Assembly: GCF_000421105.1 (NCBI RefSeq)
Contig: NZ_ATWF01000001.1
Span: 1,623,407 to 1,687,406 of the forward strand
Origin: Limisalsivibrio acetivorans
GTDB lineage: Bacteria > Chrysiogenota > Deferribacteres > Deferribacterales > Geovibrionaceae
Direction: 5' to 3'
Length of the DNA: 64,000 nucleotides
In this document: positions 1-64,000 of the stretch, in pieces
Numbering within the stretch: the stretch's first letter is position 1
Layout: each line of letters begins with the position of its first letter
Position numbers and translations under genes: made by a program
Notes under the pieces: model-generated
Told to the model about the DNA's origin: nothing
Databases searched by the model: none
What the model saw: the letters and a program-made list of their open reading frames with translations, nothing else

Positions 1-252
1 AACCACGGAGCAGTCCGCAATACAGCCGGGGTTCGATGAATATTTGATAGCGGCAGCTTTCAGAATATCACCAGACACTTCTCTGGTGCGGTCATAACCC
101 GCCTTCAGCTCCTCGATCCTCTTCTCGTTGATATCGAATCCGGTAACGCTGAAGCTCTTGGAAAGAGCAACAGCGAGGGGGAGGCCGACATAACCGAGAC
201 CTACGACACAGATCCCGTTAACGCCGCTCCTGAAATCATCCAATGAAAGCAT
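1..252 (-). CDS. Nucleotide-sugar dehydrogenase, N-terminal part (runs off window)
   Basis: The first 84 codons of a UDP-sugar dehydrogenase of the UDP-glucose/GDP-mannose dehydrogenase family. Read on the minus strand from an ATG at 252, it begins MLSLDDFRSG and carries the Rossmann motif VGLGYVGLPLAVALS at residues 17-31, then GFDINEKRIEELKAG. The segment DRTREVSGDIL resembles the UDP-N-acetyl-hexosamine 6-dehydrogenase branch (WbpA/WbpO/TviB-like) more than UDP-glucose dehydrogenase, but the catalytic cysteine region lies outside the window, so the substrate is open. An AGAGGT ribosome-binding site sits just upstream of the ATG. These enzymes oxidise nucleotide sugars to uronic acids for surface polysaccharide. 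Confidence 0.85.
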   Translation of the reverse strand, partial: MLSLDDFRSGVNGICVVGLGYVGLPLAVALSKSFSVTGFDINEKRIEELKAGYDRTREVSGDILKAAAIKYSSNPGCIADCSVV

Positions 253-275
253 ACTACCTCTTTGAAATGGGTTTG

Positions 276-316
276 CCCCGATAAGAGCAAAGCATCTTAC
301 GTCCGTTTTATCGGGG
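276..316 (-). terminator. Inverted repeat, likely terminator of the response-regulator operon
   Basis: A perfect 9-bp inverted repeat, CCCCGATAA at 276-284 and TTATCGGGG at 308-316, separated by 23 bp. It lies downstream of the response-regulator stop and upstream of the dehydrogenase start, both on the minus strand. There is no clear T-run, so it could instead be an operator. Confidence 0.45.
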
Positions 317-330
317 TTGTCAAGAATGGG

Positions 331-723
331 CTATACAAGGCCTAGCTTGTGGAGTTTATCCTTCATTACTTCGTGATTGAAGGGCTTAATCACGTAGTTG
401 TTGCATCCCGCTGTGATGCTGTCGGAGATGCTGTCCTTATCCTTATGGGAGGTTACCATTATTATCTTAGATTTGAATTCATCGGGCACTCCCTTCTCAT
501 CCTCCATACCACGGATCTGCAGGAGAACATCAAGGCCGGTTATGTCGGGAAGGGATATATCCAGTGTTATAACCCTGTAGGGATTCCAACCCTCCCATGC
601 CTTTATGAAAGCAGCCACAGCCTGCTCCCCGTTTTCAACGAGATCACAAGCACCGAAGTGCTTCATAATCATATTCATTTTAACTCTGCTGACACGTTCG
701 TCATCGACAATCATTATTCTCAT
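331..723 (-). CDS. Single-domain response regulator (CheY-like)
   Basis: A stand-alone receiver domain of 130 residues. The acidic pair D7-D8 opens the domain, D55 in the strand VITLDIS is the expected phosphorylation site, T91 lies in IIMVTSHKD and the conserved lysine is in YVIKPF near residue 113. There is no output domain, so it would signal by protein-protein contact, as CheY or Spo0F-type regulators do. It begins 13 bp after the stop of the hybrid kinase gene upstream on the same strand, so the two are probably co-transcribed and the kinase HPt domain may pass phosphate to it. The pathway controlled is not visible here. Confidence 0.9.
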   Translation of the reverse strand: MRIMIVDDERVSRVKMNMIMKHFGACDLVENGEQAVAAFIKAWEGWNPYRVITLDISLPDITGLDVLLQIRGMEDEKGVPDEFKSKIIMVTSHKDKDSISDSITAGCNNYVIKPFNHEVMKDKLHKLGLV

Positions 724-736
724 TCAAAACTCCGTC

Positions 737-3700
737 TCAGGACTGCATTCCGGCAACTGCGGACTTCAGCTCGGTAAGCTCTTCTTCAATCAGAGGTATA
801 AGCCTTGCGCACTCCGCCTTATCCCCCTCTTTGCCCGCCATCTCAAGCTTATAAGCCACAGATTTGAGCCTTCCTGCATGAAGGTTCGCAGCTCCACCCT
901 TTATGGAATGGGCCTCTTTGCCTATATCTGTATATTCACCCTTATGAAGGGAAAGTTTCATATCCTCAATCTGTTCGGTGCATGCGTGGAAGAAGTCGGT
1001 CAGTACCTCGTTGAGAAACTCCGAATCGTTCTCAAACTCCTCAAGGGCAAGCTGATAGTCTATTACCTCATCGCTTTCCGGCTCTTCCTGAACCTCGTCA
1101 AGCTCCGCCTCAAGCTCCTTAGCAAGATTGCTCTGAGGCTGTTCAGCCACCTTGTGCTCCTCTTCACCGCTTCTATTAACCCATCTTTCAAGCATAGACA
1201 AGAGGGAAAGTTTCCTGAGAGGCTTTGTTATGTAATCATCCATACCGTTTTCAATGCATTTTTCACGGTAGCCTTCAAGGGCGTGGGCAGTCATCGCGAC
1301 GATGGGAACACGGATCTCTTCGCCGCTCTCCTCCCCCTCCTTCTCTTCGATATGCCTTATCTTTCTGGTTGCTGTAAAGCCGTCCATAATGGGCATCTGC
1401 ACATCCATAAGGATTATATCATAGCTGTTCTGTTTATAAAGCTCCACAGCCTCCTGGCCGTTCTCCGCCAGGTCCACCTTGTGTCCCGCCCTGACGAGAT
1501 GACGCAGTGCCACAGCCTGATTTGTGGGATAATCCTCCACAAGAAGTATATGCAGACCTCCGGACTGGGGAACGGTGCTCTCTTCGTCCTTCCTGTCCTC
1601 ATCAATAAAGGGGAGACCCTCCGTACCCTCGCCAACGCAGGAAAAAAGGAGTGACAGAAGCTTTAGCATGTTAACAGGCTTAACCAATGTTCCCCTGATA
1701 TCAAGCGCCTCCATCTCCTCCTCGGTGAATCCCCTGCCGGGGTAGCATACAACAACCTTCGATATGTCGCCGAGCCTCTTGTCCTGAACAAGCCTCTCAG
1801 TATAATCGCTGGAATCCTTCTTTGTATTGTCTGTCTCGATGATGAGGAGATCGATACTCTCCGGCTTTTCGCCATCAAACCTGAAAAAGTCACCCTCTGG
1901 GAAGGCCTCGTAGTATGACGCACCCAAGGTTTTCAGGTAGCGGTTCATAATCATATGGATCATCGGATCGTAGGTGACGCAAACCACATTCAGGTCCTTG
2001 AAAGTGCCGTAATCAAGCTCGAAGGGGGCCTTTTTGTTCTCTTTAAGCCTCAGCTCAAAGCCGAAGGTACTCCCTTTTCCATACTCGCTTTCGATGAATT
2101 TCTCACCACCCATGAGATCCACAAGGCCGCTGTATATGGCAAGACCTAACCCGGTTCCGCCGTATTTTCTGGTTACTGAAGTATCCGCCTGGGAGAAGCT
2201 CTCAAAGATAGACTGCTTCGCCTCCTCACGTATACCAACGCCGGTGTCCTTTACCTCGAAGCGTATGGAGAAGAAGTCGTCATTGCTTCCTGCGAGGGTT
2301 GCTGTTACGGTTACACTCCCCTTGCTGGTGAACTTGATAGCGTTGCTGATAAGATTATTGAGTGCCTGACGAATCTTCCCCGCATCCCCAAACAGGTAGA
2401 AGGGGATCTCCGGTTCAATATAAAGATAGAAATCGATACCCTTGCTCATCGCCCTTCGGACATGGCTTTGAACCAGTGATTCTATAAGGTTTCTGAGTCC
2501 AAAGGAGGTTTCCTCCACCTCAAGCTTGCCCGCCTCGATCTTGGAGAAATCAAGGATATCGTTAACCAGATTAAGAAGCCCCCTCGTCTCAGAATCGAGG
2601 ATGTTGGTCAGCTCGGTCTGAGTCTCATTGAGCTCTGTCTCTGAAAGGAGCTCGTGGACACCGAGAATTCCGTTTATGGGGGTTCTTATCTCATGGCTCA
2701 TATTAGCCAGAAACTCGGATTTATATTTGCTGGACATCTCCGCCGCCACCATCTTCTCCTTCTGGCTGATGATCCGGTGGTGGGCGTTCTGCAGGTTGTC
2801 GAGCATGGCGTTTATGCTCTTTGAGAGATCCAGGATCTCCTTCTCACCCCTTTCGGGGAGCCTGCGCGTATTGTCCCTGCTCGTTCCTATATCTTGCAGT
2901 ATATTTATGTGCTGATGTATACGGAAGAAGACATATCTGTTGAAAATAAAAGCGAAAACAGTGAGCACGCCGAGGCTTATGAGGACGTAGACGAGCAGAA
3001 AGCGGTCGTAAACGCTCTTCTTGCCGAGGAACCCCATGTTCTCACCCTCGTATACGATTCTCGCAACGGGCTTATTAAATATATCGAAAAGGACAATGCG
3101 CACACCCCTGTAGCCGTCCTCACCAAAGTAGCCTATGGCGGCGGGGATCGTATTTATACGCAGCCTATTATAGGCACTGCTTACCTCAAAGGACTCCATT
3201 TTCTCAACAACGGGCCCTTCGGTTCTTTCGGCATAGGAGCCGGCGGAGCGCTTAACAAGGGATCTGCCCAACCGTGAAACAACGACAATATTTCCACCGG
3301 AGGATACAGGGGATCCGGCGGTTATATAAATACTGTCACCAATGCGCACCAGGCCCCCCACGGGAAGAGTATCGAGGGAAAGATACATAGCTGCGGCCTT
3401 CCAGCACTCATCTCCGCACCTGCCCGATTCCCTCACCATATTCACTGTGCCGTCACCGCTCAAAAATATCACCGAGCCCGTTCCGAGTATATCCGCAGCC
3501 GTATCAGAGGCCTTATCAGATTTGAAAAAATCCTCAGCAACGCCAAGCTCTGTGAAGAGGGCTATGTTGTGTGCCGTCTCCAGAAGCCTGCTTTCTCTAT
3601 GTTCTATACCGTCAAGGATCCTCCATGCGGTCTGTTCGAGGCTCTTTTTTTCATTGACCCTGTAGCTCTCAAGGAGCACATTTCTCGTATAGAGCGAAAG

Positions 3701-3763
3701 TATTGCAAGGAGTGACAGGGTTGTGAGAAAAAAAATCAGAATGGTTTTTGTTCGCAGCGACAT
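737..3763 (-). CDS. Membrane hybrid histidine kinase (HisKA-HATPase-REC-REC-HPt), BarA-like
   Basis: A large phosphorelay kinase of about 1008 residues. Two membrane segments (near residues 5-25 and 265-285) flank a periplasmic sensor region. A HAMP-like linker follows, then HisKA with the H-box SHEIRTPINGILG near 355 and a HATPase with DTGVGI and GGTGLGLAI. Next come a degenerate receiver (about 590-700, no clear phosphoacceptor), a canonical receiver (HILLVEDYPTNQ near 736, MDVQMPIMDG near 787) and a C-terminal HPt domain with the histidine in EAHSIKGGAANLHAG near 949. The ATG at 3763 is preferred because GAGGT lies about 10 bp upstream; a GTG at 3811 would add 16 residues but has no ribosome-binding site. 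The receiver gene at 331-723 follows closely. Confidence 0.9.
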   Translation of the reverse strand: MSLRTKTILIFFLTTLSLLAILSLYTRNVLLESYRVNEKKSLEQTAWRILDGIEHRESRLLETAHNIALFTELGVAEDFFKSDKASDTAADILGTGSVIFLSGDGTVNMVRESGRCGDECWKAAAMYLSLDTLPVGGLVRIGDSIYITAGSPVSSGGNIVVVSRLGRSLVKRSAGSYAERTEGPVVEKMESFEVSSAYNRLRINTIPAAIGYFGEDGYRGVRIVLFDIFNKPVARIVYEGENMGFLGKKSVYDRFLLVYVLISLGVLTVFAFIFNRYVFFRIHQHINILQDIGTSRDNTRRLPERGEKEILDLSKSINAMLDNLQNAHHRIISQKEKMVAAEMSSKYKSEFLANMSHEIRTPINGILGVHELLSETELNETQTELTNILDSETRGLLNLVNDILDFSKIEAGKLEVEETSFGLRNLIESLVQSHVRRAMSKGIDFYLYIEPEIPFYLFGDAGKIRQALNNLISNAIKFTSKGSVTVTATLAGSNDDFFSIRFEVKDTGVGIREEAKQSIFESFSQADTSVTRKYGGTGLGLAIYSGLVDLMGGEKFIESEYGKGSTFGFELRLKENKKAPFELDYGTFKDLNVVCVTYDPMIHMIMNRYLKTLGASYYEAFPEGDFFRFDGEKPESIDLLIIETDNTKKDSSDYTERLVQDKRLGDISKVVVCYPGRGFTEEEMEALDIRGTLVKPVNMLKLLSLLFSCVGEGTEGLPFIDEDRKDEESTVPQSGGLHILLVEDYPTNQAVALRHLVRAGHKVDLAENGQEAVELYKQNSYDIILMDVQMPIMDGFTATRKIRHIEEKEGEESGEEIRVPIVAMTAHALEGYREKCIENGMDDYITKPLRKLSLLSMLERWVNRSGEEEHKVAEQPQSNLAKELEAELDEVQEEPESDEVIDYQLALEEFENDSEFLNEVLTDFFHACTEQIEDMKLSLHKGEYTDIGKEAHSIKGGAANLHAGRLKSVAYKLEMAGKEGDKAECARLIPLIEEELTELKSAVAGMQS

Positions 3764-3984
3764 AATCAGATACCTCGGAATATACAGCAGAGTCCTCCAA
3801 TAAAAAAACACTATGGAGGCTGAACATACAGTTAATTATAAACATCTATAACCCTTCGGGCAAGCTGTATGTACCCATTTAAGATGTTATTGACTTTTAT
3901 CAGGACGTAACTAGTATTGTTAAACGAATGTTATTAAATTAACGATCATCATAATATATTGGACAGCTCATTACGGAGAAAAGA

Positions 3985-4761
3985 ATGTTTGGAAAAGAAC
4001 TTGTTATAGACGGAAGAACCTTTCGAAGCCGCCTCATGGTAGGCACAGGAAAGTTTCAGAGCAGTGAGGTTATGGCTGAGGCTATGGAGGCCAGCGGTTC
4101 GGAGATTGTTACCGTTGCCCTGCGTAGGGTTGATGTCAACAACCCTCAGGATGACATTCTCAACCACATAGACCCTGAAAAGTACCTTCTGCTCCCAAAC
4201 ACCTCCGGAGCAAGGGATGCCGAAGAGGCCGTACGCCTTGCCAGGCTCGCTCGTGCAGCAGGGTGTGAGCCATGGGTCAAGCTTGAGGTGACACCGGACC
4301 CCTACTACCTCCTCCCCGATCCCATAGAGACATTCAAGGCGGCGGAGATACTCGTCAAAGAGGGCTTTAAGGTACTTCCCTATATCAACGCCGATCCCGT
4401 GCTCTGCAAAAGGCTCGAGGAGATAGGTACCGTAACCGTTATGCCCCTCGGCGCACCCATAGGCAGCAACAAGGGGATAAAGACCGTAGACAACCTGAGG
4501 ATTATCATAGAGCAGGCGAACGTGCCTGTTGTGGTCGATGCGGGCATCGGTGCACCAAGCCACGCCGCCCTCGCCATAGAGATGGGTGCGGATTCTGTTC
4601 TTGTGAACACCGCCATAGCAACCGCCGGAGATCCCGCAAAGATGGCGAAGGCATTCCGCCTTGCCGTAGATGCCGCTGTGGAGGCCAGAGATGCCGGACT
4701 CCCCGGAACTAAGGAACGCGCGGAGGCCTCAAGCCCCCTTACAGGATTCCTGAGGGATTAA
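3985..4761 (+). CDS. thiG: Thiazole synthase ThiG
   Basis: A 258-residue protein of normal ThiG length. ThiG condenses 1-deoxy-xylulose 5-phosphate, dehydroglycine and ThiS thiocarboxylate into the thiazole phosphate of thiamine in the cytoplasm. The Schiff-base lysine lies in WVKLEVTPD near residue 97, and the phosphate-binding region includes [14 protein letters not shown] and [12 protein letters not shown]. The ATG follows TACGGAG. thiH begins 4 bp after the stop, so the two are translationally linked. No thiS, thiF, thiC or thiE is visible nearby, and no TPP riboswitch consensus was found in the roughly 220-bp leader. Confidence 0.95.
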
Positions 4762-4765
4762 TAAG

Positions 4766-5881
4766 ATGAGCTTCAAAGAGATACTCAAATCATACGATTT
4801 TCAGGAAACAAAGGATTTTATCCATTCCAGAACAGAAGAGGACGTTAAAAGGGCTCTCTCCGCCCAGCACCCCACAGAAGGGGATTTTGCCGCCCTCCTC
4901 TCACCGGCGGCTGAGAAATACATCGAACAGGCCGCAGGCGAGGCAAGCAGGATAACACTCCAGCGATTCGGCAAGACAATTAAGCTGTACGCACCGATAT
5001 ATCTCTCCAACATATGCACAAACTCATGCACCTACTGCGGTTTCAACAGGCATAACGAGATTCCCCGCATAACCCTCACCGATGAGGAGATACACAGGGA
5101 AGCAAAGATAATCTCCGATGCCGGAATACAGCATATGCTTCTGGTCACAGGGGAATCACCAGCTCAGATCGGTGTGGACTATCTCATAAATGCTGTGAAG
5201 ATAGCCCGCAATTATTTCAGCTCAGTCTCTGTGGAGGTATTTCCCATGAGCACTGCTGAATACGCTGAGCTGTATAAGAACGGCGTTGACGGCCTCACCA
5301 TATATCAGGAGACATACAGCAGGGAGCGCTATGCCGAGGTTCACCCCGCAGGCAGAAAGCGTGATTACGACTGGCGCCTTGAAACCCCTGAGAGGGGGGC
5401 AGAGGCAGGCCTGAGAACCGTTGGTATCGGCGCACTCATGGGGCTTGATGACTTCCGTACGGAGGAGTTCTTTGTGGGACTCCATGCACGCTACCTCATG
5501 AGAAAATACTGGAAAACCCATGTAACCGTATCCTTCCCCCGCATACGCAAGGCAGCGGGTAATTTCGTTCCCTATCAGATAGTAAGCGACATAAACCTTG
5601 TGCAGTCCATGCTTGCCCTCAGGCTGTTTCTCAATGATGTGGGGCTTGTTATATCCACCAGAGAGCCCGCTGATATGAGAGACAACCTTCTTCCTCTCGG
5701 CGTCACTCAGATGAGCGCAGGCTCAAAGACGGAGCCCGGCGGCTATTCCGAGGAGAACGACGGTAAGCAGTTTGAGGTTGAGGACTCCCGCACAGTGGCA
5801 GAGTTCTGCGATATGCTACGCTCCAAGGGCTACGATCCTGTTCTCAAGGACTGGGACAGAAGCTTTCTCACCGAGGTCTAA
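4766..5881 (+). CDS. thiH: 2-iminoacetate synthase ThiH (radical SAM)
   Basis: A 371-residue radical SAM enzyme that cleaves tyrosine to dehydroglycine (2-iminoacetate) for the ThiG reaction in anaerobes; aerobes use ThiO. The radical SAM cluster motif CxxxCxxC is in ICTNSCTYCGFNRH near residues 86-90. The C-terminal region SAGSKTEPGGYSEE is typical of ThiH. It directly follows thiG and is followed 2 bp later by the MGMT-like gene, so all three are probably one transcript. The anaerobic route agrees with the rest of the window. Confidence 0.95.
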   Translation: MSFKEILKSYDFQETKDFIHSRTEEDVKRALSAQHPTEGDFAALLSPAAEKYIEQAAGEASRITLQRFGKTIKLYAPIYLSNICTNSCTYCGFNRHNEIPRITLTDEEIHREAKIISDAGIQHMLLVTGESPAQIGVDYLINAVKIARNYFSSVSVEVFPMSTAEYAELYKNGVDGLTIYQETYSRERYAEVHPAGRKRDYDWRLETPERGAEAGLRTVGIGALMGLDDFRTEEFFVGLHARYLMRKYWKTHVTVSFPRIRKAAGNFVPYQIVSDINLVQSMLALRLFLNDVGLVISTREPADMRDNLLPLGVTQMSAGSKTEPGGYSEENDGKQFEVEDSRTVAEFCDMLRSKGYDPVLKDWDRSFLTEV

Positions 5882-5883
5882 GT

Positions 5884-6345
5884 ATGGAATACGCAAAGAT
5901 ATCGAATAAGGTTCTGGGCTTCATATACCCCGTATTCAAAGATGGCGAACTCTTTGAGATAAGATTCTTCGAGCCGGAGGGAATCCCCGAAGGGGACGTT
6001 CCAGCCAAATGGGAAAGCCTCGAGGAATGGCTCGGCATCTATCCAGATTCTCAGCCGCCATACAGTTTCGAGGAGATCCCCCTCAGCGGTGTAACGGATT
6101 TCAGGAAACGGGTCTACAAAGCTCTATACGAGGTTCCGGCAGGTGCAACTGTCAGCTATGCGGAGCTGGCCGAGAAGGCCGGAAGCCCAAAGGCGGCCAG
6201 AGCTGTGGGGAGCGCCATGGCAAACAACCCGTGCCCTGTTCTCATTCCATGTCATAGAGTGCTCGCCTCCGGTGGCAAAATAGGAGGCTTCGGCGGAGGA
6301 ACCGATCTTAAGAAGCGTATGCTGAGGGCTGAAAAGAAGGTATAA
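5884..6345 (+). CDS. ogt: Methylated-DNA--protein-cysteine methyltransferase (MGMT/Ogt-like)
   Basis: A 153-residue suicide alkyltransferase that removes O6-alkyl groups from guanine in DNA. The active-site motif PCHRV is intact in VLIPCHRVLASGGKIGGF near residues 118-135, and the helix-turn-helix segment TVSYAELAEKAGSPKAARAVG and the asparagine hinge (MANNPCP) precede it. The N-terminal domain is short and divergent, so the exact Ogt/AdaB subtype is not assigned. The gene starts 2 bp after the thiH stop, suggesting read-through from the thiamine genes; no functional link is evident. Confidence 0.9.
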   Translation: MEYAKISNKVLGFIYPVFKDGELFEIRFFEPEGIPEGDVPAKWESLEEWLGIYPDSQPPYSFEEIPLSGVTDFRKRVYKALYEVPAGATVSYAELAEKAGSPKAARAVGSAMANNPCPVLIPCHRVLASGGKIGGFGGGTDLKKRMLRAEKKV

Positions 6346-6445
6346 CGTTTAGAATACTTTTCAACATATCCAACACTATCCAGACAACTCTCCTTTTAAA
6401 TCAGCGTGTATTTCATGGTATCATAAACCCAAAAAGGGGAAAGCC

Positions 6446-7267
6446 ATGAAAGATATTGAAAATATTCTAAAAGGTACAAGAAGCTGTATATTCCTCACAA
6501 GCGCAGGGATGAGCGCAGAATCGGGGATACCCACCTTCCGTGACAAAGAGGGTTACTGGCGCAACTTCCCCGTATTCAAGGAGAAGGGGCTGGATGCCAT
6601 CGATCTCGCCTCCCCCAGTGCCTTCAGAAGCGTCCCCCACCACGCTTGGGCGTTCTATGAGTGGCGGCGAAGAAACGCCACAGAGAATACCCCCCACGAC
6701 GGCTATCGCATAATAAACCGGCTCATCAATGAGTTCTTCGAACACTCCTTCGTCCACACTACAAATACAGACAACTACCACCTCTTCTCCGGCCTCAGCG
6801 AGGATATGATATACGAGGTCCACGGCAACATCTTCCGCCTGCAGTGCATGAAGGGAATCGGATGTTCATACGCCTACAGGGATAACCAGGATGTGCCACT
6901 CTGCGAGCTGGACTACGAAAGGATGAGCGCCTCTGACCTGCCCATGTGCCCCGAGTGCGGCGGCCTTCTGCGTCCTAATGTGCTGATGTTCGGCGATTTT
7001 GAGTATGTGGAACATGCCTATCAGTACGGAAATTTCAGAGATTTCATCAACCATGCAGGGGTGCCGGATGTAGCATTCCTCATAGGCTCCAGCGGCAGCA
7101 TACCCACAAACGACCATGTGGCCTGCAGGCTCCAGAACTCGGGTACTAAGGTTATAACAATTAATCCGGACCCCACATCTGTGCGTGTGTGTACACCGGA
7201 GCTGTATCTCCAGAGAGGAGCCTCAGAGGCCCTTCAAATGGTTGAGGATGCAGTCTTCGGCAGTTGA
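6446..7267 (+). CDS. SIR2-family NAD-dependent deacylase (sirtuin)
   Basis: A 273-residue sirtuin that would remove acyl groups from lysines, using NAD and releasing nicotinamide. The NAD-binding motif is in TSAGMSAESGIPTFRD near residues 18-33, the catalytic histidine is in EVHGN, and four zinc-type cysteines occur as CMKGIGC and CPECGG. The usual TQNxD motif reads TTNTD (Gln replaced by Thr), and the Rossmann loop is IGSSGSIPTND; both mark a divergent bacterial branch. A GGGGA ribosome-binding site precedes the ATG. The 100-bp gap after the MGMT gene suggests its own promoter. Substrate unknown. Confidence 0.88.
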   Translation: MKDIENILKGTRSCIFLTSAGMSAESGIPTFRDKEGYWRNFPVFKEKGLDAIDLASPSAFRSVPHHAWAFYEWRRRNATENTPHDGYRIINRLINEFFEHSFVHTTNTDNYHLFSGLSEDMIYEVHGNIFRLQCMKGIGCSYAYRDNQDVPLCELDYERMSASDLPMCPECGGLLRPNVLMFGDFEYVEHAYQYGNFRDFINHAGVPDVAFLIGSSGSIPTNDHVACRLQNSGTKVITINPDPTSVRVCTPELYLQRGASEALQMVEDAVFGS

Positions 7268-7334
7268 CTAAAACCATGTTTTTACATATTATAAAAGTCT
7301 CAGATACTTAATAAACCAAAGGCAGGGTAGTTGC

Positions 7335-7811
7335 GTGGAAAAGATGGTAGACATAATCCTCAAGGAGAGTCGGCTTAACGACTTCTCCCGAAAGGATGCC
7401 GAAGATTTTCTTTCGTTCACACGTATCGAGAACTACTCCCAGGGTGATGTTATCCTTCAGGAGGGCTCTGTGGGCGATATTTTCTGCATAATCGCAGATG
7501 GGGAGGTTGGAATCTCCAAAGAGGTCAACCAGCAGGTGGCCTTCTTTATAACAACCCTTCACAAGGGGGAATTCTTCGGCGAGATGTCCCTCGTTTCCAG
7601 CTACCCGCGCTCGGCAAACGCTGTGGCAAACGGTGATGTTAAGCTCATAGTGCTGGACAGGTTCAGTATGGAGAAGCTGAAAAGCGAGCACCCCATCCTT
7701 TTCGGAAAATTCAGCTGGCACATTGCTAAAACACTCTCTGAACGGTTGTTCCGTCTTGAGGAGCGCATCTCGAAGATCCTTGATGCCTCCCTTTCGGAAA
7801 ACATTCTTTAA
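7335..7811 (+). CDS. Cyclic nucleotide-binding domain protein
   Basis: A 158-residue protein made almost entirely of a CRP/PKA-type cyclic nucleotide-binding domain. The phosphate-binding cassette is recognisable as FFGEMSLVSSYPRSANAVA near residues 76-95, with the conserved Glu and Arg. No DNA-binding helix-turn-helix follows; the C-terminus is a helix ending RLEERISKILDASL. It may therefore be a small cytoplasmic sensor acting on a partner protein. The start is GTG at 7335 (an ATG at 7344 is an alternative). Confidence 0.8.
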   Translation: MEKMVDIILKESRLNDFSRKDAEDFLSFTRIENYSQGDVILQEGSVGDIFCIIADGEVGISKEVNQQVAFFITTLHKGEFFGEMSLVSSYPRSANAVANGDVKLIVLDRFSMEKLKSEHPILFGKFSWHIAKTLSERLFRLEERISKILDASLSENIL

Positions 7812-7839
7812 CTTTTTTTGACATAAGACGATTTAGGCG

Positions 7840-7868
7840 TTGACTGAACAATAAAAATAGTTTAATAA
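7840..7868 (+). promoter_or_regulatory. Sigma-70-type promoter of the tRNA-Met gene
   Basis: TTGACT at 7840-7845 and TAATAA at 7863-7868, spaced by exactly 17 bp, lie 34 bp upstream of the tRNA. This is a near-consensus housekeeping promoter and would give a short 5' leader. Confidence 0.7.
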
Positions 7869-7902
7869 TTCTGTCCGCTGTCTAATGGCAGAAGTTTATA
7901 AC

Positions 7903-7976
7903 GGCGGTGTAGCTCAGGTGGTTAGAGCATACGGCTCATATCCGTAGTGTCCGGGGTTCAAGTCCCTGCACCGCCA
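7903..7976 (+). tRNA. tRNA-Met (anticodon CAT)
   Basis: A complete 74-nt cloverleaf. The acceptor stem GGCGGTG (7903-7909) pairs perfectly with CACCGCC (7969-7975), with discriminator A at 7976. The anticodon stem TACGG/CCGTA holds loop CTCATAT with CAT at 7937-7939, and the T arm is GGGGTTCAAGTCCC. CCA is not encoded. CAT could also be an isoleucine tRNA with lysidine, but the stems resemble elongator tRNA-Met. Its 3' end is the insertion site of the island and remains intact. Confidence 0.93.
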
Positions 7977-8103
7977 TATAATAACAGGCCAGGGGCTTCC
8001 AGAGAAATCTGCGAAGCCCTTTTTAATTGGACGTTCCAGAAGATGAGCTGTCCGAAGACATCCACCACGATTCACTCAAATCCACACTCCCTTGACGGTA
8101 TAA
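7966..8103 (+). repeat. Left attachment-site repeat (attL) of the island
   Basis: 138 bp repeated directly at 21240-21377 with four mismatches and no gaps. It starts with the last 11 bases of the tRNA (CTGCACCGCCA), spans the tRNA terminator and ends at the first GACGGTATA motif. It is the left boundary of the island. The length is far more than a crossover core, so the element probably carries a copy of the tRNA downstream region. Confidence 0.9.
7993..8024 (+). terminator. Terminator after tRNA-Met (inside the att repeat)
   Basis: GGGCTTC (7993-7999) pairs with GAAGCCC (8013-8019), followed by a T-run. The same hairpin is duplicated in the right repeat at 21267-21298. Confidence 0.8.
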
Positions 8104-8216
8104 CTGACGGTATAATATAATTACTTATAATTTGATACCGTCATAATTATTAAACTTAGAACCTATAGTAACTTAATTATGACGGTACAAGAAAAACCCA
8201 TTGAGGTGATACCGTC
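8094..8216 (+). promoter_or_regulatory. Array of five GACGGTA motifs in the integrase leader
   Basis: The heptamer GACGGTA occurs at 8094, 8106 and 8181 on the plus strand and as TACCGTC at 8136 and 8210. The last copy sits between the GAGGTG ribosome-binding site and the ATG of the integrase. Copies also occur at the right end of the island (21157, a one-mismatch copy near 21170, and 21368). This fits arm-type integrase or excisionase sites that could also autoregulate int. Confidence 0.6.
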
Positions 8217-9407
8217 ATGCCCTTAACTGATACCGCCATCAAGAAAGCAAAGTTTGATCCAGCAAAGAAAAAAACCACAATCTCAGATGAAAAGGGTATG
8301 TACCTTCAGGTAATGGAGAACGGATCAAAGTATTTCAGGCTGGATTATCGATTCGCAGGTAAACGAAAAACCTTAGCTTTAGGAGTATATCCCCAGACCA
8401 CACTCAAGGAAGCCAGAGAAAAGCGAGATCAAGCTAAGAAGCAGATAAGTGAAGGCATCGACCCAGTACAATACAAAAAGTTTCTTAAAAAAACGTCCCT
8501 GGAAGAAACAGAGAACAGCTTTGAAGCTGTTGCTGCCGAATGGTACTCAAAGTACAAACCGAAATGGAGTACAGACCATGCCTCGAAAAAGTGGCGTAGG
8601 CTCGAACTTTATGTATTGCCTTATATTGGGAAAATGCCAATTAAGCAAATCACATCCAAAGACCTGCTGGAGGTTCTCAGAAATATTGAAAAGAGAGGAA
8701 TTACAGAAACAGCACATAGAACAAAGAGTGTGTGCAGCGAAGTTTTTAGATACGCAATCGCAACTGACCGCACAGAGAATGATCCAAGTGTAGCCTTAAA
8801 AGGGGCTTTATCTCCAAAGAGTCCTAAAAACATGGCAACAATCACTAGGCCCACAGATGTAGGAGAGCTATTAAGAGCAATCAGTGGATACCAGGGAAGC
8901 TATACTGTACATTGTGCCTTAAAACTTACTCCCTATGTATTTCTCAGGCCTGGTGAGCTAAGGCAAGGGGAGTGGTCTGAAATTGACCTTGAGAATGCAG
9001 TATGGAAAATCCCCGCAGAAAAAATGAAGATGAACAGGCCTCATATAATACCGCTCTCACGCCAAGCAATAGAAATACTAAAAGGCCTGTATCCTGTCAC
9101 TTCTCAATGGAGATACATATTTCCATCCCAAAGAAGCAAAGAGAGGCCAATGAGTAATGCCACTATCACTGCTGCATTAAGGCGATTGGACTACAGTAAA
9201 GAAGAAATGTCCGCACATGGTTTTCGAGCTATGGCTTCTACCCTACTTCATGAAAACGGATGGCGGTCAGATATTATTGAGATGCAGCTTGCTCACGCAG
9301 AAAGGAATAAGGTTAAAGCTGCATATAATTACGCCCAACACCTCGATGAAAGGGCCCGAATGATGCAATGGTGGGCGGATTATCTGGATAAACTGAAAGG
9401 AGTCTGA
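8217..9407 (+). CDS. int: P4-type tyrosine recombinase (island integrase)
   Basis: A 396-residue site-specific recombinase that would integrate and excise the island at tRNA-Met. The N-terminus (MPLTDTAIKKAKF, then GMYLQVMENGSKYFRLDYR) is the arm-type DNA-binding DUF4102 domain of P4-like integrases. A core-binding domain follows (about 95-190). The catalytic domain has Arg in FLRPGELR near 244, the HxxR box in SAHGFRA near 332, a second His in QLAHAERN and the tyrosine nucleophile in AAYNYAQHL near 370. Length is normal and all catalytic residues are present, so it is probably functional. The ATG directly follows a GACGGTA-type motif and GAGGTG. Confidence 0.95.
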   Translation: MPLTDTAIKKAKFDPAKKKTTISDEKGMYLQVMENGSKYFRLDYRFAGKRKTLALGVYPQTTLKEAREKRDQAKKQISEGIDPVQYKKFLKKTSLEETENSFEAVAAEWYSKYKPKWSTDHASKKWRRLELYVLPYIGKMPIKQITSKDLLEVLRNIEKRGITETAHRTKSVCSEVFRYAIATDRTENDPSVALKGALSPKSPKNMATITRPTDVGELLRAISGYQGSYTVHCALKLTPYVFLRPGELRQGEWSEIDLENAVWKIPAEKMKMNRPHIIPLSRQAIEILKGLYPVTSQWRYIFPSQRSKERPMSNATITAALRRLDYSKEEMSAHGFRAMASTLLHENGWRSDIIEMQLAHAERNKVKAAYNYAQHLDERARMMQWWADYLDKLKGV

Positions 9408-9408
9408 T

Positions 9409-9942
9409 TCAATTTATTTCATTCAAGCGCTTTAAAATTCGTGAAACAGTTTTCGCATTCCACAGCATATTACGCCGAGTAAGAATGCCCATTTTGTTGA
9501 GCTCCTCAGCAATCTTGTATTTTGTTGTACAGCCAGAACTCATAAGCTCATATATATAAGGTTTGATAGATATTGCAAATTCATCAGCTTTGGTCTTTCT
9601 CTGAGTATTGGCCTTTACAGTAGTATTTGTAGAATAGTCATCTCTAGGCAGATAAAGTTGTTCCTTTACACAGTAAGAGGCGAACTCGCTTATAACTCGA
9701 AGTTTACCCACCTCAACATTCTCAAAATATCCTATACAAAGGCACACCAGTTCACCAAGCTTACAGCTCATCTTACCCTTTGCTGACTTGTTCTGACATT
9801 TCGCAAAGCCCTTATAATAATTGAAATACTTCATGATGCCATAACCAAGTTCATCTTCTAATACACTTTCAGCATTTTCTCTCTGGTCGTTCAGCCTTAT
9901 CAAATATCTTCTTTCAATACACACATAGATTGTTTTCGACAT
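9409..9942 (-). CDS. Hypothetical protein with recombinase-like C-terminal helix-turn-helix
   Basis: A protein of about 177 residues, convergent with int (1 bp between the two stops). The N-terminal half is not recognised. The C-terminal part, around KYKIAEELNKMGILTRRN followed by WNAKTVSRILKRL, resembles the small helix-turn-helix that serine recombinases use to bind DNA, but no resolvase catalytic domain is present. It may be an accessory DNA-binding protein of the island. The ATG at 9942 is preferred over an in-frame TTG at 9948. Confidence 0.6.
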   Translation of the reverse strand: MSKTIYVCIERRYLIRLNDQRENAESVLEDELGYGIMKYFNYYKGFAKCQNKSAKGKMSCKLGELVCLCIGYFENVEVGKLRVISEFASYCVKEQLYLPRDDYSTNTTVKANTQRKTKADEFAISIKPYIYELMSSGCTTKYKIAEELNKMGILTRRNMLWNAKTVSRILKRLNEIN

Positions 9943-10105
9943 AATCAATTATATTACACTTACTATCGAAATGCCAAAATATCATAAAAGTAAATATATA
10001 CAACATATGATAGCTAATAAGGATAACTTTCGGTGGAAGTAAATATGAGATGTCCAGAAGAGATAAAACTCTTTGCTATCATTTAATAATACTAAAGGAG
10101 AGTAT

Positions 10106-10318
10106 ATGAAAACAGAAGTTACTGAACTACAAATTATTCGCAGGAAGGAGGTTGAAAACATGACCGGCCTTTCCAGGTCTTCGATTTACGCTTTGATGAA
10201 AACAGGGAATTTCCCCCAATCAATCAAACTTACCGAGAGAACCACAGGTTGGCTAAAGCATGAAATTGAGTCTTGGTTAATGGAAAAAGTAGAGGAACGC
10301 AACAAACGTTCAGCTTAA
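10106..10318 (+). CDS. AlpA-family helix-turn-helix regulator (excisionase-like)
   Basis: A 70-residue protein with the AlpA/MerR-like fold: IIRRKEVENMTGLSRSSIY is the winged-helix recognition part, then FPQSIKLTERTTGWLKHEIESWL. AlpA proteins of P4-like elements activate the integrase and act as excision factors. The ATG at 10106 is chosen because AAGGAG lies 7 bp upstream; the frame opens earlier at 10073. It lies just upstream of the Rep-like gene and probably controls the switch between integrated and excised states. Confidence 0.85.
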   Translation: MKTEVTELQIIRRKEVENMTGLSRSSIYALMKTGNFPQSIKLTERTTGWLKHEIESWLMEKVEERNKRSA

Positions 10319-10546
10319 ACAACTTAATAAGCAGCTGGTTTCAGATATCGTATAAGCATATATGCGAAACCTACTGTCAGGTGATTATGAGCTCTTTACT
10401 TAGTGGGTTAGGTAAAGGAAGCTCTCAATAAGTGTTTATTTAACAGGGCTAAATAAGCTCTAGGATGTATATAACCCAAATACTTGTTCTAACATTTCCG
10501 GGCAAACCGCCCATCAGGTCATGATGAAAAAAATTGCAGAAAATAC

Positions 10547-10702
10547 CTGTTTGTCAAAAACAGAATTTTTTCTGAGTAAATAGTAGTAGAGATTTTATCT
10601 CTGCTGTTTGGTGAGTATTGCTACGTGAGTTGATGCACGTGATGGTACTTACTAAATAACAATTTGACACATTACCAGGCAATTTTTAAATACTAAAAAT
10701 TG
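10547..10702 (+). other. Cluster of four hairpins, candidate replication origin or regulatory RNA
   Basis: The 443-bp non-coding stretch between the AlpA and Rep-like genes holds four inverted repeats: CTGTTT/AAACAG (10547-10563, followed by a T-rich run), AGTAGAGAT/ATCTCTGCT (10585-10605), ACGTG/CACGT (10623-10640) and CAATTTTTA/TAAAAATTG (10680-10702). The first looks like a terminator. The series directly upstream of an HUH Rep gene is the arrangement expected for a rolling-circle nick site. No function is demonstrated. Confidence 0.5.
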
Positions 10703-10761
10703 TTAATAGGTGAAGTTTAAGCACATGTGCCATCTAATCAAAATATTTATAAGGAGCTATT

Positions 10762-11508
10762 ATGAAAGACATATTTGATATCAGAAATGTTGATTATTAT
10801 GAAAGAAACATTGAGTTGATGAAGAAAGACAGTTGCTTAGGCTATAAACACAAAAGTGAACTTCAGGCAATCACACAAGAGCTGGCAATAATAAGAACTC
10901 ACATTCAGAATAACCCAGATATAGAGATGAACGATGAAACCAAAACAAAAGCAGATAACTTCATATATAATTACAACATATTAATGGAGAGATATAAAAA
11001 TAGTAAAGGACTAAATGAGCTACTGCGCAATTCGAATATTGCTTACTTTATAACTATCACTCAAAGCAAAAACAATGATTGCCATTCAAACAGAAGTGTT
11101 GCGATGTTCATTAAAAACATAAACCTATTGCTGAAGAAGGTGAATCAACGATTTTACTGCAATAGATTCAGAAAGAAACCTGATAGTCACCTAAAGGGCT
11201 TTGCTATATATGAAAATAATTCAGCAAAGACACAACCTCATTACCACTTGCTAATAAACGATGATCCGAAACTGAATTTGCCGGACTTAAAGAAAAACTT
11301 TGAAGAAGCTTGCAGGGAGTACAATGCATATAAAAACCAGATATTGTTCAACTATGAAAAAGGGATTGATATACAAAGAGTTGACGGAGATGAAAGGCTC
11401 TATGACTACCTAACAAAACAAGACATACAAGGTCAAAACATAACCTTTCTCAATAAATACGGGATATCCGACATATCAGCTTATGACGGGATAATAAGAG
11501 TTGCTTGA
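10762..11508 (+). CDS. HUH-endonuclease Rep/relaxase-like protein
   Basis: A 248-residue protein with the three motifs of rolling-circle Rep proteins in order. Motif I-like YFITIT is near residue 94, the metal-binding HUH motif is in QPHYHLLIND near 159, and the tyrosine motif with a lysine four residues on is in ERLYDYLTKQ near 213. HUH enzymes nick one strand and stay linked through the tyrosine, starting replication or transfer. The single tyrosine is typical of small-plasmid and satellite Reps. AAGGAG precedes the ATG. In the island it may copy or mobilise the excised circle, probably at the hairpin cluster upstream. Confidence 0.72.
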   Translation: MKDIFDIRNVDYYERNIELMKKDSCLGYKHKSELQAITQELAIIRTHIQNNPDIEMNDETKTKADNFIYNYNILMERYKNSKGLNELLRNSNIAYFITITQSKNNDCHSNRSVAMFIKNINLLLKKVNQRFYCNRFRKKPDSHLKGFAIYENNSAKTQPHYHLLINDDPKLNLPDLKKNFEEACREYNAYKNQILFNYEKGIDIQRVDGDERLYDYLTKQDIQGQNITFLNKYGISDISAYDGIIRVA

Positions 11509-11890
11509 GTGAACTGGACTAGACTAAGGGGCAGTTACAATAACTCCTGAGGAGTATGCTGAAAGAGTGGAAAACTCAAAATATATGCTGTAAGAAAAGA
11601 GGACTCTTACAAGGGCTATGTATAGTTTACTCATCTCTCACCTAGGGGCTGTCTCAATTCGTCGGTCCACTATACAAAAAGAATCAAGTTTTATGATCTG
11701 CTTATAAACAACGATACTTTTCATTTATATAAAACAAGTATGACATAATAAAATATCTTAAACGCAACTTATACATAACTGATGTCATTTACAAATAACA
11801 AGATATCAGATATAATTAACAATGTGTTAGAGTAATCGTTAAAGGAAAGCTTACTATGAAAACATAGATTATCTTTTCTGGGAGGATCAG
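11509..11890. other. Non-coding leader of the defence-like operon
   Basis: 382 bp without a convincing gene. It contains a short hairpin ACTCC-TGA-GGAGT near 11541-11553 and GTAAGA/TCTTAC near 11589-11610, then AT-rich DNA that probably holds the promoter of the helicase operon. No clear sigma-70 pair was assigned. Confidence 0.4.
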
Positions 11891-14746
11891 GTGTCAACAG
11901 GCTATCATGCAAAATATATTGCTCACAAGCTAACTTCACAAAACTCAAGTGATGATTTTTCAAAGCTTTCAATGTCACTTTTTGATGCCACTGTTGACCT
12001 TAACCCACACCAGATAGAAGCTTCGCTCTTTGCTCTTAATAATCCTTTGTCAAAGGGAGTAATCTTAGCTGATGAGGTTGGCTTAGGTAAAACTATTGAG
12101 GCAGGACTTGTTTTATGTCAGTTCTGGAGCGAAAGAAAGCGAGATATTATTGTAATCTGCCCAGCCTCATTAAGAAAACAGTGGGCAAACGAGTTATATG
12201 AGAAATTCAGTATACCAAGCATAATTATCGACTCTAAGAAATATAAAGAGTTAAAAAAAGAGGGTTCAGAAAACCCATTTAAACAAAAACATGTCATAAT
12301 CACTTCTTTTCATTTTGCAGCTAGATTGAGAGATGAGCTAAAACTTGTATCATGGGACCTGGCAGTAATAGATGAAGCACACAAGCTAAGAAATGCACAC
12401 CAGCAAAGCAATTTTATGGGACAATCATTAAGATGGGCACTTGAAGATGTTTATAAGATTCTTTTGACAGCCACCCCGCTGCAAAACTCACTCATGGAAC
12501 TATACGGCCTTTCCACTCTAATAGATGACAACCTTTTTGGAGAACCTGCATCGTTCCGTTCTATGTACATGAACTATGGGGCTGATATTGAAGATCTGAG
12601 GAACAGGCTAAGCCAATTTTGCAAAAGAACATTGAGGCGTCAGGTTTTAGAATATATAAAATATACAGAAAGAAGAGCACTTACCCAACCTTTCAACCCC
12701 ACAACCGAAGAGCATAAATTATATGACGCAATATCTGAATTTCTATTACGTGAAGATACATACGCAATACCTACAAACCAGCGACACCTGGTTGTCCTTA
12801 TACTTAGAAAATTGCTGGCCTCATCATCTGCAGCAATAGCATCAACTCTGGAAACCATAAAAAACAGGCTTATCAGCATAAAAGAAGGTGTGAAGGATAA
12901 CCGGGATCTGGTGGACAGGATAATTGATGAAGAGGAGATTGAAGATGATTTTCTGGAAGAAGACATAGAGGTTACAGAAACCTCTGACAATGAGAACAAA
13001 ATTGATTTAAAAAAGCTAGAAGCAGAAATACTTGAGCTCGACCAATATATAAGATGGGCAAAGAGCATAGGTATAGATTCAAAAACCAGGGCTTTGATGA
13101 GTGCCTTAAAGGTTGGTTTTGCAGAGATGCAAAAAATGGGGGCAGCAAAAAAGGCAGTCATTTTTACCGAGTCCCGAAAAACTCAGGACTATCTGGCTAA
13201 TTTCCTCGAAAGCAATGGATATTACGGCAAAGTTGTCTTATTTAACGGCAGTAATAACTCTGAAAATACAAAACAGATTTACAATGACTGGCTGACAAAA
13301 AATTTAGATAGCGGGAAATCAACAAGTTCGAAAGCTATAGACATTCGAGCAGCTTTAATTGATTATTTCGAAGACGAAGGTGAAATTTTTATAGCAACAG
13401 AAGCAGCGGCAGAAGGCGTAAACCTGCAGTTTTGCTCGCTGGTTATCAACTATGACTTACCATGGAACCCCCAGAGAGTAGAGCAAAGAATCGGAAGATG
13501 TCACCGTTACGGCCAAAAGCATGATGTTGTTGTTATCAATTTTATTAACAAAAGAAATGCCGCTGATATGAGGATATATGAACTTCTGGAGCAAAAGTTT
13601 AATCTTTTTAACGGAGTTTTCGGAGCTTCTGATGAAGTGCTCGGCTCTATAGAATCAGGAGTCGATTTTGAAAAACGGGTTTTAAAAATATATCAGGAAT
13701 GCCGCACAGAAAAAGAAATTGAAAAAGCTTTCAATCAGCTGCAGCAGGAAATGGATGAGCAGATAAAGTCCCGTATGACTGATGTGAAAGAACAGCTGTT
13801 CGAACATTTTGACGAAGATGTTCATTCACGTCTCAAATTCAGACTGGAAGACACAAAAAGACAGCTGAGAAGGTTTGAGAAAGATTTCTGGACTTTAACA
13901 AGATTTATTCTATCAGATAAGGCCAAGTTCAATGATACTGAGTGCAGCTTCAGCCTTAAAGATTCACCCGCCCCTCATATTAAAACCGGAAACTACCATA
14001 TGGTATCAAAAGACCATGTAAATATTCATGGAGACTATCTCTATCGTCTATCACACCCGTTGGGAGAATACGTTCTGGATTGCGGAAAGCAGTATCCTGT
14101 GGAAACAGCTTCCGTTGAGTTTGACATATCTAATCATCCGAACAAAATAAGTATTGTGGAAGGCTTAAAAGGAAAAAGCGGCTGTATGATGCTGGAAAAG
14201 CTCGTAATCTCTGGACTTTCGTCAGAAGAATATCTTTTGTTCTCTGCCATTGATGACAGCGGCAAAAGCATAGATCAGGAAGTTTGTGAAAAACTTTTTT
14301 ACTGCAGTGGCAAAGTGGCAAGCACACAAAACATTGATACTGAGCAGGCAGAAAGACTTAAAAAAGAGTCGGATGTTCATTCAAAAGCGACTATTTATGC
14401 ATCTGCAGAGAGAGATAATGAGTTTTTTAAACACGAACAGGAAAAACTGACAAAATGGGCAGAAGATATGATCACATCTCTTGAGAGTGAGCTTGCCGCA
14501 GCAAAATCTCAGGAAAAAGCGATACGAAGAGAATTGGACCTTGCAACAACAGTGGAAGAGCAGGTTGAACTGCAAAAAAAGCTTAAAGCGAAAGAAAGAG
14601 AAAAGAAAAGACTTCGTCAGGAGATATTTGACAGAGAAGACGAGATAGAAAACAAAAGAGACATACTTATAGAAGCCTTAAAGAAGAAGCTTTCACAAAA
14701 GACTACACAGGAGACGCTGTTTATTATACGATGGAGCGTTGTCTAA
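11891..14746 (+). CDS. SNF2/RapA-type helicase of a modification-restriction operon
   Basis: A 951-residue superfamily 2 ATPase. Walker A is in ADEVGLGKTIEAG near residue 60, Walker B is IDEAHKLRN near 160, motif III is LLTATPLQN near 190, and motif VI is QRIGRCHRYGQ near 528. This set matches the SNF2/RapA group of double-strand DNA translocases. The C-terminal roughly 80 residues (860-935) form a strongly charged coiled coil. Start: GTG at 11891 with GGAGG 9 bp upstream. It is the first gene of an operon; the methyltransferase gene starts 15 bp after its stop. In DISARM class 1 an SNF2 helicase (DrmD) also accompanies a methylase, but DrmA, DrmB and DrmC are absent here. Likely role: DNA translocation in anti-phage restriction (inference). 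Confidence 0.88.
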   Translation: MSTGYHAKYIAHKLTSQNSSDDFSKLSMSLFDATVDLNPHQIEASLFALNNPLSKGVILADEVGLGKTIEAGLVLCQFWSERKRDIIVICPASLRKQWANELYEKFSIPSIIIDSKKYKELKKEGSENPFKQKHVIITSFHFAARLRDELKLVSWDLAVIDEAHKLRNAHQQSNFMGQSLRWALEDVYKILLTATPLQNSLMELYGLSTLIDDNLFGEPASFRSMYMNYGADIEDLRNRLSQFCKRTLRRQVLEYIKYTERRALTQPFNPTTEEHKLYDAISEFLLREDTYAIPTNQRHLVVLILRKLLASSSAAIASTLETIKNRLISIKEGVKDNRDLVDRIIDEEEIEDDFLEEDIEVTETSDNENKIDLKKLEAEILELDQYIRWAKSIGIDSKTRALMSALKVGFAEMQKMGAAKKAVIFTESRKTQDYLANFLESNGYYGKVVLFNGSNNSENTKQIYNDWLTKNLDSGKSTSSKAIDIRAALIDYFEDEGEIFIATEAAAEGVNLQFCSLVINYDLPWNPQRVEQRIGRCHRYGQKHDVVVINFINKRNAADMRIYELLEQKFNLFNGVFGASDEVLGSIESGVDFEKRVLKIYQECRTEKEIEKAFNQLQQEMDEQIKSRMTDVKEQLFEHFDEDVHSRLKFRLEDTKRQLRRFEKDFWTLTRFILSDKAKFNDTECSFSLKDSPAPHIKTGNYHMVSKDHVNIHGDYLYRLSHPLGEYVLDCGKQYPVETASVEFDISNHPNKISIVEGLKGKSGCMMLEKLVISGLSSEEYLLFSAIDDSGKSIDQEVCEKLFYCSGKVASTQNIDTEQAERLKKESDVHSKATIYASAERDNEFFKHEQEKLTKWAEDMITSLESELAAAKSQEKAIRRELDLATTVEEQVELQKKLKAKEREKKRLRQEIFDREDEIENKRDILIEALKKKLSQKTTQETLFIIRWSVV

Positions 14747-14761
14747 TTTCGAGGGTTAAAA

Positions 14762-17533
14762 ATGTCAGAAAACAAATATTACGAAAAGCTTAAAAAGAAT
14801 CTAAAAGAGATGTTCCAGATGGACAGAAACGATCTGGACTTCGGCATATACAGAATAATGAACCAGAAGTCTGCAGAGATAGAAGACTTTCTGGAGAACA
14901 AACTTTTAACACAGGTTAAAGAAGATCTGGAGAAAACAAAATCTAAAACAGGTAAAGAAGAGCTTGAAAAAGCGATAAAAGACGCCGAGAGCTTAGGGAT
15001 AGACCCTAACACTAACGAAAAAATTATCGCTTTGAAAGAAAAGTATGACTCTTTAGCAGACATAAATAAGGTTCAAAGCGAAATTTTTAGTCATCTTAAT
15101 AACTTCTTTGCCTGTTATTACTCAGAAGGCGATTTTATGTCACACCGCCGTTACAAGCCGGGAAAATACGCCATCCCATACGAAGGCGAAGAGGTAAAGC
15201 TTCATTGGGCAAACAGTGATCAGTACTATATTAAGTCATCCGAGGATTTAAAAGACTATACGTTTATTGCAAGCGGCAAGAGAGTTCATTTCAAGCTGAT
15301 AAACGCATCTACAGAAAAAGATAATGTAAAAGAAGCTTCCGATAAAAAGAGAATGTTTGTTCTTTGCGAGGATGAGCCTTTTATATTTGAAAATGATGAA
15401 CTTTTTATAAGATTTGAATACAAAGCACCGGAATCCGAAAAAAAACAGGAAAACCTAAATAAGGATGCTGTTTCTGTTTTATTAAATTCAGCAGATTTGG
15501 GTGAATGGCGAAACATCTTATCTGAACCAAGACCAACTGACAAAAACAAAGAAAGAACACTTCTCGAGAAACATCTTAATGACTACACTGCCAAACATAA
15601 GTTTGACTACTTTATACACAAAGACCTAGGCGGTTTTCTGCGTCGAGAGCTGGATTTTTATATCAAAAACGAAATAATGCATCTGGATGATATCGAAAAC
15701 GAATCTGCTGCTAAGGTCGAGGAATATCTTGATAAGATAAAAGTGATAAGAAAGATAGCAGGAAAAATAATCGACTTTCTTGAGCAGCTTGAAAATTTTC
15801 AGAAAAAAATCTGGTTGAAAAAGAAGTTTGTTGTCGAAACAAACTGGTGCATCACACTGGACAGGATTCCGGAAAGTTTTTACGAGGAGATTGCCGAGAA
15901 TGATAAACAAATTGAAGAATGGGTTGACCTTTTTTCAATAGATAAAATTGAATTAAGCACAGAGTCACCCGCTTTTGAAAAACCATTGCCTGTTGAATTT
16001 TTAAAAGCGAACGAGTTCCTTGTTCTGGACACAAAGTTTTTCAGCGAAGATTTCAAAAACAGGCTACTCGAAACTTTTGATGATATAGATGAGCAGACAG
16101 ACGGATTACTGATACATTCAGAGAATTTTCAGGCACTGCAGCTTTTGCAGGAAAGATACAAAGAGCAAGTAAAATGTATATATATTGACCCACCGTATAA
16201 TACCGGTGGAGATGGTTTTTTATATAAGGATAGCTATAAACACTCCAGCTGGTATTCCATGATAAAAGATCGCTTAAAAATATCAGGACACCTGATGTCA
16301 AATACTGCCTCAATATATACACAAATAGATTACTATGAAACACACAGGCTTAGAGAAATTCTAGACACTCTATTTTTTTTCCAAAGGGAAATAATTTGGG
16401 ATATTCAGGTTCTTTCAGGTTTTAAAACAATTGCGCCAAACTGGGTTCGAGGGCATGAAACAATTTATTTTCATACTAAAACTGAAGATTATTTTTTCAA
16501 AAAGCTTAAACAACCTCACACAAAAGAATATGAAGCAATGTTTAACAAGCTTGATACAGATGGTAGAAAATTCATGATAGCCCACGGATTAAAGAGATAT
16601 TGGGACGAAGTTAAAGATAGAGGGAAACCGTTCGGTGATGTATGGAATGACATAATGTCTTTTCAACAGCAGCCAACAGCTTCCGAAAGAATCGGATTTT
16701 CAACTCAAAAACCAGAAAAGCTTCTTGAAAGAATAATTTTATCATCTACTAAAAAAGGTGAGATTGTTATCGACTTTTTTGCTGGGAGTGGAACAACTTC
16801 AGTGACCGCTTGTAAGCTTAGTAGATATTTTATAAATATTGAAGTTGGTAGTTACTTTTACAGCTTCATGCTACCAAGGATGAAAAAGACATTAAATGGC
16901 TTCACTACTTCTTCTTCGAAAGTATATAACTATAAAGGTGGCGGGATCTTCAAATACATACGTTTGGAATCATATGAAGATGCTTTAGATAACCTTACGC
17001 CAGTGAGAACTGAAGAACAAAACAATGCTTTCGAGCAGATGAGTGACACTGCAAAAGAAGAATATATACTGAAATATATGCTTGATGTTGAGACAAAAGA
17101 TAACGAATCGATGCTTAACGTTAAAACATTCACAAAACCTTTTGATTATAAAATAAATATCAGAGTTGATGATGAACTTGTGCCTACTAAAGTTAATCTG
17201 GTTGAAACGTTTAATTATCTGATAGGCCTCAAGGTTGAAAACTTCAGAAGTAATTACAGTGGGTATGAAGGTCTAAAGACTGTTGAAGGTAGAAACCTTA
17301 AGGATGAAAAGATAATTATTATCTGGCGTGACATTGAACTTATTGATAATAACAAGCTTGATGAGTGGTTTAAAAAACAGCAGTTTTCAGCAAAAGAACA
17401 GGAATATGATTATTTCTATGTAAACGGCGACAACAATATTGAGAATTGGCGCAAAGACAATGAGACATGGAAAGTACGTCTGATTGATCATGAATTTCCT
17501 AAGCTTATGTTTGATGTAAAAGATGTGATGTAG
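14762..17533 (+). CDS. Type III-like (beta-class) DNA adenine methyltransferase, long form
   Basis: A 923-residue DNA amino-methyltransferase. The catalytic motif DPPYNTG is near residue 475 and the SAM-binding motif FAGSGTT near 673. This order (motif IV before motif I) marks the beta class, to which type III Mod subunits belong; DPPY favours N6-adenine. The roughly 200 residues between the motifs would be the target-recognition region. About 450 residues precede the catalytic core, so it is about 280 residues longer than EcoP-type Mod; this extension is rich in coiled-coil-like charged helices. Spacing to neighbours is 15 bp upstream and 8 bp downstream. It probably marks self DNA for the neighbouring helicase-nuclease. 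Confidence 0.9.
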   Translation: MSENKYYEKLKKNLKEMFQMDRNDLDFGIYRIMNQKSAEIEDFLENKLLTQVKEDLEKTKSKTGKEELEKAIKDAESLGIDPNTNEKIIALKEKYDSLADINKVQSEIFSHLNNFFACYYSEGDFMSHRRYKPGKYAIPYEGEEVKLHWANSDQYYIKSSEDLKDYTFIASGKRVHFKLINASTEKDNVKEASDKKRMFVLCEDEPFIFENDELFIRFEYKAPESEKKQENLNKDAVSVLLNSADLGEWRNILSEPRPTDKNKERTLLEKHLNDYTAKHKFDYFIHKDLGGFLRRELDFYIKNEIMHLDDIENESAAKVEEYLDKIKVIRKIAGKIIDFLEQLENFQKKIWLKKKFVVETNWCITLDRIPESFYEEIAENDKQIEEWVDLFSIDKIELSTESPAFEKPLPVEFLKANEFLVLDTKFFSEDFKNRLLETFDDIDEQTDGLLIHSENFQALQLLQERYKEQVKCIYIDPPYNTGGDGFLYKDSYKHSSWYSMIKDRLKISGHLMSNTASIYTQIDYYETHRLREILDTLFFFQREIIWDIQVLSGFKTIAPNWVRGHETIYFHTKTEDYFFKKLKQPHTKEYEAMFNKLDTDGRKFMIAHGLKRYWDEVKDRGKPFGDVWNDIMSFQQQPTASERIGFSTQKPEKLLERIILSSTKKGEIVIDFFAGSGTTSVTACKLSRYFINIEVGSYFYSFMLPRMKKTLNGFTTSSSKVYNYKGGGIFKYIRLESYEDALDNLTPVRTEEQNNAFEQMSDTAKEEYILKYMLDVETKDNESMLNVKTFTKPFDYKINIRVDDELVPTKVNLVETFNYLIGLKVENFRSNYSGYEGLKTVEGRNLKDEKIIIIWRDIELIDNNKLDEWFKKQQFSAKEQEYDYFYVNGDNNIENWRKDNETWKVRLIDHEFPKLMFDVKDVM

Positions 17534-17541
17534 GTTCTGTT

Positions 17542-20500
17542 ATGGCTAAAAGAAAAAAGAAAGAAGAACTGAAATTTTATCACAAGCTTGTTCTTAACCA
17601 ATATATTTGTTCTCTGTTTGAGACAGAAAAGAACGATGATGGTATTTATTCTTTTAAAATATTAGGTAAAGATTTTAAAGATGAAGGTATGGAAGGATGG
17701 GACAATGACGGTATTTCATATTTTTATCACAACCTTACATCCAGAACCAACGAAAGAGACAAATTGCCTGATGACAAGCTTAAAGAGTATGATAACAATA
17801 TATTCAGACATACTAAAAAGCTAAGCGATGCCAGAGGAGAGCAGGTTAAATGGAAATATTTTCAATATTTTACACTTCTCTTCGTAGAAATATATCTGGA
17901 TAGGTATTTTTCTGATAGAGAAAGTCTGCTTAAAGACCTTAATGACTTCCTTTATGATTTTAATATAGAATTCACTTCCAAAGGTTTGTTATCTCAACCT
18001 TTACCACTATACACTGAAGATGATCTGCATGTGCTTTCTGTATGGAATGCCACAGGGTCTGGCAAAACACTTTTGATGCATCTGAATATCTTTCAGCTTA
18101 AACATTACATAGAGAAAAGCGGTATAAGTAAACAGTATAACAAAACCATACTTCTTACACCTAATCCGGGACTATCTAAACAGCACCTTGAGGAGCTGGA
18201 AATATCCGGCATTGATGGTGATTTCTTCAATATTGATGGAACAGCTCAATACAATACAGATAATGTAGAGATTATCGATATTTATAAATTAAAAGATAGT
18301 TCAGGTAAAAATACAGTTGCAGTGAGTGCATTCAACAGTAACAACATTGTTTTTGTTGATGAAGGCCACAGAGGAGCATCCGGAACAGTTTGGAAAGATA
18401 TGAGAGATCAACTGAGCGAAGAAGGTTTTGCGTTTGAATATTCTGCAACTTTCGGACAAGCAGTAGGCAGCAATGCTAAGCTTTCAAAAGAGTATGCAAA
18501 GAATATTCTTTTCGACTACTCTTATAAATATTTTTATAACGACGGCTTCGGAAAAGATTATTCAATACTCAATCTCCCTGAAACAGAAAACAATGAGAAC
18601 TACCATAAATATATGACTGCAGGGCTGATTTCTTTCTATCAGCAGCTTAAATATTATGAGGATAATAAAGATAAGCTTGCAGTTTTTAATATTGAAAAAC
18701 CTCTTTGGGTTTTTATCGGAAGAACTGTTAAGTCGCTGACTAAAGACTTGAGCTCTGACGTTGAAAAAATTGTACTGTTTATTGATGAATTTATTAAAGA
18801 TGCCAAAAAGACAAAGGAGTATATATCACTCATTCTTGATGGCAAACTCGGCTTGCTGGATAAATTGGGTAGAGATATTTTTTCTAATAAGTTTACATAC
18901 CTAATGAATCTGAAAATGTCTGCAGATGATATTTTTAATGATCTTAATAAGGTTTTGTTTAATTCAAGCTCCGGTGCTCAATTGCATGTTGATTACCTGA
19001 AAGGGAGCGAAGGTGAGCTTGCTTTGCGAGTGGGAGACAATGAACCTTTTGGAGTTATTAACGTTGGCGAATCAAAAAAGCTTGCTGACCTTTTAAGTAA
19101 AAATGTTGATGTTTTTGAGAAGGATTTTTCAGACTCGCTGTTTGAAGGGATAAATGATAGAGGCTCAACAATAAATCTGCTGATCGGTTCTAAAAAATTC
19201 AGCGAAGGGTGGAACAGTTGGCGAGTATCAACTATGGGGCTGCTAAATGTCGGCAAAAGCGAAGGCAGCGAGATAATACAGCTATTTGGTCGTGGAGTAA
19301 GGCTTAAGGGGCATGAGATGAGCCTAAAACGCTCAAAAGAGCTTGTTGGCATCGATAGACCTGATTTCATAAATATTGCCGAAACATTAAATATTTTCGG
19401 TGTAAAAGCAGATTATATGGAAACATTCAAAAAGTATCTAGAAGAAGAAGGTCTTCCTGTAAAAGATAATGTTTTTGAGATAGATATACCTGTCAGAAAT
19501 ACACTCGGAGATAAAAAGCTCAGAATACCAAAAATACCAAGCGGCTTACATTTCAAAACCAATGCACCAAAACCTACATTAAGGCTCGATCCAACATTGT
19601 TTTATGGAAGACCTGTAGAGGTGAACATGTATGCCCAGCTTCAGTCCATTCACTCAAAAGGTGCAGCATATATCGGAGACGGAATAAGGCATAATGAAGA
19701 AAGTTTTAAAGAAATGCACCTCGCTTTTATGGACTTTGAGCAAATATATAATGAACTGCAGATGTTTAAAAATGAAAGAGCTTGGTTCAACCTTAATATG
19801 CCCCGAGAAGCTGTCAGAGAGATATTAAACTTAGACAAATGGTACATTATAAAGATACCAAAGGATCAGATGAAGTTTTCCAGCTTTGAACAAGTTAAGC
19901 TTTGGGAAGAAATTGCTGTTAAACTTTTGAAAAAATATATTGAAAGGTTCTATAATCGCTATAAGTCAGGATGGGAAAACGAGCATAGAAGAATAGAAGT
20001 TCTTGATGGGAATGATAGCAACTTTATTGTTGAATATTCAGTTCTTATGGATTCAAGCATGACTTCGTTGAAAGCAAAGCTGGATGATATTGTCAGCTCT
20101 ATAGATAATAATAAGTTTGATGATATCGTATTCAGCGATAAAATACATGCATTTATGTTTGACTGGCATCTATACCAGCCGCTTATGTATTTAAAAGATA
20201 ATAATGTAAAAATAGTTCCTCAAAGCCTTGTTGAAAGTGAGAAAACTTTTGTAAGCGACTTAAAAGAATATTGTGAAAACGCTGAAGATAAAAGAGAGAT
20301 ATATCTTCTCAGAAACCTGACTAAGAGCAAAGGAATTGGATTCAATATTGATACCGGCACTTTTTTTCCTGATTTTATTTTATGGATTGTCGATGGAGAA
20401 ACCCAGCATATAAAATTCATTGATCCTAAAGGATTAAGAAACTTGTCGGGGATTAATGACCCTAAAATAAGGTTTTGCAAAGATATTAAGCTTCTGGAGA

Positions 20501-20664
20501 ACAAACTGGGAGATAAATCAACAACATTAGATTCTTATATAGTCGTTCCAACAAAAGAATATGATTTACCTGAATGGGCGCAGAACGAAAAAGAACTAGA
20601 GGAAAATAATATACTTAAACAAAATACAACCGGGTATGTTGAGAAGATATTATCGAAAATATAG
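17542..20664 (+). CDS. Type III-like restriction helicase-nuclease (Res-like)
   Basis: A 1040-residue protein. Walker A lies in NATGSGKTLLMH near residue 170 and Walker B reads VDEGHRGASG near 273 (DEGH instead of DEAH). A late helicase motif appears as IIQLFGRGVRLKG. The C-terminus holds a PD-(D/E)xK-type nuclease: FFPDF near 942 and IDPKG near 961 supply the expected Asp and Asp-x-Lys. Length and architecture match type III Res subunits, which translocate on DNA and cut unmodified sites. It starts 8 bp after the methyltransferase gene, so Mod and Res should be made together. Confidence 0.88.
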   Translation: MAKRKKKEELKFYHKLVLNQYICSLFETEKNDDGIYSFKILGKDFKDEGMEGWDNDGISYFYHNLTSRTNERDKLPDDKLKEYDNNIFRHTKKLSDARGEQVKWKYFQYFTLLFVEIYLDRYFSDRESLLKDLNDFLYDFNIEFTSKGLLSQPLPLYTEDDLHVLSVWNATGSGKTLLMHLNIFQLKHYIEKSGISKQYNKTILLTPNPGLSKQHLEELEISGIDGDFFNIDGTAQYNTDNVEIIDIYKLKDSSGKNTVAVSAFNSNNIVFVDEGHRGASGTVWKDMRDQLSEEGFAFEYSATFGQAVGSNAKLSKEYAKNILFDYSYKYFYNDGFGKDYSILNLPETENNENYHKYMTAGLISFYQQLKYYEDNKDKLAVFNIEKPLWVFIGRTVKSLTKDLSSDVEKIVLFIDEFIKDAKKTKEYISLILDGKLGLLDKLGRDIFSNKFTYLMNLKMSADDIFNDLNKVLFNSSSGAQLHVDYLKGSEGELALRVGDNEPFGVINVGESKKLADLLSKNVDVFEKDFSDSLFEGINDRGSTINLLIGSKKFSEGWNSWRVSTMGLLNVGKSEGSEIIQLFGRGVRLKGHEMSLKRSKELVGIDRPDFINIAETLNIFGVKADYMETFKKYLEEEGLPVKDNVFEIDIPVRNTLGDKKLRIPKIPSGLHFKTNAPKPTLRLDPTLFYGRPVEVNMYAQLQSIHSKGAAYIGDGIRHNEESFKEMHLAFMDFEQIYNELQMFKNERAWFNLNMPREAVREILNLDKWYIIKIPKDQMKFSSFEQVKLWEEIAVKLLKKYIERFYNRYKSGWENEHRRIEVLDGNDSNFIVEYSVLMDSSMTSLKAKLDDIVSSIDNNKFDDIVFSDKIHAFMFDWHLYQPLMYLKDNNVKIVPQSLVESEKTFVSDLKEYCENAEDKREIYLLRNLTKSKGIGFNIDTGTFFPDFILWIVDGETQHIKFIDPKGLRNLSGINDPKIRFCKDIKLLENKLGDKSTTLDSYIVVPTKEYDLPEWAQNEKELEENNILKQNTTGYVEKILSKI

Positions 20665-20676
20665 GTATAAGTCAAA

Positions 20677-20862
20677 ATGACATATTACCTAACTTCACAG
20701 TATAGGAATAAATTATTAAGAAGTAATTTGATGTCACTTAAAATTGGCTGGATTGATTTTACTAGCAAAGATAGAGCAAATGTTGATAAGGTACTTGACA
20801 ATGTTTATGAAAAAAATGTTTTGGATGAACTTGGAGTCGGAGCTTTAGATAAGGTAGTATAA
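20677..20862 (+). pseudogene. Truncated DUF6361-like gene (fourth gene of the operon)
   Basis: A 61-codon frame starting 12 bp after the Res-like stop. The segment SLKIGWIDFTSKDRANVDKV, followed by a stretch ending in LDELGVGAL, resembles the N-terminus of the DUF6361 family as I recall it; those proteins are about 400 residues long and often sit with defence helicases. The frame ends LDKVV at a stop inside a 124-bp repeat that begins at 20848, exactly where similarity to the family would be lost. I read it as a 3'-truncated remnant; a genuine small protein cannot be excluded. Confidence 0.55.
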
Positions 20863-20971
20863 ATTTCGCAAATTGAGTCTGTCTGCTTTAGACACTTACA
20901 AGGCCAGTACCATTTTGGTAGTAACCTTTATCCTAAATAACTGCCCCGGTTTTCTCCAGATCTATTATCTA
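20848..20971 (+). repeat. 124-bp repeat, copy A
   Basis: This copy is gap-free with copy B at 22265-22388, with about 15 mismatches (near 88% identity). It starts GATAAGGTAGTATAA and ends CCAGATCTATTATCTA. It truncates the DUF6361-like frame and is not related to the att repeat. It may be the edge of an older inserted or deleted element. Confidence 0.75.
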
Positions 20972-21239
20972 TAACGCATTGACGCCTCTTTACAAACTAG
21001 CTTTGAGATAGGTGTCCATGGGCAGTTGTACCGCCCTGATCATTCACGATAACGACCATACCGATCAATTCTTGCGCTGACCACCCTAACACTTTGTTTT
21101 TATTATGTAATATGATATTATTAATTAGATATAGGTTACCCTAGCGGAAGCCTTTTGACGGTATATTTTACGGTATATCTGTTCTTATATCAAAACCAAC
21201 ATCATAAATAACAAATACTTACACGCCAGGTTTTATTGT
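20972..21239. other. Non-coding right end of the island
   Basis: No supported gene. It holds two GACGGTATA-like motifs (21157-21165 exact, and TACGGTATA at about 21169-21177), matching the array beside the integrase. These are candidate right-arm recombination sites. Confidence 0.45.
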
Positions 21240-21377
21240 CTGCACCGCCATACAATAACAGGCCAGGGGCTTCCAGAGAAATCTGCGAAGCCCTTTTTAA
21301 TTGCACGTTCCAGAAGATGAGCTGTCCGAAGACATCCACCACGATCCACTCAAATCCACGCTCCCTTGACGGTATAA
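21240..21377 (+). repeat. Right attachment-site repeat (attR) of the island
   Basis: Direct copy of 7966-8103 with 134 of 138 positions identical. It begins CTGCACCGCCA, contains a second copy of the tRNA terminator hairpin (GGGCTTC 21267-21273, GAAGCCC 21287-21293) and ends in GACGGTATAA. Only the last 11 bases of the tRNA are present, so no second tRNA is made. Confidence 0.9.
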
Positions 21378-21402
21378 AAAAAACTTCACATCTGGCAACC
21401 GA

Positions 21403-21430
21403 ATGTCTTTAACAGATACAATCATCAACC
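21403..21430 (+). pseudogene. Possible remnant of a second integrase start
   Basis: The bases from ATG at 21403 read MSLTDTIIN, close to the integrase start MPLTDTAIK at 8217 (about 20 of 26 bases identical), and lie 26 bp after attR. Similarity then stops. This suggests a second, deleted P4-like element in tandem; the match is short and could be chance. Confidence 0.35.
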
Positions 21431-21573
21431 CGCAAATAGTTTTTTTAAAGAACCGTAAACAATCCCGATCAACTTACAATAAACCAAACCCTGCATACAT
21501 AATTATAACAATATTGCCGCTGCGACAACACCTGTCGCAGAAACATGATAATATAAAAAATATGGAGGCATAT

Positions 21574-21990
21574 ATGACATTAGCAGAGATCGTAAGAACT
21601 TTTTACCCTGAGCTTGTAAACCCCGACACTGAAATCAAAAGAAAGAAATACCGGCGTAAAAGCCATAGAAACCTTACGAGAAAAGAGCAGTTTGCAAAGC
21701 TGGTATTAGAAGAAAAACCTGAAACCATCGAAAAAGAGGCGTTTGAATACGAACGTAACGTATTTATCGAAAACTGTAATGTGGATGATGAAGATACTCA
21801 TGTACAGGACCTCGGTGTGTTCAAGAACTGGTGTATCACAGCGAGTTATGAAGAAGTCCAGAAAAATAATATAAAAGTAACCGGCGTTGAGGATAATGAG
21901 CACTACAAGGAAATATACGAAACACTTTCAGGCTTATACGAACGTCTCTGGAGCCGGGGAGTTGAGGATGCCAGCTTTGATGCATTTTAA
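21574..21990 (+). CDS. Hypothetical protein
   Basis: A 138-residue protein not assigned to a family. It starts MTLAEIVRTFYPEL, has a basic stretch (IKRKKYRRKSHRNLTRKEQF) and then a very acidic C-terminal half. No signal peptide or membrane segment is seen. The ATG at 21574 is chosen because GGAG lies 7 bp upstream; the open frame begins at 21403 but the upstream part is not convincing. It lies just outside attR among scarred DNA, so it may be cargo of an older mobile element. Confidence 0.6.
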   Translation: MTLAEIVRTFYPELVNPDTEIKRKKYRRKSHRNLTRKEQFAKLVLEEKPETIEKEAFEYERNVFIENCNVDDEDTHVQDLGVFKNWCITASYEEVQKNNIKVTGVEDNEHYKEIYETLSGLYERLWSRGVEDASFDAF

Positions 21991-22264
21991 GAGCACAGTC
22001 ATTTTACCAATTTTAATGAATTATCGTACTATTCAGTATCTTCATTCAGTATAGAGATATACTCAATATAAGCATATTTTTTATGCCTTTCCTTACCGAG
22101 TCTGGAATAAAAGTGTGTAAACGTCGTGTATGCTAAACTACAATACTATATATACACCATTGTCTTCATGGACGGAATGGTTTTAATGATGTGTGCCGGC
22201 GGTGTCGTTAGCAACGTAACGATATACATTCTGAAAAGGAATATCAGTGACTATGGCTGCTACT
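21991..22264. other. Intergenic stretch with a doubtful short frame
   Basis: No supported gene. A short frame from ATG near 22168, about 33 codons starting MDGMVLMMCAGG, ends just before repeat copy B; it has no ribosome-binding site and is probably a relic. Confidence 0.3.
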
Positions 22265-22388
22265 GATAAGGTAGTATAATTTTCGCAAATTGAGTCTGTT
22301 GGCTTTAGACACGGACAAGGACGTTCCCATTTTGGTAGTGACCTTCAACCTAAATCATTGCTCCGGTTTTCTCCAGATCTATTATCTA
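22265..22388 (+). repeat. 124-bp repeat, copy B
   Basis: Same length as copy A at 20848-20971 with about 15 substitutions and no gaps. The two copies bracket attR and the gene at 21574, about 1.4 kb apart. It ends 13 bp before the frame at 22402. Confidence 0.75.
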
Positions 22389-22401
22389 AAATGATAAGGG
22401 C

Positions 22402-22824
22402 ATGCTCCCCATCGACGAGTACGACGGCAACTTCGACAAGCTGGCCCGCATGATTGCCGAGATGTGCGATGAAGACAGTATTTGTCTGTCAAAAGTACAG
22501 GAATTTGCTCCCGACACCCTGAGCCTCATTATAAACACCTTTGAAGCTGCAGAAACTGGTGGCATATGTAAAGAGCTTGTCCCTTACATAACACAGGATA
22601 CTCTAAGAAATGCAGGTCTAATTATCGGCGACTGGTATTTGAGAACACTCTACCCCGCAGTATTCTACCGGATAAACAGGTGCTCTGAGGCAGATATCAG
22701 CGCACTGCCCCAGCTTTTCGAAGTAAGACCCCAAAGAAGCAAAGGCTATGCATACTACTCCAGAGGACTCGATACCAACATAATAACTAATGAACTGATT
22801 GGAGGCGAAGGACGAGCTTGGTGA
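22402..22824 (+). CDS. Hypothetical protein, possibly a fragment
   Basis: A 140-residue frame, MLPIDEYDGNFDKLARMIAE onward, with plausible amino-acid composition but no family I recognise. It begins 13 bp after repeat B with a weak AAGG as ribosome-binding site, so the original N-terminus may have been lost. Near its end an overlapping frame reads LEAKDELGDFIDSQEQ and stops shortly after, which looks more like a natural C-terminus than GGEGRAW; a frameshift near 22800 is possible. Confidence 0.4.
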   Translation: MLPIDEYDGNFDKLARMIAEMCDEDSICLSKVQEFAPDTLSLIINTFEAAETGGICKELVPYITQDTLRNAGLIIGDWYLRTLYPAVFYRINRCSEADISALPQLFEVRPQRSKGYAYYSRGLDTNIITNELIGGEGRAW

Positions 22825-23142
22825 CTTTATCGATTCACAGGAACAACCTCATAGAGGATTCAGATGGAGAGTTTGACACCTGCGGTGCCAGGTTTATGTT
22901 CAGTTTCCTTAACAATACAAAAAGACCCGATACAACATGCCTTGAAGGAGTTATAATGCCTGACTTCTCCGGTGGAGCAGAACATTCAGTAAAAGCGGCT
23001 CAGACTCTTTTCTTACGTGACAGCGTATGGGATTAAAGTGCTGGGATAGACTCAGTCGCTCTAACAACAAGCTTCGGTTTCGGCGTAAATGTTTCAAAAA
23101 TGAACAAACTTAAACTAGGGAGCATCTTTACAGAATATTGAA
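22821..23142 (+). pseudogene. Decayed coding sequence interrupted by an in-frame stop
   Basis: One reading frame runs from about 22821 to a TAA at 23034-23036 and continues in the same frame to a TGA at 23140-23142. The part after the stop (SVALTTSFGFGVNVSKMNK and on) reads like real protein. There is no good start or ribosome-binding site. This fits a gene remnant with a nonsense mutation; family not recognised. Confidence 0.4.
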
Positions 23143-23180
23143 AGAATTCAAAGGCGCGAGGCATAAAGCCCCGCATCGAA

Positions 23181-23618
23181 TCACTCTACGGAACGAACAC
23201 AACGCACATCGATATGACCCAACTTTAAGTAGTCGTAACTTTTGCCGTGGTTGAAGTCCACTGACCATGCAAGATAACTATTACCGGCATCCGTAGTGGA
23301 CGACCAATAGAGCAAAGAACGAACATTCTGAAATGTATTATCAATTGCAGGGTCATATGTTGACCTGTCTGCAATTGAAAGAAGCTCTCTCATATTAGGC
23401 AGCCGCCAGTCGTTGTACCCGCCGAGAGTTAAAGCTTCGCAGTAGTCTATAGCTTCCTGCCATTGTTTTGTGAATGAAGCAGCATCAGAATCATCCTGCC
23501 ACATTAGATCGTTTCTGCTGTCAGTTACTGTTCCATTCGAACCGTTCCTTGTCAGCTCAGCAATCACTTGAGATGTCATTAAAAGCATCACGATCATAAC
23601 CAACTGGATCTTTTTCAT
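23181..23618 (-). CDS. Exported DUF1566 domain protein
   Basis: A 145-residue protein with a cleavable signal peptide (KKIQLVMIVMLLMTSQVIA) and one DUF1566 domain (Lcl-type C-terminal fold). The domain signature is LMWQDD, then YCEALTLGGYNDWRLPNMREL, LYWSSTT and a final VRCVRS. DUF1566 domains occur in secreted and surface proteins of many anaerobes; no enzymatic function is established. The same domain ends the large lipoprotein downstream on the same strand, so the two genes are related. A GGAGG ribosome-binding site precedes the ATG. Confidence 0.85.
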   Translation of the reverse strand: MKKIQLVMIVMLLMTSQVIAELTRNGSNGTVTDSRNDLMWQDDSDAASFTKQWQEAIDYCEALTLGGYNDWRLPNMRELLSIADRSTYDPAIDNTFQNVRSLLYWSSTTDAGNSYLAWSVDFNHGKSYDYLKLGHIDVRCVRSVE

Positions 23619-23900
23619 ATATTCCTCCGATTTTATTTATTAGTCTGTAGCTGTCTGCATTGTTTGCAGTGTCCTCTGAATGAAGCGATAACATCCTCTC
23701 TGCTAATTTTCCCTTCAGATTTATCGCAAGAATACAGAAACTGTGCTTTTTTCTGTTTAAAGTTATTCACATTTGAGGGCATTTACACTGTTTCTTTTCT
23801 TCTTTCTGCAATTTATGTATGCACTGTATATTTCTTCAAAGCAGTACATTCGATTCCTCTTTTTTTAAGTATGAATGCTATTTAATTTGGGCTGAACTAC

Positions 23901-26897
23901 TCACTCTCCAGAACGAACACAACGTAAGCGGTACGTAACCGACTTATTGCTGTAGCTACTTTTGCCCTCGACGAAGTTCACTATCCATGCATTAATACCA
24001 TCATAAGCATAGGTAGTTGACGACCAATAGTTCGAATTGCCCACGTTTTGGAAAACAAGATCAGCTGAAGGTAAAACTCTACCCAAATCCACTATAGTTT
24101 CCAGTTCTTCAATCGACGGGAGTCTCCAGTCAGAATATCCCCCAAGGCTAAGTGCATCGCAATAATCGATAGCACCCTGCCAGTCTTTGTTGATTGAACT
24201 TGCATCCGCATCATCCTGCCACATAAGCCCGGTCACTTCGTCTGTAACGATATCATTCGCTCTGCTGTAGCTCGGCTCAACACCAGCCTGATACCAGCCA
24301 TCATCGTAATCTGCGTAGGAAGTTGTCTGTCCGGTTTTCTTCAGTTTCGGAGCAGACTCCGGTATCACAGGCTCTTCCTCTTCCTCCACAAAACTGAAGG
24401 CTACCCAGCAGTCTTGCATGATCACATCTGTAGTATAGGTATTTCCGCTAAAAGTACCTGCACCGCATGTTCCCGATGCAGTGGGAACAAAATAGCAACC
24501 ATCGTTTGGAACAAGAACAAACTCAACCCTTTCCCCTTCGACAACAACTGCTGTCTCTGGAGTTACGCTACCGCTATTGTTAAACCTTGCTTCAACGGAA
24601 TACTTCACAGCGGGCTCAGTGATAGAGAATGACCCATCGCTGTAGTCGTATAATGTGTCTGGACTGGTAACGGTCATCACCTTCACCTTATAGGAATCAC
24701 CCCCCTCAATAGATTCAGGCACTACCCATTCATAGCTCCCCGATGAAGGCTGGCTGTAGGCTATTTCTTCGGTGATATTATCGCCGACAAGGCTGATATC
24801 CAACAGTCCGTCATAGTCTGTACTTATCCACTCAATGGTAAGTGCTTCCCCTGCCTCAATACTTTCCCCGCCGTTGGGAGATATGACAGTAATCACAGGT
24901 TCAGGAGATGTAACCGTTATCTGAGCAACCTCGGTATCCGTCTCTTCACCATCGGATACCTCAAGGACAACGGTGTATGTTCCGGCCTCAATGTATGTAT
25001 GCGAAGGTGATTCTGCCGTTTCCGTGGTGCCGTCGCCTAAGTCCCATAGATATGTCAGCGTATCATTGTCGGTATCGGTGGAGGTGTTTGTAAAGGACAC
25101 CTCCTCTCCGGTCTCCGGTTCCTCGGGGGAGTAGCTGAACGATGCCTCTGGAGGCGTATTATAGACAGGAGCTGTAACGGTTATTACTGCGCTCTCTGTG
25201 TCTGAAAGCCCGTCTGGGTCCTCAGCTGTAAGCGTTACAGTATATGTTCCGGAATCAGAGAATGAATGAACAGGGTTCGCTTCCGTTGATGTGTAGTTGT
25301 CACCAAAATCCCATAGATACATCAGAGAATCACCATCAGGATCGCTAGATTCATTTGTAAAGACAATCGAAGTATCTGTCTGGGGGGATAACGGTGAATA
25401 GCTGAAACGAGCCTCGGGGGTGTCGTTTGTATCGATTCCTCCATCCGACTGGGCAAGGAGCTCATCCGCAATCTGAAAATTCTCAGAGTTCAACTCTGCC
25501 CCTTCATTAATGAATAGACCAAACCCGCTTATAACTCCAGAAGTGTCGCCGAGAAGGGTTGTGGAATCTATACTTCCGTACATACTCCACCACGGCGTTT
25601 CTGCTGTATCAGCTACTATGGAAGAATCCATAGAAGTATTTAAAGATATACCGTTTACGTCAAAAAGCTTCAGGGAGGTATTTCCCATAACACCGATATC
25701 GATGGCGGTATCCCCCGTCAGCTCAGGACCCATACGCTCAAAGCTGTGGCTGAAGTCCCTGGAGTGTTCTATACCGGACTGATCAGCTTGGACACTGGCT
25801 GCTCCTTCCACAGATGAACCGACACCGGCATATACCTCTCCGGATGCGGTTCCTTTAACAGAGGCTGTGAAGCCGACTATGAAAGAGTACGGGATGTTTA
25901 TATCTGTTTTAAGTACACCCTTAAACTTAACCTCTCCAATATCATAGGCCTCGTTTATATTGGAATATGCCCCGTCTACATGAATGTCTACAGCGCTTAT
26001 AGCCTTCCCTGTCTGGGAGTAGTCGAAGCTTGTTATCCTTGAGTCCTCAATATCGAAGTCAAGTTCAAGGTCATAGCTGAAACCGTAACAGCCGTTTATA
26101 GTTATACCGTCACTCAGCTGAACATCATTTATTGCGGCATAGAAATCAGTCGGCACACCGGAGCAGTAGTCGCCAGCACTTCTTACCCTATGTACACTGA
26201 TACTTCCGCCTTGGAATGACTGAGTATCTACAACTTCGGCATTGCTCATCGATTGAGTGGTCATCATGCCGGCGTTATTATACATATCTGTTAGTTCGGC
26301 AGGCTCCGTTGAAAGAACATAGTTTCCTTCTTGATACTCCTTGCCTGTTATACTGAGTAGAGAGCCAAAGGGCTTAGCTTCAGAGGCCTGAGAGCATAGG
26401 ATTGTACCCTCTGTGATATTAGCAGCGAGTTCAGAATCACCCTTTATTACAATGGAGTTATCGGAGACTGAAATGATGCTGTCGTTGGAGTCCAGTTCAA
26501 TATCCTCAACATCCTCTGCGGTATAGAAGCAGTTGATTACAACATCCCTAACATCTGCCCCTTCAATAGTGCCTGCCCCGTTTTCCACAGAGCAGAAACC
26601 GCCCTCTGGCTGGGAGGTTACGGTTATGCCGTAAACATCCTTGTCCTGAAATGTATCACCGAGAAGCTTTTCACCTGCCCCTGAAACAACTCTGGAGGAT
26701 TTACCGTTGGAGATCTCGATTTCGCCCAACAGGCCGTTAACGTCGGCGTAAATACTGTAATAGGTCACCGGCTCAGGATCCGGGTTAACAGGTTCACTAT
26801 GATCCGAACCACTGCCCCCACCGCAAGCTGTGATAGAAAGCGCTAATGCTGTAAAAATAATAAGAATTAAGGATCGAAAAATAGCCGACTTCTTCAT
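23901..26897 (-). CDS. Large PKD-domain lipoprotein with C-terminal DUF1566
   Basis: A 998-residue exported lipoprotein. The signal peptide ends in the lipobox SITAC with Cys25, followed by GGGSGSD. Residues 30-490 are an unrecognised beta-rich region. Two PKD domains follow (about 497-575 and 582-662), each with a YLWDFGD or YLWDLGD core, then an Ig-like domain (SPNGGESIEAG, about 665-750) and a C-terminal DUF1566 domain (about 880-998) with LMWQDDADASS and DWRLPSIEEL. PKD domains are adhesive or spacer modules on cell surfaces, so an outer-membrane adhesin or sensor role is likely. Together with the small DUF1566 gene it forms a two-gene surface locus. Confidence 0.85.
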   Translation of the reverse strand: MKKSAIFRSLILIIFTALALSITACGGGSGSDHSEPVNPDPEPVTYYSIYADVNGLLGEIEISNGKSSRVVSGAGEKLLGDTFQDKDVYGITVTSQPEGGFCSVENGAGTIEGADVRDVVINCFYTAEDVEDIELDSNDSIISVSDNSIVIKGDSELAANITEGTILCSQASEAKPFGSLLSITGKEYQEGNYVLSTEPAELTDMYNNAGMMTTQSMSNAEVVDTQSFQGGSISVHRVRSAGDYCSGVPTDFYAAINDVQLSDGITINGCYGFSYDLELDFDIEDSRITSFDYSQTGKAISAVDIHVDGAYSNINEAYDIGEVKFKGVLKTDINIPYSFIVGFTASVKGTASGEVYAGVGSSVEGAASVQADQSGIEHSRDFSHSFERMGPELTGDTAIDIGVMGNTSLKLFDVNGISLNTSMDSSIVADTAETPWWSMYGSIDSTTLLGDTSGVISGFGLFINEGAELNSENFQIADELLAQSDGGIDTNDTPEARFSYSPLSPQTDTSIVFTNESSDPDGDSLMYLWDFGDNYTSTEANPVHSFSDSGTYTVTLTAEDPDGLSDTESAVITVTAPVYNTPPEASFSYSPEEPETGEEVSFTNTSTDTDNDTLTYLWDLGDGTTETAESPSHTYIEAGTYTVVLEVSDGEETDTEVAQITVTSPEPVITVISPNGGESIEAGEALTIEWISTDYDGLLDISLVGDNITEEIAYSQPSSGSYEWVVPESIEGGDSYKVKVMTVTSPDTLYDYSDGSFSITEPAVKYSVEARFNNSGSVTPETAVVVEGERVEFVLVPNDGCYFVPTASGTCGAGTFSGNTYTTDVIMQDCWVAFSFVEEEEEPVIPESAPKLKKTGQTTSYADYDDGWYQAGVEPSYSRANDIVTDEVTGLMWQDDADASSINKDWQGAIDYCDALSLGGYSDWRLPSIEELETIVDLGRVLPSADLVFQNVGNSNYWSSTTYAYDGINAWIVNFVEGKSSYSNKSVTYRLRCVRSGE

Positions 26898-27554
26898 ACC
26901 GGTATCTCCTTTAATCTTCTATTACTTTTATTTATACAACAACAAGCAACATTTCTGAATACTGATATTGTATTAGTCATTCATATGTACATTTGAGTTT
27001 CAAAAGATACCACAGGCAGATATGTACTTCGAAAACACTAAGACTGGTGGAAATTTTTATTGTTAATGAGATGCCTTTTCAGCATTTATATATGTTTTTC
27101 CTTCATAATGAAATTCCTTATAGATGCACGGCAACCGAAGAGCATGCATATTAAAATAGGGGCCCCTGCAGTTTGTAAAAAGTCTGGCTTGATAATAGAC
27201 AACTCATAATACAGGAGTATTAACACAGCTGATAAGCTTAAGCGGGTTCCACATATTATACAGGCTGAGCCTAGCCTGCTTGGGAGGGATTCACAAGATT
27301 TATGGCAGAATAGTTTTCTGAAACGCCTATCAGGTAATGCATTGCACCGACATCAGCCCTGGATCTAATACTCAAAACTGGCTCTTCGCCAGATGGTTGT
27401 TCACTGAAAGGCCGCATGATTCTCTTGAAAAAGCACATCCAGAGAGTATATATGTGATATAAGTATCTTTAATTTTACATTTAACAAAATAGAGAACCAG
27501 CTACACTTGACATTTAATAAGTTAATAAACTACTTGCAGTATCAAGAGGCAACT
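26898..27554. other. Long intergenic region with a possible gene relic
   Basis: No intact gene. It holds the leader of the PKD lipoprotein on one side and the promoter region of the binding-protein gene on the other. A frame from about 27346 to 27462 (NWLFARWLFTERPHDSLEK within it) has protein-like composition but no start, and may be a relic. AGGGGCCCCT near 27160 is a perfect short palindrome. Confidence 0.35.
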
Positions 27555-28397
27555 ATGAAAAATATAGCAGTGCTTTTCCTGCTCATACTCAGCACATTCG
27601 GAGTTAACGCAGAAACAACTCTAAAATACGGCATCTCCTCTATGCTCTCCGCCTCCAGCACCTTCATCCACTATGAAGAGCTGAACAATTATATTGCACA
27701 AAAAATGGATACTGAATCACATATTATCCATAAGGAAAACTACAGCGAAATGAACCAGCTGATTAAAAACAGCCAGGTGGATTTTGCAAGTATCTGTACA
27801 GGGGCGATGCTTTATCTCGATGAATCGGAATATAGGCTTGTTGCTGTGCCGGTTATCAACGGTGTAAAAACCTATAACTCTGTCGTTATAGCAAACAGTG
27901 AATCGGGTATCGATTCTCTTAGTGATATGCAGGAGAAGGTTTTTGTCATGACGGACAGACTTTCCAACACGGGGTACCTGTACCCCTCTTATCTGTTCAA
28001 CAGAAAGTTCGGAGATATTAACTCATTTTTCAAAAAGGTATACTTCACAGGCACCCACGATAAATCGGTATACCTTGTGAATAAAGGAGTCGTTGATGCA
28101 GGGGCAGTGGACGAGCTGGTGTTTGAAAGTATTAAAGCCAATAACCCTGAGAATGTCTCGAATCTGGAGGTGATCCACCGCTCGCCGGACTTTGGAATGC
28201 CACCTATAGTCGCATCCAACAAGATGGACAATATAAAAACCGAACAGCTTAAAGCGGTTTTGCTCAATATGCACAAAGACCCGGAAGGGAGCAGTATCTT
28301 ATCCGAGCTCATGATAGACAGGTTTGTACCCGCAGAAGAGAGTGATTACGATATTGTCCATGAGATAAAAAAGTATGTTGAAAATCATAAGAAATAG
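27555..28397 (+). CDS. Periplasmic PhnD/TorT-like binding protein of the arsenate-sensing system
   Basis: A 280-residue exported solute-binding protein. The signal peptide is NIAVLFLLILSTFGVNA. The fold resembles PhnD-type phosphonate/phosphate binding proteins: VDFASICTGAMLYLDESEY and, later, DRLSNTGYLYPSYLFN are family-like. The ATG at 27555 has AGAGG upstream; an earlier in-frame ATG at 27507 lacks one. It overlaps the sensor-kinase gene and no ABC permease follows, so it probably presents ligand to the kinase, as AioX does for AioS in arsenite sensing. Arsenate is the likely ligand, by inference from the adjacent arr operon. Confidence 0.8.
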   Translation: MKNIAVLFLLILSTFGVNAETTLKYGISSMLSASSTFIHYEELNNYIAQKMDTESHIIHKENYSEMNQLIKNSQVDFASICTGAMLYLDESEYRLVAVPVINGVKTYNSVVIANSESGIDSLSDMQEKVFVMTDRLSNTGYLYPSYLFNRKFGDINSFFKKVYFTGTHDKSVYLVNKGVVDAGAVDELVFESIKANNPENVSNLEVIHRSPDFGMPPIVASNKMDNIKTEQLKAVLLNMHKDPEGSSILSELMIDRFVPAEESDYDIVHEIKKYVENHKK

Positions 28398-29742
28398 CAT
28401 ACCTGATTCTTTTAAAAACAGGTTTTTGCTTCTCTTTACCGCCTTTGTTATCGTTGCAGGCCTTAGCAATATCTCAGCTCAATATCTCTTTGATAAGTTT
28501 GAATACAGCAAGCTCTCAAACGAGACAATACGGAATATTCACTTCAGCTCAATGAACAGTTTGCGAGACTCCATCCTATACGACGACATATACACATTGT
28601 TTACGATAACTGAAAGTATCGCACATAACGTATCTCTGGTCCAAAATGTATTCATACTAAACAGTAAGAAGCGTTATATTACTGATGCAATGGTCACAAA
28701 GGATATTCCAGCAATCCAGAACGACAGTAGTAGCTATAAAACAATGGACATAACGCTGGATAACGGAAAGACCATCGGCTATGCAGTTTATCATGTTGAT
28801 CTTGATTATATTCAACACCAGATCCTGAGCCATAATATTGTAACTACAGGTGTAATAATGCTGATTATTGTCGTATTTCTTGTGGCGGCAATTGTCCTTA
28901 TTTTCTTTTTCACCAAACCTATAAATATAATATCTGCCTCACTAATCGAATCCGAAAGCAGCAGTGTCCCGATTTACTTCAATATCCCAGAGCACACCTC
29001 ATCGGAGATTAAAACCCTCGCCAACATCATTACGGCCCTTTCTGTGGAGCTTGATAAAAAAATGAAGCAGAACATTGAGTCGGAGAAAAAAATCGCTCAG
29101 GACGAAAAACTGGCTGCCATAGGCTCACTATCTGCAGGGCTGGCACACGAACTTCGCAACCCTGCAATGTCACTCAAGATTATGACCCACAGCTTTCGAA
29201 CGGGAGAGTCCATAACAGATGATGACCTTGTCGTCATCGAAAGGGAAGTGGACAGAATATCTATGACTGTGAATGAGTTCCTGCGGATAGCAAAGACTGT
29301 GGATGTGGATATTACTGAAACAAACACCAAACGAATTAAACGTATGCTCATCGAGCACTTCCACAGGGTTCTTAATGAGATTAGTATACTCTACTATGGC
29401 AATGACTTTGAATTCAAAACAGACGAACTTAAGCTTTTCAGCGTATTAGAGAATTTGATATATAACTCGAAAGAGGCTGATGCAACTTCTGTTAAGATAC
29501 ATTTTGAGCAAGCACCTAACAGCACAATAATATCTTACATTGACAACGGTGTCGGCATCCAAAAAAATATTGCCGATAAGGTTTTTCTGCCATTCTTCAC
29601 AACTAAAAAAAGCGGTACAGGCTTAGGCATGAGTATGTGTGAAAAAATCCTCTTCGCATTAAACGGTACTATATCAATAGATACAAGCTACACAGAAGGA
29701 GCAAAATTCACTATAATACTTAAAGGTGCAAATAATGCGTAA
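28375..29742 (+). CDS. Membrane sensor histidine kinase (arsenate-responsive, ArrS-like)
   Basis: A 455-residue kinase. Two membrane helices (about 14-36 and 158-182) enclose a periplasmic domain of about 120 residues. A linker leads to the H-box GLAHELRNPAMS, with phospho-His near 259, then an ATPase domain with ENLIYNSKEADA, DNGVGI and TKKSGTGLGMSM. The gene overlaps the binding-protein gene by 23 bp and the next regulator gene by 8 bp, so the three are translated as a unit. It probably senses the loaded periplasmic binding protein and phosphorylates the sigma-54 activator. Confidence 0.88.
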   Translation: MLKIIRNSIPDSFKNRFLLLFTAFVIVAGLSNISAQYLFDKFEYSKLSNETIRNIHFSSMNSLRDSILYDDIYTLFTITESIAHNVSLVQNVFILNSKKRYITDAMVTKDIPAIQNDSSSYKTMDITLDNGKTIGYAVYHVDLDYIQHQILSHNIVTTGVIMLIIVVFLVAAIVLIFFFTKPINIISASLIESESSSVPIYFNIPEHTSSEIKTLANIITALSVELDKKMKQNIESEKKIAQDEKLAAIGSLSAGLAHELRNPAMSLKIMTHSFRTGESITDDDLVVIEREVDRISMTVNEFLRIAKTVDVDITETNTKRIKRMLIEHFHRVLNEISILYYGNDFEFKTDELKLFSVLENLIYNSKEADATSVKIHFEQAPNSTIISYIDNGVGIQKNIADKVFLPFFTTKKSGTGLGMSMCEKILFALNGTISIDTSYTEGAKFTIILKGANNA

Positions 29743-31105
29743 CATCCTTGTAATAGACGATGACACTTCTCTTACATACAGCCTGAAAAAGGCATTTAAC
29801 AGGGACTACAGCCTTTCCATCGCAAATAACGCCTCAGAAGCATTTACAATACTTAGAAATAACAGTCATATAGGTCTTATTTTCCTGGACTTTAAACTTG
29901 GCGAAGAAAACGGTATTGATGTCCTGGAGAGACTGAATAAGGACTATCCCGCCATACCGGTTATTTTCATGACTGCATACGGCAACAGCAACACGGTAGT
30001 TGAGGCCGTTAAAACCGGAGCTGTGGAATATCTGGTAAAACCCATTGAGCCTGAAGTTTTTATTGAAAGCATTAACGATTACTATCTTGAAAACGGAACT
30101 TCATGTGGTGATGATTTTATCAGGGTTCCTGAGTATGACAGAAGCATCGAGATTGCGGGCACATCCAAACCGATGAGGGATGTATTGAAGCTTACCGCCT
30201 CGGCCTCTCAGTCCGATGCCCCTGTTTTGATAACAGGAGAGAGCGGAACCGGGAAGGATCTGATAGCCGGAATGCTTCACAGACACAGCAAAAGAGCCCC
30301 GGAACCTTTTATACCGGTAAACTGTGCGGCTATACCCTCTGAACTTCTGGAAAGTGAGCTCTTCGGCTACACCAAGGGTGCGTTCAGCGGTGCATCATCT
30401 CATAAAGTAGGGCTTTTCGAATCAGCAAACCGCGGAACAATCTTTCTGGACGAGATAAGCGAGCTCCCCTATGAGCTGCAAGCGAAACTGCTTAGAGTTC
30501 TACAGAATGGCTCGATTCAGAAGATTGGCGAATCTATGGCATGCTCCGTTGATGTAAGGATCATCGCAGCTTCTAACAGGAACCTTACCCAGCTTGTGGA
30601 CTCAGGCGATTTCAGAGAAGACCTTTTCTATCGGCTGAGCGTTATCGGGATAGACATACCCCCTCTAAGGGCTAGGAAAAATGATATACCAGAGATCGTA
30701 CTGTACCTGCTAGGGAAATATAACCAGAAAAACAGCAGAAAGATACGCTGTATTAGCAAAGAACTGATTGAGATACTCAAGAATCAGGAATGGCGCGGCA
30801 ATGTGCGTGAGCTGGAGAACAGGATAAGGGAGGCTGTTGCACTGGCAAACAGTGAGAAGCTCTGCCTGGATAACATAAGTTTCGGTGCCATAAGCTCAGA
30901 ACCCCATGGACAACTCCGCCTTTATGATTATTTCACAAATAAATACAAAAACGATATATACAATAGCTCACTCGCAGAATGCGAGAAGGTACTTGTGCAA
31001 GGCGCTCTGAGCAGGTTTAACGGAAAACTCAGTGAAGCTGCGGAATGGTTGAATATCTCAAGGGTCACCCTGAATGCAAAGATTAAGAAATACGACCTGA
31101 TGTAA
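29735..31105 (+). CDS. Sigma-54-dependent response regulator (ArrR-like)
   Basis: A 456-residue NtrC-type activator. The receiver domain has the acidic residues IDDD and phospho-Asp52 in IFLDFKLGEENG. The AAA+ domain has Walker A GESGTGKD, Walker B IFLDEI, and a sigma-54 contact loop reading GAFSGA instead of GAFTGA (Thr to Ser). A Fis-type helix-turn-helix ends the protein (LSEAAEWLNISRVTLNAKI). The ATG at 29735 has AGGTG 8 bp upstream. A perfect sigma-54 promoter follows 95 bp after the stop, directly before arrA, so its target is almost certainly the arr operon. Confidence 0.9.
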   Translation: MRNILVIDDDTSLTYSLKKAFNRDYSLSIANNASEAFTILRNNSHIGLIFLDFKLGEENGIDVLERLNKDYPAIPVIFMTAYGNSNTVVEAVKTGAVEYLVKPIEPEVFIESINDYYLENGTSCGDDFIRVPEYDRSIEIAGTSKPMRDVLKLTASASQSDAPVLITGESGTGKDLIAGMLHRHSKRAPEPFIPVNCAAIPSELLESELFGYTKGAFSGASSHKVGLFESANRGTIFLDEISELPYELQAKLLRVLQNGSIQKIGESMACSVDVRIIAASNRNLTQLVDSGDFREDLFYRLSVIGIDIPPLRARKNDIPEIVLYLLGKYNQKNSRKIRCISKELIEILKNQEWRGNVRELENRIREAVALANSEKLCLDNISFGAISSEPHGQLRLYDYFTNKYKNDIYNSSLAECEKVLVQGALSRFNGKLSEAAEWLNISRVTLNAKIKKYDLM

Positions 31106-31200
31106 AGATTCTATACCTAAACGTAAAACATCTTTACAGCAACATATACTCTCATCAACACATACCCTTCGTTATAAGCCACTTACCACTCCCTAACAAT

Positions 31201-31216
31201 TGGCACCTCCATTGCA
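31201..31216 (+). promoter_or_regulatory. Sigma-54 (-24/-12) promoter of arrA
   Basis: TGGCAC (31201-31206), five bases, then TTGCA (31212-31216): an exact match to the sigma-54 consensus, 35 bp before the arrA start. The upstream 95 bp would hold the activator site. Confidence 0.88.
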
Positions 31217-31250
31217 TATGTAACTATCAGTAAATTCAGGAGGTCTTTAA

Positions 31251-33785
31251 ATGAAAATCAAAAGAAGAGATTTTCTTAAAGCGACAGCAGTTATAGGTAC
31301 TGCAGCCGCTTTTGGCTGTGTACCAAAAAATAATGCTTTAGAACCTGCTTCAGCCATGCCTCAGAAGATGGGCGAAGCCGAAGGTGAGTGGATATCAACA
31401 ACATGCCAGGGGTGTACCACTTGGGACCCTATACAGGTTTTTGTGCAGGACGGCAGAGCTGTAAAGGTTCGAGGAAACCCCAACAGCAAAGCAAACGAAG
31501 GCACTTGCTGCCCCAGAGCGCATATGGGACTGCAGCAGCTTTATGACCCCGATAGAGTAAAAGTGCCCATGAAAAGGACAAACCCCGAAAAAGGAAGGGG
31601 TGTGGATCCCAAGTTTGTGCCCATAAGCTGGGACGAAGCTCTGGACACCATCGCAGATAAAATGATCGAGCTGAGAAAGAACGGCGAAGCTCATAAATAT
31701 ATGCTCAACAGGGGACGCTACACCTACGCTAGAGATATCATCTATGATGCAATGACAAAGATCTACGGCTCTCCTAACAATATTTCTCACAGCGCCATCT
31801 GTGCAGAAGCAGAAAAGTCCGGTGCATTCTTCACCCACGGATACTGGGACTATCGAGACTATGACCTTGATAATACGAAATATCTGCTGATATGGGGGCT
31901 GGATCCGCTTGTTTCGAACAGGCAGGTTCCCTACTCAATAAAAGTATTCGGCGAGGTTATGGACAAGGCGACAATCACCGTTGTGGATCCAAAACTGAAC
32001 GCATCCGCTGCAAAGGCCCACAACTGGCTCCCCGTACTACCCGGAACAGACGGAGCCCTTGCTGTGGCCATAGCCCATGTGCTTCTAACAGAAGAGCTGT
32101 GGTACAAGCCCTTTGTCGGCGATTTCAAAGACAGTGTAAACCATTTCAAAGCTGGCGAAACTGTTGATGAGTCATTATTTGAGGAGAAGTATACGAGCGG
32201 TATTGCTAAATGGTGGAATCTGGAGCTTAAGGATAAAACACCCGAATGGGCAGAGAAAGAAACCAAAATCCCGGCAGAGCAGATCTATAAAACAGCCAGA
32301 GAGATGGCAGTAGCAGCCCCTTCTGTCTGTGTGTGGATGGGTCCGGGTGCGGCAATGCACGTGCGCGGTACTTACTCGGCAATGGCGATTGAGGCACTCT
32401 GCGGACTTCTCGGCTCAATAGACAATCAGGGGGGAACCCTTATGAAGGGGAAAACCCATGTCAACAAGATGCCCAGCCTGGATGCATATAAAGACAGTAT
32501 CGCCAAAAAGAAATACCAGAAAATAGACCAGCGAGGTTACCTTGACTTCCCTGCTCTTAAAAAAGGAAAATCCGGCGGCGGAGTTGTAACCAACAATGTT
32601 GCCACTGCCATGCTTGAAAAGGACCCTTACGATATCAAGATGGGTATCGGATACATGAACAACTTCACATTTTCCGGAACCGGAGCACAAAGATGGGAAG
32701 AGGCCCTCAGCAAGCTCGATTTCTATGTGCACATAACAACCCACGCCTCCGAAATGACTCAGTTTTCAGATATAGTTCTCCCTTCAGCGATTACAACATT
32801 TGAAAAGTGGGCATTCCTCAAGAGCAAAGGGAACAGGCACTCACAGGTTTCTCTCCTTCAGCCTGTTGTAGATCCCATGTGGGATGTTCGTACCGATGAA
32901 ACAGAGATACCTTTCCTTATAGCCGAGAAGCTTGCAGAGAAGGGATTCGACAATATGCTCAGGTACTTCAAAGACAGCTTCAAGGATCCCGAAACCGGTG
33001 CGACCCCGCAGAATGCCAAGGAGTTTGCTTTATACGTTGTAAAGTATTACACAGCACCCACATGGGACGGCAAAGAGAGCTTCCCCGGAGATAAGATTAA
33101 CGGTTGGGAGGACTTTAAAGCTGTTGGAGTCTGGAATGATGCACCCTATCCCTTCAAAAAAAGCTGGGGCAAGTTTAAGACAAAGACAAAGAAGTTTGAG
33201 TTCTACAGCGAAACCCTCAAGGAAGCTCTTTCAAAGCATGCAAAGAAGCATCACACAGATGTAGATAACGTCCTTGAAGAATGCAATTACGAAGCACGTG
33301 GAGAGCATGCTTTCATACCTCACTATGAGAAACCTTTCCGTTACGGCTCAACAGAGGAGTACCCCCTAACCTTCATCGACCACAGATCACGCCTGAATAA
33401 GGAAGGACGCAGTGCAAACTGTACATGGTATCAGGAATTCAAGAAAGTGGACCTCGGTGACGAAAGCTGGGACGATGTGTTGAAGATTAATCCTGAGGAT
33501 GCGTCCAAGTACGGCATATCCAACGGAGACATGGTTAGAATAACATCTGTCAACGCAAGCTTTGTTATCAAGGCAAAGCTTTGGGAAGGCGTACGCCCCG
33601 GCACAATCACCAAATGCTACGGCCAAGGTCACTGGGCTTATGGAAGAATTGCTGCAGAAGATTACCATAACGCTAAACCTAAAGGCTTTAACAATAACGA
33701 ACTGATGCCTGCAGACTATGACCGCCTCTCTGGTAGTACAGCAAGAAACGGCGGTTTCTGCGGCGTAAAAATTGAAAAAGCATAA
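31251..33785 (+). CDS. arrA: Respiratory arsenate reductase, catalytic molybdopterin subunit ArrA
   Basis: An 844-residue DMSO-reductase-family enzyme reducing arsenate to arsenite in the periplasm. The N-terminus is a Tat signal (KIKRRDFLKATA) ending near Cys23. It parallels Shewanella ANA-3 ArrA throughout, as I remember that sequence: RGRY (Arg of the arsenate site), SHSAICAEAEKSG with the Mo-coordinating Cys and active-site Lys, the Tyr in GYWDYRDYD, and C-terminal KLWEGVRPGTITKCYGQGHW. RGRY marks ArrA rather than ArxA. The [4Fe-4S] motif is unusual: Cys52, Cys55, then Asp59 (GAC at 31425-31427) where the third cysteine is expected, and Cys87 with an extra Cys86. An AGGAGG ribosome-binding site precedes the ATG. 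The arrB gene follows after 11 bp. Confidence 0.93.
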   Translation: MKIKRRDFLKATAVIGTAAAFGCVPKNNALEPASAMPQKMGEAEGEWISTTCQGCTTWDPIQVFVQDGRAVKVRGNPNSKANEGTCCPRAHMGLQQLYDPDRVKVPMKRTNPEKGRGVDPKFVPISWDEALDTIADKMIELRKNGEAHKYMLNRGRYTYARDIIYDAMTKIYGSPNNISHSAICAEAEKSGAFFTHGYWDYRDYDLDNTKYLLIWGLDPLVSNRQVPYSIKVFGEVMDKATITVVDPKLNASAAKAHNWLPVLPGTDGALAVAIAHVLLTEELWYKPFVGDFKDSVNHFKAGETVDESLFEEKYTSGIAKWWNLELKDKTPEWAEKETKIPAEQIYKTAREMAVAAPSVCVWMGPGAAMHVRGTYSAMAIEALCGLLGSIDNQGGTLMKGKTHVNKMPSLDAYKDSIAKKKYQKIDQRGYLDFPALKKGKSGGGVVTNNVATAMLEKDPYDIKMGIGYMNNFTFSGTGAQRWEEALSKLDFYVHITTHASEMTQFSDIVLPSAITTFEKWAFLKSKGNRHSQVSLLQPVVDPMWDVRTDETEIPFLIAEKLAEKGFDNMLRYFKDSFKDPETGATPQNAKEFALYVVKYYTAPTWDGKESFPGDKINGWEDFKAVGVWNDAPYPFKKSWGKFKTKTKKFEFYSETLKEALSKHAKKHHTDVDNVLEECNYEARGEHAFIPHYEKPFRYGSTEEYPLTFIDHRSRLNKEGRSANCTWYQEFKKVDLGDESWDDVLKINPEDASKYGISNGDMVRITSVNASFVIKAKLWEGVRPGTITKCYGQGHWAYGRIAAEDYHNAKPKGFNNNELMPADYDRLSGSTARNGGFCGVKIEKA

Positions 33786-33796
33786 GGAGTTGAATT

Positions 33797-34555
33797 ATGT
33801 CCAAAATGGGAATGGTAATAGATCTGCATAAATGTGTAGGATGCGGAGCATGCGGAATCGCATGTAAAACAGAAAACAATACACAGGACAGAAAAAACGG
33901 TCAATCTTATAACTGGGCGGACTTTATCTTCAAGATGGAAGGCAAGTTCCCCGATTTAAACTTTACAGCCTATCCTGTCCTTTGCAATCATTGCTCAAAT
34001 GCTGCATGCGTTGATGCATGCCCTGTAACACCCAAGGCAATGTTTAAAACAAAAGACGGAATAACCATGCATAATGATGAGAGATGTATCGGGTGCCGGC
34101 AGTGCCAGATGGCCTGTCCATACAGTGCGGAAGATCTCGAGGGAAGCGATGCGGAATACAGCGTAATCAGCTTCAATTTCGATGATGAACCCACACATCC
34201 GGCATACAGAAGCAGCTCTGTACTCCTCGACGGCATGACATCCTCCGGCGCAGAGGTCTCAAAGGGAGCTGGCGCTGTACCCCCTTTCAAGACAAAATAC
34301 GCACATCCGGACTACGACGATGTCAGAAGGAAGGGGATTGTTGAAAAGTGCATACTTTGCGAACACAGGATCAAGAACTGTGAGGATCCATACTGTGTTG
34401 ATGCCTGCCCTTCACATGCAAGAGTTGTAGGGGACCTTGATGACCCTAACAGCAAGGCATCCAGGTTGCTGAACACCTACAGCTACGAAAGACTGCAGGT
34501 TGAAGCGGGCACTGAGCCTAATGTTTACTATATAAGGTCCTACAAAGTTAAGTAG
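33797..34555 (+). CDS. arrB: Respiratory arsenate reductase iron-sulfur subunit ArrB
   Basis: A 252-residue ferredoxin-like subunit that passes electrons from the quinol side to ArrA. Four cysteine groups are visible: CVGCGACGIAC near 13-23, CNHCSNAACVDAC, CIGCRQCQMAC and CILCEHRIKNC with CVDACPSHARVVGD, enough for four [4Fe-4S] clusters as in the DmsB/PsrB family. There is no signal peptide, so it would be exported with ArrA by Tat. AAGGAG lies before the ATG, 11 bp after arrA. No ArrC/NrfD membrane anchor follows; as in Shewanella, a quinol dehydrogenase encoded elsewhere may serve. Confidence 0.93.
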   Translation: MSKMGMVIDLHKCVGCGACGIACKTENNTQDRKNGQSYNWADFIFKMEGKFPDLNFTAYPVLCNHCSNAACVDACPVTPKAMFKTKDGITMHNDERCIGCRQCQMACPYSAEDLEGSDAEYSVISFNFDDEPTHPAYRSSSVLLDGMTSSGAEVSKGAGAVPPFKTKYAHPDYDDVRRKGIVEKCILCEHRIKNCEDPYCVDACPSHARVVGDLDDPNSKASRLLNTYSYERLQVEAGTEPNVYYIRSYKVK

Positions 34556-34566
34556 CTATGATCCAA

Positions 34567-34590
34567 TGGAGGGGTGCCTGGGCATCCCTC
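34567..34590 (+). terminator. Hairpin between arrB and the chaperone gene
   Basis: GGAGGG and CCCTCC flank a GTGCC...GGCA inner stem. The U-run is weak (TTAATCCTTTT), so it may act as an attenuator or mRNA stabiliser lowering expression of the chaperone gene relative to arrAB. Confidence 0.5.
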
Positions 34591-34614
34591 CTTAATCCTT
34601 TTAACGGTGAATAA

Positions 34615-35223
34615 ATGACTATAGACAACTCTGGATTGAAATCAGAACTGTGCAGAGCCTTTGCTCTTATGTTTTACAACCCTGAGGATACCTTTCTCAA
34701 TGAGCCGGAGATACTCGGCTATTTTGCAGAACTGCTTGAGAGCCTGGGAGAGGAATACCGCCCCTATGCGGAAAGAGTGAAGAATGCCCTTAAGAAAAAT
34801 AAAGAAACAGAGATAATGATTGATTATGCCGCTCTGTTTGTCGGACCATATAAGCTGAATGCCCCGCCTTACGGCTCAGTATACATTGATAAGAAAAGAA
34901 AACTGAATTCCGATTCAACTAAAGAAGTTGAGGAATTATACAAAGAGTATGGCCTTACAGTGTCCAAAGATATTAGCGACACAAGCGACCATATTGCTGT
35001 TGAATTGGAATTTCTCCATACATTGCTGGCAGATTACCATAACAACCCGTCCCAAAAAACCATGGATATCCTCAACAGATTCATGGAAAGCTTCTTTCTA
35101 CCTTTTGTAAAAGGTTTATCGCCATTGATCATCTCAAATGCTTCCACAGATATTTATAAATGCGTGGGAGAGAGCCTGGGGATGTTTACCCAAAATGAGC
35201 TGACAACATTATGCTGCAGCTAA
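34615..35223 (+). CDS. arrD: TorD/DmsD-like chaperone for ArrA (ArrD)
   Basis: A 202-residue all-helical protein of the TorD redox-enzyme chaperone family. Such chaperones bind the Tat signal of a molybdoenzyme and delay export until the cofactor is inserted. Family-like segments are YAALFVGPYKLNAPPYGSVY near residues 65-85 and DHIAVELEFLHTLLADY near 124-140. It follows arrB by about 60 bp after a hairpin, and a terminator ends the operon behind it. Its client is therefore most likely ArrA. Confidence 0.88.
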   Translation: MTIDNSGLKSELCRAFALMFYNPEDTFLNEPEILGYFAELLESLGEEYRPYAERVKNALKKNKETEIMIDYAALFVGPYKLNAPPYGSVYIDKKRKLNSDSTKEVEELYKEYGLTVSKDISDTSDHIAVELEFLHTLLADYHNNPSQKTMDILNRFMESFFLPFVKGLSPLIISNASTDIYKCVGESLGMFTQNELTTLCCS

Positions 35224-35243
35224 ATAAAAAAACCTCCATTTTT

Positions 35244-35268
35244 CCCGCCTGAACTGGCGGGTTTTTTT
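35244..35268 (+). terminator. Rho-independent terminator of the arr operon
   Basis: CCCGCC (35244-35249), a six-base loop, GGCGGG (35256-35261), then seven T residues; 21 bp after the chaperone stop. Confidence 0.9.
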
Positions 35269-35365
35269 ATCCCAGAGGTATAATGTCACAGCCCTCCAGG
35301 GTGGAGCTGCTAATCCTATGTACTTTTTCGATTTCTATATAGTATTATGAACTCGGAGAGAACAT

Positions 35366-36151
35366 ATGAAGACTGGGATACACTTACTATTATTTTTAAT
35401 CGCACAGCTCTTATTTGCAGAACCCCATCCGGTTAATACCGTAGCGGTTATATCCATCGATGCACTCCACCCTGCTGCAGTAAGTGAGGAAAATTCCCCC
35501 AATATTTATGGCTTTATTAAAGAGGGGAGATACTCAAGCGAAGCATCCAGTACACAGCCTCCGAAAACACTTATCGCACACACAGCAATGCTGAGCGGCC
35601 TGTCTCCTGAAGAAAACGGTAAAACTGATAATACATGGAAAAAGGGCGAGGACAGGGTCTCAGAGCCCACAATGCTCTCCACAGCCAAACAGGCCGGCTA
35701 TGAGACAGCATTAATTTACAGCAAACCAAAGCTTGGATATTTAGCCAACGAACATACTGATACTGAAATATACTCTAAATTCAATGCCATAGAAAAAGCA
35801 GTCAAGACCTTGGATATTAATAAAAAACAATTCATATTCCTTCATATCAGCGGGCTTGACTTCGCAGGTCCGGAAAGCGGGTGGCTTTCCGATGATTATC
35901 TTGACGAATTCAACTTCATTGATGAAATGCTGGCTATGTTTTTCAATAAACTCTCAAAAGGCAGCTCCTATCTTCTGGTTATCACATCGGATCATGCCGG
36001 ACATGGAAAAATACACGGTTCGAAGCATCCTGAGGATGCAAAAAGACCTCTGATCGTATACTCAAATAGCGGCCATCCACCTGAACTAACGCCAGACACA
36101 TTAAAAATCAGCAACCTTAAGCAATACATCGAAAGTATCTATATCAGGTAA
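35366..36151 (+). CDS. Exported alkaline-phosphatase-superfamily phosphodiesterase-like protein
   Basis: A 261-residue protein with a signal peptide (LLLFLIAQLLFA). Metal and nucleophile positions of the alkaline phosphatase superfamily are visible: ISIDAL, the Thr in PPKTLIAHTAMLSGLSPEE, HISGLDFAGPESG and TSDHAGHGKIHG. This places it with type I phosphodiesterase/nucleotide pyrophosphatase proteins; the small size suggests a minimal core. Substrate unknown. It has its own leader after the arr terminator and is convergent with the next gene. A phosphate or arsenate-ester link is tempting but unsupported. Confidence 0.8.
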   Translation: MKTGIHLLLFLIAQLLFAEPHPVNTVAVISIDALHPAAVSEENSPNIYGFIKEGRYSSEASSTQPPKTLIAHTAMLSGLSPEENGKTDNTWKKGEDRVSEPTMLSTAKQAGYETALIYSKPKLGYLANEHTDTEIYSKFNAIEKAVKTLDINKKQFIFLHISGLDFAGPESGWLSDDYLDEFNFIDEMLAMFFNKLSKGSSYLLVITSDHAGHGKIHGSKHPEDAKRPLIVYSNSGHPPELTPDTLKISNLKQYIESIYIR

Positions 36152-36209
36152 AAATATGCCTGGTTTTCATGACAAACTGCGAAGGCAGGATGCAGGTCTC
36201 TAAAAAAAA

Positions 36210-38624
36210 TCAACTAATCTCAAATAACTCGCCCGGCTTGCCTATGTAGTACCCCTGCATGAAATCGATGCCCAGCTCCTTCAAGCTCCGGTAGATGTGC
36301 TCATCGGACACAAACTCTGCTATTGTTTTCATATCATGCAGTTTTGCAAACTCAATAATAAGCTTAACAATGTTGTATGTGCTTTTACTCTCATTAATTT
36401 TTGATATGAGCGAACCGTCAATCTTAATATAATCCGCATTTATATTAACAAGATACCCGAAGTTTGAGTATCCTGTTCCGAAGTCGTCTATGGCAATCCT
36501 TGCCCCCATCTCCTTGACCTTGGAGAGGAAACTCATAACATTCTCATCACTCCTGATTTCCTCCGACTCCACAATCTCAAAGATAATATTGTGTCCTCCC
36601 ATGGAGTTAAGCTCTTTAAAAATCAGTTTCCTCGTTGTTTTGTCAACGATATCATCAACACCTATATTCACGCTGAAAGTCAACTCGGGATGCTTCGCAG
36701 CGGTCTGAAAAGCTTTCTTGATTATAATCTGGGAGAGCCTGCTGTAGAGCCTGGATACCTTAGCAGCCTCAAGGAAGCTGAACGGGGAAAGGATTCCCCC
36801 CTCCTCGGTTTTAATCCTGACGAGACATTCATACTTGTTGATTATGTCATTTTCAGAGTTGTATATGGGCTGATAATGAAGCAAAACCCTGTTATCCGCA
36901 AAGGATCTCTGCAGAAGCGCCGCATTCTCTATATTCTCTGACAACCCCTTCTCGATTCCAAGCTCTTCTGAATACTCAACAAGGTCTTGACCGTGCTTCT
37001 TCGCATACCTCACAGCCAGATCACAGGTGGAGTAAGCAAGACGATTAGCCTCCGAAGAAACCGCAGAGGTCAATGATATCGTAAGATTCTTATCCTCAAC
37101 CCTGAAAGTATTCTCCGAAAAATATTTTATCGCAGACTTAAGCTTATCCACAAGCTCAGCCTTGTTAAGCTTATCCGTCAGCACTGCAAACTGATCGCCG
37201 TGAAGCCTGTATAGCTCGTACTCTTCCGGGAAATATCCCTTTAAAAAGCAGGCGAACTCATAAAGCAGTACATCTCCGAACTCAATGCCGTAGAAATCAT
37301 TTATTGTATTAAAGCTGTTTATATCAATGAACCCGAGGGCGATATATCCGCTGGAACCGATATCTGACAGGAGCTTATTTCTGTTGCCGAGTCCGGACAG
37401 AGAATCATAGAATAAAAGATTCTTATACTTCTCTTTCTGGTTTACAAGCTCGGTTATATCACTTCCGACTCCGATAAATTCAAGTATCTCCCCCCTGCTA
37501 TTCTGAATAGGGAGGATCACAAGGTTCATATAATAGTCAGAACCATCCTTGGCAAGGTTCTTCATAACCCCTTTCCATGGTTTCTTTGAATTTATTGTGC
37601 TCCAAAGCCCGTTGTAAAATGCATCGGTGTTATCCGGATGCCTGTTGATGTTATGCTTGTTCCCAACGGCCTCATTTTTTGAATAACCAGAGACCTCGCA
37701 GAAAATATCGTTAACATAAGTAATACGTCCGTTATGATCAGTCCTGCTGACTATGCTACTGTGGTCGATGGCCTGCATATAGCTTTCGAGGATGGACAGA
37801 CTGTCTGTTAGCTCTAAGGTCCTCTTCTTAACAAGCTTGTCCAGCTTTTCGTTAATATCGTTGAGTTCGTTGTTCCTCTCTACCTTTTCAGAGATATCTG
37901 ATATAATCGCAATGTTGTAGCTTTCCTCCTTATAATCCACAACCCTGAGCCTTGCCTCAATGGGGAACATGGTTCCGTCTTTGCGTTTCAGCTTTGCATA
38001 ATCCACCATGGAACCTTTTTCGGCCAGCTGTCTGGAGTGCTCATCATAGTCATTGTTATCAGAAATACGGAAGGAATCTATGCCAATTTCTCTCATTTCA
38101 TCAAGGGTATAACCTGATTTATTTATGGCCGTTTTATTAGCATATTCCAGAAATGAATCGGACATCCTTACGATGAAAACCATATCATGGGATTCATTCA
38201 TAACTGCCTTAAACAGCTCTATCTCATCTTTGTATTCCTTTTGGAGTTTAATATTACGGACGATGGTGGTGCTGAATAGGCGCCCTTGATATTCAAAGAA
38301 GGAGGGGATAACCTCTACCGGAACCGCCTCACCTGACGCTGTCCTGTGAACCGTTTCAAATGATTTAACCTTTTTGAAATCGTCGGAGAGCATGTATTTC
38401 CAATGTTTGGAAAACCGCTCAGATGAAGAATGGTAAAGGTCGATGTCGCAGACCCCCATAGAGAGTAGCTCGCCATTGCTGTACCCTGTATATTCTGTTG
38501 CAGCATTATTTGCGTAAACTATCCCTCCGGCATCATCAACAATGAAGATAGGAAGATCGAGCTCGCTCAGAGACATGAACACAAACTTATGGATATTGAT
38601 ATCGTTAATCATCAGAGCCACCAT
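36210..38624 (-). CDS. PAS-PAS-PAS-GGDEF-EAL protein, likely cyclic-di-GMP phosphodiesterase
   Basis: An 804-residue cytoplasmic protein with no membrane helix. Three PAS domains (about 15-125, 130-250, 285-395) are followed by a GGDEF domain whose signature is HGDQF, so cyclase activity is unlikely. The EAL domain reads ECLVRI (Ala to Cys) but keeps the metal and catalytic residues: EIVESE, IDDFGTGYS, YIKIDGS and AEFV. It would therefore degrade cyclic-di-GMP in response to a PAS-sensed signal, possibly redox or energy state. The ATG at 38624 is used; a second ATG at 38612 preceded by GGTGG is equally plausible. Confidence 0.88.
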   Translation of the reverse strand: MVALMINDINIHKFVFMSLSELDLPIFIVDDAGGIVYANNAATEYTGYSNGELLSMGVCDIDLYHSSSERFSKHWKYMLSDDFKKVKSFETVHRTASGEAVPVEVIPSFFEYQGRLFSTTIVRNIKLQKEYKDEIELFKAVMNESHDMVFIVRMSDSFLEYANKTAINKSGYTLDEMREIGIDSFRISDNNDYDEHSRQLAEKGSMVDYAKLKRKDGTMFPIEARLRVVDYKEESYNIAIISDISEKVERNNELNDINEKLDKLVKKRTLELTDSLSILESYMQAIDHSSIVSRTDHNGRITYVNDIFCEVSGYSKNEAVGNKHNINRHPDNTDAFYNGLWSTINSKKPWKGVMKNLAKDGSDYYMNLVILPIQNSRGEILEFIGVGSDITELVNQKEKYKNLLFYDSLSGLGNRNKLLSDIGSSGYIALGFIDINSFNTINDFYGIEFGDVLLYEFACFLKGYFPEEYELYRLHGDQFAVLTDKLNKAELVDKLKSAIKYFSENTFRVEDKNLTISLTSAVSSEANRLAYSTCDLAVRYAKKHGQDLVEYSEELGIEKGLSENIENAALLQRSFADNRVLLHYQPIYNSENDIINKYECLVRIKTEEGGILSPFSFLEAAKVSRLYSRLSQIIIKKAFQTAAKHPELTFSVNIGVDDIVDKTTRKLIFKELNSMGGHNIIFEIVESEEIRSDENVMSFLSKVKEMGARIAIDDFGTGYSNFGYLVNINADYIKIDGSLISKINESKSTYNIVKLIIEFAKLHDMKTIAEFVSDEHIYRSLKELGIDFMQGYYIGKPGELFEIS

Positions 38625-38786
38625 TAATTTATACTACCCGATCATAGTGCACTCCGGGGTTTTTATCAACAGTTCATCATTTTTGCCTATGTAAAGGCAA
38701 CCATTAACTCTGCGAATTGATAAAGGCTATATCTCGATAGACAACTCCCTATTTAACTAGCTGATACCAAGTCATGCAGTAGTCCG

Positions 38787-40007
38787 CTAGTGGATAACAC
38801 CTGTTATCATCTTATAGTAATACTTATTATCATTCCTCATAAAGGCATCGAGAAAATCATCGTTGAGCTCTGTTTGGGAGATATACAGGTTATAGACATA
38901 ACCCGAGAGTAGTGTATCCCCAACAATCTGATATCCGTGTATTTTTCCATCCTTAAGATACAGCCGGCGGAAAACCTCCGCATCGGAATATGTACAGTTT
39001 TCACCCTCGAAAAGCCCCGCAGCAATAATTGGAAAATCTATATGCTTTTTAAGAACGTTGGTATTTACAGATCCCTCAAATGCCTCGTCACCGTACATAA
39101 TACTCAAGGCCGCATTTCTGGCCTGGCTACGGGCGTTGGGGTATGTGGCGTATATCTTTTGCTCTCCCGTAACCATATGCGATGTGAGAGCCACATCACC
39201 GGCACAGTAAACATTCGAGGAGTATCTGAGGCATTCATCAACGCTAACGCCCCCGTCGTCACCCGTAAGGGCTTCGGAATTTGGAGACACGCCGACTGTG
39301 ATTATAAGAAGATCGGTATCTATCTCCGTTCCGTCGGTCAGCACAACGCTTTTAACCTGGCCTGCGTTATCCTTAACCTCTTCCACAACATTCTTTAGCT
39401 TAACGGATATCCCCGTCTTCTCCTCTATCTTCGCTGTGGCAAACTTTCCCCCCTCCTCATCCGTCATCTGAGAGAGGAGCCTGTTGTTCCTGTGTACTAT
39501 GGTGACGTCAAGTCCCCTGTGCCAAAGGGAGAGCGCAGCGTCCACGCCTATGAACCCTCCGCCGAAGACAACCGCTCTTTTGCACCCCTGCTCCCTGATA
39601 TAACTGTCGATCTCAGTGAGATCCGTAAGGCTTTTAAACCCGAACACTCCCACATATTCAAGCATATCCGGCTTGGGATACCAGCTTTTGGAGCCTGTGG
39701 AGAAGAAAAGCTTATCATAACCTATGCTCCTCCCCCCGCTGGTGAGGAGGGTCTGTTTAGTGGTATCTATCTCGGTTACTGATTCACCCAGCAACGCCTC
39801 TGTTCCATGGTTTTCGAAGAAGTCTTCCCCCTTCCAGTAAACTGTCTCCAAGGGCTCCCCCGCAAGGAAGAAAGGCATACTGCAAGGAGAGTACGGGGCG
39901 AATCTTTCCGGAGTTATCATAAGAACTTCGTCCCTTGAGCCCTCCTCCCGCAATGTGGAGACGAACTCTGTGGCAGCCATGCCTGTGCCTACTGTGACGA
40001 TACGCAT
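38787..40007 (-). CDS. FAD-dependent NAD(P)H oxidoreductase of the CODH operon
   Basis: A 406-residue pyridine-nucleotide-disulfide-type flavoprotein. The N-terminal FAD motif (VTVGTGMAATEFVSTL) and the NAD motif (AVVFGGGFIGVDAALSL, about 145) are intact, and the second FAD contact is VYCAGDVAL near 268. It starts 1 bp after the cooF stop and is the last gene of the CO dehydrogenase operon. In several anaerobes cooS and cooF are paired with such an FNOR gene, thought to couple CO oxidation to NAD(P) reduction. That role fits here. Confidence 0.87.
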   Translation of the reverse strand: MRIVTVGTGMAATEFVSTLREEGSRDEVLMITPERFAPYSPCSMPFFLAGEPLETVYWKGEDFFENHGTEALLGESVTEIDTTKQTLLTSGGRSIGYDKLFFSTGSKSWYPKPDMLEYVGVFGFKSLTDLTEIDSYIREQGCKRAVVFGGGFIGVDAALSLWHRGLDVTIVHRNNRLLSQMTDEEGGKFATAKIEEKTGISVKLKNVVEEVKDNAGQVKSVVLTDGTEIDTDLLIITVGVSPNSEALTGDDGGVSVDECLRYSSNVYCAGDVALTSHMVTGEQKIYATYPNARSQARNAALSIMYGDEAFEGSVNTNVLKKHIDFPIIAAGLFEGENCTYSDAEVFRRLYLKDGKIHGYQIVGDTLLSGYVYNLYISQTELNDDFLDAFMRNDNKYYYKMITGVIH

Positions 40008-40008
40008 A

Positions 40009-40596
40009 CTATTCCCCCACCGAGTTGTCTCTCTGCTTGCTCACCTCTCTGTAAAGCTTGATGTTTTCCGGTATGGCTTCCTCTCCGAGGATGTAGTTTC
40101 GAAGGTCTTTCTTAGCCTTGTCTATGCGGAGTTCTTCCATATCTCTGAACTCAAGGGCTCCTGTTTTGCATGCTGTGACACAGGCGGGCTTCTCATCCTC
40201 TTCCAGTCTGCTTACGCATAGATCGCATTTGTATGCAACATCACGCCCGAATTTCGATTCATGGGTTTCCTTGAAGGAGATGGCATCAAAGGGGCACACC
40301 ATGGCACACATGGCGCATGCCTTGCACATATATGCATCTATCGTAACCGCATTGGTCTCCTTATCCCTCGAGATAGCGCCAGAGGGGCAGGCATCCATAC
40401 AGTATGCAGGCTCGCAGTGTCGGCAGGATACCGGGAAGGTGTACTCCCCTACTTTAACGACATTAACGTTAACCTGTGTCTTTTTATCACCAACCATGGA
40501 GAAGAGATCCTTGCTCGGGTGATGCTCAACTGCGCAGTTCAGCTCGCAGTGCTTGCATCCCACACATTTCTCATAAGTTACGAATATCTTTTTCAT
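40009..40596 (-). CDS. cooF: CooF-like iron-sulfur electron carrier
   Basis: A 195-residue polyferredoxin that takes electrons from CO dehydrogenase. Cysteine groups are CVGCKHCELNC (11-21), CRHCEPAYCMDAC, CKACAMCAMVC and CDLCVSRLEEDEKPACVTAC, which suits four [4Fe-4S] clusters as in CooF/HycB proteins. It overlaps the cooC stop by 4 bp (ATGA) and the flavoprotein gene follows 1 bp after its own stop, so it probably passes electrons directly between CooS and that oxidoreductase. Confidence 0.92.
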   Translation of the reverse strand: MKKIFVTYEKCVGCKHCELNCAVEHHPSKDLFSMVGDKKTQVNVNVVKVGEYTFPVSCRHCEPAYCMDACPSGAISRDKETNAVTIDAYMCKACAMCAMVCPFDAISFKETHESKFGRDVAYKCDLCVSRLEEDEKPACVTACKTGALEFRDMEELRIDKAKKDLRNYILGEEAIPENIKLYREVSKQRDNSVGE

Positions 40597-41432
40597 TGCT
40601 GTCTCCCCGCCTCTGCCCCTGTAAGCTCCCCAAGGGTTTCGGCTATGGATTTGAGCGATTTGGTAAAGCTCTGCTCCGGATCCTTAATAACTCCGGATAT
40701 ATCCGGCTCGGTTTCTCGGATTATCTCGTCGTAGGGGATATAGAAAACGCTGTCGAAGCTGTCCTCAATGTTCCCCCCCAGCATCTCCTCAAGCCTTGCG
40801 GTTTTTGCAGAATTCGGGGAAGTACGGTTGAAAACAAGATGTACATTCTTAATCCCTATCTCACGGGCAAGCTTCAAGGTAAGTACCGCAACGCTCATAG
40901 AGCTGTATGTATCGTCGGTGATAACCAGACAATGCTCAAAACCTTCGGACAGAGCCCTGCCGAAATGTTCAACACCGGCTTGTGTGTCCATGAGTATCAC
41001 CTCGTTTGTACGGACACCCACATAGCTCACAACGGCATCAAGAAGGGCATTTTCGGGACAGAGACACCCTGCAGCGGCTTTCTGCACGGTACCCATAACC
41101 AGGAGTGTCAGGTTATCCTTCATCTTAATGCCGAACCTGTCGATAACGTCCTCCACAGGAGGATTCATACGGAAGTAAGCCCCCCAGTTCCCCTTGGGTC
41201 TGGCCCCCGTTTTCTCCTCTATGTAGTCGAAATTCTTGTTCAGCGGAACTATCTGAGCCCCTGCTTCCTGGGACATGCCCAGGGTATAGGGGAGGTTCAT
41301 CTGCGGGTCTTCGTCCACCACAAGAACCTTCTTCCCAGTTTCACTCATGAGGTGAGCGAGGGAGGATGTTACCGTGGTCTTCCCCGCACCCCCTTTTCCT
41401 GTTATAACAACCCGTAAGCTCTCATTATCCAT
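40593..41432 (-). CDS. cooC: CO dehydrogenase nickel-insertion ATPase CooC
   Basis: A 279-residue MinD-type ATPase that matures the Ni-Fe-S cluster of CooS. The deviant Walker A GKGGAGKTT is near residue 10, the second lysine motif is VDEDPQMNLPYTLG, and the dimer-bridging nickel-type CxC-like pair appears as CLCPE near 146. The ATG at 41432 has GGGGGA upstream and lies 10 bp after the cooS stop; an extended start at 41456 would overlap cooS. Confidence 0.92.
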   Translation of the reverse strand: MDNESLRVVITGKGGAGKTTVTSSLAHLMSETGKKVLVVDEDPQMNLPYTLGMSQEAGAQIVPLNKNFDYIEEKTGARPKGNWGAYFRMNPPVEDVIDRFGIKMKDNLTLLVMGTVQKAAAGCLCPENALLDAVVSYVGVRTNEVILMDTQAGVEHFGRALSEGFEHCLVITDDTYSSMSVAVLTLKLAREIGIKNVHLVFNRTSPNSAKTARLEEMLGGNIEDSFDSVFYIPYDEIIRETEPDISGVIKDPEQSFTKSLKSIAETLGELTGAEAGRQQ

Positions 41433-41442
41433 TCTTTCCCCC

Positions 41443-43353
41443 TTATGAAAGCCCAAGAGCTTTGCGTTTTTCGATTATCATCTCTTCCATCTTATCCGCC
41501 GCTGCCACAGGATCACCCTCAACAAAGAAGGCCGCGCCGAGAAGTCCGTTAATATCGTCGGTGAGCATCTTTGTAACCGTTGCACTTCCGAGAACCGGAG
41601 GAGCAGGCCAGAGATGAACGGGTATGCCGCTTGCGACGAAATAGGTTCCGATGGATACCGCCTTCTCCGTCGTCCATTCGGGTGCAGAGCCCACAAGGGG
41701 GAGCTGATCCACGTCAACCCCGAGGGTGTCGGCAAGGGCCCCGGCAAGGACAAGCATTCTGGAGCAGTCCACACATGAGCCCATATGAAGAACAGGGGGT
41801 ATGCCTAGGGACTCACAAACACCTCGCAGATTGGGGGATGTCTCGCTTAGTATATCCATATTCATAAACCCGGCCTTGGCTGCGGCAATGGCCCAGCATC
41901 CTGTTCCGATGACAAGTATATCCCTCTTTAGAAGTTCACTGGTGAGGGAGAGATGATAGGAGTCCTGTGTTATCTTAACGTTGTTACATCCCACAACGCC
42001 TACAACTCCTTTTATGCTTCCCCCTGCAATGGCATCTATAAGGGGCTGGGGTGTGCCGCCCAATGCCTTAAGAATCTCCTCTACGCTGAAACCGACTATG
42101 GCATTTGATTTGGTTTTGGGAATATGTACCTTCTGTTTATTCCTCTGGGGGAAGACATCCACCGCCGAACGGATAACATCCTCGGCGATCCTGTCCGCAT
42201 TCTCTTCAACAAACTGTATGTGTTTTGCTCCGGGGAATTTTGCCTGGTCACTCGTTGATATGAACTGGGTGTGGAAGCACTTGCTGAGATCAGCAAGGGA
42301 GGGGAATATACACTGTACATCTACAACAACCGCTTCAACGGCACCAGTCATAACGGCAAGCTCCTGGTGGAGTTCATTCCCCGCTATGGAGACACCCTGT
42401 CTCATAAGTATCTCATTACCTGTACAGCACATTCCGACAACGTTAACACCCTTGGCACCCTTGGAAACTGCGTACTCTTTCATAGCCTTGGACATGGCGA
42501 TCTCAACGATCTTTGCCGAAAGTATGGGTTCGTGGCCGGAGACAACTATATTGACATAATCCTCATCGATAACGCCAAGGTTGGCCTGAACCGATTTTAC
42601 CGTGGGCGTGCCGAACAGTATATCCTGAAGCTCCGTAGCTATGAGCGAGCCCCCCCATCCGTCGGAAAGTGAACATCGAACACCCTGCATAAGGAGCGAA
42701 AGAGGATCGTGGTCTGTGCCGAAGTGAGTTCGCTGGAGGATATCAACCGCCTCCCTGTCTATATTTCTGGGGAGAACGCCGATGGTCATACCCATCTCGT
42801 CAGTGAACATCTTCTCCAGTTTTTCAAACCTCTCCTGACGTTTTTTGGGCAGATAGGCATCGGCGAAGGGTATACACCCCTCTTTCTGTCTGCTGAAGCA
42901 GTCAAGGGCAACCTCTGCAACCTTTCCAGCCATCTCAAGGATACTGTCGCCGCTGTCATAAACACCGATCTTCTGAGCAACACCTTTGAGCTTCTCCGCA
43001 TCGGTGATCTTGTAGTCTGTATTCTTACCCTCGGCCACCTCACGCAGGAGTATGGCGGGTCTTCTTCCGTGATCCGAATGGGCCGAAGCCCCCACGGCTA
43101 TCATTCTCAAAACATTTCTTGCAACTATTGTATCTGCATCCGCTCCGCAGACACCCCTAGAGGGCTCGCCGCCGAATGGATCAATACGGCACGGGCCCAT
43201 GACGCATATCTTACAACAGACACCGAGCTCACCGTAACCACACTGGGGCTTTTGTTTTTCAAGCCGGCTCCATGCGTTATCGTACCCCTGACTGTCCATT
43301 ACATTAAATACCTGCTGAGCAGCCGGATCCACACTTCTTTTATCGTTTTTCAT
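41443..43353 (-). CDS. cooS: Anaerobic (Ni-Fe) carbon monoxide dehydrogenase catalytic subunit CooS
   Basis: A 636-residue enzyme oxidising CO to CO2. N-terminal cysteines for clusters D and B are in CGYGELGVCCKICVMGPC (38-55) and RGVCGAD. The C-cluster ligands are all visible: His in VSGHEPI near 272, then Cys in GMCCTGN, DVQCIF, VVGCNN, GTGCWA and GSCVDCS. No acetyl-CoA synthase subunits or energy-converting hydrogenase genes follow, so this is a monofunctional CODH. CAGGAGG precedes the ATG. The operon continues with cooC, cooF and an oxidoreductase gene. Confidence 0.95.
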   Translation of the reverse strand: MKNDKRSVDPAAQQVFNVMDSQGYDNAWSRLEKQKPQCGYGELGVCCKICVMGPCRIDPFGGEPSRGVCGADADTIVARNVLRMIAVGASAHSDHGRRPAILLREVAEGKNTDYKITDAEKLKGVAQKIGVYDSGDSILEMAGKVAEVALDCFSRQKEGCIPFADAYLPKKRQERFEKLEKMFTDEMGMTIGVLPRNIDREAVDILQRTHFGTDHDPLSLLMQGVRCSLSDGWGGSLIATELQDILFGTPTVKSVQANLGVIDEDYVNIVVSGHEPILSAKIVEIAMSKAMKEYAVSKGAKGVNVVGMCCTGNEILMRQGVSIAGNELHQELAVMTGAVEAVVVDVQCIFPSLADLSKCFHTQFISTSDQAKFPGAKHIQFVEENADRIAEDVIRSAVDVFPQRNKQKVHIPKTKSNAIVGFSVEEILKALGGTPQPLIDAIAGGSIKGVVGVVGCNNVKITQDSYHLSLTSELLKRDILVIGTGCWAIAAAKAGFMNMDILSETSPNLRGVCESLGIPPVLHMGSCVDCSRMLVLAGALADTLGVDVDQLPLVGSAPEWTTEKAVSIGTYFVASGIPVHLWPAPPVLGSATVTKMLTDDINGLLGAAFFVEGDPVAAADKMEEMIIEKRKALGLS

Positions 43354-43399
43354 AGCACCCTCCTGAGTAATCCCCCTATTTTAAACGGCATTCTATTAT

Positions 43400-43419
43400 T
43401 CACAAACACAAATTTGTGA
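43400..43419 (-). promoter_or_regulatory. Inverted repeat in the cooS promoter, candidate regulator site
   Basis: TCACAAA and TTTGTGA form a perfect 7-bp inverted repeat with a 6-bp spacer, and CACAAATTTGTG (43407-43418) is a perfect palindrome inside it. On the coding strand it also reads as TTTGTG repeated twice in tandem. It lies about 47-66 bp upstream of the cooS start. It suits an RcoM/LytTR target, but half-site orientation is the reverse of the CRP consensus. Confidence 0.55.
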
Positions 43420-43470
43420 CCCGCCGAAAGAGATTAATGAAATGCTGTATATTATTGCGAACAAACAGGA

Positions 43471-44178
43471 CTACTTGAGTCCCATTATTTCAAGGAAGGT
43501 TTTAACTCTGGAGCGGCCTACGGAAAAGGGTTCATCTACGGAACGGAGCTTAACGGTAAGTCCGCCCCCCTTCTTTGAAACCTTTTCGATGGCATCAAGG
43601 TTTATGATATGACTGCGGTGAATACGGTAAAAACTCTGGGAGGGGAGCTTCTCTTCTATCTCGGAGATCATAAAGAATGCGTAATATTCCTTATCTTCGG
43701 TATAAAACCTTGTGTATATGTTGTCTGCGGAAAAGTATAGAACATCCCCAAGATCGATAAGGAAGATATCATCACCGCTGTATGCGGGCATTTTAACCAG
43801 TTTCTTGTGCTTATTTGTTATCAGTCCGGTGATGTCGTAGCTCAGCAGGCAGTAGGAACGTTTTCCGCTCCCCGTGATAAGGCTCATGAGCCTTATCATG
43901 TAGTATTTTTCAGAATCTGCCATTGAATCGGACTTTATCTGGGTAACTATCTGCTGGCGGCTCTCATTCAGATGTTCTATGAACGAGCGGATCCTTTTTA
44001 TTGAGTCCTCGGTGTGGATCGCCATTATATCCTGACCGATAATACTCTCCTCAGTAAAAAGAGGAAATTGGCGTAGAAATATCCTGTTCGCCGAGGTTAT
44101 AAGCATATCTTCATTGAAGATAATAACCCCCGGCTCCATCTTCTCAAGGAATTGAATACCGTCCGAAACATTAACCAT
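43471..44178 (-). CDS. rcoM: PAS-LytTR transcription regulator, RcoM-like CO sensor
   Basis: A 235-residue protein with an N-terminal PAS domain (about 8-115) and a C-terminal LytTR DNA-binding domain (about 135-235, with YRIHRSHIINLDAI). RcoM proteins have this architecture and bind heme through a His and a Met, sensing CO. Here His55 (MAIHTED) lies about 30 residues before Met86, matching the spacing of the ligand pair as I recall it for Burkholderia RcoM. It sits directly upstream of cooS on the same strand, with a palindrome in between. The identification is by architecture and context; heme binding is inferred. Confidence 0.75.
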   Translation of the reverse strand: MVNVSDGIQFLEKMEPGVIIFNEDMLITSANRIFLRQFPLFTEESIIGQDIMAIHTEDSIKRIRSFIEHLNESRQQIVTQIKSDSMADSEKYYMIRLMSLITGSGKRSYCLLSYDITGLITNKHKKLVKMPAYSGDDIFLIDLGDVLYFSADNIYTRFYTEDKEYYAFFMISEIEEKLPSQSFYRIHRSHIINLDAIEKVSKKGGGLTVKLRSVDEPFSVGRSRVKTFLEIMGLK

Positions 44179-44341
44179 ATAGCACCTGAAACCAGATTAT
44201 AGCACAAGCATAAGGAATCACATAGATAAAGCCGCACCGGAGTATGACCGGAAATAACCAGGAAAGAAGCGTTAAAATGCACAGAATATAGCCTGATTTG
44301 AAACCTAGCTTACCTTTTGATTAAGTGTCGCATATCAAAAA

Positions 44342-44366
44342 GGGGAGATGCGAACACCTCCCCTCC
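44342..44366 (-). terminator. Terminator downstream of katG
   Basis: Read on the minus strand, a 9-bp stem (GGGGAGGTG/CATCTCCCC, one G-T pair) closes a TTCG tetraloop; T residues continue to 44337. It lies about 30 bp after the katG stop. Confidence 0.82.
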
Positions 44367-44396
44367 TTTATTGACTATACGATGCTTTATGAGTTT

Positions 44397-46601
<2,205 letters not shown>

Positions 46602-46628
46602 TTATGCAGGGCGTATTTGCCCCGTAAT

Positions 46629-46641
46629 TGATATTATATCA
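46629..46641 (-). promoter_or_regulatory. Palindrome in the katG leader, possible peroxide-regulator site
   Basis: TGATAT-T-ATATCA is a perfect 13-bp palindrome about 46 bp upstream of the katG start. Its AT-rich form recalls PerR/Fur boxes, but it is not a full match to either consensus. Confidence 0.4.
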
Positions 46642-46755
46642 TAACAATGCTGGAATGATAAATTTTATCCTAAATTTTTGTTTCCTTTTTGCTAAATGCC
46701 TCTGCTCTATCGAATAGTTCTTTTTTATACCCGTTTTTTATATACGTTTTCTTAA

Positions 46756-47016
46756 AACGGAGTCTCCATATCAAATACCCAGGAGGGTGAAAACAGCTTC
46801 GTAACCGTTGACAACACCGATGCTCACTCCAGAAAGAGCGTCGGCCTTGATACCGCCAGAGAAAACCTGACTGCGGCGGAATCAAGGATACGTGATCTGG
46901 ATATAGCCTCCGAGATGGCAGGCTTCACCCAGAGCCAGATCCTCTCCCAGGCAAACGTTGCCATGCTCTCCCAGGCAAATGCACTCCCCCAGCTTGCTCT
47001 ACAGCTTCTGGGTTAA
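46756..47016 (+). pseudogene. 5'-truncated flagellin gene remnant (C-terminal D0/D1 part)
   Basis: An open frame without a start, ending at TAA 47014-47016, encodes a flagellin C-terminus. RENLTAAESRIRDLDIASEM is the classic helix, followed by SQILSQANVAMLSQANALPQ, ending LLG. Homology starts abruptly near 46780 and upstream bases are unrelated AT-rich DNA. No ribosome-binding site or N-terminal flagellin domain exists here, so it is a remnant. It sits between katG and the flagellar operon, so a deletion or rearrangement removed the 5' end. Confidence 0.88.
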
Positions 47017-47041
47017 AGACTCATGAACAGTAATCTCAAAG

Positions 47042-47067
47042 CCCCGCTGTAACAGGCGGGGTTTTTT
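47042..47067 (+). terminator. Rho-independent terminator of the flagellin remnant
   Basis: CCCCGC (47042-47047) pairs with GCGGGG (47056-47061), followed by six T residues. Confidence 0.88.
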
Positions 47068-47145
47068 GCGTCTAATAAGCATAATGCCGTTAACACCTAA
47101 CAAAAAGAGCTTTTTTATTATCTACATCATACACACACCTCGTCT

Positions 47146-47161
47146 TGGCACACTTCTTGAT
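47146..47161 (+). promoter_or_regulatory. Sigma-54-type promoter of the flgFGA operon
   Basis: TGGCAC, five bases (ACTTC), then TTGAT, 25 bp before the lipoprotein gene. The -24 box is perfect; the -12 box is imperfect. The same TGGCACACTTCT block precedes flgH at 50712, supporting a real promoter. Confidence 0.65.
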
Positions 47162-47185
47162 TAGTACACTCAAACGGAGGCCGGG

Positions 47186-48034
47186 ATGAAGAAAATATTT
47201 CCCCTGTTAGTAAGCTTACTGATATTTGCGGGATGCACATTCGAGACACCGATGAATCCCCCACGATTCGCCAAAGACATAGAGGCGGGTGCGGGGAGGT
47301 TCTATGAACTTCTGGTAACACCGGGTTCCGGCCTTCTCTATGCCCTTGCCACCATAGAGATAAACTCCAACTTTTCCTCACTCCTTTACGACAAAACCAA
47401 AGAACAGACCGAGAAGTTCTATGCCCGTTCGCTGGAGACAATAGACGAGGGGAAGACCTACTTCGTAATTCCAGCCCGCATGAGCAGTCCTAGCGGAACC
47501 GAGTTCAACGAGCCGATGGGGCGAATGGTGAAAAACTACTTCGCAGTAACGGGAATAGGAAGGGTTACAAATTACATACAGAACGCAGACTACATCGTTA
47601 CCACAGAGGTTCGTGAGTCCGCCGAACGCTCCTATGCGGAGAACTCCTCCATGGTGGTTCTCTCCATAATGGACCGTTCCGACACCCCCGTTTTCATCAG
47701 CATGATAAAGCTTAAGAGCGAATCCGATGAGAACTTCTGGTACTTCCCCAGAAAGGATGCAAAGCCCGTTCGCTACCTCACTATGAAGGGGCTGGGAAAC
47801 ATCTTCGCCGAGGCACTCCCAAAGGCATACGGTAAGCCGGTAACATTCTGGGAACGAACAGAGGAGCGTATCGAAAAGTACTACCTCGCCAAGAAAGAGC
47901 GCGGGGATAAAAAGGATATGGACAAGATCCTTAAGAAGGAAACGAAACGCAGGATAAAGGAAGAAAAAAGAAGAGCAAAACTGCTGGAGGCTGAAAGAAA
48001 GGCCCAGGCAGAGGCCGAGGCGGAGGAGAAATAG
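47186..48034 (+). CDS. Lipoprotein of unknown function in the flagellar operon
   Basis: A 282-residue protein with a lipoprotein signal (LLVSLLIFAGC, Cys17). The middle has no family I recognise; segments such as NYFAVTGIGRVTNYIQNADY and MVVLSIMDRSDTPVF suggest an alpha/beta domain like those of FlgO/FlgT-type outer-membrane accessory proteins, without proof. The last 60 residues are a highly charged Lys/Glu/Ala-rich helix. It lies 1 bp before flgF under the same sigma-54 promoter, so a role at the basal body or outer-membrane ring is likely. Confidence 0.65.
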   Translation: MKKIFPLLVSLLIFAGCTFETPMNPPRFAKDIEAGAGRFYELLVTPGSGLLYALATIEINSNFSSLLYDKTKEQTEKFYARSLETIDEGKTYFVIPARMSSPSGTEFNEPMGRMVKNYFAVTGIGRVTNYIQNADYIVTTEVRESAERSYAENSSMVVLSIMDRSDTPVFISMIKLKSESDENFWYFPRKDAKPVRYLTMKGLGNIFAEALPKAYGKPVTFWERTEERIEKYYLAKKERGDKKDMDKILKKETKRRIKEEKRRAKLLEAERKAQAEAEAEEK

Positions 48035-48035
48035 A

Positions 48036-48797
48036 ATGCTGAACGGACTTTATGTCGCAACCAGTGGCCTGATGATGCAGGAAAAACGTGTGGAAACCAT
48101 ATCCAATAACCTGGCAAACGTTAACACCGCCGGATACAAGAAGGATGTTCCCGTATTCAACGAATACATACCCCACGAGGAAGAATTCCCCCAGGACTTT
48201 ATCCGCTCAACGGACTACAACAAGGCGATGAATTCCACCGTTAAACTCGCTGAAGAATCAACGGATTTCGAGATGGGCTACATCAAGGAGACAGGCAACA
48301 AGCTCGATTTCGCCCTCTCCGATGAAAACGCATTCTTCACAGTGGATACACCCTACGGCATCCGCTACACAAGGGCGGGCCAGTTCACCATAAACGAGAA
48401 TAACGAGCTTGTAACAGCTTCGGGTCACCCTGTTTTATCCAATGTGGAAGAGGCGCCCCAGCCCATCGTCCTGCCGGAAAACTTCACCGTGGCAGAGGAC
48501 GGTACGATACTCGCAGACGGCGCCGCAGTGACCCAGCTCGGCATAGCCCAGTTTGAGGATACAGAAAACCTCCAGAAGGTGGGGCACAATCTCTACGCCG
48601 CTGTGAACACCATCCCCGAAGAATCGGATAACCCCGGCGTTATCAACGGCTATCTTGAGATGAGCAACGTAAACGCCGTTCGGGAGATGACGAGGATGAT
48701 TGAAGCATCAAGAGGATTTGAAACATACCAGAAGGTGGTCCAGACGATAGACCAGCTCAACAGTAACGTTATAAATAACGTCGGCAAGTACGCCTAG
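48036..48797 (+). CDS. flgF: Flagellar basal-body rod protein FlgF
   Basis: A 253-residue FlgF/FlgG-family rod protein. The N-terminal motif TSGLMMQEKRVETISNNLAN and the C-terminal IEASRGFETYQKVVQTIDQL form the coiled-coil D0 domain, and YTRAGQFTINENNELVT is the typical D1 signature. It is placed as FlgF because it precedes the more canonical FlgG gene (11 bp away). Exported by the flagellar type III system and assembled in the proximal rod. Confidence 0.9.
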   Translation: MLNGLYVATSGLMMQEKRVETISNNLANVNTAGYKKDVPVFNEYIPHEEEFPQDFIRSTDYNKAMNSTVKLAEESTDFEMGYIKETGNKLDFALSDENAFFTVDTPYGIRYTRAGQFTINENNELVTASGHPVLSNVEEAPQPIVLPENFTVAEDGTILADGAAVTQLGIAQFEDTENLQKVGHNLYAAVNTIPEESDNPGVINGYLEMSNVNAVREMTRMIEASRGFETYQKVVQTIDQLNSNVINNVGKYA

Positions 48798-48808
48798 GGA
48801 GGCTCATT

Positions 48809-49597
48809 ATGATGCGAACACTATGGACTGCTGCCACAGGAATGACGGCGCAGCAGACTAATATCGATGTAATATCGAACAACCTTGCGAACGTGAACAA
48901 CGCAGGTTTCAAGAAATCCAGAGCCCTCTTCGAGGATCTTATATATCAGGAAACCAGAAGAGCAGGCGCCATAACCGCCACAGGGCTTGTTCACCCCACT
49001 GGTATCGAGGTTGGCCTCGGAACCAAGGTGAATGCGGTGGAGAAGGTATTCTCCCAGGGTAACTTCCAGTACACCGGAAACACGCTGGACGTAGCCATCG
49101 AAGGTGACGGCTTCTTCCAGATCCAGCTCCCCAACGGTGACATCGGCTACACAAGAGCAGGAGCCTTCAAGATCGACAGCAACGGCAACCTCACAACCCC
49201 CAATGGTTACCTTGTGGAGCCCGCCATTGCGATCCCCGAAAATGCAACGGAGGTATCCTTTGCGGAGGACGGCACGGTAAGCGTTTTCCTCCCCGGCGAA
49301 GAGGCACCAGTTGAGCTCGGCGTCATAGAGCTTGCCCGCTTCATCAATCCCTCCGGCCTGCATGCCATAGGAAAAAACCTCTACACCGCCACAGGCTCCA
49401 GCGGCGACCCCCAAGTGGGCCAGCCCGGCGACGACGGCTTCGGTCCCCTCGCCCAGAATATTCTGGAGATGAGCAACATAAACCTTGTGGAGGAGATGGT
49501 GAATATGATCACCGGCCAGAGAGCCTATGAGATCAACTCAAAGGCTGTCCAGACCGGAGACGAGATGCTCCAGATAGTAAACAATCTCAAGAGGTAA
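48809..49597 (+). CDS. flgG: Flagellar distal rod protein FlgG
   Basis: A 262-residue protein of standard FlgG length. LWTAATGMTAQQTNIDVISN and NNLANVNNAGFKKSRALFED open it, and VEEMVNMITGQRAYEINSKA closes it; GYTRAGAFKIDSNGNL is the D1 signature. It forms the distal rod crossing the periplasm. GGAGG lies 6 bp before the first of two tandem ATG codons. flgA follows after 5 bp. Confidence 0.95.
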   Translation: MMRTLWTAATGMTAQQTNIDVISNNLANVNNAGFKKSRALFEDLIYQETRRAGAITATGLVHPTGIEVGLGTKVNAVEKVFSQGNFQYTGNTLDVAIEGDGFFQIQLPNGDIGYTRAGAFKIDSNGNLTTPNGYLVEPAIAIPENATEVSFAEDGTVSVFLPGEEAPVELGVIELARFINPSGLHAIGKNLYTATGSSGDPQVGQPGDDGFGPLAQNILEMSNINLVEEMVNMITGQRAYEINSKAVQTGDEMLQIVNNLKR

Positions 49598-49602
49598 TTG
49601 AT

Positions 49603-50496
49603 ATGAGAAGAGGAAACGGTTCTGCAAACTTCGCACTCAAGATCATCGCCACGGCTGTTCTTTTTGTATTCCTTATGCTTTGGTCCACCCTTTCCGCATA
49701 CAGCGCAAACATCATCCGCATCGATGACGAATGCGTCCGAATGGATCATATCTTCCCCACTCTGGGGATAGACGACAAGATCTACTGCGGCCTGAACTAC
49801 GGCGAGGAGCGGAAGATAAGCGTGCAGATGTCCAAACACCTCATAAACAGATACGGCATAAACGCAAGACCCGGCGAGGCTGTCTTTGTGAGAAACGGAG
49901 AACCCGTTATGGAAGAGGACGTAAAGGACAGGCTCATTGGTAAGCTCTCCGCAGAGTTCCCCGATGCTGAGCTTGAGATCGAGAAGATCCGCCTCCCCAG
50001 AAACCTGAGCACAGCTCCGGGCGGCGACTTCACCATGGAGTTGAACAACCCCAGAGTGGGCACTGTACACGGATACATAGATAACGGATTCCGAAAGATA
50101 TCCTTCTCCGCCTACGTTAAAGGATACGTTAAAGCCCTTGTCACTACGGACAGGGTAAGAAAAGGGGAAACCCTCAAGGAAAGCGTGGAATACGAGCTGG
50201 TGGATATGTCCAGAGTTCGCGGGGATCTCGTCTATGAGCCCACAGGCCTCGTGGCAGACAGAAATATCGGCGAAGGCAGAACGATCACAAAGGATATGCT
50301 CAAGAACAAGCCCGACCTCGCACAGGGGAGTTCCGTAAGGCTCGTTTACGAATCAGGAACACTTCGCATCGAAACCAAGGGAACTCTCATGGACGATGCA
50401 ATCGAAGGCAAGCTTGTTAAGGTAAGAAATATAGAAAGTGGACGCATAGTTACAGCAGAGTTTATGGGGGGCAGGATCGCAAAAGCCAACTTCTAA
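49603..50496 (+). CDS. flgA: Flagellar P-ring assembly chaperone FlgA
   Basis: A 297-residue periplasmic protein with an N-terminal membrane or signal segment (about 14-35). The C-terminal SAF-like domain is typical of FlgA: ALVTTDRVRKGETL, VYEPTGLVADRNIGEGRTIT and GSSVRLVYESGTLRIETKG, ending VRNIESGRIVTAEFM. FlgA helps FlgI form the P ring. The presence of P- and L-ring genes shows a Gram-negative envelope. Confidence 0.88.
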   Translation: MRRGNGSANFALKIIATAVLFVFLMLWSTLSAYSANIIRIDDECVRMDHIFPTLGIDDKIYCGLNYGEERKISVQMSKHLINRYGINARPGEAVFVRNGEPVMEEDVKDRLIGKLSAEFPDAELEIEKIRLPRNLSTAPGGDFTMELNNPRVGTVHGYIDNGFRKISFSAYVKGYVKALVTTDRVRKGETLKESVEYELVDMSRVRGDLVYEPTGLVADRNIGEGRTITKDMLKNKPDLAQGSSVRLVYESGTLRIETKGTLMDDAIEGKLVKVRNIESGRIVTAEFMGGRIAKANF

Positions 50497-50641
50497 ACCG
50501 CTGAAGCCGACGCATCAAAGCATAATATAACGTTTTCTTTAAGGAAGCTTTTTCCATCATGAAGGAAGGTTTTCTTTACCCAATATTTTTTTCTCCTCCG
50601 GGGGCGGCGAGGAAATAAATTCCCCCGCCCCTTCTTTCCAA

Positions 50642-50670
50642 AGGGATACCCTGATGACCGGGGTATCCCT
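50642..50670 (+). terminator. Strong hairpin between flgA and flgH
   Basis: AGGGATACCC and GGGTATCCCT form a perfect 10-bp stem with a 9-bp loop. The 245-bp gap around it also holds a GGGGCG/CGCCCC stem and GGGG-ACTGA-CCCC. There is no long U-run, so these may terminate or process the flgFGA mRNA before the next promoter. Confidence 0.55.
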
Positions 50671-50711
50671 CATCCTTGCTTATGGGGGACTGACCCCGCT
50701 TAATTAGCTTT

Positions 50712-50727
50712 TGGCACACTTCTAGCT
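50712..50727 (+). promoter_or_regulatory. Sigma-54-like promoter of flgHIJ
   Basis: TGGCAC-ACTTC-TAGCT, identical in its first 12 bases to the element at 47146, lies 38 bp before the flgH start. The -12 box keeps GC but has A for T. Confidence 0.6.
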
Positions 50728-50765
50728 AAAACACCCGTGAAATGAACAGATCAAGAGGTGCAGCA

Positions 50766-51503
50766 ATGGACAGAATGAACGGCGCAGCGAAACTGATCCT
50801 CCTCACAGCGGCCATATCCGCCATAGTTCTTACGGGATGCTCAAAAAAGCCCGAGATGGAACCGGAGGCGATGGGAAGCTCATACAGAAAGGACCTGGAA
50901 GATTATCACCTCCAGATGAAGGATAAACAGCCCACACCCTCCCTTTGGAGCAGTGTGGGGAGCAAGGGAACACTATTCCTCGACTACAAGGCGAGGCAGG
51001 TGGGGGACATCATCATCGTAGAGATAACCGAATCCTCCTCCGCATCCAACTCAAACTCAACATCAACATCACGCTCCGGTTCGCACAACTCCGCCCTGAC
51101 AAGCCTGCTCGGTCTTCCCACAAACCTGGGCATGGGCAACTTCCTCGGTACAGGGAAAAACTTCAACCCCGAGCTTGATACCTCCACATCCAGCTCCTTC
51201 GAGGGTGCAGGGAACAAGAGCAAGTCCGACACAGTATCCGCAACAATAGCGGCCCGTGTTATCCAGGTGCTCCCCAGCGGAAACCTTGTAATCGAAGGAC
51301 ACAGGGAGATACTCGTGGATCAGGAGAAGCAGACTATCACCGTAACCGGGATTATAAGACAGAAGGATATAAATGCGGACAACACCGTAGCCTCCACAGC
51401 CATCGCCGATGCCAGAATAAGCTACAAGGGCAAAGGCATCCTAACAGATGCAAACAAGAAAGGATGGCTCGGAAGCATGATCGGCTGGCTCTGGCCGTTC
51501 TAA
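50766..51503 (+). CDS. flgH: Flagellar L-ring lipoprotein FlgH
   Basis: A 245-residue outer-membrane lipoprotein of the L ring. The lipobox is in AIVLTGC. FlgH signatures are LDYKARQVGDIIIVEITESS and ATIAARVIQVLPSGNLVIEG followed by VTGIIRQKDINADNTV; it ends in SYKGKGIL. The ATG at 50766 is chosen because AGAGGTG lies just upstream; the frame is open from 50742. It is followed by flgI after 12 bp. Confidence 0.93.
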   Translation: MDRMNGAAKLILLTAAISAIVLTGCSKKPEMEPEAMGSSYRKDLEDYHLQMKDKQPTPSLWSSVGSKGTLFLDYKARQVGDIIIVEITESSSASNSNSTSTSRSGSHNSALTSLLGLPTNLGMGNFLGTGKNFNPELDTSTSSSFEGAGNKSKSDTVSATIAARVIQVLPSGNLVIEGHREILVDQEKQTITVTGIIRQKDINADNTVASTAIADARISYKGKGILTDANKKGWLGSMIGWLWPF

Positions 51504-51515
51504 GGGGATAAAAGC

Positions 51516-52601
51516 ATGAGAAAGGCATTCGTAATACTCATAATACTTCTCACAGCCTCCGCTTCATGGGGGAATGTCAAGATAAGGGATCTCACATCCG
51601 TTGAGGGTATACGGGATAACCAGATCCTCGGCTACGGCCTCATCGTGGGCCTCAATGGAACGGGTGACAAAACAGGGACCCAGTTCACCATACAGTCCAT
51701 GGTAAACATGCTCGAGAGGATGGGTATAACGGTGGACAAGGATCAGGTTAAGGTAAAGAACGTTGCCGCCGTTATGGTAACCGCCAAGCTCCCCCCCTTT
51801 GCAAAGCCGGGGAGCAAGATAGATGTTGTAGTCTCCTCTATAGGTGATGCAAACAGCCTCGAAGGGGGCACACTCCTTATGACACCCCTCTCCGGAGCTA
51901 ACGGAGAGGTATACGCCGTGGCTCAGGGGCCTATATCAGTGGGCGGAATGAACGTCTCCGCCGGAGGTGCAAGCGCCACGAAGAACCACCCAACCGTGGG
52001 GATGATCCCAAACGGAGGTCTCGTTGAGCAGTCCGTATCATTCAAGATGAACACGGACCATTTCAATCTGGCCTTTGATGACTATAACCTTTCGAATGTT
52101 GTGAAGGCCAAATCAGCCATAAACGCATACATAGGCGCAGAGGTGGCGAGCATCCAGAGCCCCACAAGCCTCCGTGTGGATATACCCGAGGTATTCAGGG
52201 AGAGCTTCTACGACTTCCTCGACACCGTACTGAGTATACAGATAAACCCCGCCAGCCAGGCGAAGGTGGTTGTGGACGAAAGAACGGGAACCATCGTAAT
52301 GGGTTCGGATGTAAGGCTCAGTACCGTCGCCGTATCCCATGGGAACCTTACCATAACCATATCAAGCACTGTGGAAGCGGAGCGCAACCTGCTGAATCCC
52401 GAAGAGGAAAACGAAACCCAGAACACTGATATAGAGGTAACCGAAGAGGACAGTAACCTTATGATTGTCCCCGAGGGAGTGAGCATCAGCGACCTTGTAA
52501 AGGCGCTCAACTCCATCGGTGTAACCCCCAGGGATCTCATTTCAGTCCTGCAGGCCATCAAGGCAGCAGGCGCCCTCCACGGCGATCTGGAGGTGATGTA
52601 A
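51516..52601 (+). CDS. flgI: Flagellar P-ring protein FlgI
   Basis: A 361-residue periplasmic ring protein with a signal peptide (VILIILLTASASWG). The conserved start is VKIRDLTSVEGIRDNQILGY then GLIVGLNGTGDKTGTQFT; NVAAVMVTAKLPPFAKPGS and the C-terminal GVTPRDLISVLQAIKAAGAL are also typical. Length is normal. The stop overlaps the next start by 1 bp (TAATG). Confidence 0.96.
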   Translation: MRKAFVILIILLTASASWGNVKIRDLTSVEGIRDNQILGYGLIVGLNGTGDKTGTQFTIQSMVNMLERMGITVDKDQVKVKNVAAVMVTAKLPPFAKPGSKIDVVVSSIGDANSLEGGTLLMTPLSGANGEVYAVAQGPISVGGMNVSAGGASATKNHPTVGMIPNGGLVEQSVSFKMNTDHFNLAFDDYNLSNVVKAKSAINAYIGAEVASIQSPTSLRVDIPEVFRESFYDFLDTVLSIQINPASQAKVVVDERTGTIVMGSDVRLSTVAVSHGNLTITISSTVEAERNLLNPEEENETQNTDIEVTEEDSNLMIVPEGVSISDLVKALNSIGVTPRDLISVLQAIKAAGALHGDLEVM

Positions 52602-53008
52602 TGATAGAGGCGGTATCAAGTGCACGCCTCGCCGAAAGCTTAGGCGGCGCAGGCGGAGAGGCGGAAAAGAAGCTCAAGGAAGCGTGCAGCCAGTTCGAAT
52701 CCCTCTTTCTCCATCAGATGTTCAAATCTATGCGTAAAACCACCATGGAATCCGACCTTGTCCCCAAGGGGAGGGGCGAGGAGATATTTACAGACATGCT
52801 CGATGAAGAGCTTGCAAAGACCAGTGCCGAGATGGGTACCGGAGGGCTTGGCGACATGCTCTTTGAGCAGATGAAGAAATATCTTCCACAGAGCGATCAG
52901 GGAAACAATTTCCATGAAGAAAAGAATACCGATCTGAAAAAGCAATATAACAGCGGTAATTACAAGATCGAAGACAAAAAAGGGACTGGCATTAACGTTG
53001 CTAGTTAG
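52601..53008 (+). CDS. flgJ: FlgJ-like rod-binding protein (no muramidase domain)
   Basis: A 135-residue protein matching only the N-terminal rod-scaffold part of enterobacterial FlgJ: KEACSQFESLFLHQMFKSMR and GGLGDMLFEQMKKYL. The peptidoglycan-hydrolase domain of gamma-proteobacterial FlgJ is absent, as in many other phyla; a separate hydrolase is presumably used. Translation is coupled to flgI by a 1-bp overlap. Confidence 0.88.
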   Translation: MIEAVSSARLAESLGGAGGEAEKKLKEACSQFESLFLHQMFKSMRKTTMESDLVPKGRGEEIFTDMLDEELAKTSAEMGTGGLGDMLFEQMKKYLPQSDQGNNFHEEKNTDLKKQYNSGNYKIEDKKGTGINVAS

Positions 53009-53065
53009 TATAGCAGAGACGCTGACTCCACACAGTTTGGACTGGCGCGGGAGAGCAAATACTGC

Positions 53066-53092
53066 TAAAGTAAATCAGGTTCGTGTCGATAA
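53066..53092 (+). promoter_or_regulatory. Sigma-28 (FliA) promoter of the flgM operon
   Basis: TAAA (53066-53069), 15 bases, then GTCGATAA (53085-53092), one base from the consensus GCCGATAA. It lies 27 bp before flgM in the gap after flgJ. Confidence 0.82.
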
Positions 53093-53119
53093 GGATAATG
53101 AACCAGGAGGAACTACCAA

Positions 53120-53422
53120 ATGAGGATTGAAGACAGGTTTAACAACCTAAAACTCGACAAGACAGAGCAGAACCAGAAGGCAGAGAAGAAGAAGGCTGCC
53201 CAGAACGGTTCCGCATCCTCAGCTGCAGAGAAGGATACCATAAGTATATCTTCCCAGGCAAGGACCGCCTCCACACTCACCAAGCAGCTCAAAGACTCTC
53301 CCGAAGTCAGAACCGAGCTTGTTAATGAAATCAGGGAGAAGATCGAAAGCGGAAACTACAACGTATCCGGCCGTCAGGTTGCCGAAAAGGTTGTTAACGC
53401 CGCCATCGACGATATCTTCTAA
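53120..53422 (+). CDS. flgM: Anti-sigma-28 factor FlgM
   Basis: A 100-residue protein with the FlgM layout: a disordered Lys/Ala/Ser-rich N-terminal half, KDTISISSQ in the middle and C-terminal helices (RTELVNEIREKIESGNYNVS then VAEKVVNAAIDDIF). FlgM holds sigma-28 until the hook is complete and is then exported. A sigma-28 promoter lies directly upstream, giving the usual feedback loop. GGAGG precedes the ATG. Confidence 0.93.
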   Translation: MRIEDRFNNLKLDKTEQNQKAEKKKAAQNGSASSAAEKDTISISSQARTASTLTKQLKDSPEVRTELVNEIREKIESGNYNVSGRQVAEKVVNAAIDDIF

Positions 53423-53472
53423 ATAACCCTGCATATCAACGGCGTCTCATTACTTCACCCGGAGGTAATGGG

Positions 53473-53955
53473 ATGGGAAAGATCGAAAACCTCGTTGAAA
53501 TACTCGAATCGCAGTGCAGTCTGTATTCTGAGCTTATAGAGATCATGGCCCTTGAGAAAGAGGCCGTAACACGCTGGAACGTGGACGATACCATCGAACT
53601 CACCAAGCGCAAGGATACCGTTCTGTATAAGGAGAAGGTTCTGGAGGAGGCAAGAAAAACCTCCATCAAGAAGCTCTCCCTCGAACTCGGAATCGAGGAC
53701 ATAACCCTTTCAGATATAATTGAAACCTGCCAAGACGAGGAGCAGCGCTCACGCCTTCAGTCCGTACGTGAGAGACTGAGTAATCTCGTTTCCAAACTGA
53801 ACGATGAGAACCTCGCACTCAAGATAATCTATCGAACCAATATCGGTCTTGTCTCCGAGTTCTTCGACAGACTCGGCATAACAAGCACCAAAACCTATGG
53901 CGGAACAAGCAAACCCGCCAAAGGAACCACCTCTATCATTGACAGAAGAGGCTAG
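53473..53955 (+). CDS. flgN: Flagellar export chaperone FlgN
   Basis: A 160-residue, mostly helical protein. The FlgN pattern is LVEILESQCSLYSELIEIMA then LEKEAVTRWNVDDTIELTKRK. FlgN chaperones the hook-filament junction proteins FlgK and FlgL, whose genes follow directly (9 bp to flgK). Sequence signals for FlgN are weak in general, so context carries part of the call. Confidence 0.85.
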   Translation: MGKIENLVEILESQCSLYSELIEIMALEKEAVTRWNVDDTIELTKRKDTVLYKEKVLEEARKTSIKKLSLELGIEDITLSDIIETCQDEEQRSRLQSVRERLSNLVSKLNDENLALKIIYRTNIGLVSEFFDRLGITSTKTYGGTSKPAKGTTSIIDRRG

Positions 53956-53964
53956 GAGGACACC

Positions 53965-55719
53965 ATGTCCAATATATACGGAATGCTTTCATCCGGTATC
54001 TCAGGCCTCATGGCCGCCCAGGCGGGTATCGATGTTAGCGGACACAACATAGCAAACGTCAACACCGACGGCTACTCACGCCAGACAGTGAGCCTCGACA
54101 CGCAGTCGCCGGCATTATACAGCCAGAACATGTTCGGCCGGGGCGTTACCGTTGAGGATATCAACAGGGTTTATGACGAACTCCTCGCCTCAAGCGTACG
54201 TGAAGAGAATGCGGAGCTTGAATACTACAAAACCCTCCAGACAGGTCTGGAAAAGGCGAAGGTCTACTTCAACGAACTTGAGGACGGGTCCGGACTCGGC
54301 GAGGCACTGCGTGACTACTTCAACGCATGGAGTGATGTAGCGAACAACCCGCCCGATGAATCCGAAGAGGCACTCGTTAAGCGGCAGACACTCGTGGAAA
54401 CCACGGAAACACTTACCCAGAAGATACACGACGGCTACGATGCCCTCTCCGCCATCCAAAAGGAATCGGACTACAATATAACCGAATACGTTAACCAGAT
54501 TAACCAGATCTCTGACAATATAACGTACCTCAACAAACAGATCGCCGTTGTGGAAGCAACTGATGCACATGCAAACGACTATCGTGACCAGCGGGATGCA
54601 CTCCTTAAGGAGCTTTCCGAGCTTGTAAACGTAAACGTCTATGAGCGTGAGAATACCCAGATCGCGGTATACGTCGGCGGAAACGCCCTTGTGGACGAGA
54701 ATGAGAGTTTCAAGCTATACGCAGAGAGGGACACAGAGCAGGACAACAAAGTTTCCGTAAAATGGGGTACCAGCGAAAGCATAAAGGGTGAGATCGACAT
54801 CTCCTCTCAGATTACCGGCGGCAAGCTCGGTGCGGAATTCGAAACCAGGGATGAGACCATAGCGGGCTATAAGGACGAACTGGACGAGCTCGCCAGCACA
54901 CTCATAAACGAGACAAACCGCATCCACTCCCTCGGTCAGGGTGTTATACGACTAAATCAGATCACCTCCACAAACGGAGTACCCAACCCCTCCTTCGTCA
55001 TGGGGGAGGATGCGGGAGCATTCCCTGTGGATGTAAACAAGGGAACCTTCCGTATAACTGTATACGACAGCAGCGGAGACCCCGTAGACAACTACGATAT
55101 CGATATCGACCCAACGAAGGACAACCTCAACAACGTCATTGCGAAGATATCCGCAGCGGACGGCGATGTCTCCGGAGGCAAGATACAGGCCTCCCTCTCG
55201 CTCAACAACACTGTGAAGATATACTCCGAGGCTGGCTACTCCTTCGCCTTCACCGACGATACATCAAACTTCCTCGTGGGCGCAGGTATAAACTCCTACT
55301 TCAAAGGAACAGGCGCCGAGGATATCGAAATAGCGGATCTTATACAGGACAACAACCTCTACATAGCCACCGGACGCACAGGAGCGGACGGCGACAACGA
55401 GATTGCAAAGGATATAGCCGACCTCAAGTTCAAGGAAGTATTCGAGGGTGAAAGCGTAACTATCGATGAATTTTACGGATACTTCGTTTCTGGGATCGGC
55501 AGCGACAAGCACAAGGTGGACATTTTCGTGGAGACAAAACAGAACGCCCTCGATGAGATGGAACTTAAGCTCGAAGGGGTTAAGGGCGTTTCCATGGACG
55601 AGGAACTCACACTCCTCCTCCGCTTCCAGAGAAGCTACGAGGCAAGCGCACGCTTCATAACCACTGTGGACTCCATGCTCGAGAAGCTTATAAACGGCTT
55701 AGGCCTTGTGGGAAGATAA
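53965..55719 (+). CDS. flgK: Flagellar hook-associated protein FlgK (HAP1)
   Basis: A 584-residue hook-filament junction protein of near-normal length. The N-terminal D0/D1 helices include GMLSSGISGLMAAQAGIDVS and GHNIANVNTDGYSRQTVSLD, and FGRGVTVEDINRVYDELLAS follows. The C-terminus LLLRFQRSYEASARFITTVD then SMLEKLINGLGLVGR matches FlgK. The GGAGG-preceded ATG is 9 bp after flgN. flgL follows after 27 bp. Confidence 0.95.
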   Translation: MSNIYGMLSSGISGLMAAQAGIDVSGHNIANVNTDGYSRQTVSLDTQSPALYSQNMFGRGVTVEDINRVYDELLASSVREENAELEYYKTLQTGLEKAKVYFNELEDGSGLGEALRDYFNAWSDVANNPPDESEEALVKRQTLVETTETLTQKIHDGYDALSAIQKESDYNITEYVNQINQISDNITYLNKQIAVVEATDAHANDYRDQRDALLKELSELVNVNVYERENTQIAVYVGGNALVDENESFKLYAERDTEQDNKVSVKWGTSESIKGEIDISSQITGGKLGAEFETRDETIAGYKDELDELASTLINETNRIHSLGQGVIRLNQITSTNGVPNPSFVMGEDAGAFPVDVNKGTFRITVYDSSGDPVDNYDIDIDPTKDNLNNVIAKISAADGDVSGGKIQASLSLNNTVKIYSEAGYSFAFTDDTSNFLVGAGINSYFKGTGAEDIEIADLIQDNNLYIATGRTGADGDNEIAKDIADLKFKEVFEGESVTIDEFYGYFVSGIGSDKHKVDIFVETKQNALDEMELKLEGVKGVSMDEELTLLLRFQRSYEASARFITTVDSMLEKLINGLGLVGR

Positions 55720-55746
55720 TAGCATAACATATGCTGGGAGAACGGC

Positions 55747-58700
55747 ATGAGAATAACGTTTAATTTCATGACAATGAGGTATCTGGACGGTATCCAGAAA
55801 AACCTCAACAGCGTTGCGGACGGACAGCAATCTGTCAACAAGGGAAGAAACCTCCTCACACCGGAGCAGAATCCGGTAAACTACGTCTCCGCACTCAGTA
55901 TCCAGCGCCAGATAGACGAAATGGATCAGTTCAAGCGCAACGCAGAGAATGCGCTCACATGGATAACAAACGAGGACAACGAACTCCAGAGGGCCTCAAG
56001 CATCATATCCGATGCCCTTAACGAGTACGCCGTATACGGTCTTAACGACAGCCAGAACGCAACATCCAGAAAAGCACTCGCCGGGGACGTCAAGAACGTT
56101 CTCGATTCCATGGTGGATATCGGCAACGCAAACTACATGGGAAGGTACATCTTCTCCGGATACGAAACCCAGACAGAGCCCTTCACAGATGACCCCGCAG
56201 AGGTCAGCAGTGTTGTATCAAACCAGGACGGCGGCGAAGCCTTCGTGAGAAAGCTGTACTCAGATATGCCCGAACTACCCGAGGACTCATACAGGATACA
56301 GGTAACCGTAACCAACGGCATAGCTAAGCTCACCATGAAGGACAGCAACAATAAAACCATGCTCGTGGACACCAACGGCGCCGATGAGTCCGCTGGTAAC
56401 GGTAACAACACATACTACGAGATGAGCATGAAGTATCAGGAAGGTATGGTGATGAACACCGGAAGGGGTGTTGGCATCAAGCTTCCTGAGAAGGATATGG
56501 AAGGGAGAACCCTCACCCTCGACTTCAACTTCAAACCCGGCGGAGATATCCGCTACAAGGGGGATGACGGCGTTGTAAGTACAAAGATAGGCTACAATCA
56601 GGACGTTTCCATCAACATGACGGGGAGAGAAACCTTCATGGAGACCTACCGTACCCTTAGAGGTACGGTCACAAATACAACAAACGATCTTCATATAACG
56701 GAGACAACGTACCTCTCGGACATAGACGGCTCCAACGCAAACATTGCGGACTATATAAACATCAGCGGAACGGACCACAACGGATATAAGATCGGAACGG
56801 CAAGGCTTCTCGCTCCTGCCAACGTTGAGCTCGATATGAGCGAAACCACAGATGACGAAAGGCTTGTTCAACTCCGCTACGCCGATGAGGTTTTCGATAT
56901 CCAGATGGAGCAGAAGGGCTACTCTGACATAGAAGAGGTTATCTTCGAAATAAACCGTGATCTTGAAAACTACGGGCTCGGCGATGAGATAACCGCCGTT
57001 AACGACGGCGACCGTGTTATGTTCATGAGCAAGAAGAGCGGCGACAACGTCAAGATAGAGCTTGCCGGAGCCGCCCACAGCACCCTGGGCTTCCACGATC
57101 CCACACCCATGACTCAGGGTGATTTCAGCTACTCCGCAACCGGCAAAGACACCACCTTTGAGCTATACTACGAAGAATTCAACCAGGCCGTAACAACGGT
57201 TTACAAGGATGAAAGCGGAAGCGGCGGCCCCGATAACCGTGCGGATCTCAGCCCCGGAAACCACGAAATATTCATAAACGGCGAAAGCGTAACCTTCACG
57301 GTAAACGCTGCAGATACCGCACAGGATATCGAAGACAGCATTAATCAGGGAATCAAGGATGCAGGCTTCGCCTTTGAGGTTACCGCAGATGTAACCGACA
57401 CCGGTGGAGCACCCCTCTACGAGCTCAAGTTCACCATGCACAACATGAACTCAGGCAACGATACATATCTGGCCACAAGGGTATCAGCGGCGGGCGGAGC
57501 GGATGACTACCAGTTCTCCACCCCCAGAGACTCGGACTACCCCTCTGGAAACGAAAAGAGGGTGAGCGATCTCCTAGAATTCGTTGAGGATCTCTACGAT
57601 AACGCTGTGGACGCATCCCTTGATAATGGAAAATTCAAGATCACGGATCTCAGAAGTGGAGACAGCAGGCTCAGCTTCGGAATAAACGAGAGCAACACAG
57701 GCATAGGATACCCCATGCTTGAGAAGAATATGGTACTCTCCGGCAAATACGAGGGAACCATCGATGACCGCTGGTCCATCAACATGGAATACGAAGCCGC
57801 AGACCCCGCAGACCCTGCCGACTTCGACAAGCTTCTTCTCACAGTACACGATAAGAACGGCAACCTTATCCATGAGGATACCGTGGCCAGAGACGGCTAC
57901 TCCGGTGAACCCATCGAACTTACCCAGGGTGTTTTCATAACCCTTGGACAGATCGAGACCACCACAAGTTTCTCTGTGGATATGACATCGAAGACAAACC
58001 TCAGCTTCGGCGATATAAACATCATTGAGGACGGCTCGAATGTGGACGTTTTCCGTTCGCTGAATAATCTCTACGATGCACTCAACCTTAACATCCCCGA
58101 ATCAGGCATCGGAGCCCCCAGCGCATGGAGGGACGACAGCCTCAACTCCACAGCCGTACCCTATTTCGACGGAGAGTTCCGTGGTAACTATAACGACCTT
58201 CTCACCTATGAGGTGCAGACAACCAACGACCTCACAGAGATGTATATCCAGAGGGAGCTCAAGGTTGATACCGAACCGGTTAAGTATATCCCCAATGCGG
58301 ATCTCGACTTCGATCTCTATATAAGAGACGGAAACGAGGTTACAAAGAAGAATATCTCCATCGGTAGAGACAACATCTTCGATTCGCTCACAAACCCCAC
58401 TACGGGTGCTGAGCCCACCGAACTCGCAATTAACGATGACTCTCACCTTGATATATACTATCAGGACAGCGGCGTATGGAGCTCGGCAAGGGTTACGGTT
58501 CCCGCAGGAAACTATGCGGATGCGGCGGCAGTTGCGGCAGCGATTAATGCACACCCCAACCTCCCCGCCGGTGTAGTGGCCTCGGATAACCCGGACGGAA
58601 CCCTGACACTCTCCCCCGGCGGAACAGTGAGTGATGTTGTTGTGGCTGGTGACGTAAACGAAGAGCTCGGTTTCGACAACTTCCTCCCCTCAGAGGTAAT

Positions 58701-59961
58701 AACCGACAGCATCATCAGGACTATCAATCAGGATCCGGACCTCTCCGATCTTGATGTTAGGGGATACAACGATAACGGTAAGCTTGTAATAAACTCCGGC
58801 TCCGGAACCCATGAGATAAGCATGGTTCCCCTGAACGAGCAGACAGCATACATGTTCAACCTGGAGAACTCTGCAAATACCGGAGCAAAAGCGGCACAGC
58901 TTAACTTTGCCCAGCCGAAGGTTCTTGACCTTAACTACTACGACAGCGCCACCGATACTTGGAACAACTCGACCATCAACGTCCCGGCAGACCCCTCAGG
59001 CGAATACGCAACCATGACGGACCTTCTGGCGGCGATAAACGGTGCCGGACTCCCCGCCGGAGTAACAGCAACAGCGAATGCGGAAGGCAGAATAACCTTC
59101 AACGCTGGAGGAACAATATCCCAGATATTCGTATCAGGAAACCCCGCTGCTTCGGCGGATCCGAACGAGACAGACACAACCCTCGGCTTCTACGATATCC
59201 GTGATGCCCAGAGTATCGATGGCCACGAGGATGCGAACCTGTTTCTGGCAGATGCGAACCAGGCCGAGCGTACCCTAACATTCTTCTACAACGACGGAAC
59301 AGAAAAACGTACATCTATCAGTGTGGAAGCTAAAGATTATGCAAATGTGGACGAACTTATAGCAGAGATAAATACGGAACTCGGCGATGCCGGTCTCGCT
59401 CCTGATATCCAGGCGGAGAAAAGAGGAGACGGACGGATATCCTTCGTATACGGAGGAGCTGTTAACGATTTCCATGTCTCAGGTGACTACGACGGAACTA
59501 TGGGGTTCTACAAAGCTGGAACCGAAGCGAAGATCAAGGTCACCGGCCAGAACGGCGAACTTGTGGGTTCATACACCATGGACACCGCCAACGAGAAATA
59601 CTACGTAACCGACGGGGTATATAACCATTACGACCCCGGCTACCTCTACGCTACGGATACGTACACCTCGGCGGTGGGCTCAGGTATAGAACACGAAGTA
59701 CCCATTCTGGACAGAGGGGAAACTCAGATTCACCAGTCCCTCACAACGGTGGGAACAAGGCAGAACAGGGTCGATTCCGTGGTAAACTTCCACACTACCC
59801 TCACCACCACCAATGAGGAGATAAAGGCCGAGTTCCTCGGCTCCAAGCCCGAGGATCAGACCGAAGCCATCATGGAATACAAGATGGCGATGCAGGCCTA
59901 TGAAACGGCTCTGAATACTTCGGCCAGGGTGATGACGATGTCGCTCCTTAATTTCCTTTGA
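55747..59961 (+). CDS. flgL: Giant flagellar hook-associated protein FlgL (HAP3)
   Basis: A 1404-residue FlgL; the usual length is about 300-500. The flagellin-like ends are intact: N-terminal MRITFNFMTMRYLDGIQKNL and YMGRYIFSGYETQTEPF, and C-terminal IMEYKMAMQAYETALNTSAR. Between them lie about 1100 residues of surface-exposed insertion. It contains at least three related units near residues 901-985, 1060-1150 and 1177-1260. Each runs from a strand such as LDIYYQDSGVW, LDLNYYDSATD or LTFFYNDGTEK, through a helix with AAINAH/AAINGA/AEINTE, to a closing LGF or MGF. More distant units start near 373 and 471. They resemble flagellin hook IN motifs. No frameshift breaks the 4.2-kb frame. Confidence 0.92.
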   Translation: MRITFNFMTMRYLDGIQKNLNSVADGQQSVNKGRNLLTPEQNPVNYVSALSIQRQIDEMDQFKRNAENALTWITNEDNELQRASSIISDALNEYAVYGLNDSQNATSRKALAGDVKNVLDSMVDIGNANYMGRYIFSGYETQTEPFTDDPAEVSSVVSNQDGGEAFVRKLYSDMPELPEDSYRIQVTVTNGIAKLTMKDSNNKTMLVDTNGADESAGNGNNTYYEMSMKYQEGMVMNTGRGVGIKLPEKDMEGRTLTLDFNFKPGGDIRYKGDDGVVSTKIGYNQDVSINMTGRETFMETYRTLRGTVTNTTNDLHITETTYLSDIDGSNANIADYINISGTDHNGYKIGTARLLAPANVELDMSETTDDERLVQLRYADEVFDIQMEQKGYSDIEEVIFEINRDLENYGLGDEITAVNDGDRVMFMSKKSGDNVKIELAGAAHSTLGFHDPTPMTQGDFSYSATGKDTTFELYYEEFNQAVTTVYKDESGSGGPDNRADLSPGNHEIFINGESVTFTVNAADTAQDIEDSINQGIKDAGFAFEVTADVTDTGGAPLYELKFTMHNMNSGNDTYLATRVSAAGGADDYQFSTPRDSDYPSGNEKRVSDLLEFVEDLYDNAVDASLDNGKFKITDLRSGDSRLSFGINESNTGIGYPMLEKNMVLSGKYEGTIDDRWSINMEYEAADPADPADFDKLLLTVHDKNGNLIHEDTVARDGYSGEPIELTQGVFITLGQIETTTSFSVDMTSKTNLSFGDINIIEDGSNVDVFRSLNNLYDALNLNIPESGIGAPSAWRDDSLNSTAVPYFDGEFRGNYNDLLTYEVQTTNDLTEMYIQRELKVDTEPVKYIPNADLDFDLYIRDGNEVTKKNISIGRDNIFDSLTNPTTGAEPTELAINDDSHLDIYYQDSGVWSSARVTVPAGNYADAAAVAAAINAHPNLPAGVVASDNPDGTLTLSPGGTVSDVVVAGDVNEELGFDNFLPSEVITDSIIRTINQDPDLSDLDVRGYNDNGKLVINSGSGTHEISMVPLNEQTAYMFNLENSANTGAKAAQLNFAQPKVLDLNYYDSATDTWNNSTINVPADPSGEYATMTDLLAAINGAGLPAGVTATANAEGRITFNAGGTISQIFVSGNPAASADPNETDTTLGFYDIRDAQSIDGHEDANLFLADANQAERTLTFFYNDGTEKRTSISVEAKDYANVDELIAEINTELGDAGLAPDIQAEKRGDGRISFVYGGAVNDFHVSGDYDGTMGFYKAGTEAKIKVTGQNGELVGSYTMDTANEKYYVTDGVYNHYDPGYLYATDTYTSAVGSGIEHEVPILDRGETQIHQSLTTVGTRQNRVDSVVNFHTTLTTTNEEIKAEFLGSKPEDQTEAIMEYKMAMQAYETALNTSARVMTMSLLNFL

Positions 59962-59984
59962 TGAGACATACTAAGAGGTGAGAT

Positions 59985-60467
59985 ATGCAGACCAACCTTG
60001 CAAAGAGCAAAGAGGTTACAATGGAAAGAAATAAACTCGTATCAAAAAAACTGGGCGAGATTGAATACGGCGAAGAGGATGTTATCACCCTCTCCTCACC
60101 GATACTCGGGTTCCCCGATCTCTCTGATTTCCTACTGATTTCAAAGGAGGACTCATACCCTTTCCTCTGGCTTCAGTCGGTGGAGGATTCAAACGTATGC
60201 TTCATCCTCATTGAGCCGCAGATATTCCATACGGACTATAAGCCAAAACTCAATAAGAGAGAGTTTAAGATACTTGGCGCAGAAGAGAACGAGGAGAATA
60301 TCAAACTCCTCTCCATCGTTGTTGTTCCCAGCAACCCTAAGGAGGCTACGGTTAACCTCAGAGCTCCCATTTTACTAAATACAGAGAAAAAACTTGCGAA
60401 ACAGGTTATACTTGAGGATGACAGGTGGCAGATTAAGGCACCGTTATTCGTCAACAAGGAAAAGTAA
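59985..60467 (+). CDS. fliW: Flagellar assembly factor FliW
   Basis: A 160-residue beta-barrel protein that binds flagellin and, when released, inhibits CsrA. Typical segments are [20 protein letters not shown] then [16 protein letters not shown], and [20 protein letters not shown] near the C-terminus. AGAGGTG precedes the ATG. It overlaps csrA by 1 bp, the conserved fliW-csrA pairing. Confidence 0.95.
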
Positions 60468-60694
60468 TGCTTGTCTTATCAAGGAAGTCTAACGAGAGTA
60501 TAATTATCGGAGACAACATCGAGATTCGTATCGTTGAAGTCTCGGGCAGAAACGTCAAGCTGGGGATTGATGCCCCGAAGGACGTTTCTGTCCATCGAAA
60601 GGAGATATACGAGGCGATCAAGGATGAAAACATCCAGGCCGCCAGCGAGGAGAACCTCGTGTCTATTGTGGATTTCTTCAAGAATCAGAAGTAG
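60467..60694 (+). CDS. csrA: Carbon storage regulator CsrA
   Basis: A 75-residue RNA-binding translational repressor. It starts [20 protein letters not shown] and has [20 protein letters not shown], the conserved strands and the Arg region for GGA binding. Length is typical. The start overlaps the fliW stop (TAATG), so the two are coupled; CsrA would control flagellin translation. Confidence 0.97.
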
Positions 60695-60718
60695 CCCGCC
60701 TTATTATTTAATCCATTA

Positions 60719-60767
60719 AATTTCCCTGCCGCTACACTCGGCAAAGCCTTCGCTTTGCTTACTTCCG
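60719..60767 (+). repeat. 49-bp intergenic repeat, copy 1
   Basis: Begins AATTTCCCTGCCGCTAC and recurs at 61446-61494 with a few substitutions. A related part (TACTTCCGGCTGCGTG) lies near 61099. It forms the left part of a roughly 290-bp degenerate unit. Confidence 0.75.
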
Positions 60768-60969
60768 GCTACATAAATTGAATAGAATTCAATTTAACTC
60801 CGCCTTCAGGGCTTCCATCCATGGAAGCCTGTTGAGTAGCAACCATATTTGTATGATTAGCATAAGATTTCATGGACGAAAGCTCGCTTGCGTAAGTGAG
60901 AAGGAAGTCTCTTTCTTCGAACGGCAGAATAATTTCCATGGATGGAAAATTATTCAGATAGATAAAGGA

Positions 60970-61025
60970 GTTTTTAAGGGGATTCTAAGGGGAAAGTTTT
61001 CCCTAAAAATTCCCCCTTAGTCTTT
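60970..61025 (+). repeat. Hairpin repeat, copy 1
   Basis: The core is GTTTTTAAGGGGATTCTAAG followed by GGGAAAGTTTTCCC and a second arm TTCCCCCTTAG. CTAAGGGGAAA (60985-60995) can pair with the distal arm, or GGGAAA with TTTCCC, giving two exclusive hairpins. Confidence 0.8.
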
Positions 61026-61253
61026 ATTTTATGTATGGAATTTACCATCCATGGAAATTCCATCGCTGTTCGGGCAAGGAAACCTTGCCCTCTCGTACTT
61101 CCGGCTGCGTGAATTGTGCAGAGCCCAATTCTACTACGCCTTCAGAGCCAACATCTATGTTGGCTTTATTATATCAAACATAAATGCTTGATTATCATAA
61201 GATTTCATGGATGAAAGCGTACTACACATCAATCATTAAAATAATTATCAAAA

Positions 61254-61312
61254 TGGGTTTTTAAGGGGATCCTAAGGGGAAAGTTTTCCCTAAAAATTTC
61301 CCCTTAGTCTTA
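61254..61312 (+). repeat. Hairpin repeat, copy 2
   Basis: A perfect 11-bp inverted repeat, CTAAGGGGAAA (61272-61282) and TTTCCCCTTAG (61297-61307), inside the same block as copy 1. The leading ATGGGTTTTTAAGGGGA is shared with copy 3. Upstream, CATAAGATTTCATGGATGAA (61196) matches 60861 in unit 1. Confidence 0.82.
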
Positions 61313-61445
61313 TTCTTTACATAATTAAATCCGAAATTAGTCACAAATCCCTTTGTTTTGCGCTTTCGCGCCACATACTTTTTAGAAAAGTATGGCGTGC
61401 TTTAGCACGAAGCCTAATTAATTCAGGGAAATTCATCATCCTGAG

Positions 61446-61494
61446 AATTTCCCTGCCGCTACGCTTGGCAAAGCCTTCGTTTCGCTTACTTCCG
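61446..61494 (+). repeat. 49-bp intergenic repeat, copy 2
   Basis: A copy of 60719-60767 with a few substitutions. It precedes hairpin copy 3 by about 40 bp. Confidence 0.75.
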
Positions 61495-61533
61495 TGTTGG
61501 CTTTATTCGCTTCAACCTTTAAAAAATTCCAAA

Positions 61534-61592
61534 ATGGGTTTTTAAGGGGATTCTAAGGGGAAAGTTTTCCCTAAAAATTTCCCCTTAAGTCT
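61534..61592 (+). repeat. Hairpin repeat, copy 3
   Basis: Nearly identical to copy 2: CTAAGGGGAAA at 61553-61563 and TTTCCCCTTA at 61578-61587, with the same internal GGGAAAGTTTTCCC. Confidence 0.82.
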
Positions 61593-61661
61593 TTTCTATA
61601 AATAATAACATTCGAAATAAGCCACTAATTATTTCTAATAAGAGTATGAAAGCAAAAGATC

Positions 61662-61712
61662 GCAGGGAACTTTTTAGGGAACAAAGTTCCCCACACCCCT
61701 CAAAAACCCATT
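61662..61712 (-). repeat. Hairpin repeat, inverted diverged copy 4
   Basis: Read on the minus strand it begins AATGGGTTTTTGAGGGG and continues GGGGAACTTTGTTCCC and TAAAAAGTTCCC, the same plan as copies 1-3 in the opposite orientation. A further partial copy (GGAAATTATTCAGATAAATA, near 61739) matches the flank of copy 1. Confidence 0.68.
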
Positions 61713-61804
61713 CTAGTCTATTTAAATAGTCACCCATCCATGGAAATTATTCAGATAAATAAAGATGCGTTTTTAGTGGAATCTAATCGATAGGTAGAGG
61801 CTGT

Positions 61805-61945
61805 TTAGTCTCCCCCTTTTTCATCTTCAATGGTTTCCAGCCTGCGGGAGAGTTCACCCGTTTTCATACCGAGCTTGATAAGGTATCCGCCAAGCAAAAC
61901 CCAAATTACTGCATACGCTGCAAATAGATATTCAACACTGCCCAT
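61805..61945 (-). CDS. Small CcmD-like membrane protein
   Basis: A 46-residue protein, MGSVEYLFAAYAVIWVLLGG then YLIKLGMKTGELSRRLETIE and a short acidic tail. One membrane helix at about 6-25 followed by a charged cytoplasmic helix matches CcmD-type proteins, which attach heme to CcmE during cytochrome c maturation. The start has AAGGAG 10 bp upstream. It lies 29 bp after the def stop on the same strand. No other ccm gene is in the window. Confidence 0.65.
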   Translation of the reverse strand: MGSVEYLFAAYAVIWVLLGGYLIKLGMKTGELSRRLETIEDEKGGD

Positions 61946-61974
61946 ATCATCAGTCTCCTTTTATATTCATTTGA

Positions 61975-62502
61975 TTATTTTCTTGTAACGGCGTAATCGC
62001 CCGCTTCGATTCTCTTCTTAATCCGCTTCTTCATGGACTCACGCTTAAGCATAGAGAGTCTATCCAGGAAAAGAACCCCTTCGAGGTGGTCCATCTCATG
62101 CTGCAGAGCCCTTGCCAGAAAGCCATCAGCCTCAATAACAAGCTCTTCGCCATCCTCATTGAGCGCCTTCACAGTAACCTTATCCGGCCTTGTAACGGGC
62201 TCGTACTCTCCGGGTATGCTGAGGCATCCCTCCTCACCGAGGACAGTTTCCTCACCGAAATCTACAATCTGTGGGTTAACAAGCTTCATGAGGCCGTCCG
62301 GCTCTTCGCCTGCTGAGATGTCAACCACAATAACTCTTTTATTCACACCAACCTGGGGCGCCGCAAGGCCTACACCCATGTTCTCATACATGGTCTCTGC
62401 CATATTATCCAAAAGTGTGCGTATCTCTTCATCCACAACCTCTACGGGCAGATTCTCCCTGCGGAGCACCTCATCGGGGAATGTTCTTATCTGTAAAACC
62501 AC
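61975..62502 (-). CDS. def: Peptide deformylase
   Basis: A 175-residue metalloenzyme that removes the N-formyl group from new proteins. All three motifs are intact: GVGLAAPQVG (about 45-54), EEGCLSIPG (about 90-98) and the metal site QHEMDHLEGVLF (about 133-145). Normal length. Probably in one operon with the DUF721 gene upstream. Confidence 0.96.
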   Translation of the reverse strand: MVLQIRTFPDEVLRRENLPVEVVDEEIRTLLDNMAETMYENMGVGLAAPQVGVNKRVIVVDISAGEEPDGLMKLVNPQIVDFGEETVLGEEGCLSIPGEYEPVTRPDKVTVKALNEDGEELVIEADGFLARALQHEMDHLEGVLFLDRLSMLKRESMKKRIKKRIEAGDYAVTRK

Positions 62503-62548
62503 TGATCCACTCCTTTTTAAATTAAAATAATATAAGAGGGGGAATATT

Positions 62549-62989
62549 TCAACGTTTCAGAAACTCCTCAAAGGAATACTGTGTGAAATACGCCTCCATT
62601 GCCCTCTCTGCGCTCTGTCTGATCCTGTCGTCTTCAATTACGGCGCAGATATCCTTCGCCGCCTTCAGTTCCCTGTCGGTGGGATTTCTGGAGGGCTTGG
62701 GTCTTTTTTCCTCTTTATGCTTCTTAGGGCGAAAAACAAAGCGGATATCCTCCGCATTCATCCCTATTTCCGCTAGCTGTTCAAGGACATCCTGCTTCAT
62801 GAAGGTCAGCTCGGTGAGCCACATCTGATCACTTACGCCAACGATGAGGGTTGCACCCTCCATCTTTACAGGCATCGCCGCATCTGATACGGCTGGACCC
62901 ACAGCCTCACGCCATGCTCTGGCGAGAACGTAATACTCCCGTGAGTTTTCTGCAAGCCTTCCCTCAATCAGTTCAGAGACTTTCTTCAT
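62549..62989 (-). CDS. DUF721 (DciA-like) protein
   Basis: About 146 residues from the ATG at 62989. The DUF721 pattern is VSELIEGRLAENSREYYVLA then RAWREAVGPAVSDAAMPVKM and GATLIVGVSDQMWLTELTF. DciA-family proteins help load the replicative helicase. The C-terminal 60 residues are a charged extension. The start overlaps the obgE end by 17 bp; an upstream start at 63070 would overlap far more and is less likely. Confidence 0.8.
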   Translation of the reverse strand: MKKVSELIEGRLAENSREYYVLARAWREAVGPAVSDAAMPVKMEGATLIVGVSDQMWLTELTFMKQDVLEQLAEIGMNAEDIRFVFRPKKHKEEKRPKPSRNPTDRELKAAKDICAVIEDDRIRQSAERAMEAYFTQYSFEEFLKR

Positions 62990-64000
62990 TCTCCAGCTCT
63001 TCGGCCCTTCCCGTCTCTTTGATAATACCGGCGATTGCATCAGTAAGCTCTTTAACACCGTTTCCGGCAACGCTTGAAACCTTAAAGAGCTTTATTCCCA
63101 GCTCATCCATGTAGGCTTCAAACTCCTCCAGATTTTCGGGGTGGGCGCTGTCTATCTTTGTGGCGGCCACAAGCTTGCGTTTATCTGCGATACCTTTACC
63201 GTAACGGGAGAGTTCGTTCTGTATCGTGTCATACCGCTCCTTCATGGAAACCTCATCCGAGGCATCAACGAAATGGAGCAGGACTCTGGTACGCTCAATG
63301 TGACGAAGGAATCTGGTCCCAAGACCGACACCCTCATGGGCGCCCTCTATCAATCCCGGCATATCCGCAAGCACAAAGGGCTCGCCGTAGTCGCTCTTCA
63401 CAACACCCAGACTCGGGACAAGGGTGGTGAAGGGGTAGTCCGCAACCTTCGGCCTCGCCGCAGAAACTGTGGAGATGAAGGTGGACTTGCCGGCGTTGGG
63501 CATCCCTATAATACCGACATCTGCGATGAGCTTGAGTTCAAGACGAAGCAGCCTTTTTTCACCGTCATTCCCCGGTTCGCACTGCCTCGGTGCTCTATGG
63601 GTGGGGCTCACAAAGGCTGTATTTCCGCGCCCCCCTCGTCCACCTTTGGCAACGATAACCTGCTCACCCTTCTGGGTTACATCGGCAACCAGGTCGTTCG
63701 TTTCAACATCGTAAACAAGGGTCCCTACGGGAACCTTTATTATAAGATCCTCACCGGCTCGGCCGTTCATGTCCTTACCCTTGCCGTGGATCCCTCTTTC
63801 AGCCTGATACTGGGCTCTGTAACTCAGATCAAGGAGGGTATGACGGGAATCGTCACCCTCAAGGACAACGTTTCCGCCCCTTCCACCGTTTCCTCCGTCC
63901 GGGCCCCCTCTGGGCACAAACTTTTCACGGCGGAAGCTCATACATCCGTTCCCCCCTGCACCTGCACGCACATCGATCTTAACACTATCAACAAATTTCA
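62973..64000 (-). CDS. obgE: GTPase ObgE/CgtA (lacks only the first base of its start codon)
   Basis: At least 342 residues of the ribosome-associated GTPase Obg. Reading from the window edge gives (A)TG followed by KFVDSVKIDVRAGAGGNGC, so the start codon is cut by one base. The glycine-rich Obg fold (RREKFVPRGGPDGGNGGRGG) is complete. The G domain has G1 GMPNAGKSTF, DMPGLIEGAHEGVGLG and ATKID. The C-terminal OCT domain is absent or very short. It functions in ribosome assembly and stress. Confidence 0.95.
   Translation of the reverse strand, partial: KFVDSVKIDVRAGAGGNGCMSFRREKFVPRGGPDGGNGGRGGNVVLEGDDSRHTLLDLSYRAQYQAERGIHGKGKDMNGRAGEDLIIKVPVGTLVYDVETNDLVADVTQKGEQVIVAKGGRGGRGNTAFVSPTHRAPRQCEPGNDGEKRLLRLELKLIADVGIIGMPNAGKSTFISTVSAARPKVADYPFTTLVPSLGVVKSDYGEPFVLADMPGLIEGAHEGVGLGTRFLRHIERTRVLLHFVDASDEVSMKERYDTIQNELSRYGKGIADKRKLVAATKIDSAHPENLEEFEAYMDELGIKLFKVSSVAGNGVKELTDAIAGIIKETGRAEELENEESL

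What the first reader, a model, noticed from the sequence alone, without database searches (positions are those of the whole stretch)
11891..20862. SNF2 helicase + long type III-like methyltransferase + helicase-nuclease operon, with a truncated DUF6361-like fourth gene
Three large genes spaced by 15 and 8 bp combine parts of type III restriction (beta-class Mod with DPPY before FAGSGTT; Res with DEGH and PD-(D/E)xK) with a RapA-type translocase and a Mod about 280 residues longer than usual. It resembles DISARM class 1 only in having an SNF2 helicase beside a methylase; DrmA, DrmB and DrmC are not there. A fourth gene follows at 12 bp but stops after 61 codons at a repeat. I see this as a composite modification-restriction system that standard names do not cover well, and whose loss of gene four may have crippled or altered it.
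Basis: partly seen in the sequence, partly recalled or inferred. Interest (0 to 1): 0.82.

Follow-up and report, generated by a model that had tools for sequence, protein, structure and literature searches.

The report
Type III restriction operon with RapA-like motor
This is a complete, mobile-island-borne DNA restriction-modification operon of an already described Type III subgroup that carries an extra RapA-like DNA motor gene, here with a swapped-in target-recognition segment; the truncated fourth gene is a leftover of a different defence cassette.

Summary
Three intact, tightly spaced genes (SNF2 11891-14746, Mod 14762-17533, Res 17542-20664) are followed by a 61-codon fragment that ends in a repeat.

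The novelty claim does not hold. The trio matches, gene by gene and in order, the characterised Eco86II system of E. coli NCTC86 (SNF2 53% full length, Mod 43%/35%, Res 38% full length). Murray et al. 2021 described it as a third group of Type III R-M systems with a helicase-like ATPase 5' of mod. Across phyla, 44 of 53 related genomic loci keep SNF2-Mod-Res.

Gene four is not a missing subunit. It is the first ~40 residues of a DUF6361/ZacA protein, which elsewhere heads its own cassette (DUF6361-PLD-helicase), and no ZacA occurs at 127 related loci. The operon sits on a 13.3-kb tRNA-Met island (integrase, AlpA, Rep-like, 149-nt att repeats).

New details: (1) Mod is mosaic: residues ~541-660 derive from another Type III Mod lineage. 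(2) The SNF2 protein is modelled as RapA-like over its whole length. (3) Junctions of related operons carry other defence genes. (4) Some SNF2-less relatives have a UvrD-PD-(D/E)xK motor in the same slot. The SNF2 protein's role is unproven here and in the literature.

The parts
7955..8103 (+). attL: 149-nt direct repeat that begins in the 3' end of tRNA-Met (7903-7976)
   Evidence: 94% identical to 21229-21377; same-family genomes have only the tRNA-proximal part
8217..9407 (+). tyrosine integrase of the island
   Evidence: Pfam PF00589, PF13356, PF22022
10073..10318 (+). AlpA-type regulator
   Evidence: PF05930 E 5e-20
10762..11508 (+). replication-initiator-like protein
   Evidence: PF23343 REP_ORF2-G2P, E 3e-6, at the cut-off
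11788..11816 (+). promoter-like site TTTACA-17-TATAAT before the operon (consensus match only)
   Evidence: 11 of 12 matches; Shine-Dalgarno-like GGGAGG before GTG 11891
11891..14746 (+). SNF2/RapA-like dsDNA motor, 951 aa, all helicase motifs intact
   Evidence: (53% to the Eco86II-locus SNF2)
14762..17533 (+). Type III Mod (beta-class N6/N4 methyltransferase), 923 aa
   Evidence: PADLOC MTase_III PDLC03646 658 bits
16382..16741 (+). exchanged target-recognition segment of Mod (residues ~541-660)
   Evidence: 61% to a Mod of another Type III lineage (L194) against ~17-18% to Eco86II-type Mods
17542..20664 (+). Type III Res: SF2 helicase plus C-terminal PD-D-x-K nuclease, 1040 aa
   Evidence: PADLOC REase_III PDLC03654 689 bits
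20677..20862 (+). 5' remnant of a DUF6361/ZacA gene (not part of the R-M system)
   Evidence: PDLC03828 profile positions 1-39, E 9e-9; alignment
20848..20974 (+). 127-nt repeat that truncates the ZacA remnant; second copy 22265-22391
21229..21377 (+). attR of the island

Best explanation
The three genes form an intact Type III restriction-modification system of the Eco86II/BspHIV kind (Murray's group 3), carried by a 13.3-kb integrative island in tRNA-Met. Inferred from the family: Mod binds a short asymmetric sequence and methylates one strand of host DNA; Res, bound to a Mod dimer, uses ATP to switch into a sliding state and cuts unmodified DNA ~25 bp from the site when it meets a second, head-to-head complex. 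Shown here: Mod is mosaic; its target-recognition segment was exchanged with that of another Type III Mod lineage, so the site it reads probably differs from those of its close relatives. Shown here: the 5' gene encodes a RapA-like dsDNA motor that is inherited together with Mod and Res. Inferred, weakest step: the motor works alongside rather than inside the Mod-Res enzyme, for example by moving along DNA and displacing RNA polymerase or other roadblocks from incoming DNA so that Res complexes can slide and meet. Gene four is a leftover of a neighbouring ZacABC cassette and is irrelevant to function. The confidence given is for membership and R-M function; for the roadblock role of the motor alone it is about 0.35.
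For: Full-length, gene-by-gene homology and identical order to the Eco86II locus. Eco86II Mod and Res match the same PADLOC models that the window's proteins hit best. All catalytic motifs are intact. SNF2-Mod-Res order in 44/53 genomic and 10/14 viral-contig loci with enough upstream DNA. Distances of SNF2, Mod and Res correlate (Mantel r 0.64/0.79/0.85; 0 of 2000 permutations reach them). TRD mosaic. RapA is the only kind of solved structure listed that aligns over the whole SNF2 model (8t0l_F, Z 21.5, 738 residues, 4.2 A). Literature: Eco86II methylates GAGCC (m4C) and cuts ~25 bp away; the ATPase is not needed for methylation and was not detected in the cutting fraction (PMC8259958). Island.
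Against: No activity is shown for this operon. The SNF2 role rests on analogy with RapA, and the helicase core is generic to many motors. About a fifth of the related loci have Mod-Res without SNF2, so the motor is not strictly needed. The exchanged TRD could in principle have disabled Mod (motifs look intact). Correlated distances can also reflect shared host history. Res sequence is too far from EcoP15I Res for sequence searches, and the fold match (4zcf_C, Z 11.7) is no better than other SF2 helicases.
Confidence: 0.87

Rival explanations
1. A new composite defence system in which gene four (DUF6361) is an essential part, now crippled by truncation.
For: Gene four lies 12 bp after res on the same strand and is truncated at a repeat.
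Against: No DUF6361/ZacA in 127 related loci; DUF6361 heads a self-contained DUF6361-PLD-helicase cassette in Cronobacter, Halomarina and a distant bacterium without this R-M operon next to it; the Eco86II locus has no such gene and the system works (PMC8259958).
Confidence: 0.04
2. A DISARM class 1 variant or remnant (SNF2 = DrmD plus a methylase).
For: SNF2 best profile match is DrmD_b over residues 29-669.
Against: Scores 688.7 against the curated cut-off of 950; the SNF2 protein of the Eco86II locus gives the same kind of score; no DrmA/B/C genes among the island ORFs scanned; the methylase is a Type III Mod paired with Res.
Confidence: 0.03
3. Same operon, but the SNF2 protein is an independent defence or regulatory gene that merely travels with the R-M pair, like other embedded cargo.
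For: Eco86II methylates and cuts without detectable ATPase (PMC8259958); junctions of these operons take up unrelated genes (Fic, AAA, YhcG, RhuM); some loci lack SNF2.
Against: SNF2 occurs far more often than any other associated gene, in a fixed slot and order, co-diverging with Res (r 0.79); four SNF2-less loci have another motor, UvrD-PDDEXK, in the same slot.
Confidence: 0.3
4. The mosaic Mod makes m6A (TRD from a lineage resembling adenine methyltransferases) rather than the m4C of the tested group-3 systems.
For: The methyltransferase domain matches compact adenine enzymes over its length (PRK11524, MboIIA).
Against: Base specificity cannot be read from these motifs; the rest of Mod, motif IV region included, is Eco86II-like; the chemistry of the donor lineage is unknown.
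Confidence: 0.5

Closest known systems
Eco86II / BspHIV Type III R-M systems (group 3 of Murray et al. 2021, PMC8259958)
   Same: Same three genes in the same order, full-length homology of SNF2 (53%) and Res (38%), Mod homologous outside the TRD; same PADLOC Mod/Res models.
   Different: Mod TRD segment comes from another lineage and is ~85 residues shorter; methylated base and site unknown; on a tRNA-Met island in an unnamed bacterium.
EcoP15I-type Type III R-M
   Same: Beta-class Mod and helicase-nuclease Res in one operon; Mod hits EcoP15I Mod (E 1e-18).
   Different: Res has no significant sequence match to EcoP15I Res; Mod carries ~350 extra N-terminal residues; additional SNF2 gene.
RapA (bacterial Swi2/Snf2 RNA polymerase recycling factor)
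   Same: Best solved-structure match by sequence and the only kind listed that aligns over the full length of the model.
   Different: 18-20% identity; encoded in a restriction operon; no test of RNA polymerase binding.
DISARM class 1 (DrmD, DrmMI, DrmA, DrmB, DrmC)
   Same: SNF2 helicase related to DrmD beside a methylase.
   Different: No DrmA/B/C genes found; SNF2 below the DrmD cut-off; Type III Mod and Res.
ZacABC (PADLOC) / DUF6361 cassette
   Same: Gene four matches the first 39 positions of ZacA.
   Different: The remaining nine tenths of ZacA are gone, and ZacB and ZacC are not on the island.

Membership tests
Type III R-M | beta-class Mod (DPPY before FxGxG), PF01555 domain | tested here: met
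Type III R-M | Res with SF2 helicase motifs and C-terminal PD-(D/E)xK | tested here: met
   motifs invariant or nearly so in the alignments and present in the window; PDLC03654
Type III R-M | mod and res adjacent, same strand | tested here: met
   conserved in relatives
Type III R-M | Res related to EcoP15I Res | tested here: inconclusive
   no sequence hit; fold match 4zcf_C Z 11.7, 371 residues, tied with other SF2 enzymes
Type III R-M | one-strand methylation of an asymmetric site; ATP-dependent cutting ~25 bp away with head-to-head sites | not testable with these tools
   needs SMRT sequencing and digestion assays
Eco86II/BspHIV group 3 | SF2 helicase-like ATPase gene immediately 5' of mod, not homologous to Res and without a nuclease motif | tested here: met
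   SNF2 at 11891-14746, 15 bp before mod; hits only helicase/SNF2 families, no nuclease domain
Eco86II/BspHIV group 3 | homology of all three proteins to Eco86II | tested here: met
Eco86II/BspHIV group 3 | m4C modification | not testable with these tools
   the TRD is exchanged, so it cannot be assumed
DISARM class 1 | DrmA, DrmB, DrmC present | tested here: not met
   none of the 10 ORFs scanned between 8217 and 22824 matches DrmB or DrmC; the SNF2 protein's DrmA match is a weaker helicase-core match
DISARM class 1 | SNF2 protein passes the DrmD cut-off | tested here: not met
   688.7 bits against 950 (NF038318) and 279 against 610 (NF038317)
ZacABC / DUF6361 | complete ZacA with ZacB and ZacC | tested here: not met
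   only positions 1-39 of 396 of ZacA; own genome has no other ZacA match; no ZacB/ZacC match among the ORFs scanned

The most novel reading that the evidence does not exclude
These operons are a modular platform: a Type III Mod-Res enzyme plus a DNA motor slot 5' of mod that is needed in vivo, filled by a RapA-like motor in most lineages and by a UvrD-PD-(D/E)xK helicase-nuclease in others. Two junctions take up additional defence genes (Fic, PARIS-like AAA-TOPRIM, YhcG). The RapA-like motor strips RNA polymerase or other proteins off invading DNA so that Type III complexes can slide.
Probability: 0.25. Interest if true: 0.6.

Novelty: new member of a known kind. Interest (0 to 1): 0.33.

Why it matters
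The architecture is already known, so the finding mainly closes the question of what the operon is. It does sharpen an open one: Murray et al. left the function of the extra ATPase unknown although it accompanies hundreds of Type III systems. Showing that it is RapA-like along its whole length, co-diverges with Res, and is sometimes replaced in place by another motor turns this into a directly testable hypothesis. The TRD exchange between distant Type III lineages is a clear natural example of how such systems may acquire new specificities.

Tried and rejected
DISARM: SNF2 fails the DrmD cut-offs and the partners are missing.

Gene four as subunit: a ZacA profile finds nothing in 127 loci.

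EcoP15I Res by sequence or profile: no match. The structural match is not discriminating.

The truncating repeat: two copies in this genome, diverged partial copies in one relative, no plasmid match, no Rfam family; not identified.

Papers on DUF6361 or ZacABC: none found in the library. The only other paper found with the names Eco86II/BspHIV was an unrelated polymer paper.

BREX-related (BR) systems of PMC12839542 were considered because they too pair an N6-methyltransferase with a RapA-architecture helicase. The passages read mention no Type III Res, so they were not pursued.

Full report
What is there. The window holds an operon of three large, intact genes: SNF2 (11891-14746, GTG start after GGGAGG), Mod (14762-17533) and Res (17542-20664), with gaps of 15 and 8 bp, followed 12 bp on by a 61-codon ORF. 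A good promoter-like site lies at 11788-11816 (consensus match only).

Setting. The operon is carried by an island of about 13.3 kb between a 149-nt direct repeat, 94% identical, at 7955-8103 (starting in the 3' end of tRNA-Met 7903-7976) and 21229-21377. The island also encodes a tyrosine integrase, a recombinase fragment, AlpA and a replication-initiator-like protein. Its G+C is 34-40% against roughly 50% around it. Res is not found in the eleven same-family genomes searched. Same-family genomes match only the tRNA and, in some, the DNA just before or after it. This is an integrative element with a defence payload.

What the trio is. A literature search led to Murray et al. 2021 (PMC8259958). 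They describe Type III R-M systems of which two, Eco86II and BspHIV, have an additional SF2 helicase-like ATPase gene immediately 5' of mod, an arrangement they report in more than 500 genomes. I located the Eco86II locus in E. coli NCTC86 (NZ_LR217818.1): SNF2-related protein, methyltransferase and DEAD/DEAH protein, same order and strand. The window's proteins match it at 53% (SNF2, residues 2-951), 43% and 35% (Mod residues 7-547 and 661-917) and 38% (Res, whole length). The Eco86II proteins match full length the PADLOC models MTase_III PDLC03646 and REase_III PDLC03654 that the window's Mod and Res hit best. By sequence, the operon is therefore a member of a described and partly characterised Type III subgroup. 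Enzymatic features cannot be tested here.

Conservation. A scan of one genome per species with a Res alignment found 567 loci with relatives; 80 were kept. Of the 53 with at least 9 kb upstream of res, all have mod and 44 have SNF2 upstream on the same strand; the order is SNF2-Mod-Res. They come from Planctomycetota, Chloroflexota, Verrucomicrobia, Bacillota, several proteobacterial classes, Acidobacteria, Nitrospira and others, and Mod-Res pairs also occur on archaeal plasmids. Pairwise distances of the three proteins correlate over 59 loci plus Eco86II (Mantel r 0.64, 0.79, 0.85; none of 2000 permutations reaches these), so the trio is largely inherited as a unit. Shared host history may contribute to this.

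The fourth gene. The fragment matches positions 1-39 of PADLOC ZacA (E 9e-9), and an intact ZacA is DUF6361. Homology stops at the start of a 127-nt repeat at 20848, whose second copy lies at 22265-22391. Intact DUF6361 genes head a cassette of DUF6361, a PLD-like protein and a helicase: ZacABC in a distant bacterium, a Cronobacter plasmid and a haloarchaeal plasmid, none with this R-M operon beside it. A ZacA profile found no match in 127 loci with the R-M operon. The simplest reading is that a second defence cassette once followed this operon and was deleted, leaving its first codons. Its loss says nothing about the R-M system.

A mosaic Mod. In the full-length relatives the distance from DPPY to FAGSGT is 253-349 residues (Eco86II 284); in the window it is 197. 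Only one other related Mod, in a viral contig (L144), is similarly compact (185). Over residues 541-660 the window's Mod is 61% identical (73/119) to a 704-aa Mod of another Type III lineage (L194; PADLOC PDLC03633), but only 17-18% identical to Eco86II-type Mods (21/117 and 20/117). On both flanks the relation reverses: residues 361-540, 60% to a close Eco86II-type relative against 30% to L194; residues 691-900, 43% against 22%. This is the signature of an exchanged target-recognition segment, so the site read, and possibly the base methylated, cannot be taken from Eco86II.

The motor. AlphaFold2 on an alignment of 36 relatives gave a usable SNF2 model (pLDDT 78.7). Against solved structures the helicase core matches many Swi2/Snf2 enzymes; among the matches listed, only RapA aligns over the whole length (8t0l_F, Z 21.5, 738 residues, 4.2 A), in agreement with RapA leading the sequence search. 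Murray et al. found that the ATPase is not needed for methylation and was not detected in the cleavage-active fraction. I therefore infer an accessory role in vivo, such as clearing RNA polymerase or other roadblocks; this is a hypothesis. Two observations bear on it. In four loci without SNF2 (L034, L040, L113, L149) the slot 5' of mod holds a UvrD-type helicase with a PD-(D/E)xK domain, which suggests that the slot calls for a motor. On the other hand, about a third of the SNF2-Mod-Res operons carry other genes at a given junction (15 of 43 between Mod and Res, 13 of 43 between SNF2 and Mod), with Fic proteins, AAA ATPases of the HEC-01/AriA kind, YhcG nucleases and DUF4276 proteins the most frequent, so presence alone does not prove cooperation.

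Res. The model of Res (pLDDT 83.9) has an SF2 helicase core whose matches include EcoP15I Res (4zcf_C, Z 11.7, 371 residues), tied with many other helicases. Fold comparison is thus consistent with Type III Res but does not single it out; membership rests on homology to Eco86II.

Verdict. The parts worth keeping are the TRD exchange, the RapA-like whole-length architecture of an ATPase of unknown role, and the evidence for a replaceable motor slot and cargo junctions.

Noticed in passing
window 20848-20974 and 22265-22391: 127-nt direct repeat (87%) with only two copies in this genome; three diverged partial copies (77%) in related genome G003, where a 35-nt match to window 22106-22140 also recurs at least nine times at about 645-781 kb and 1541-1691 kb. 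Unidentified dispersed repeat.
   Followed up: partly
L034:4102-7008, L040:4253-7039, L113:3974-6691, L149:4088-6823: UvrD-helicase plus PD-(D/E)xK protein directly upstream of mod in Type III loci that lack the SNF2 gene: a possible replacement of the motor.
   Followed up: partly
L035:8224-10001 and other Mod-Res junctions: Embedded genes between Mod and Res or SNF2 and Mod: AAA plus DUF4276 (PARIS/HEC-01-like), Fic, YhcG (DUF1016), RhuM, GmrSD.
   Followed up: partly
window 9409-9948 (-): Fragment with the Recombinase (PF07508) region between the integrase and AlpA.
   Followed up: no
window 23181-23618 (-) and 23901-26897 (-): Two genes whose proteins share a similar C-terminal module (MWQDD...W..AIDYCEAL...WRLP), the larger with PKD-like repeats; their 3' ends share a 24-nt repeat.
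   Followed up: no
L144:2049-4838: Viral contig with a Mod of the same family and a similarly compact target-recognition segment (DPPF-FLGSGT spacing 185).
   Followed up: partly

Follow-up and report, generated by a model that had tools for sequence, protein, structure and literature searches.

The window analysed here is a stretch of 64,000 nucleotides from the genome of Limisalsivibrio acetivorans, and it holds an arsenate-respiration locus in which every gene lies on the + strand: an X-S-R module is followed by arrA, arrB and the gene of a TorD-type chaperone. The features of this locus, with positions counted from the start of the window, are listed below; L020 and L022 are two further Deferribacterales loci.

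27507-28397, + strand: ArrX-like periplasmic binding protein (phosphate/phosphonate-binding family); TIGR01098 above its cut-off; also beside arrAB in L020 and L022
28375-29742, + strand: ArrS-like sensor histidine kinase
29726-31105, + strand: ArrR-like sigma-54-dependent response regulator
31201-31216, + strand: sigma-54-type promoter TGGCACCTCCATTGCA, 50 bases 5' of the arrA start
31251-33785, + strand: arrA, catalytic molybdopterin subunit of respiratory arsenate reductase, 844 aa, with Tat signal; supported by NF041714, 6cz7 and an AlphaFold model
31404-31511, + strand: FS0 cluster motif C52-x2-C55-x3-D59-x27-C87; Pfam PF04879 (Molybdop_Fe4S4), 39.8 bits
31425-31427, + strand: codon 59, GAC, with Asp replacing the third cluster cysteine; Asp in 9/9 ArrA of the clade and 0/155 elsewhere
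31506-31511, + strand: codons 86-87, TGC TGC; C87 is the fourth cluster ligand and C86 an extra cysteine
33797-34555, + strand: arrB, iron-sulfur subunit, with 16/16 cluster cysteines kept by cysteine census; NF041715, 248.9 bits; 6cz7_B, E 1.7e-60
34615-35223, + strand: TorD/DmsD-type chaperone (arrD-like); Nitrate_red_del homologues occupy the same place in L020 and L022

The overall sequence and fold revealed that the window enzyme is an ArrA. NCBIfam NF041714 was by far its best family, with a score of 1161 bits, which lies below the curated cut-off of 1600 bits; this cut-off does not discriminate here, because the ArrA of a named organism, Mesobacillus selenatarsenatis SF-1, scored 1119, and relatives with Cys59 (1050-1165), like every other relative tested, fell short of it too. 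The match to the ArrA of Shewanella sp. ANA-3 (6cz7) had an E-value of 5e-303. The AlphaFold model, built from 75 sequences, showed a mean pLDDT of 91.6, with values of 86-95 in the blocks around the cluster motif, and its superposition on 6cz7 gave a Z-score of 60 and an rmsd of 1.1 Å over 804 residues; the runner-up structure was a polysulfide reductase with a Z-score of 38. Across 75 aligned ArrA, R156, H180, C184 and Y201 were invariant, and Y157 and K189 were conserved in at least 90%. By analogy with the ANA-3 structure, we take C184 to be the Mo ligand and the conserved Arg, His, Lys and Tyr residues to have substrate-site roles. Two further marks of ArrA membership were present, namely the Tat signal RRDFLK at the N-terminus and, in the neighbouring gene, an ArrB that carries four cluster motifs of the ferredoxin type. 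Homology and context suggest that the enzyme reduces arsenate, and Seleniivibrio woodruffii, a named species of the Deferribacterales group, is described as arsenate-respiring in a title cited in PMC13186404.

The FS0 cluster links ArrB to the pterin-molybdenum site in electron transfer, and in a large enzyme superfamily it is the final relay ahead of molybdenum. The published cluster motif of ArrA is C-x2-C-x3-C-x27-C (PMC2500031). In the window ArrA, codons 52 (TGC), 55 (TGT), 59 (GAC), 86 (TGC) and 87 (TGC) confirmed exactly the reading of the initial annotation, in which Asp59 stands at the third position and Cys86 adjoins Cys87. The window protein and eight clade relatives depart from the published motif at the third cysteine, which is Asp, while the other cysteines and the spacing are kept; if the motif is taken strictly, the window protein would count as a variant ArrA and not as a textbook member. 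A phmmer alignment with 6cz7 paired 'TTCQGCTTWDPIQ' with 'TTCQGCTSWCAKQ' without gaps, placing D59 opposite Cys and C86 opposite Ser, in agreement with the statement in that annotation that the Shewanella enzyme has Cys at the Asp position. The Cys paired with D59 is a ligand in 6cz7, so that Asp stands at a ligand position of FS0.

Position 59 was surveyed in two samples. Among 50 genomes of the phylum, ArrA was present in 12, nine of them Deferribacterales and three belonging to a distinct class-level group of the same GTDB phylum, which we take to be Chrysiogenetes. The wider sample, which added relatives found on genome contigs and in a search of about 1,900 genomes, comprised 164 distinct ArrA that covered the motif; the plasmid collection that was searched gave zero matches. 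All nine Deferribacterales ArrA contained Asp59, and all 155 others, including those of the presumed Chrysiogenetes, contained Cys59. Beyond the window genome, Asp59 occurred in eight further genomes from four other genera and three families. Two of the nine loci were identical to loci of named Denitrovibrio MAGs, and a third was identical to that of a Deferribacteraceae MAG. The unusual Asp that had been noticed in one ArrA is thus real but not peculiar to that protein, being fixed in 9/9 Deferribacterales ArrA. Of the two outcomes that had been named as fatal to it, Asp being common across ArrA is contradicted by its absence from the 155 sequences outside the clade, and a sequencing correction by the recurrence of Asp in nine genomes. 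A sequencing or assembly error in the window genome would have to account for the same residue in eight other genomes, encoded by two synonymous codons; the census refutes this explanation, to which we assign practically no weight. We also rejected Asp as a genome-wide habit, since the third cysteine was kept in six other molybdoenzymes of the window genome.

Comparison of the clade with the other ArrA over positions 40-844 revealed that site 59 alone has a residue common to all nine proteins and absent from the others; only sites 147 and 346 came near to being clade-specific, and no compensating residue was found elsewhere in ArrA over these positions. Within the clade, C52, C55 and W58 were invariant and P60 and Q62 uniform, which indicates that the cluster loop is held; C87 was also invariant. 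As a separate observation at the N-terminus, the Tat signal ended in a lipobox-like [VLF]-G-C, with the cysteine at Cys23 (31317-31319) in the window ArrA, in 9/9 D59 proteins, and something similar was present in 17 of 145 other ArrA; judging from this signal, the D59 ArrA may be a membrane-anchored lipoprotein.

In trees of 66, 75 and 76 rows, the nine D59 ArrA formed one clade with SH-aLRT support of 99-100. When the states of single sites were counted on the tree by parsimony, one change sufficed at position 59, and the result was the same with columns 59 and 86 removed and with a paralogue outgroup. The single clade and the single change on the paralogue-rooted tree therefore identify Cys as ancestral and Asp as derived. 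Across the C59 enzymes, whose portion of the tree has a total length of about 21 substitutions per column, site 59 was constant. Vertical descent shared with the presumed Chrysiogenetes ArrA was unsupported, as those proteins sit in another part of the tree. A change from a Cys codon to GAC or GAT requires two base substitutions, as had been pointed out for GAC, and four clade members now use GAC, the other five GAT. Three pairs allowed dS to be calculated, and their dN/dS for arrA came to about 0.035, 0.054 and 0.077; purifying selection on the gene is strong. Because codon 59 varies synonymously while dN/dS is low, Asp59 is maintained and not drifting. Pseudogene formation or decay was rejected on the basis of the eight further genomes, the two codons and the low dN/dS; the earlier judgement that decay was unlikely in so well conserved a protein agrees with this and with the retained active-site residues.

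The surroundings of arrA were consistent with a working enzyme. All nine arrA genes of the clade were preceded, at -50 to -68, by a predicted sigma-54 promoter, TGGCA-N6-TTGC, compared with 7/135 other ArrA loci. The X-S-R module lies upstream of arrAB in the window (27507-31105) and in L020 (2285-5854) and downstream in L022 (10201-13742). ArrX of Chrysiogenes is an arsenate binder (PMC5908839). Since it combines a sigma-54 promoter with an arsenate-sensor-like X-S-R module, the locus of the D59 enzyme looks regulated and functional. In ArrB, we found no compensating change: there were zero diagnostic residues, and 16/16 cluster ligands were kept. These observations bear on the idea that FS0 has become dispensable or lost under relaxed constraint, the enzyme working without it or on another reaction. 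The N-terminal cluster is indeed missing from some members of the superfamily (PMC10100899). However, C52, C55, W58 and C87 are invariant in the clade, ArrB retains all of its ligands, the active site is intact, dN/dS values are low, and both promoter and operon have been conserved. We regard loss of FS0 as very unlikely.

Three side observations concern the locus and its relatives. An arrXSR-like module adjoins arrAB in Deferribacterales (window, L020 and L022), contrary to a 2018 statement that arrXSR is absent from Deferribacteres (PMC5908839). In a group of Bacillota ArrB (L036, L077 and L149-L153), Asp (ADPYG) replaces the last cysteine of ferredoxin motif three, at the position matching Cys107 of the window protein; this is another Cys-to-Asp change in the complex, separate from the one in ArrA. 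Elsewhere in the window (11891-20664), genes for an SNF2-type helicase, an N6/N4 DNA methylase and a ResIII-type protein adjoin one another and look like a restriction-modification or defence island.

The replacement of Cys59 removes one thiolate from the cluster, which would leave three outcomes: ligation by the carboxylate, a three-iron cluster, or recruitment of another thiolate. The last of these had been suggested for Cys86, which would replace the lost ligand next to Cys87, so that the cluster would still have four cysteines and Asp59 would be a bystander. All nine D59 enzymes carry Cys86, which did not change anywhere in the clade, and enzymes with five cysteines (C59 and C86) are tolerated, accounting for 25 of the 155 others. 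Among C59 enzymes, however, C86 and V, I, L, S, G or A have interchanged at least six times, a pattern that fits a small hydrophobic site better than a ligand. Its constancy in the clade is also unexceptional: zero changes were observed against 2.1 expected (P about 0.12), and 43 of 230 sites with a similar rate were equally invariant. Moreover, it is uncommon for a single cluster to lie within reach of two adjacent residues. Takeover of the ligand role by Cys86 is therefore a weak possibility without specific support, and we consider it improbable.

Ligation by Asp59 itself is the reading that we prefer, because Asp can bind iron, is retained throughout the clade, and is a ligand of such a cluster in nitrite oxidoreductase (NXR), the closest precedent, although there at the second ligand position. 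Cys59 changed to Asp once, in the ancestor shared by the Deferribacterales ArrA, and the Asp has persisted ever since; in the proposed arrangement, the Asp59 carboxylate would bind the fourth iron and give a site-differentiated [4Fe-4S] cluster with three Cys ligands and one Asp. The path of electrons would be unchanged, running from ArrB through FS0 and the pterin to Mo, while the potential and stability of FS0 would differ from those of the all-cysteine form. We infer this ligation and consider it probable. Carboxylate-ligated [4Fe-4S] clusters are found elsewhere, as with Asp8 of NsrR (PMC5411485) and in Nfn (PMC9503767). The effect of such ligands on the potential is not agreed upon (PMC9503767), and as the literature gives no rule, we do not predict the direction of the shift.

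The main rival of Asp ligation is that FS0 is a [3Fe-4S] cluster or interconverts between three-iron and four-iron forms, the fourth iron being absent or labile, Asp59 non-ligating or only weakly ligating, and the potential raised as in the arsenite oxidase AioA. This arsenic-acting relative has a high-potential [3Fe-4S] cluster at the same site, with a potential of +270 mV (PMC5574378). Ferredoxins with Asp at a cysteine position are described, in work cited in PMC5411485, as readily shedding the carboxylate-bound iron, and this easy loss therefore favours a [3Fe-4S] or interconverting FS0. However, Asp, a residue capable of binding iron, has been kept in 9/9 clade members despite synonymous codon changes, mere loss of the thiolate should have led to drift towards Ser, Ala, Gly or Asn, and a comparable loss occurred in zero other ArrA. 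We consider a three-iron cluster unlikely, though less so than the other alternatives to ligation by Asp59.

Comparison with known systems places the D59 enzyme among several related but not identical arrangements. It resembles ANA-3 ArrA in fold, in sequence (54% identity), in the Mo-Cys and active site, and in the adjacent ArrB with four four-cysteine motifs; in contrast, the third FS0 ligand of ANA-3 ArrA is Cys and the residue preceding its fourth ligand is Ser, while Asp and Cys occupy these positions in the window ArrA. NxrA of Kuenenia (7b04) belongs to the same superfamily and also contains FS0, for which a crystal structure shows three Cys and Asp71 as ligands (PMC8387239). However, Asp is the second ligand in NxrA (C67, D71, C75 and C115), the Mo ligand is Asp, and the protein belongs to a different branch of the superfamily. 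NarG and ethylbenzene dehydrogenase likewise bind FS0 through three Cys and one non-cysteine ligand (PMC8840923), although that ligand is a His at the first position. AioA is also an arsenic molybdoenzyme with an altered N-terminal cluster (PMC5574378), whereas its cluster is [3Fe-4S], its Mo has no protein ligand, and its partner is a Rieske protein in place of ArrB.

Non-cysteine ligands of FS0 are thus already known, as is an Asp ligand in NXR. To our knowledge, a third-position Asp ligand on FS0 is undescribed elsewhere in the DMSO reductase superfamily, and among the searchable papers, which leave out most subscription journals, we found no report of Asp at the third FS0 position or of any ligand change in ArrA. 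On sequence evidence, Asp59 is a real, inherited variant of the ArrA of one order. We propose more tentatively, at somewhat less than an even chance, that the whole order uses an ArrA with FS0 bound by three Cys and a third-position Asp, that this was selected to tune the entry of electrons to molybdenum, and that the arrangement is new to the superfamily. ArrA searches that demand the four-cysteine motif will miss or discard D59 enzymes. The clade provides a natural swap at a single ligand position, with the mature protein separated without exception from other ArrA at site 59 only; this clean difference therefore makes a direct comparison with Cys59 enzymes possible, and it bears on the question of how FS0 ligands affect potential and catalysis.
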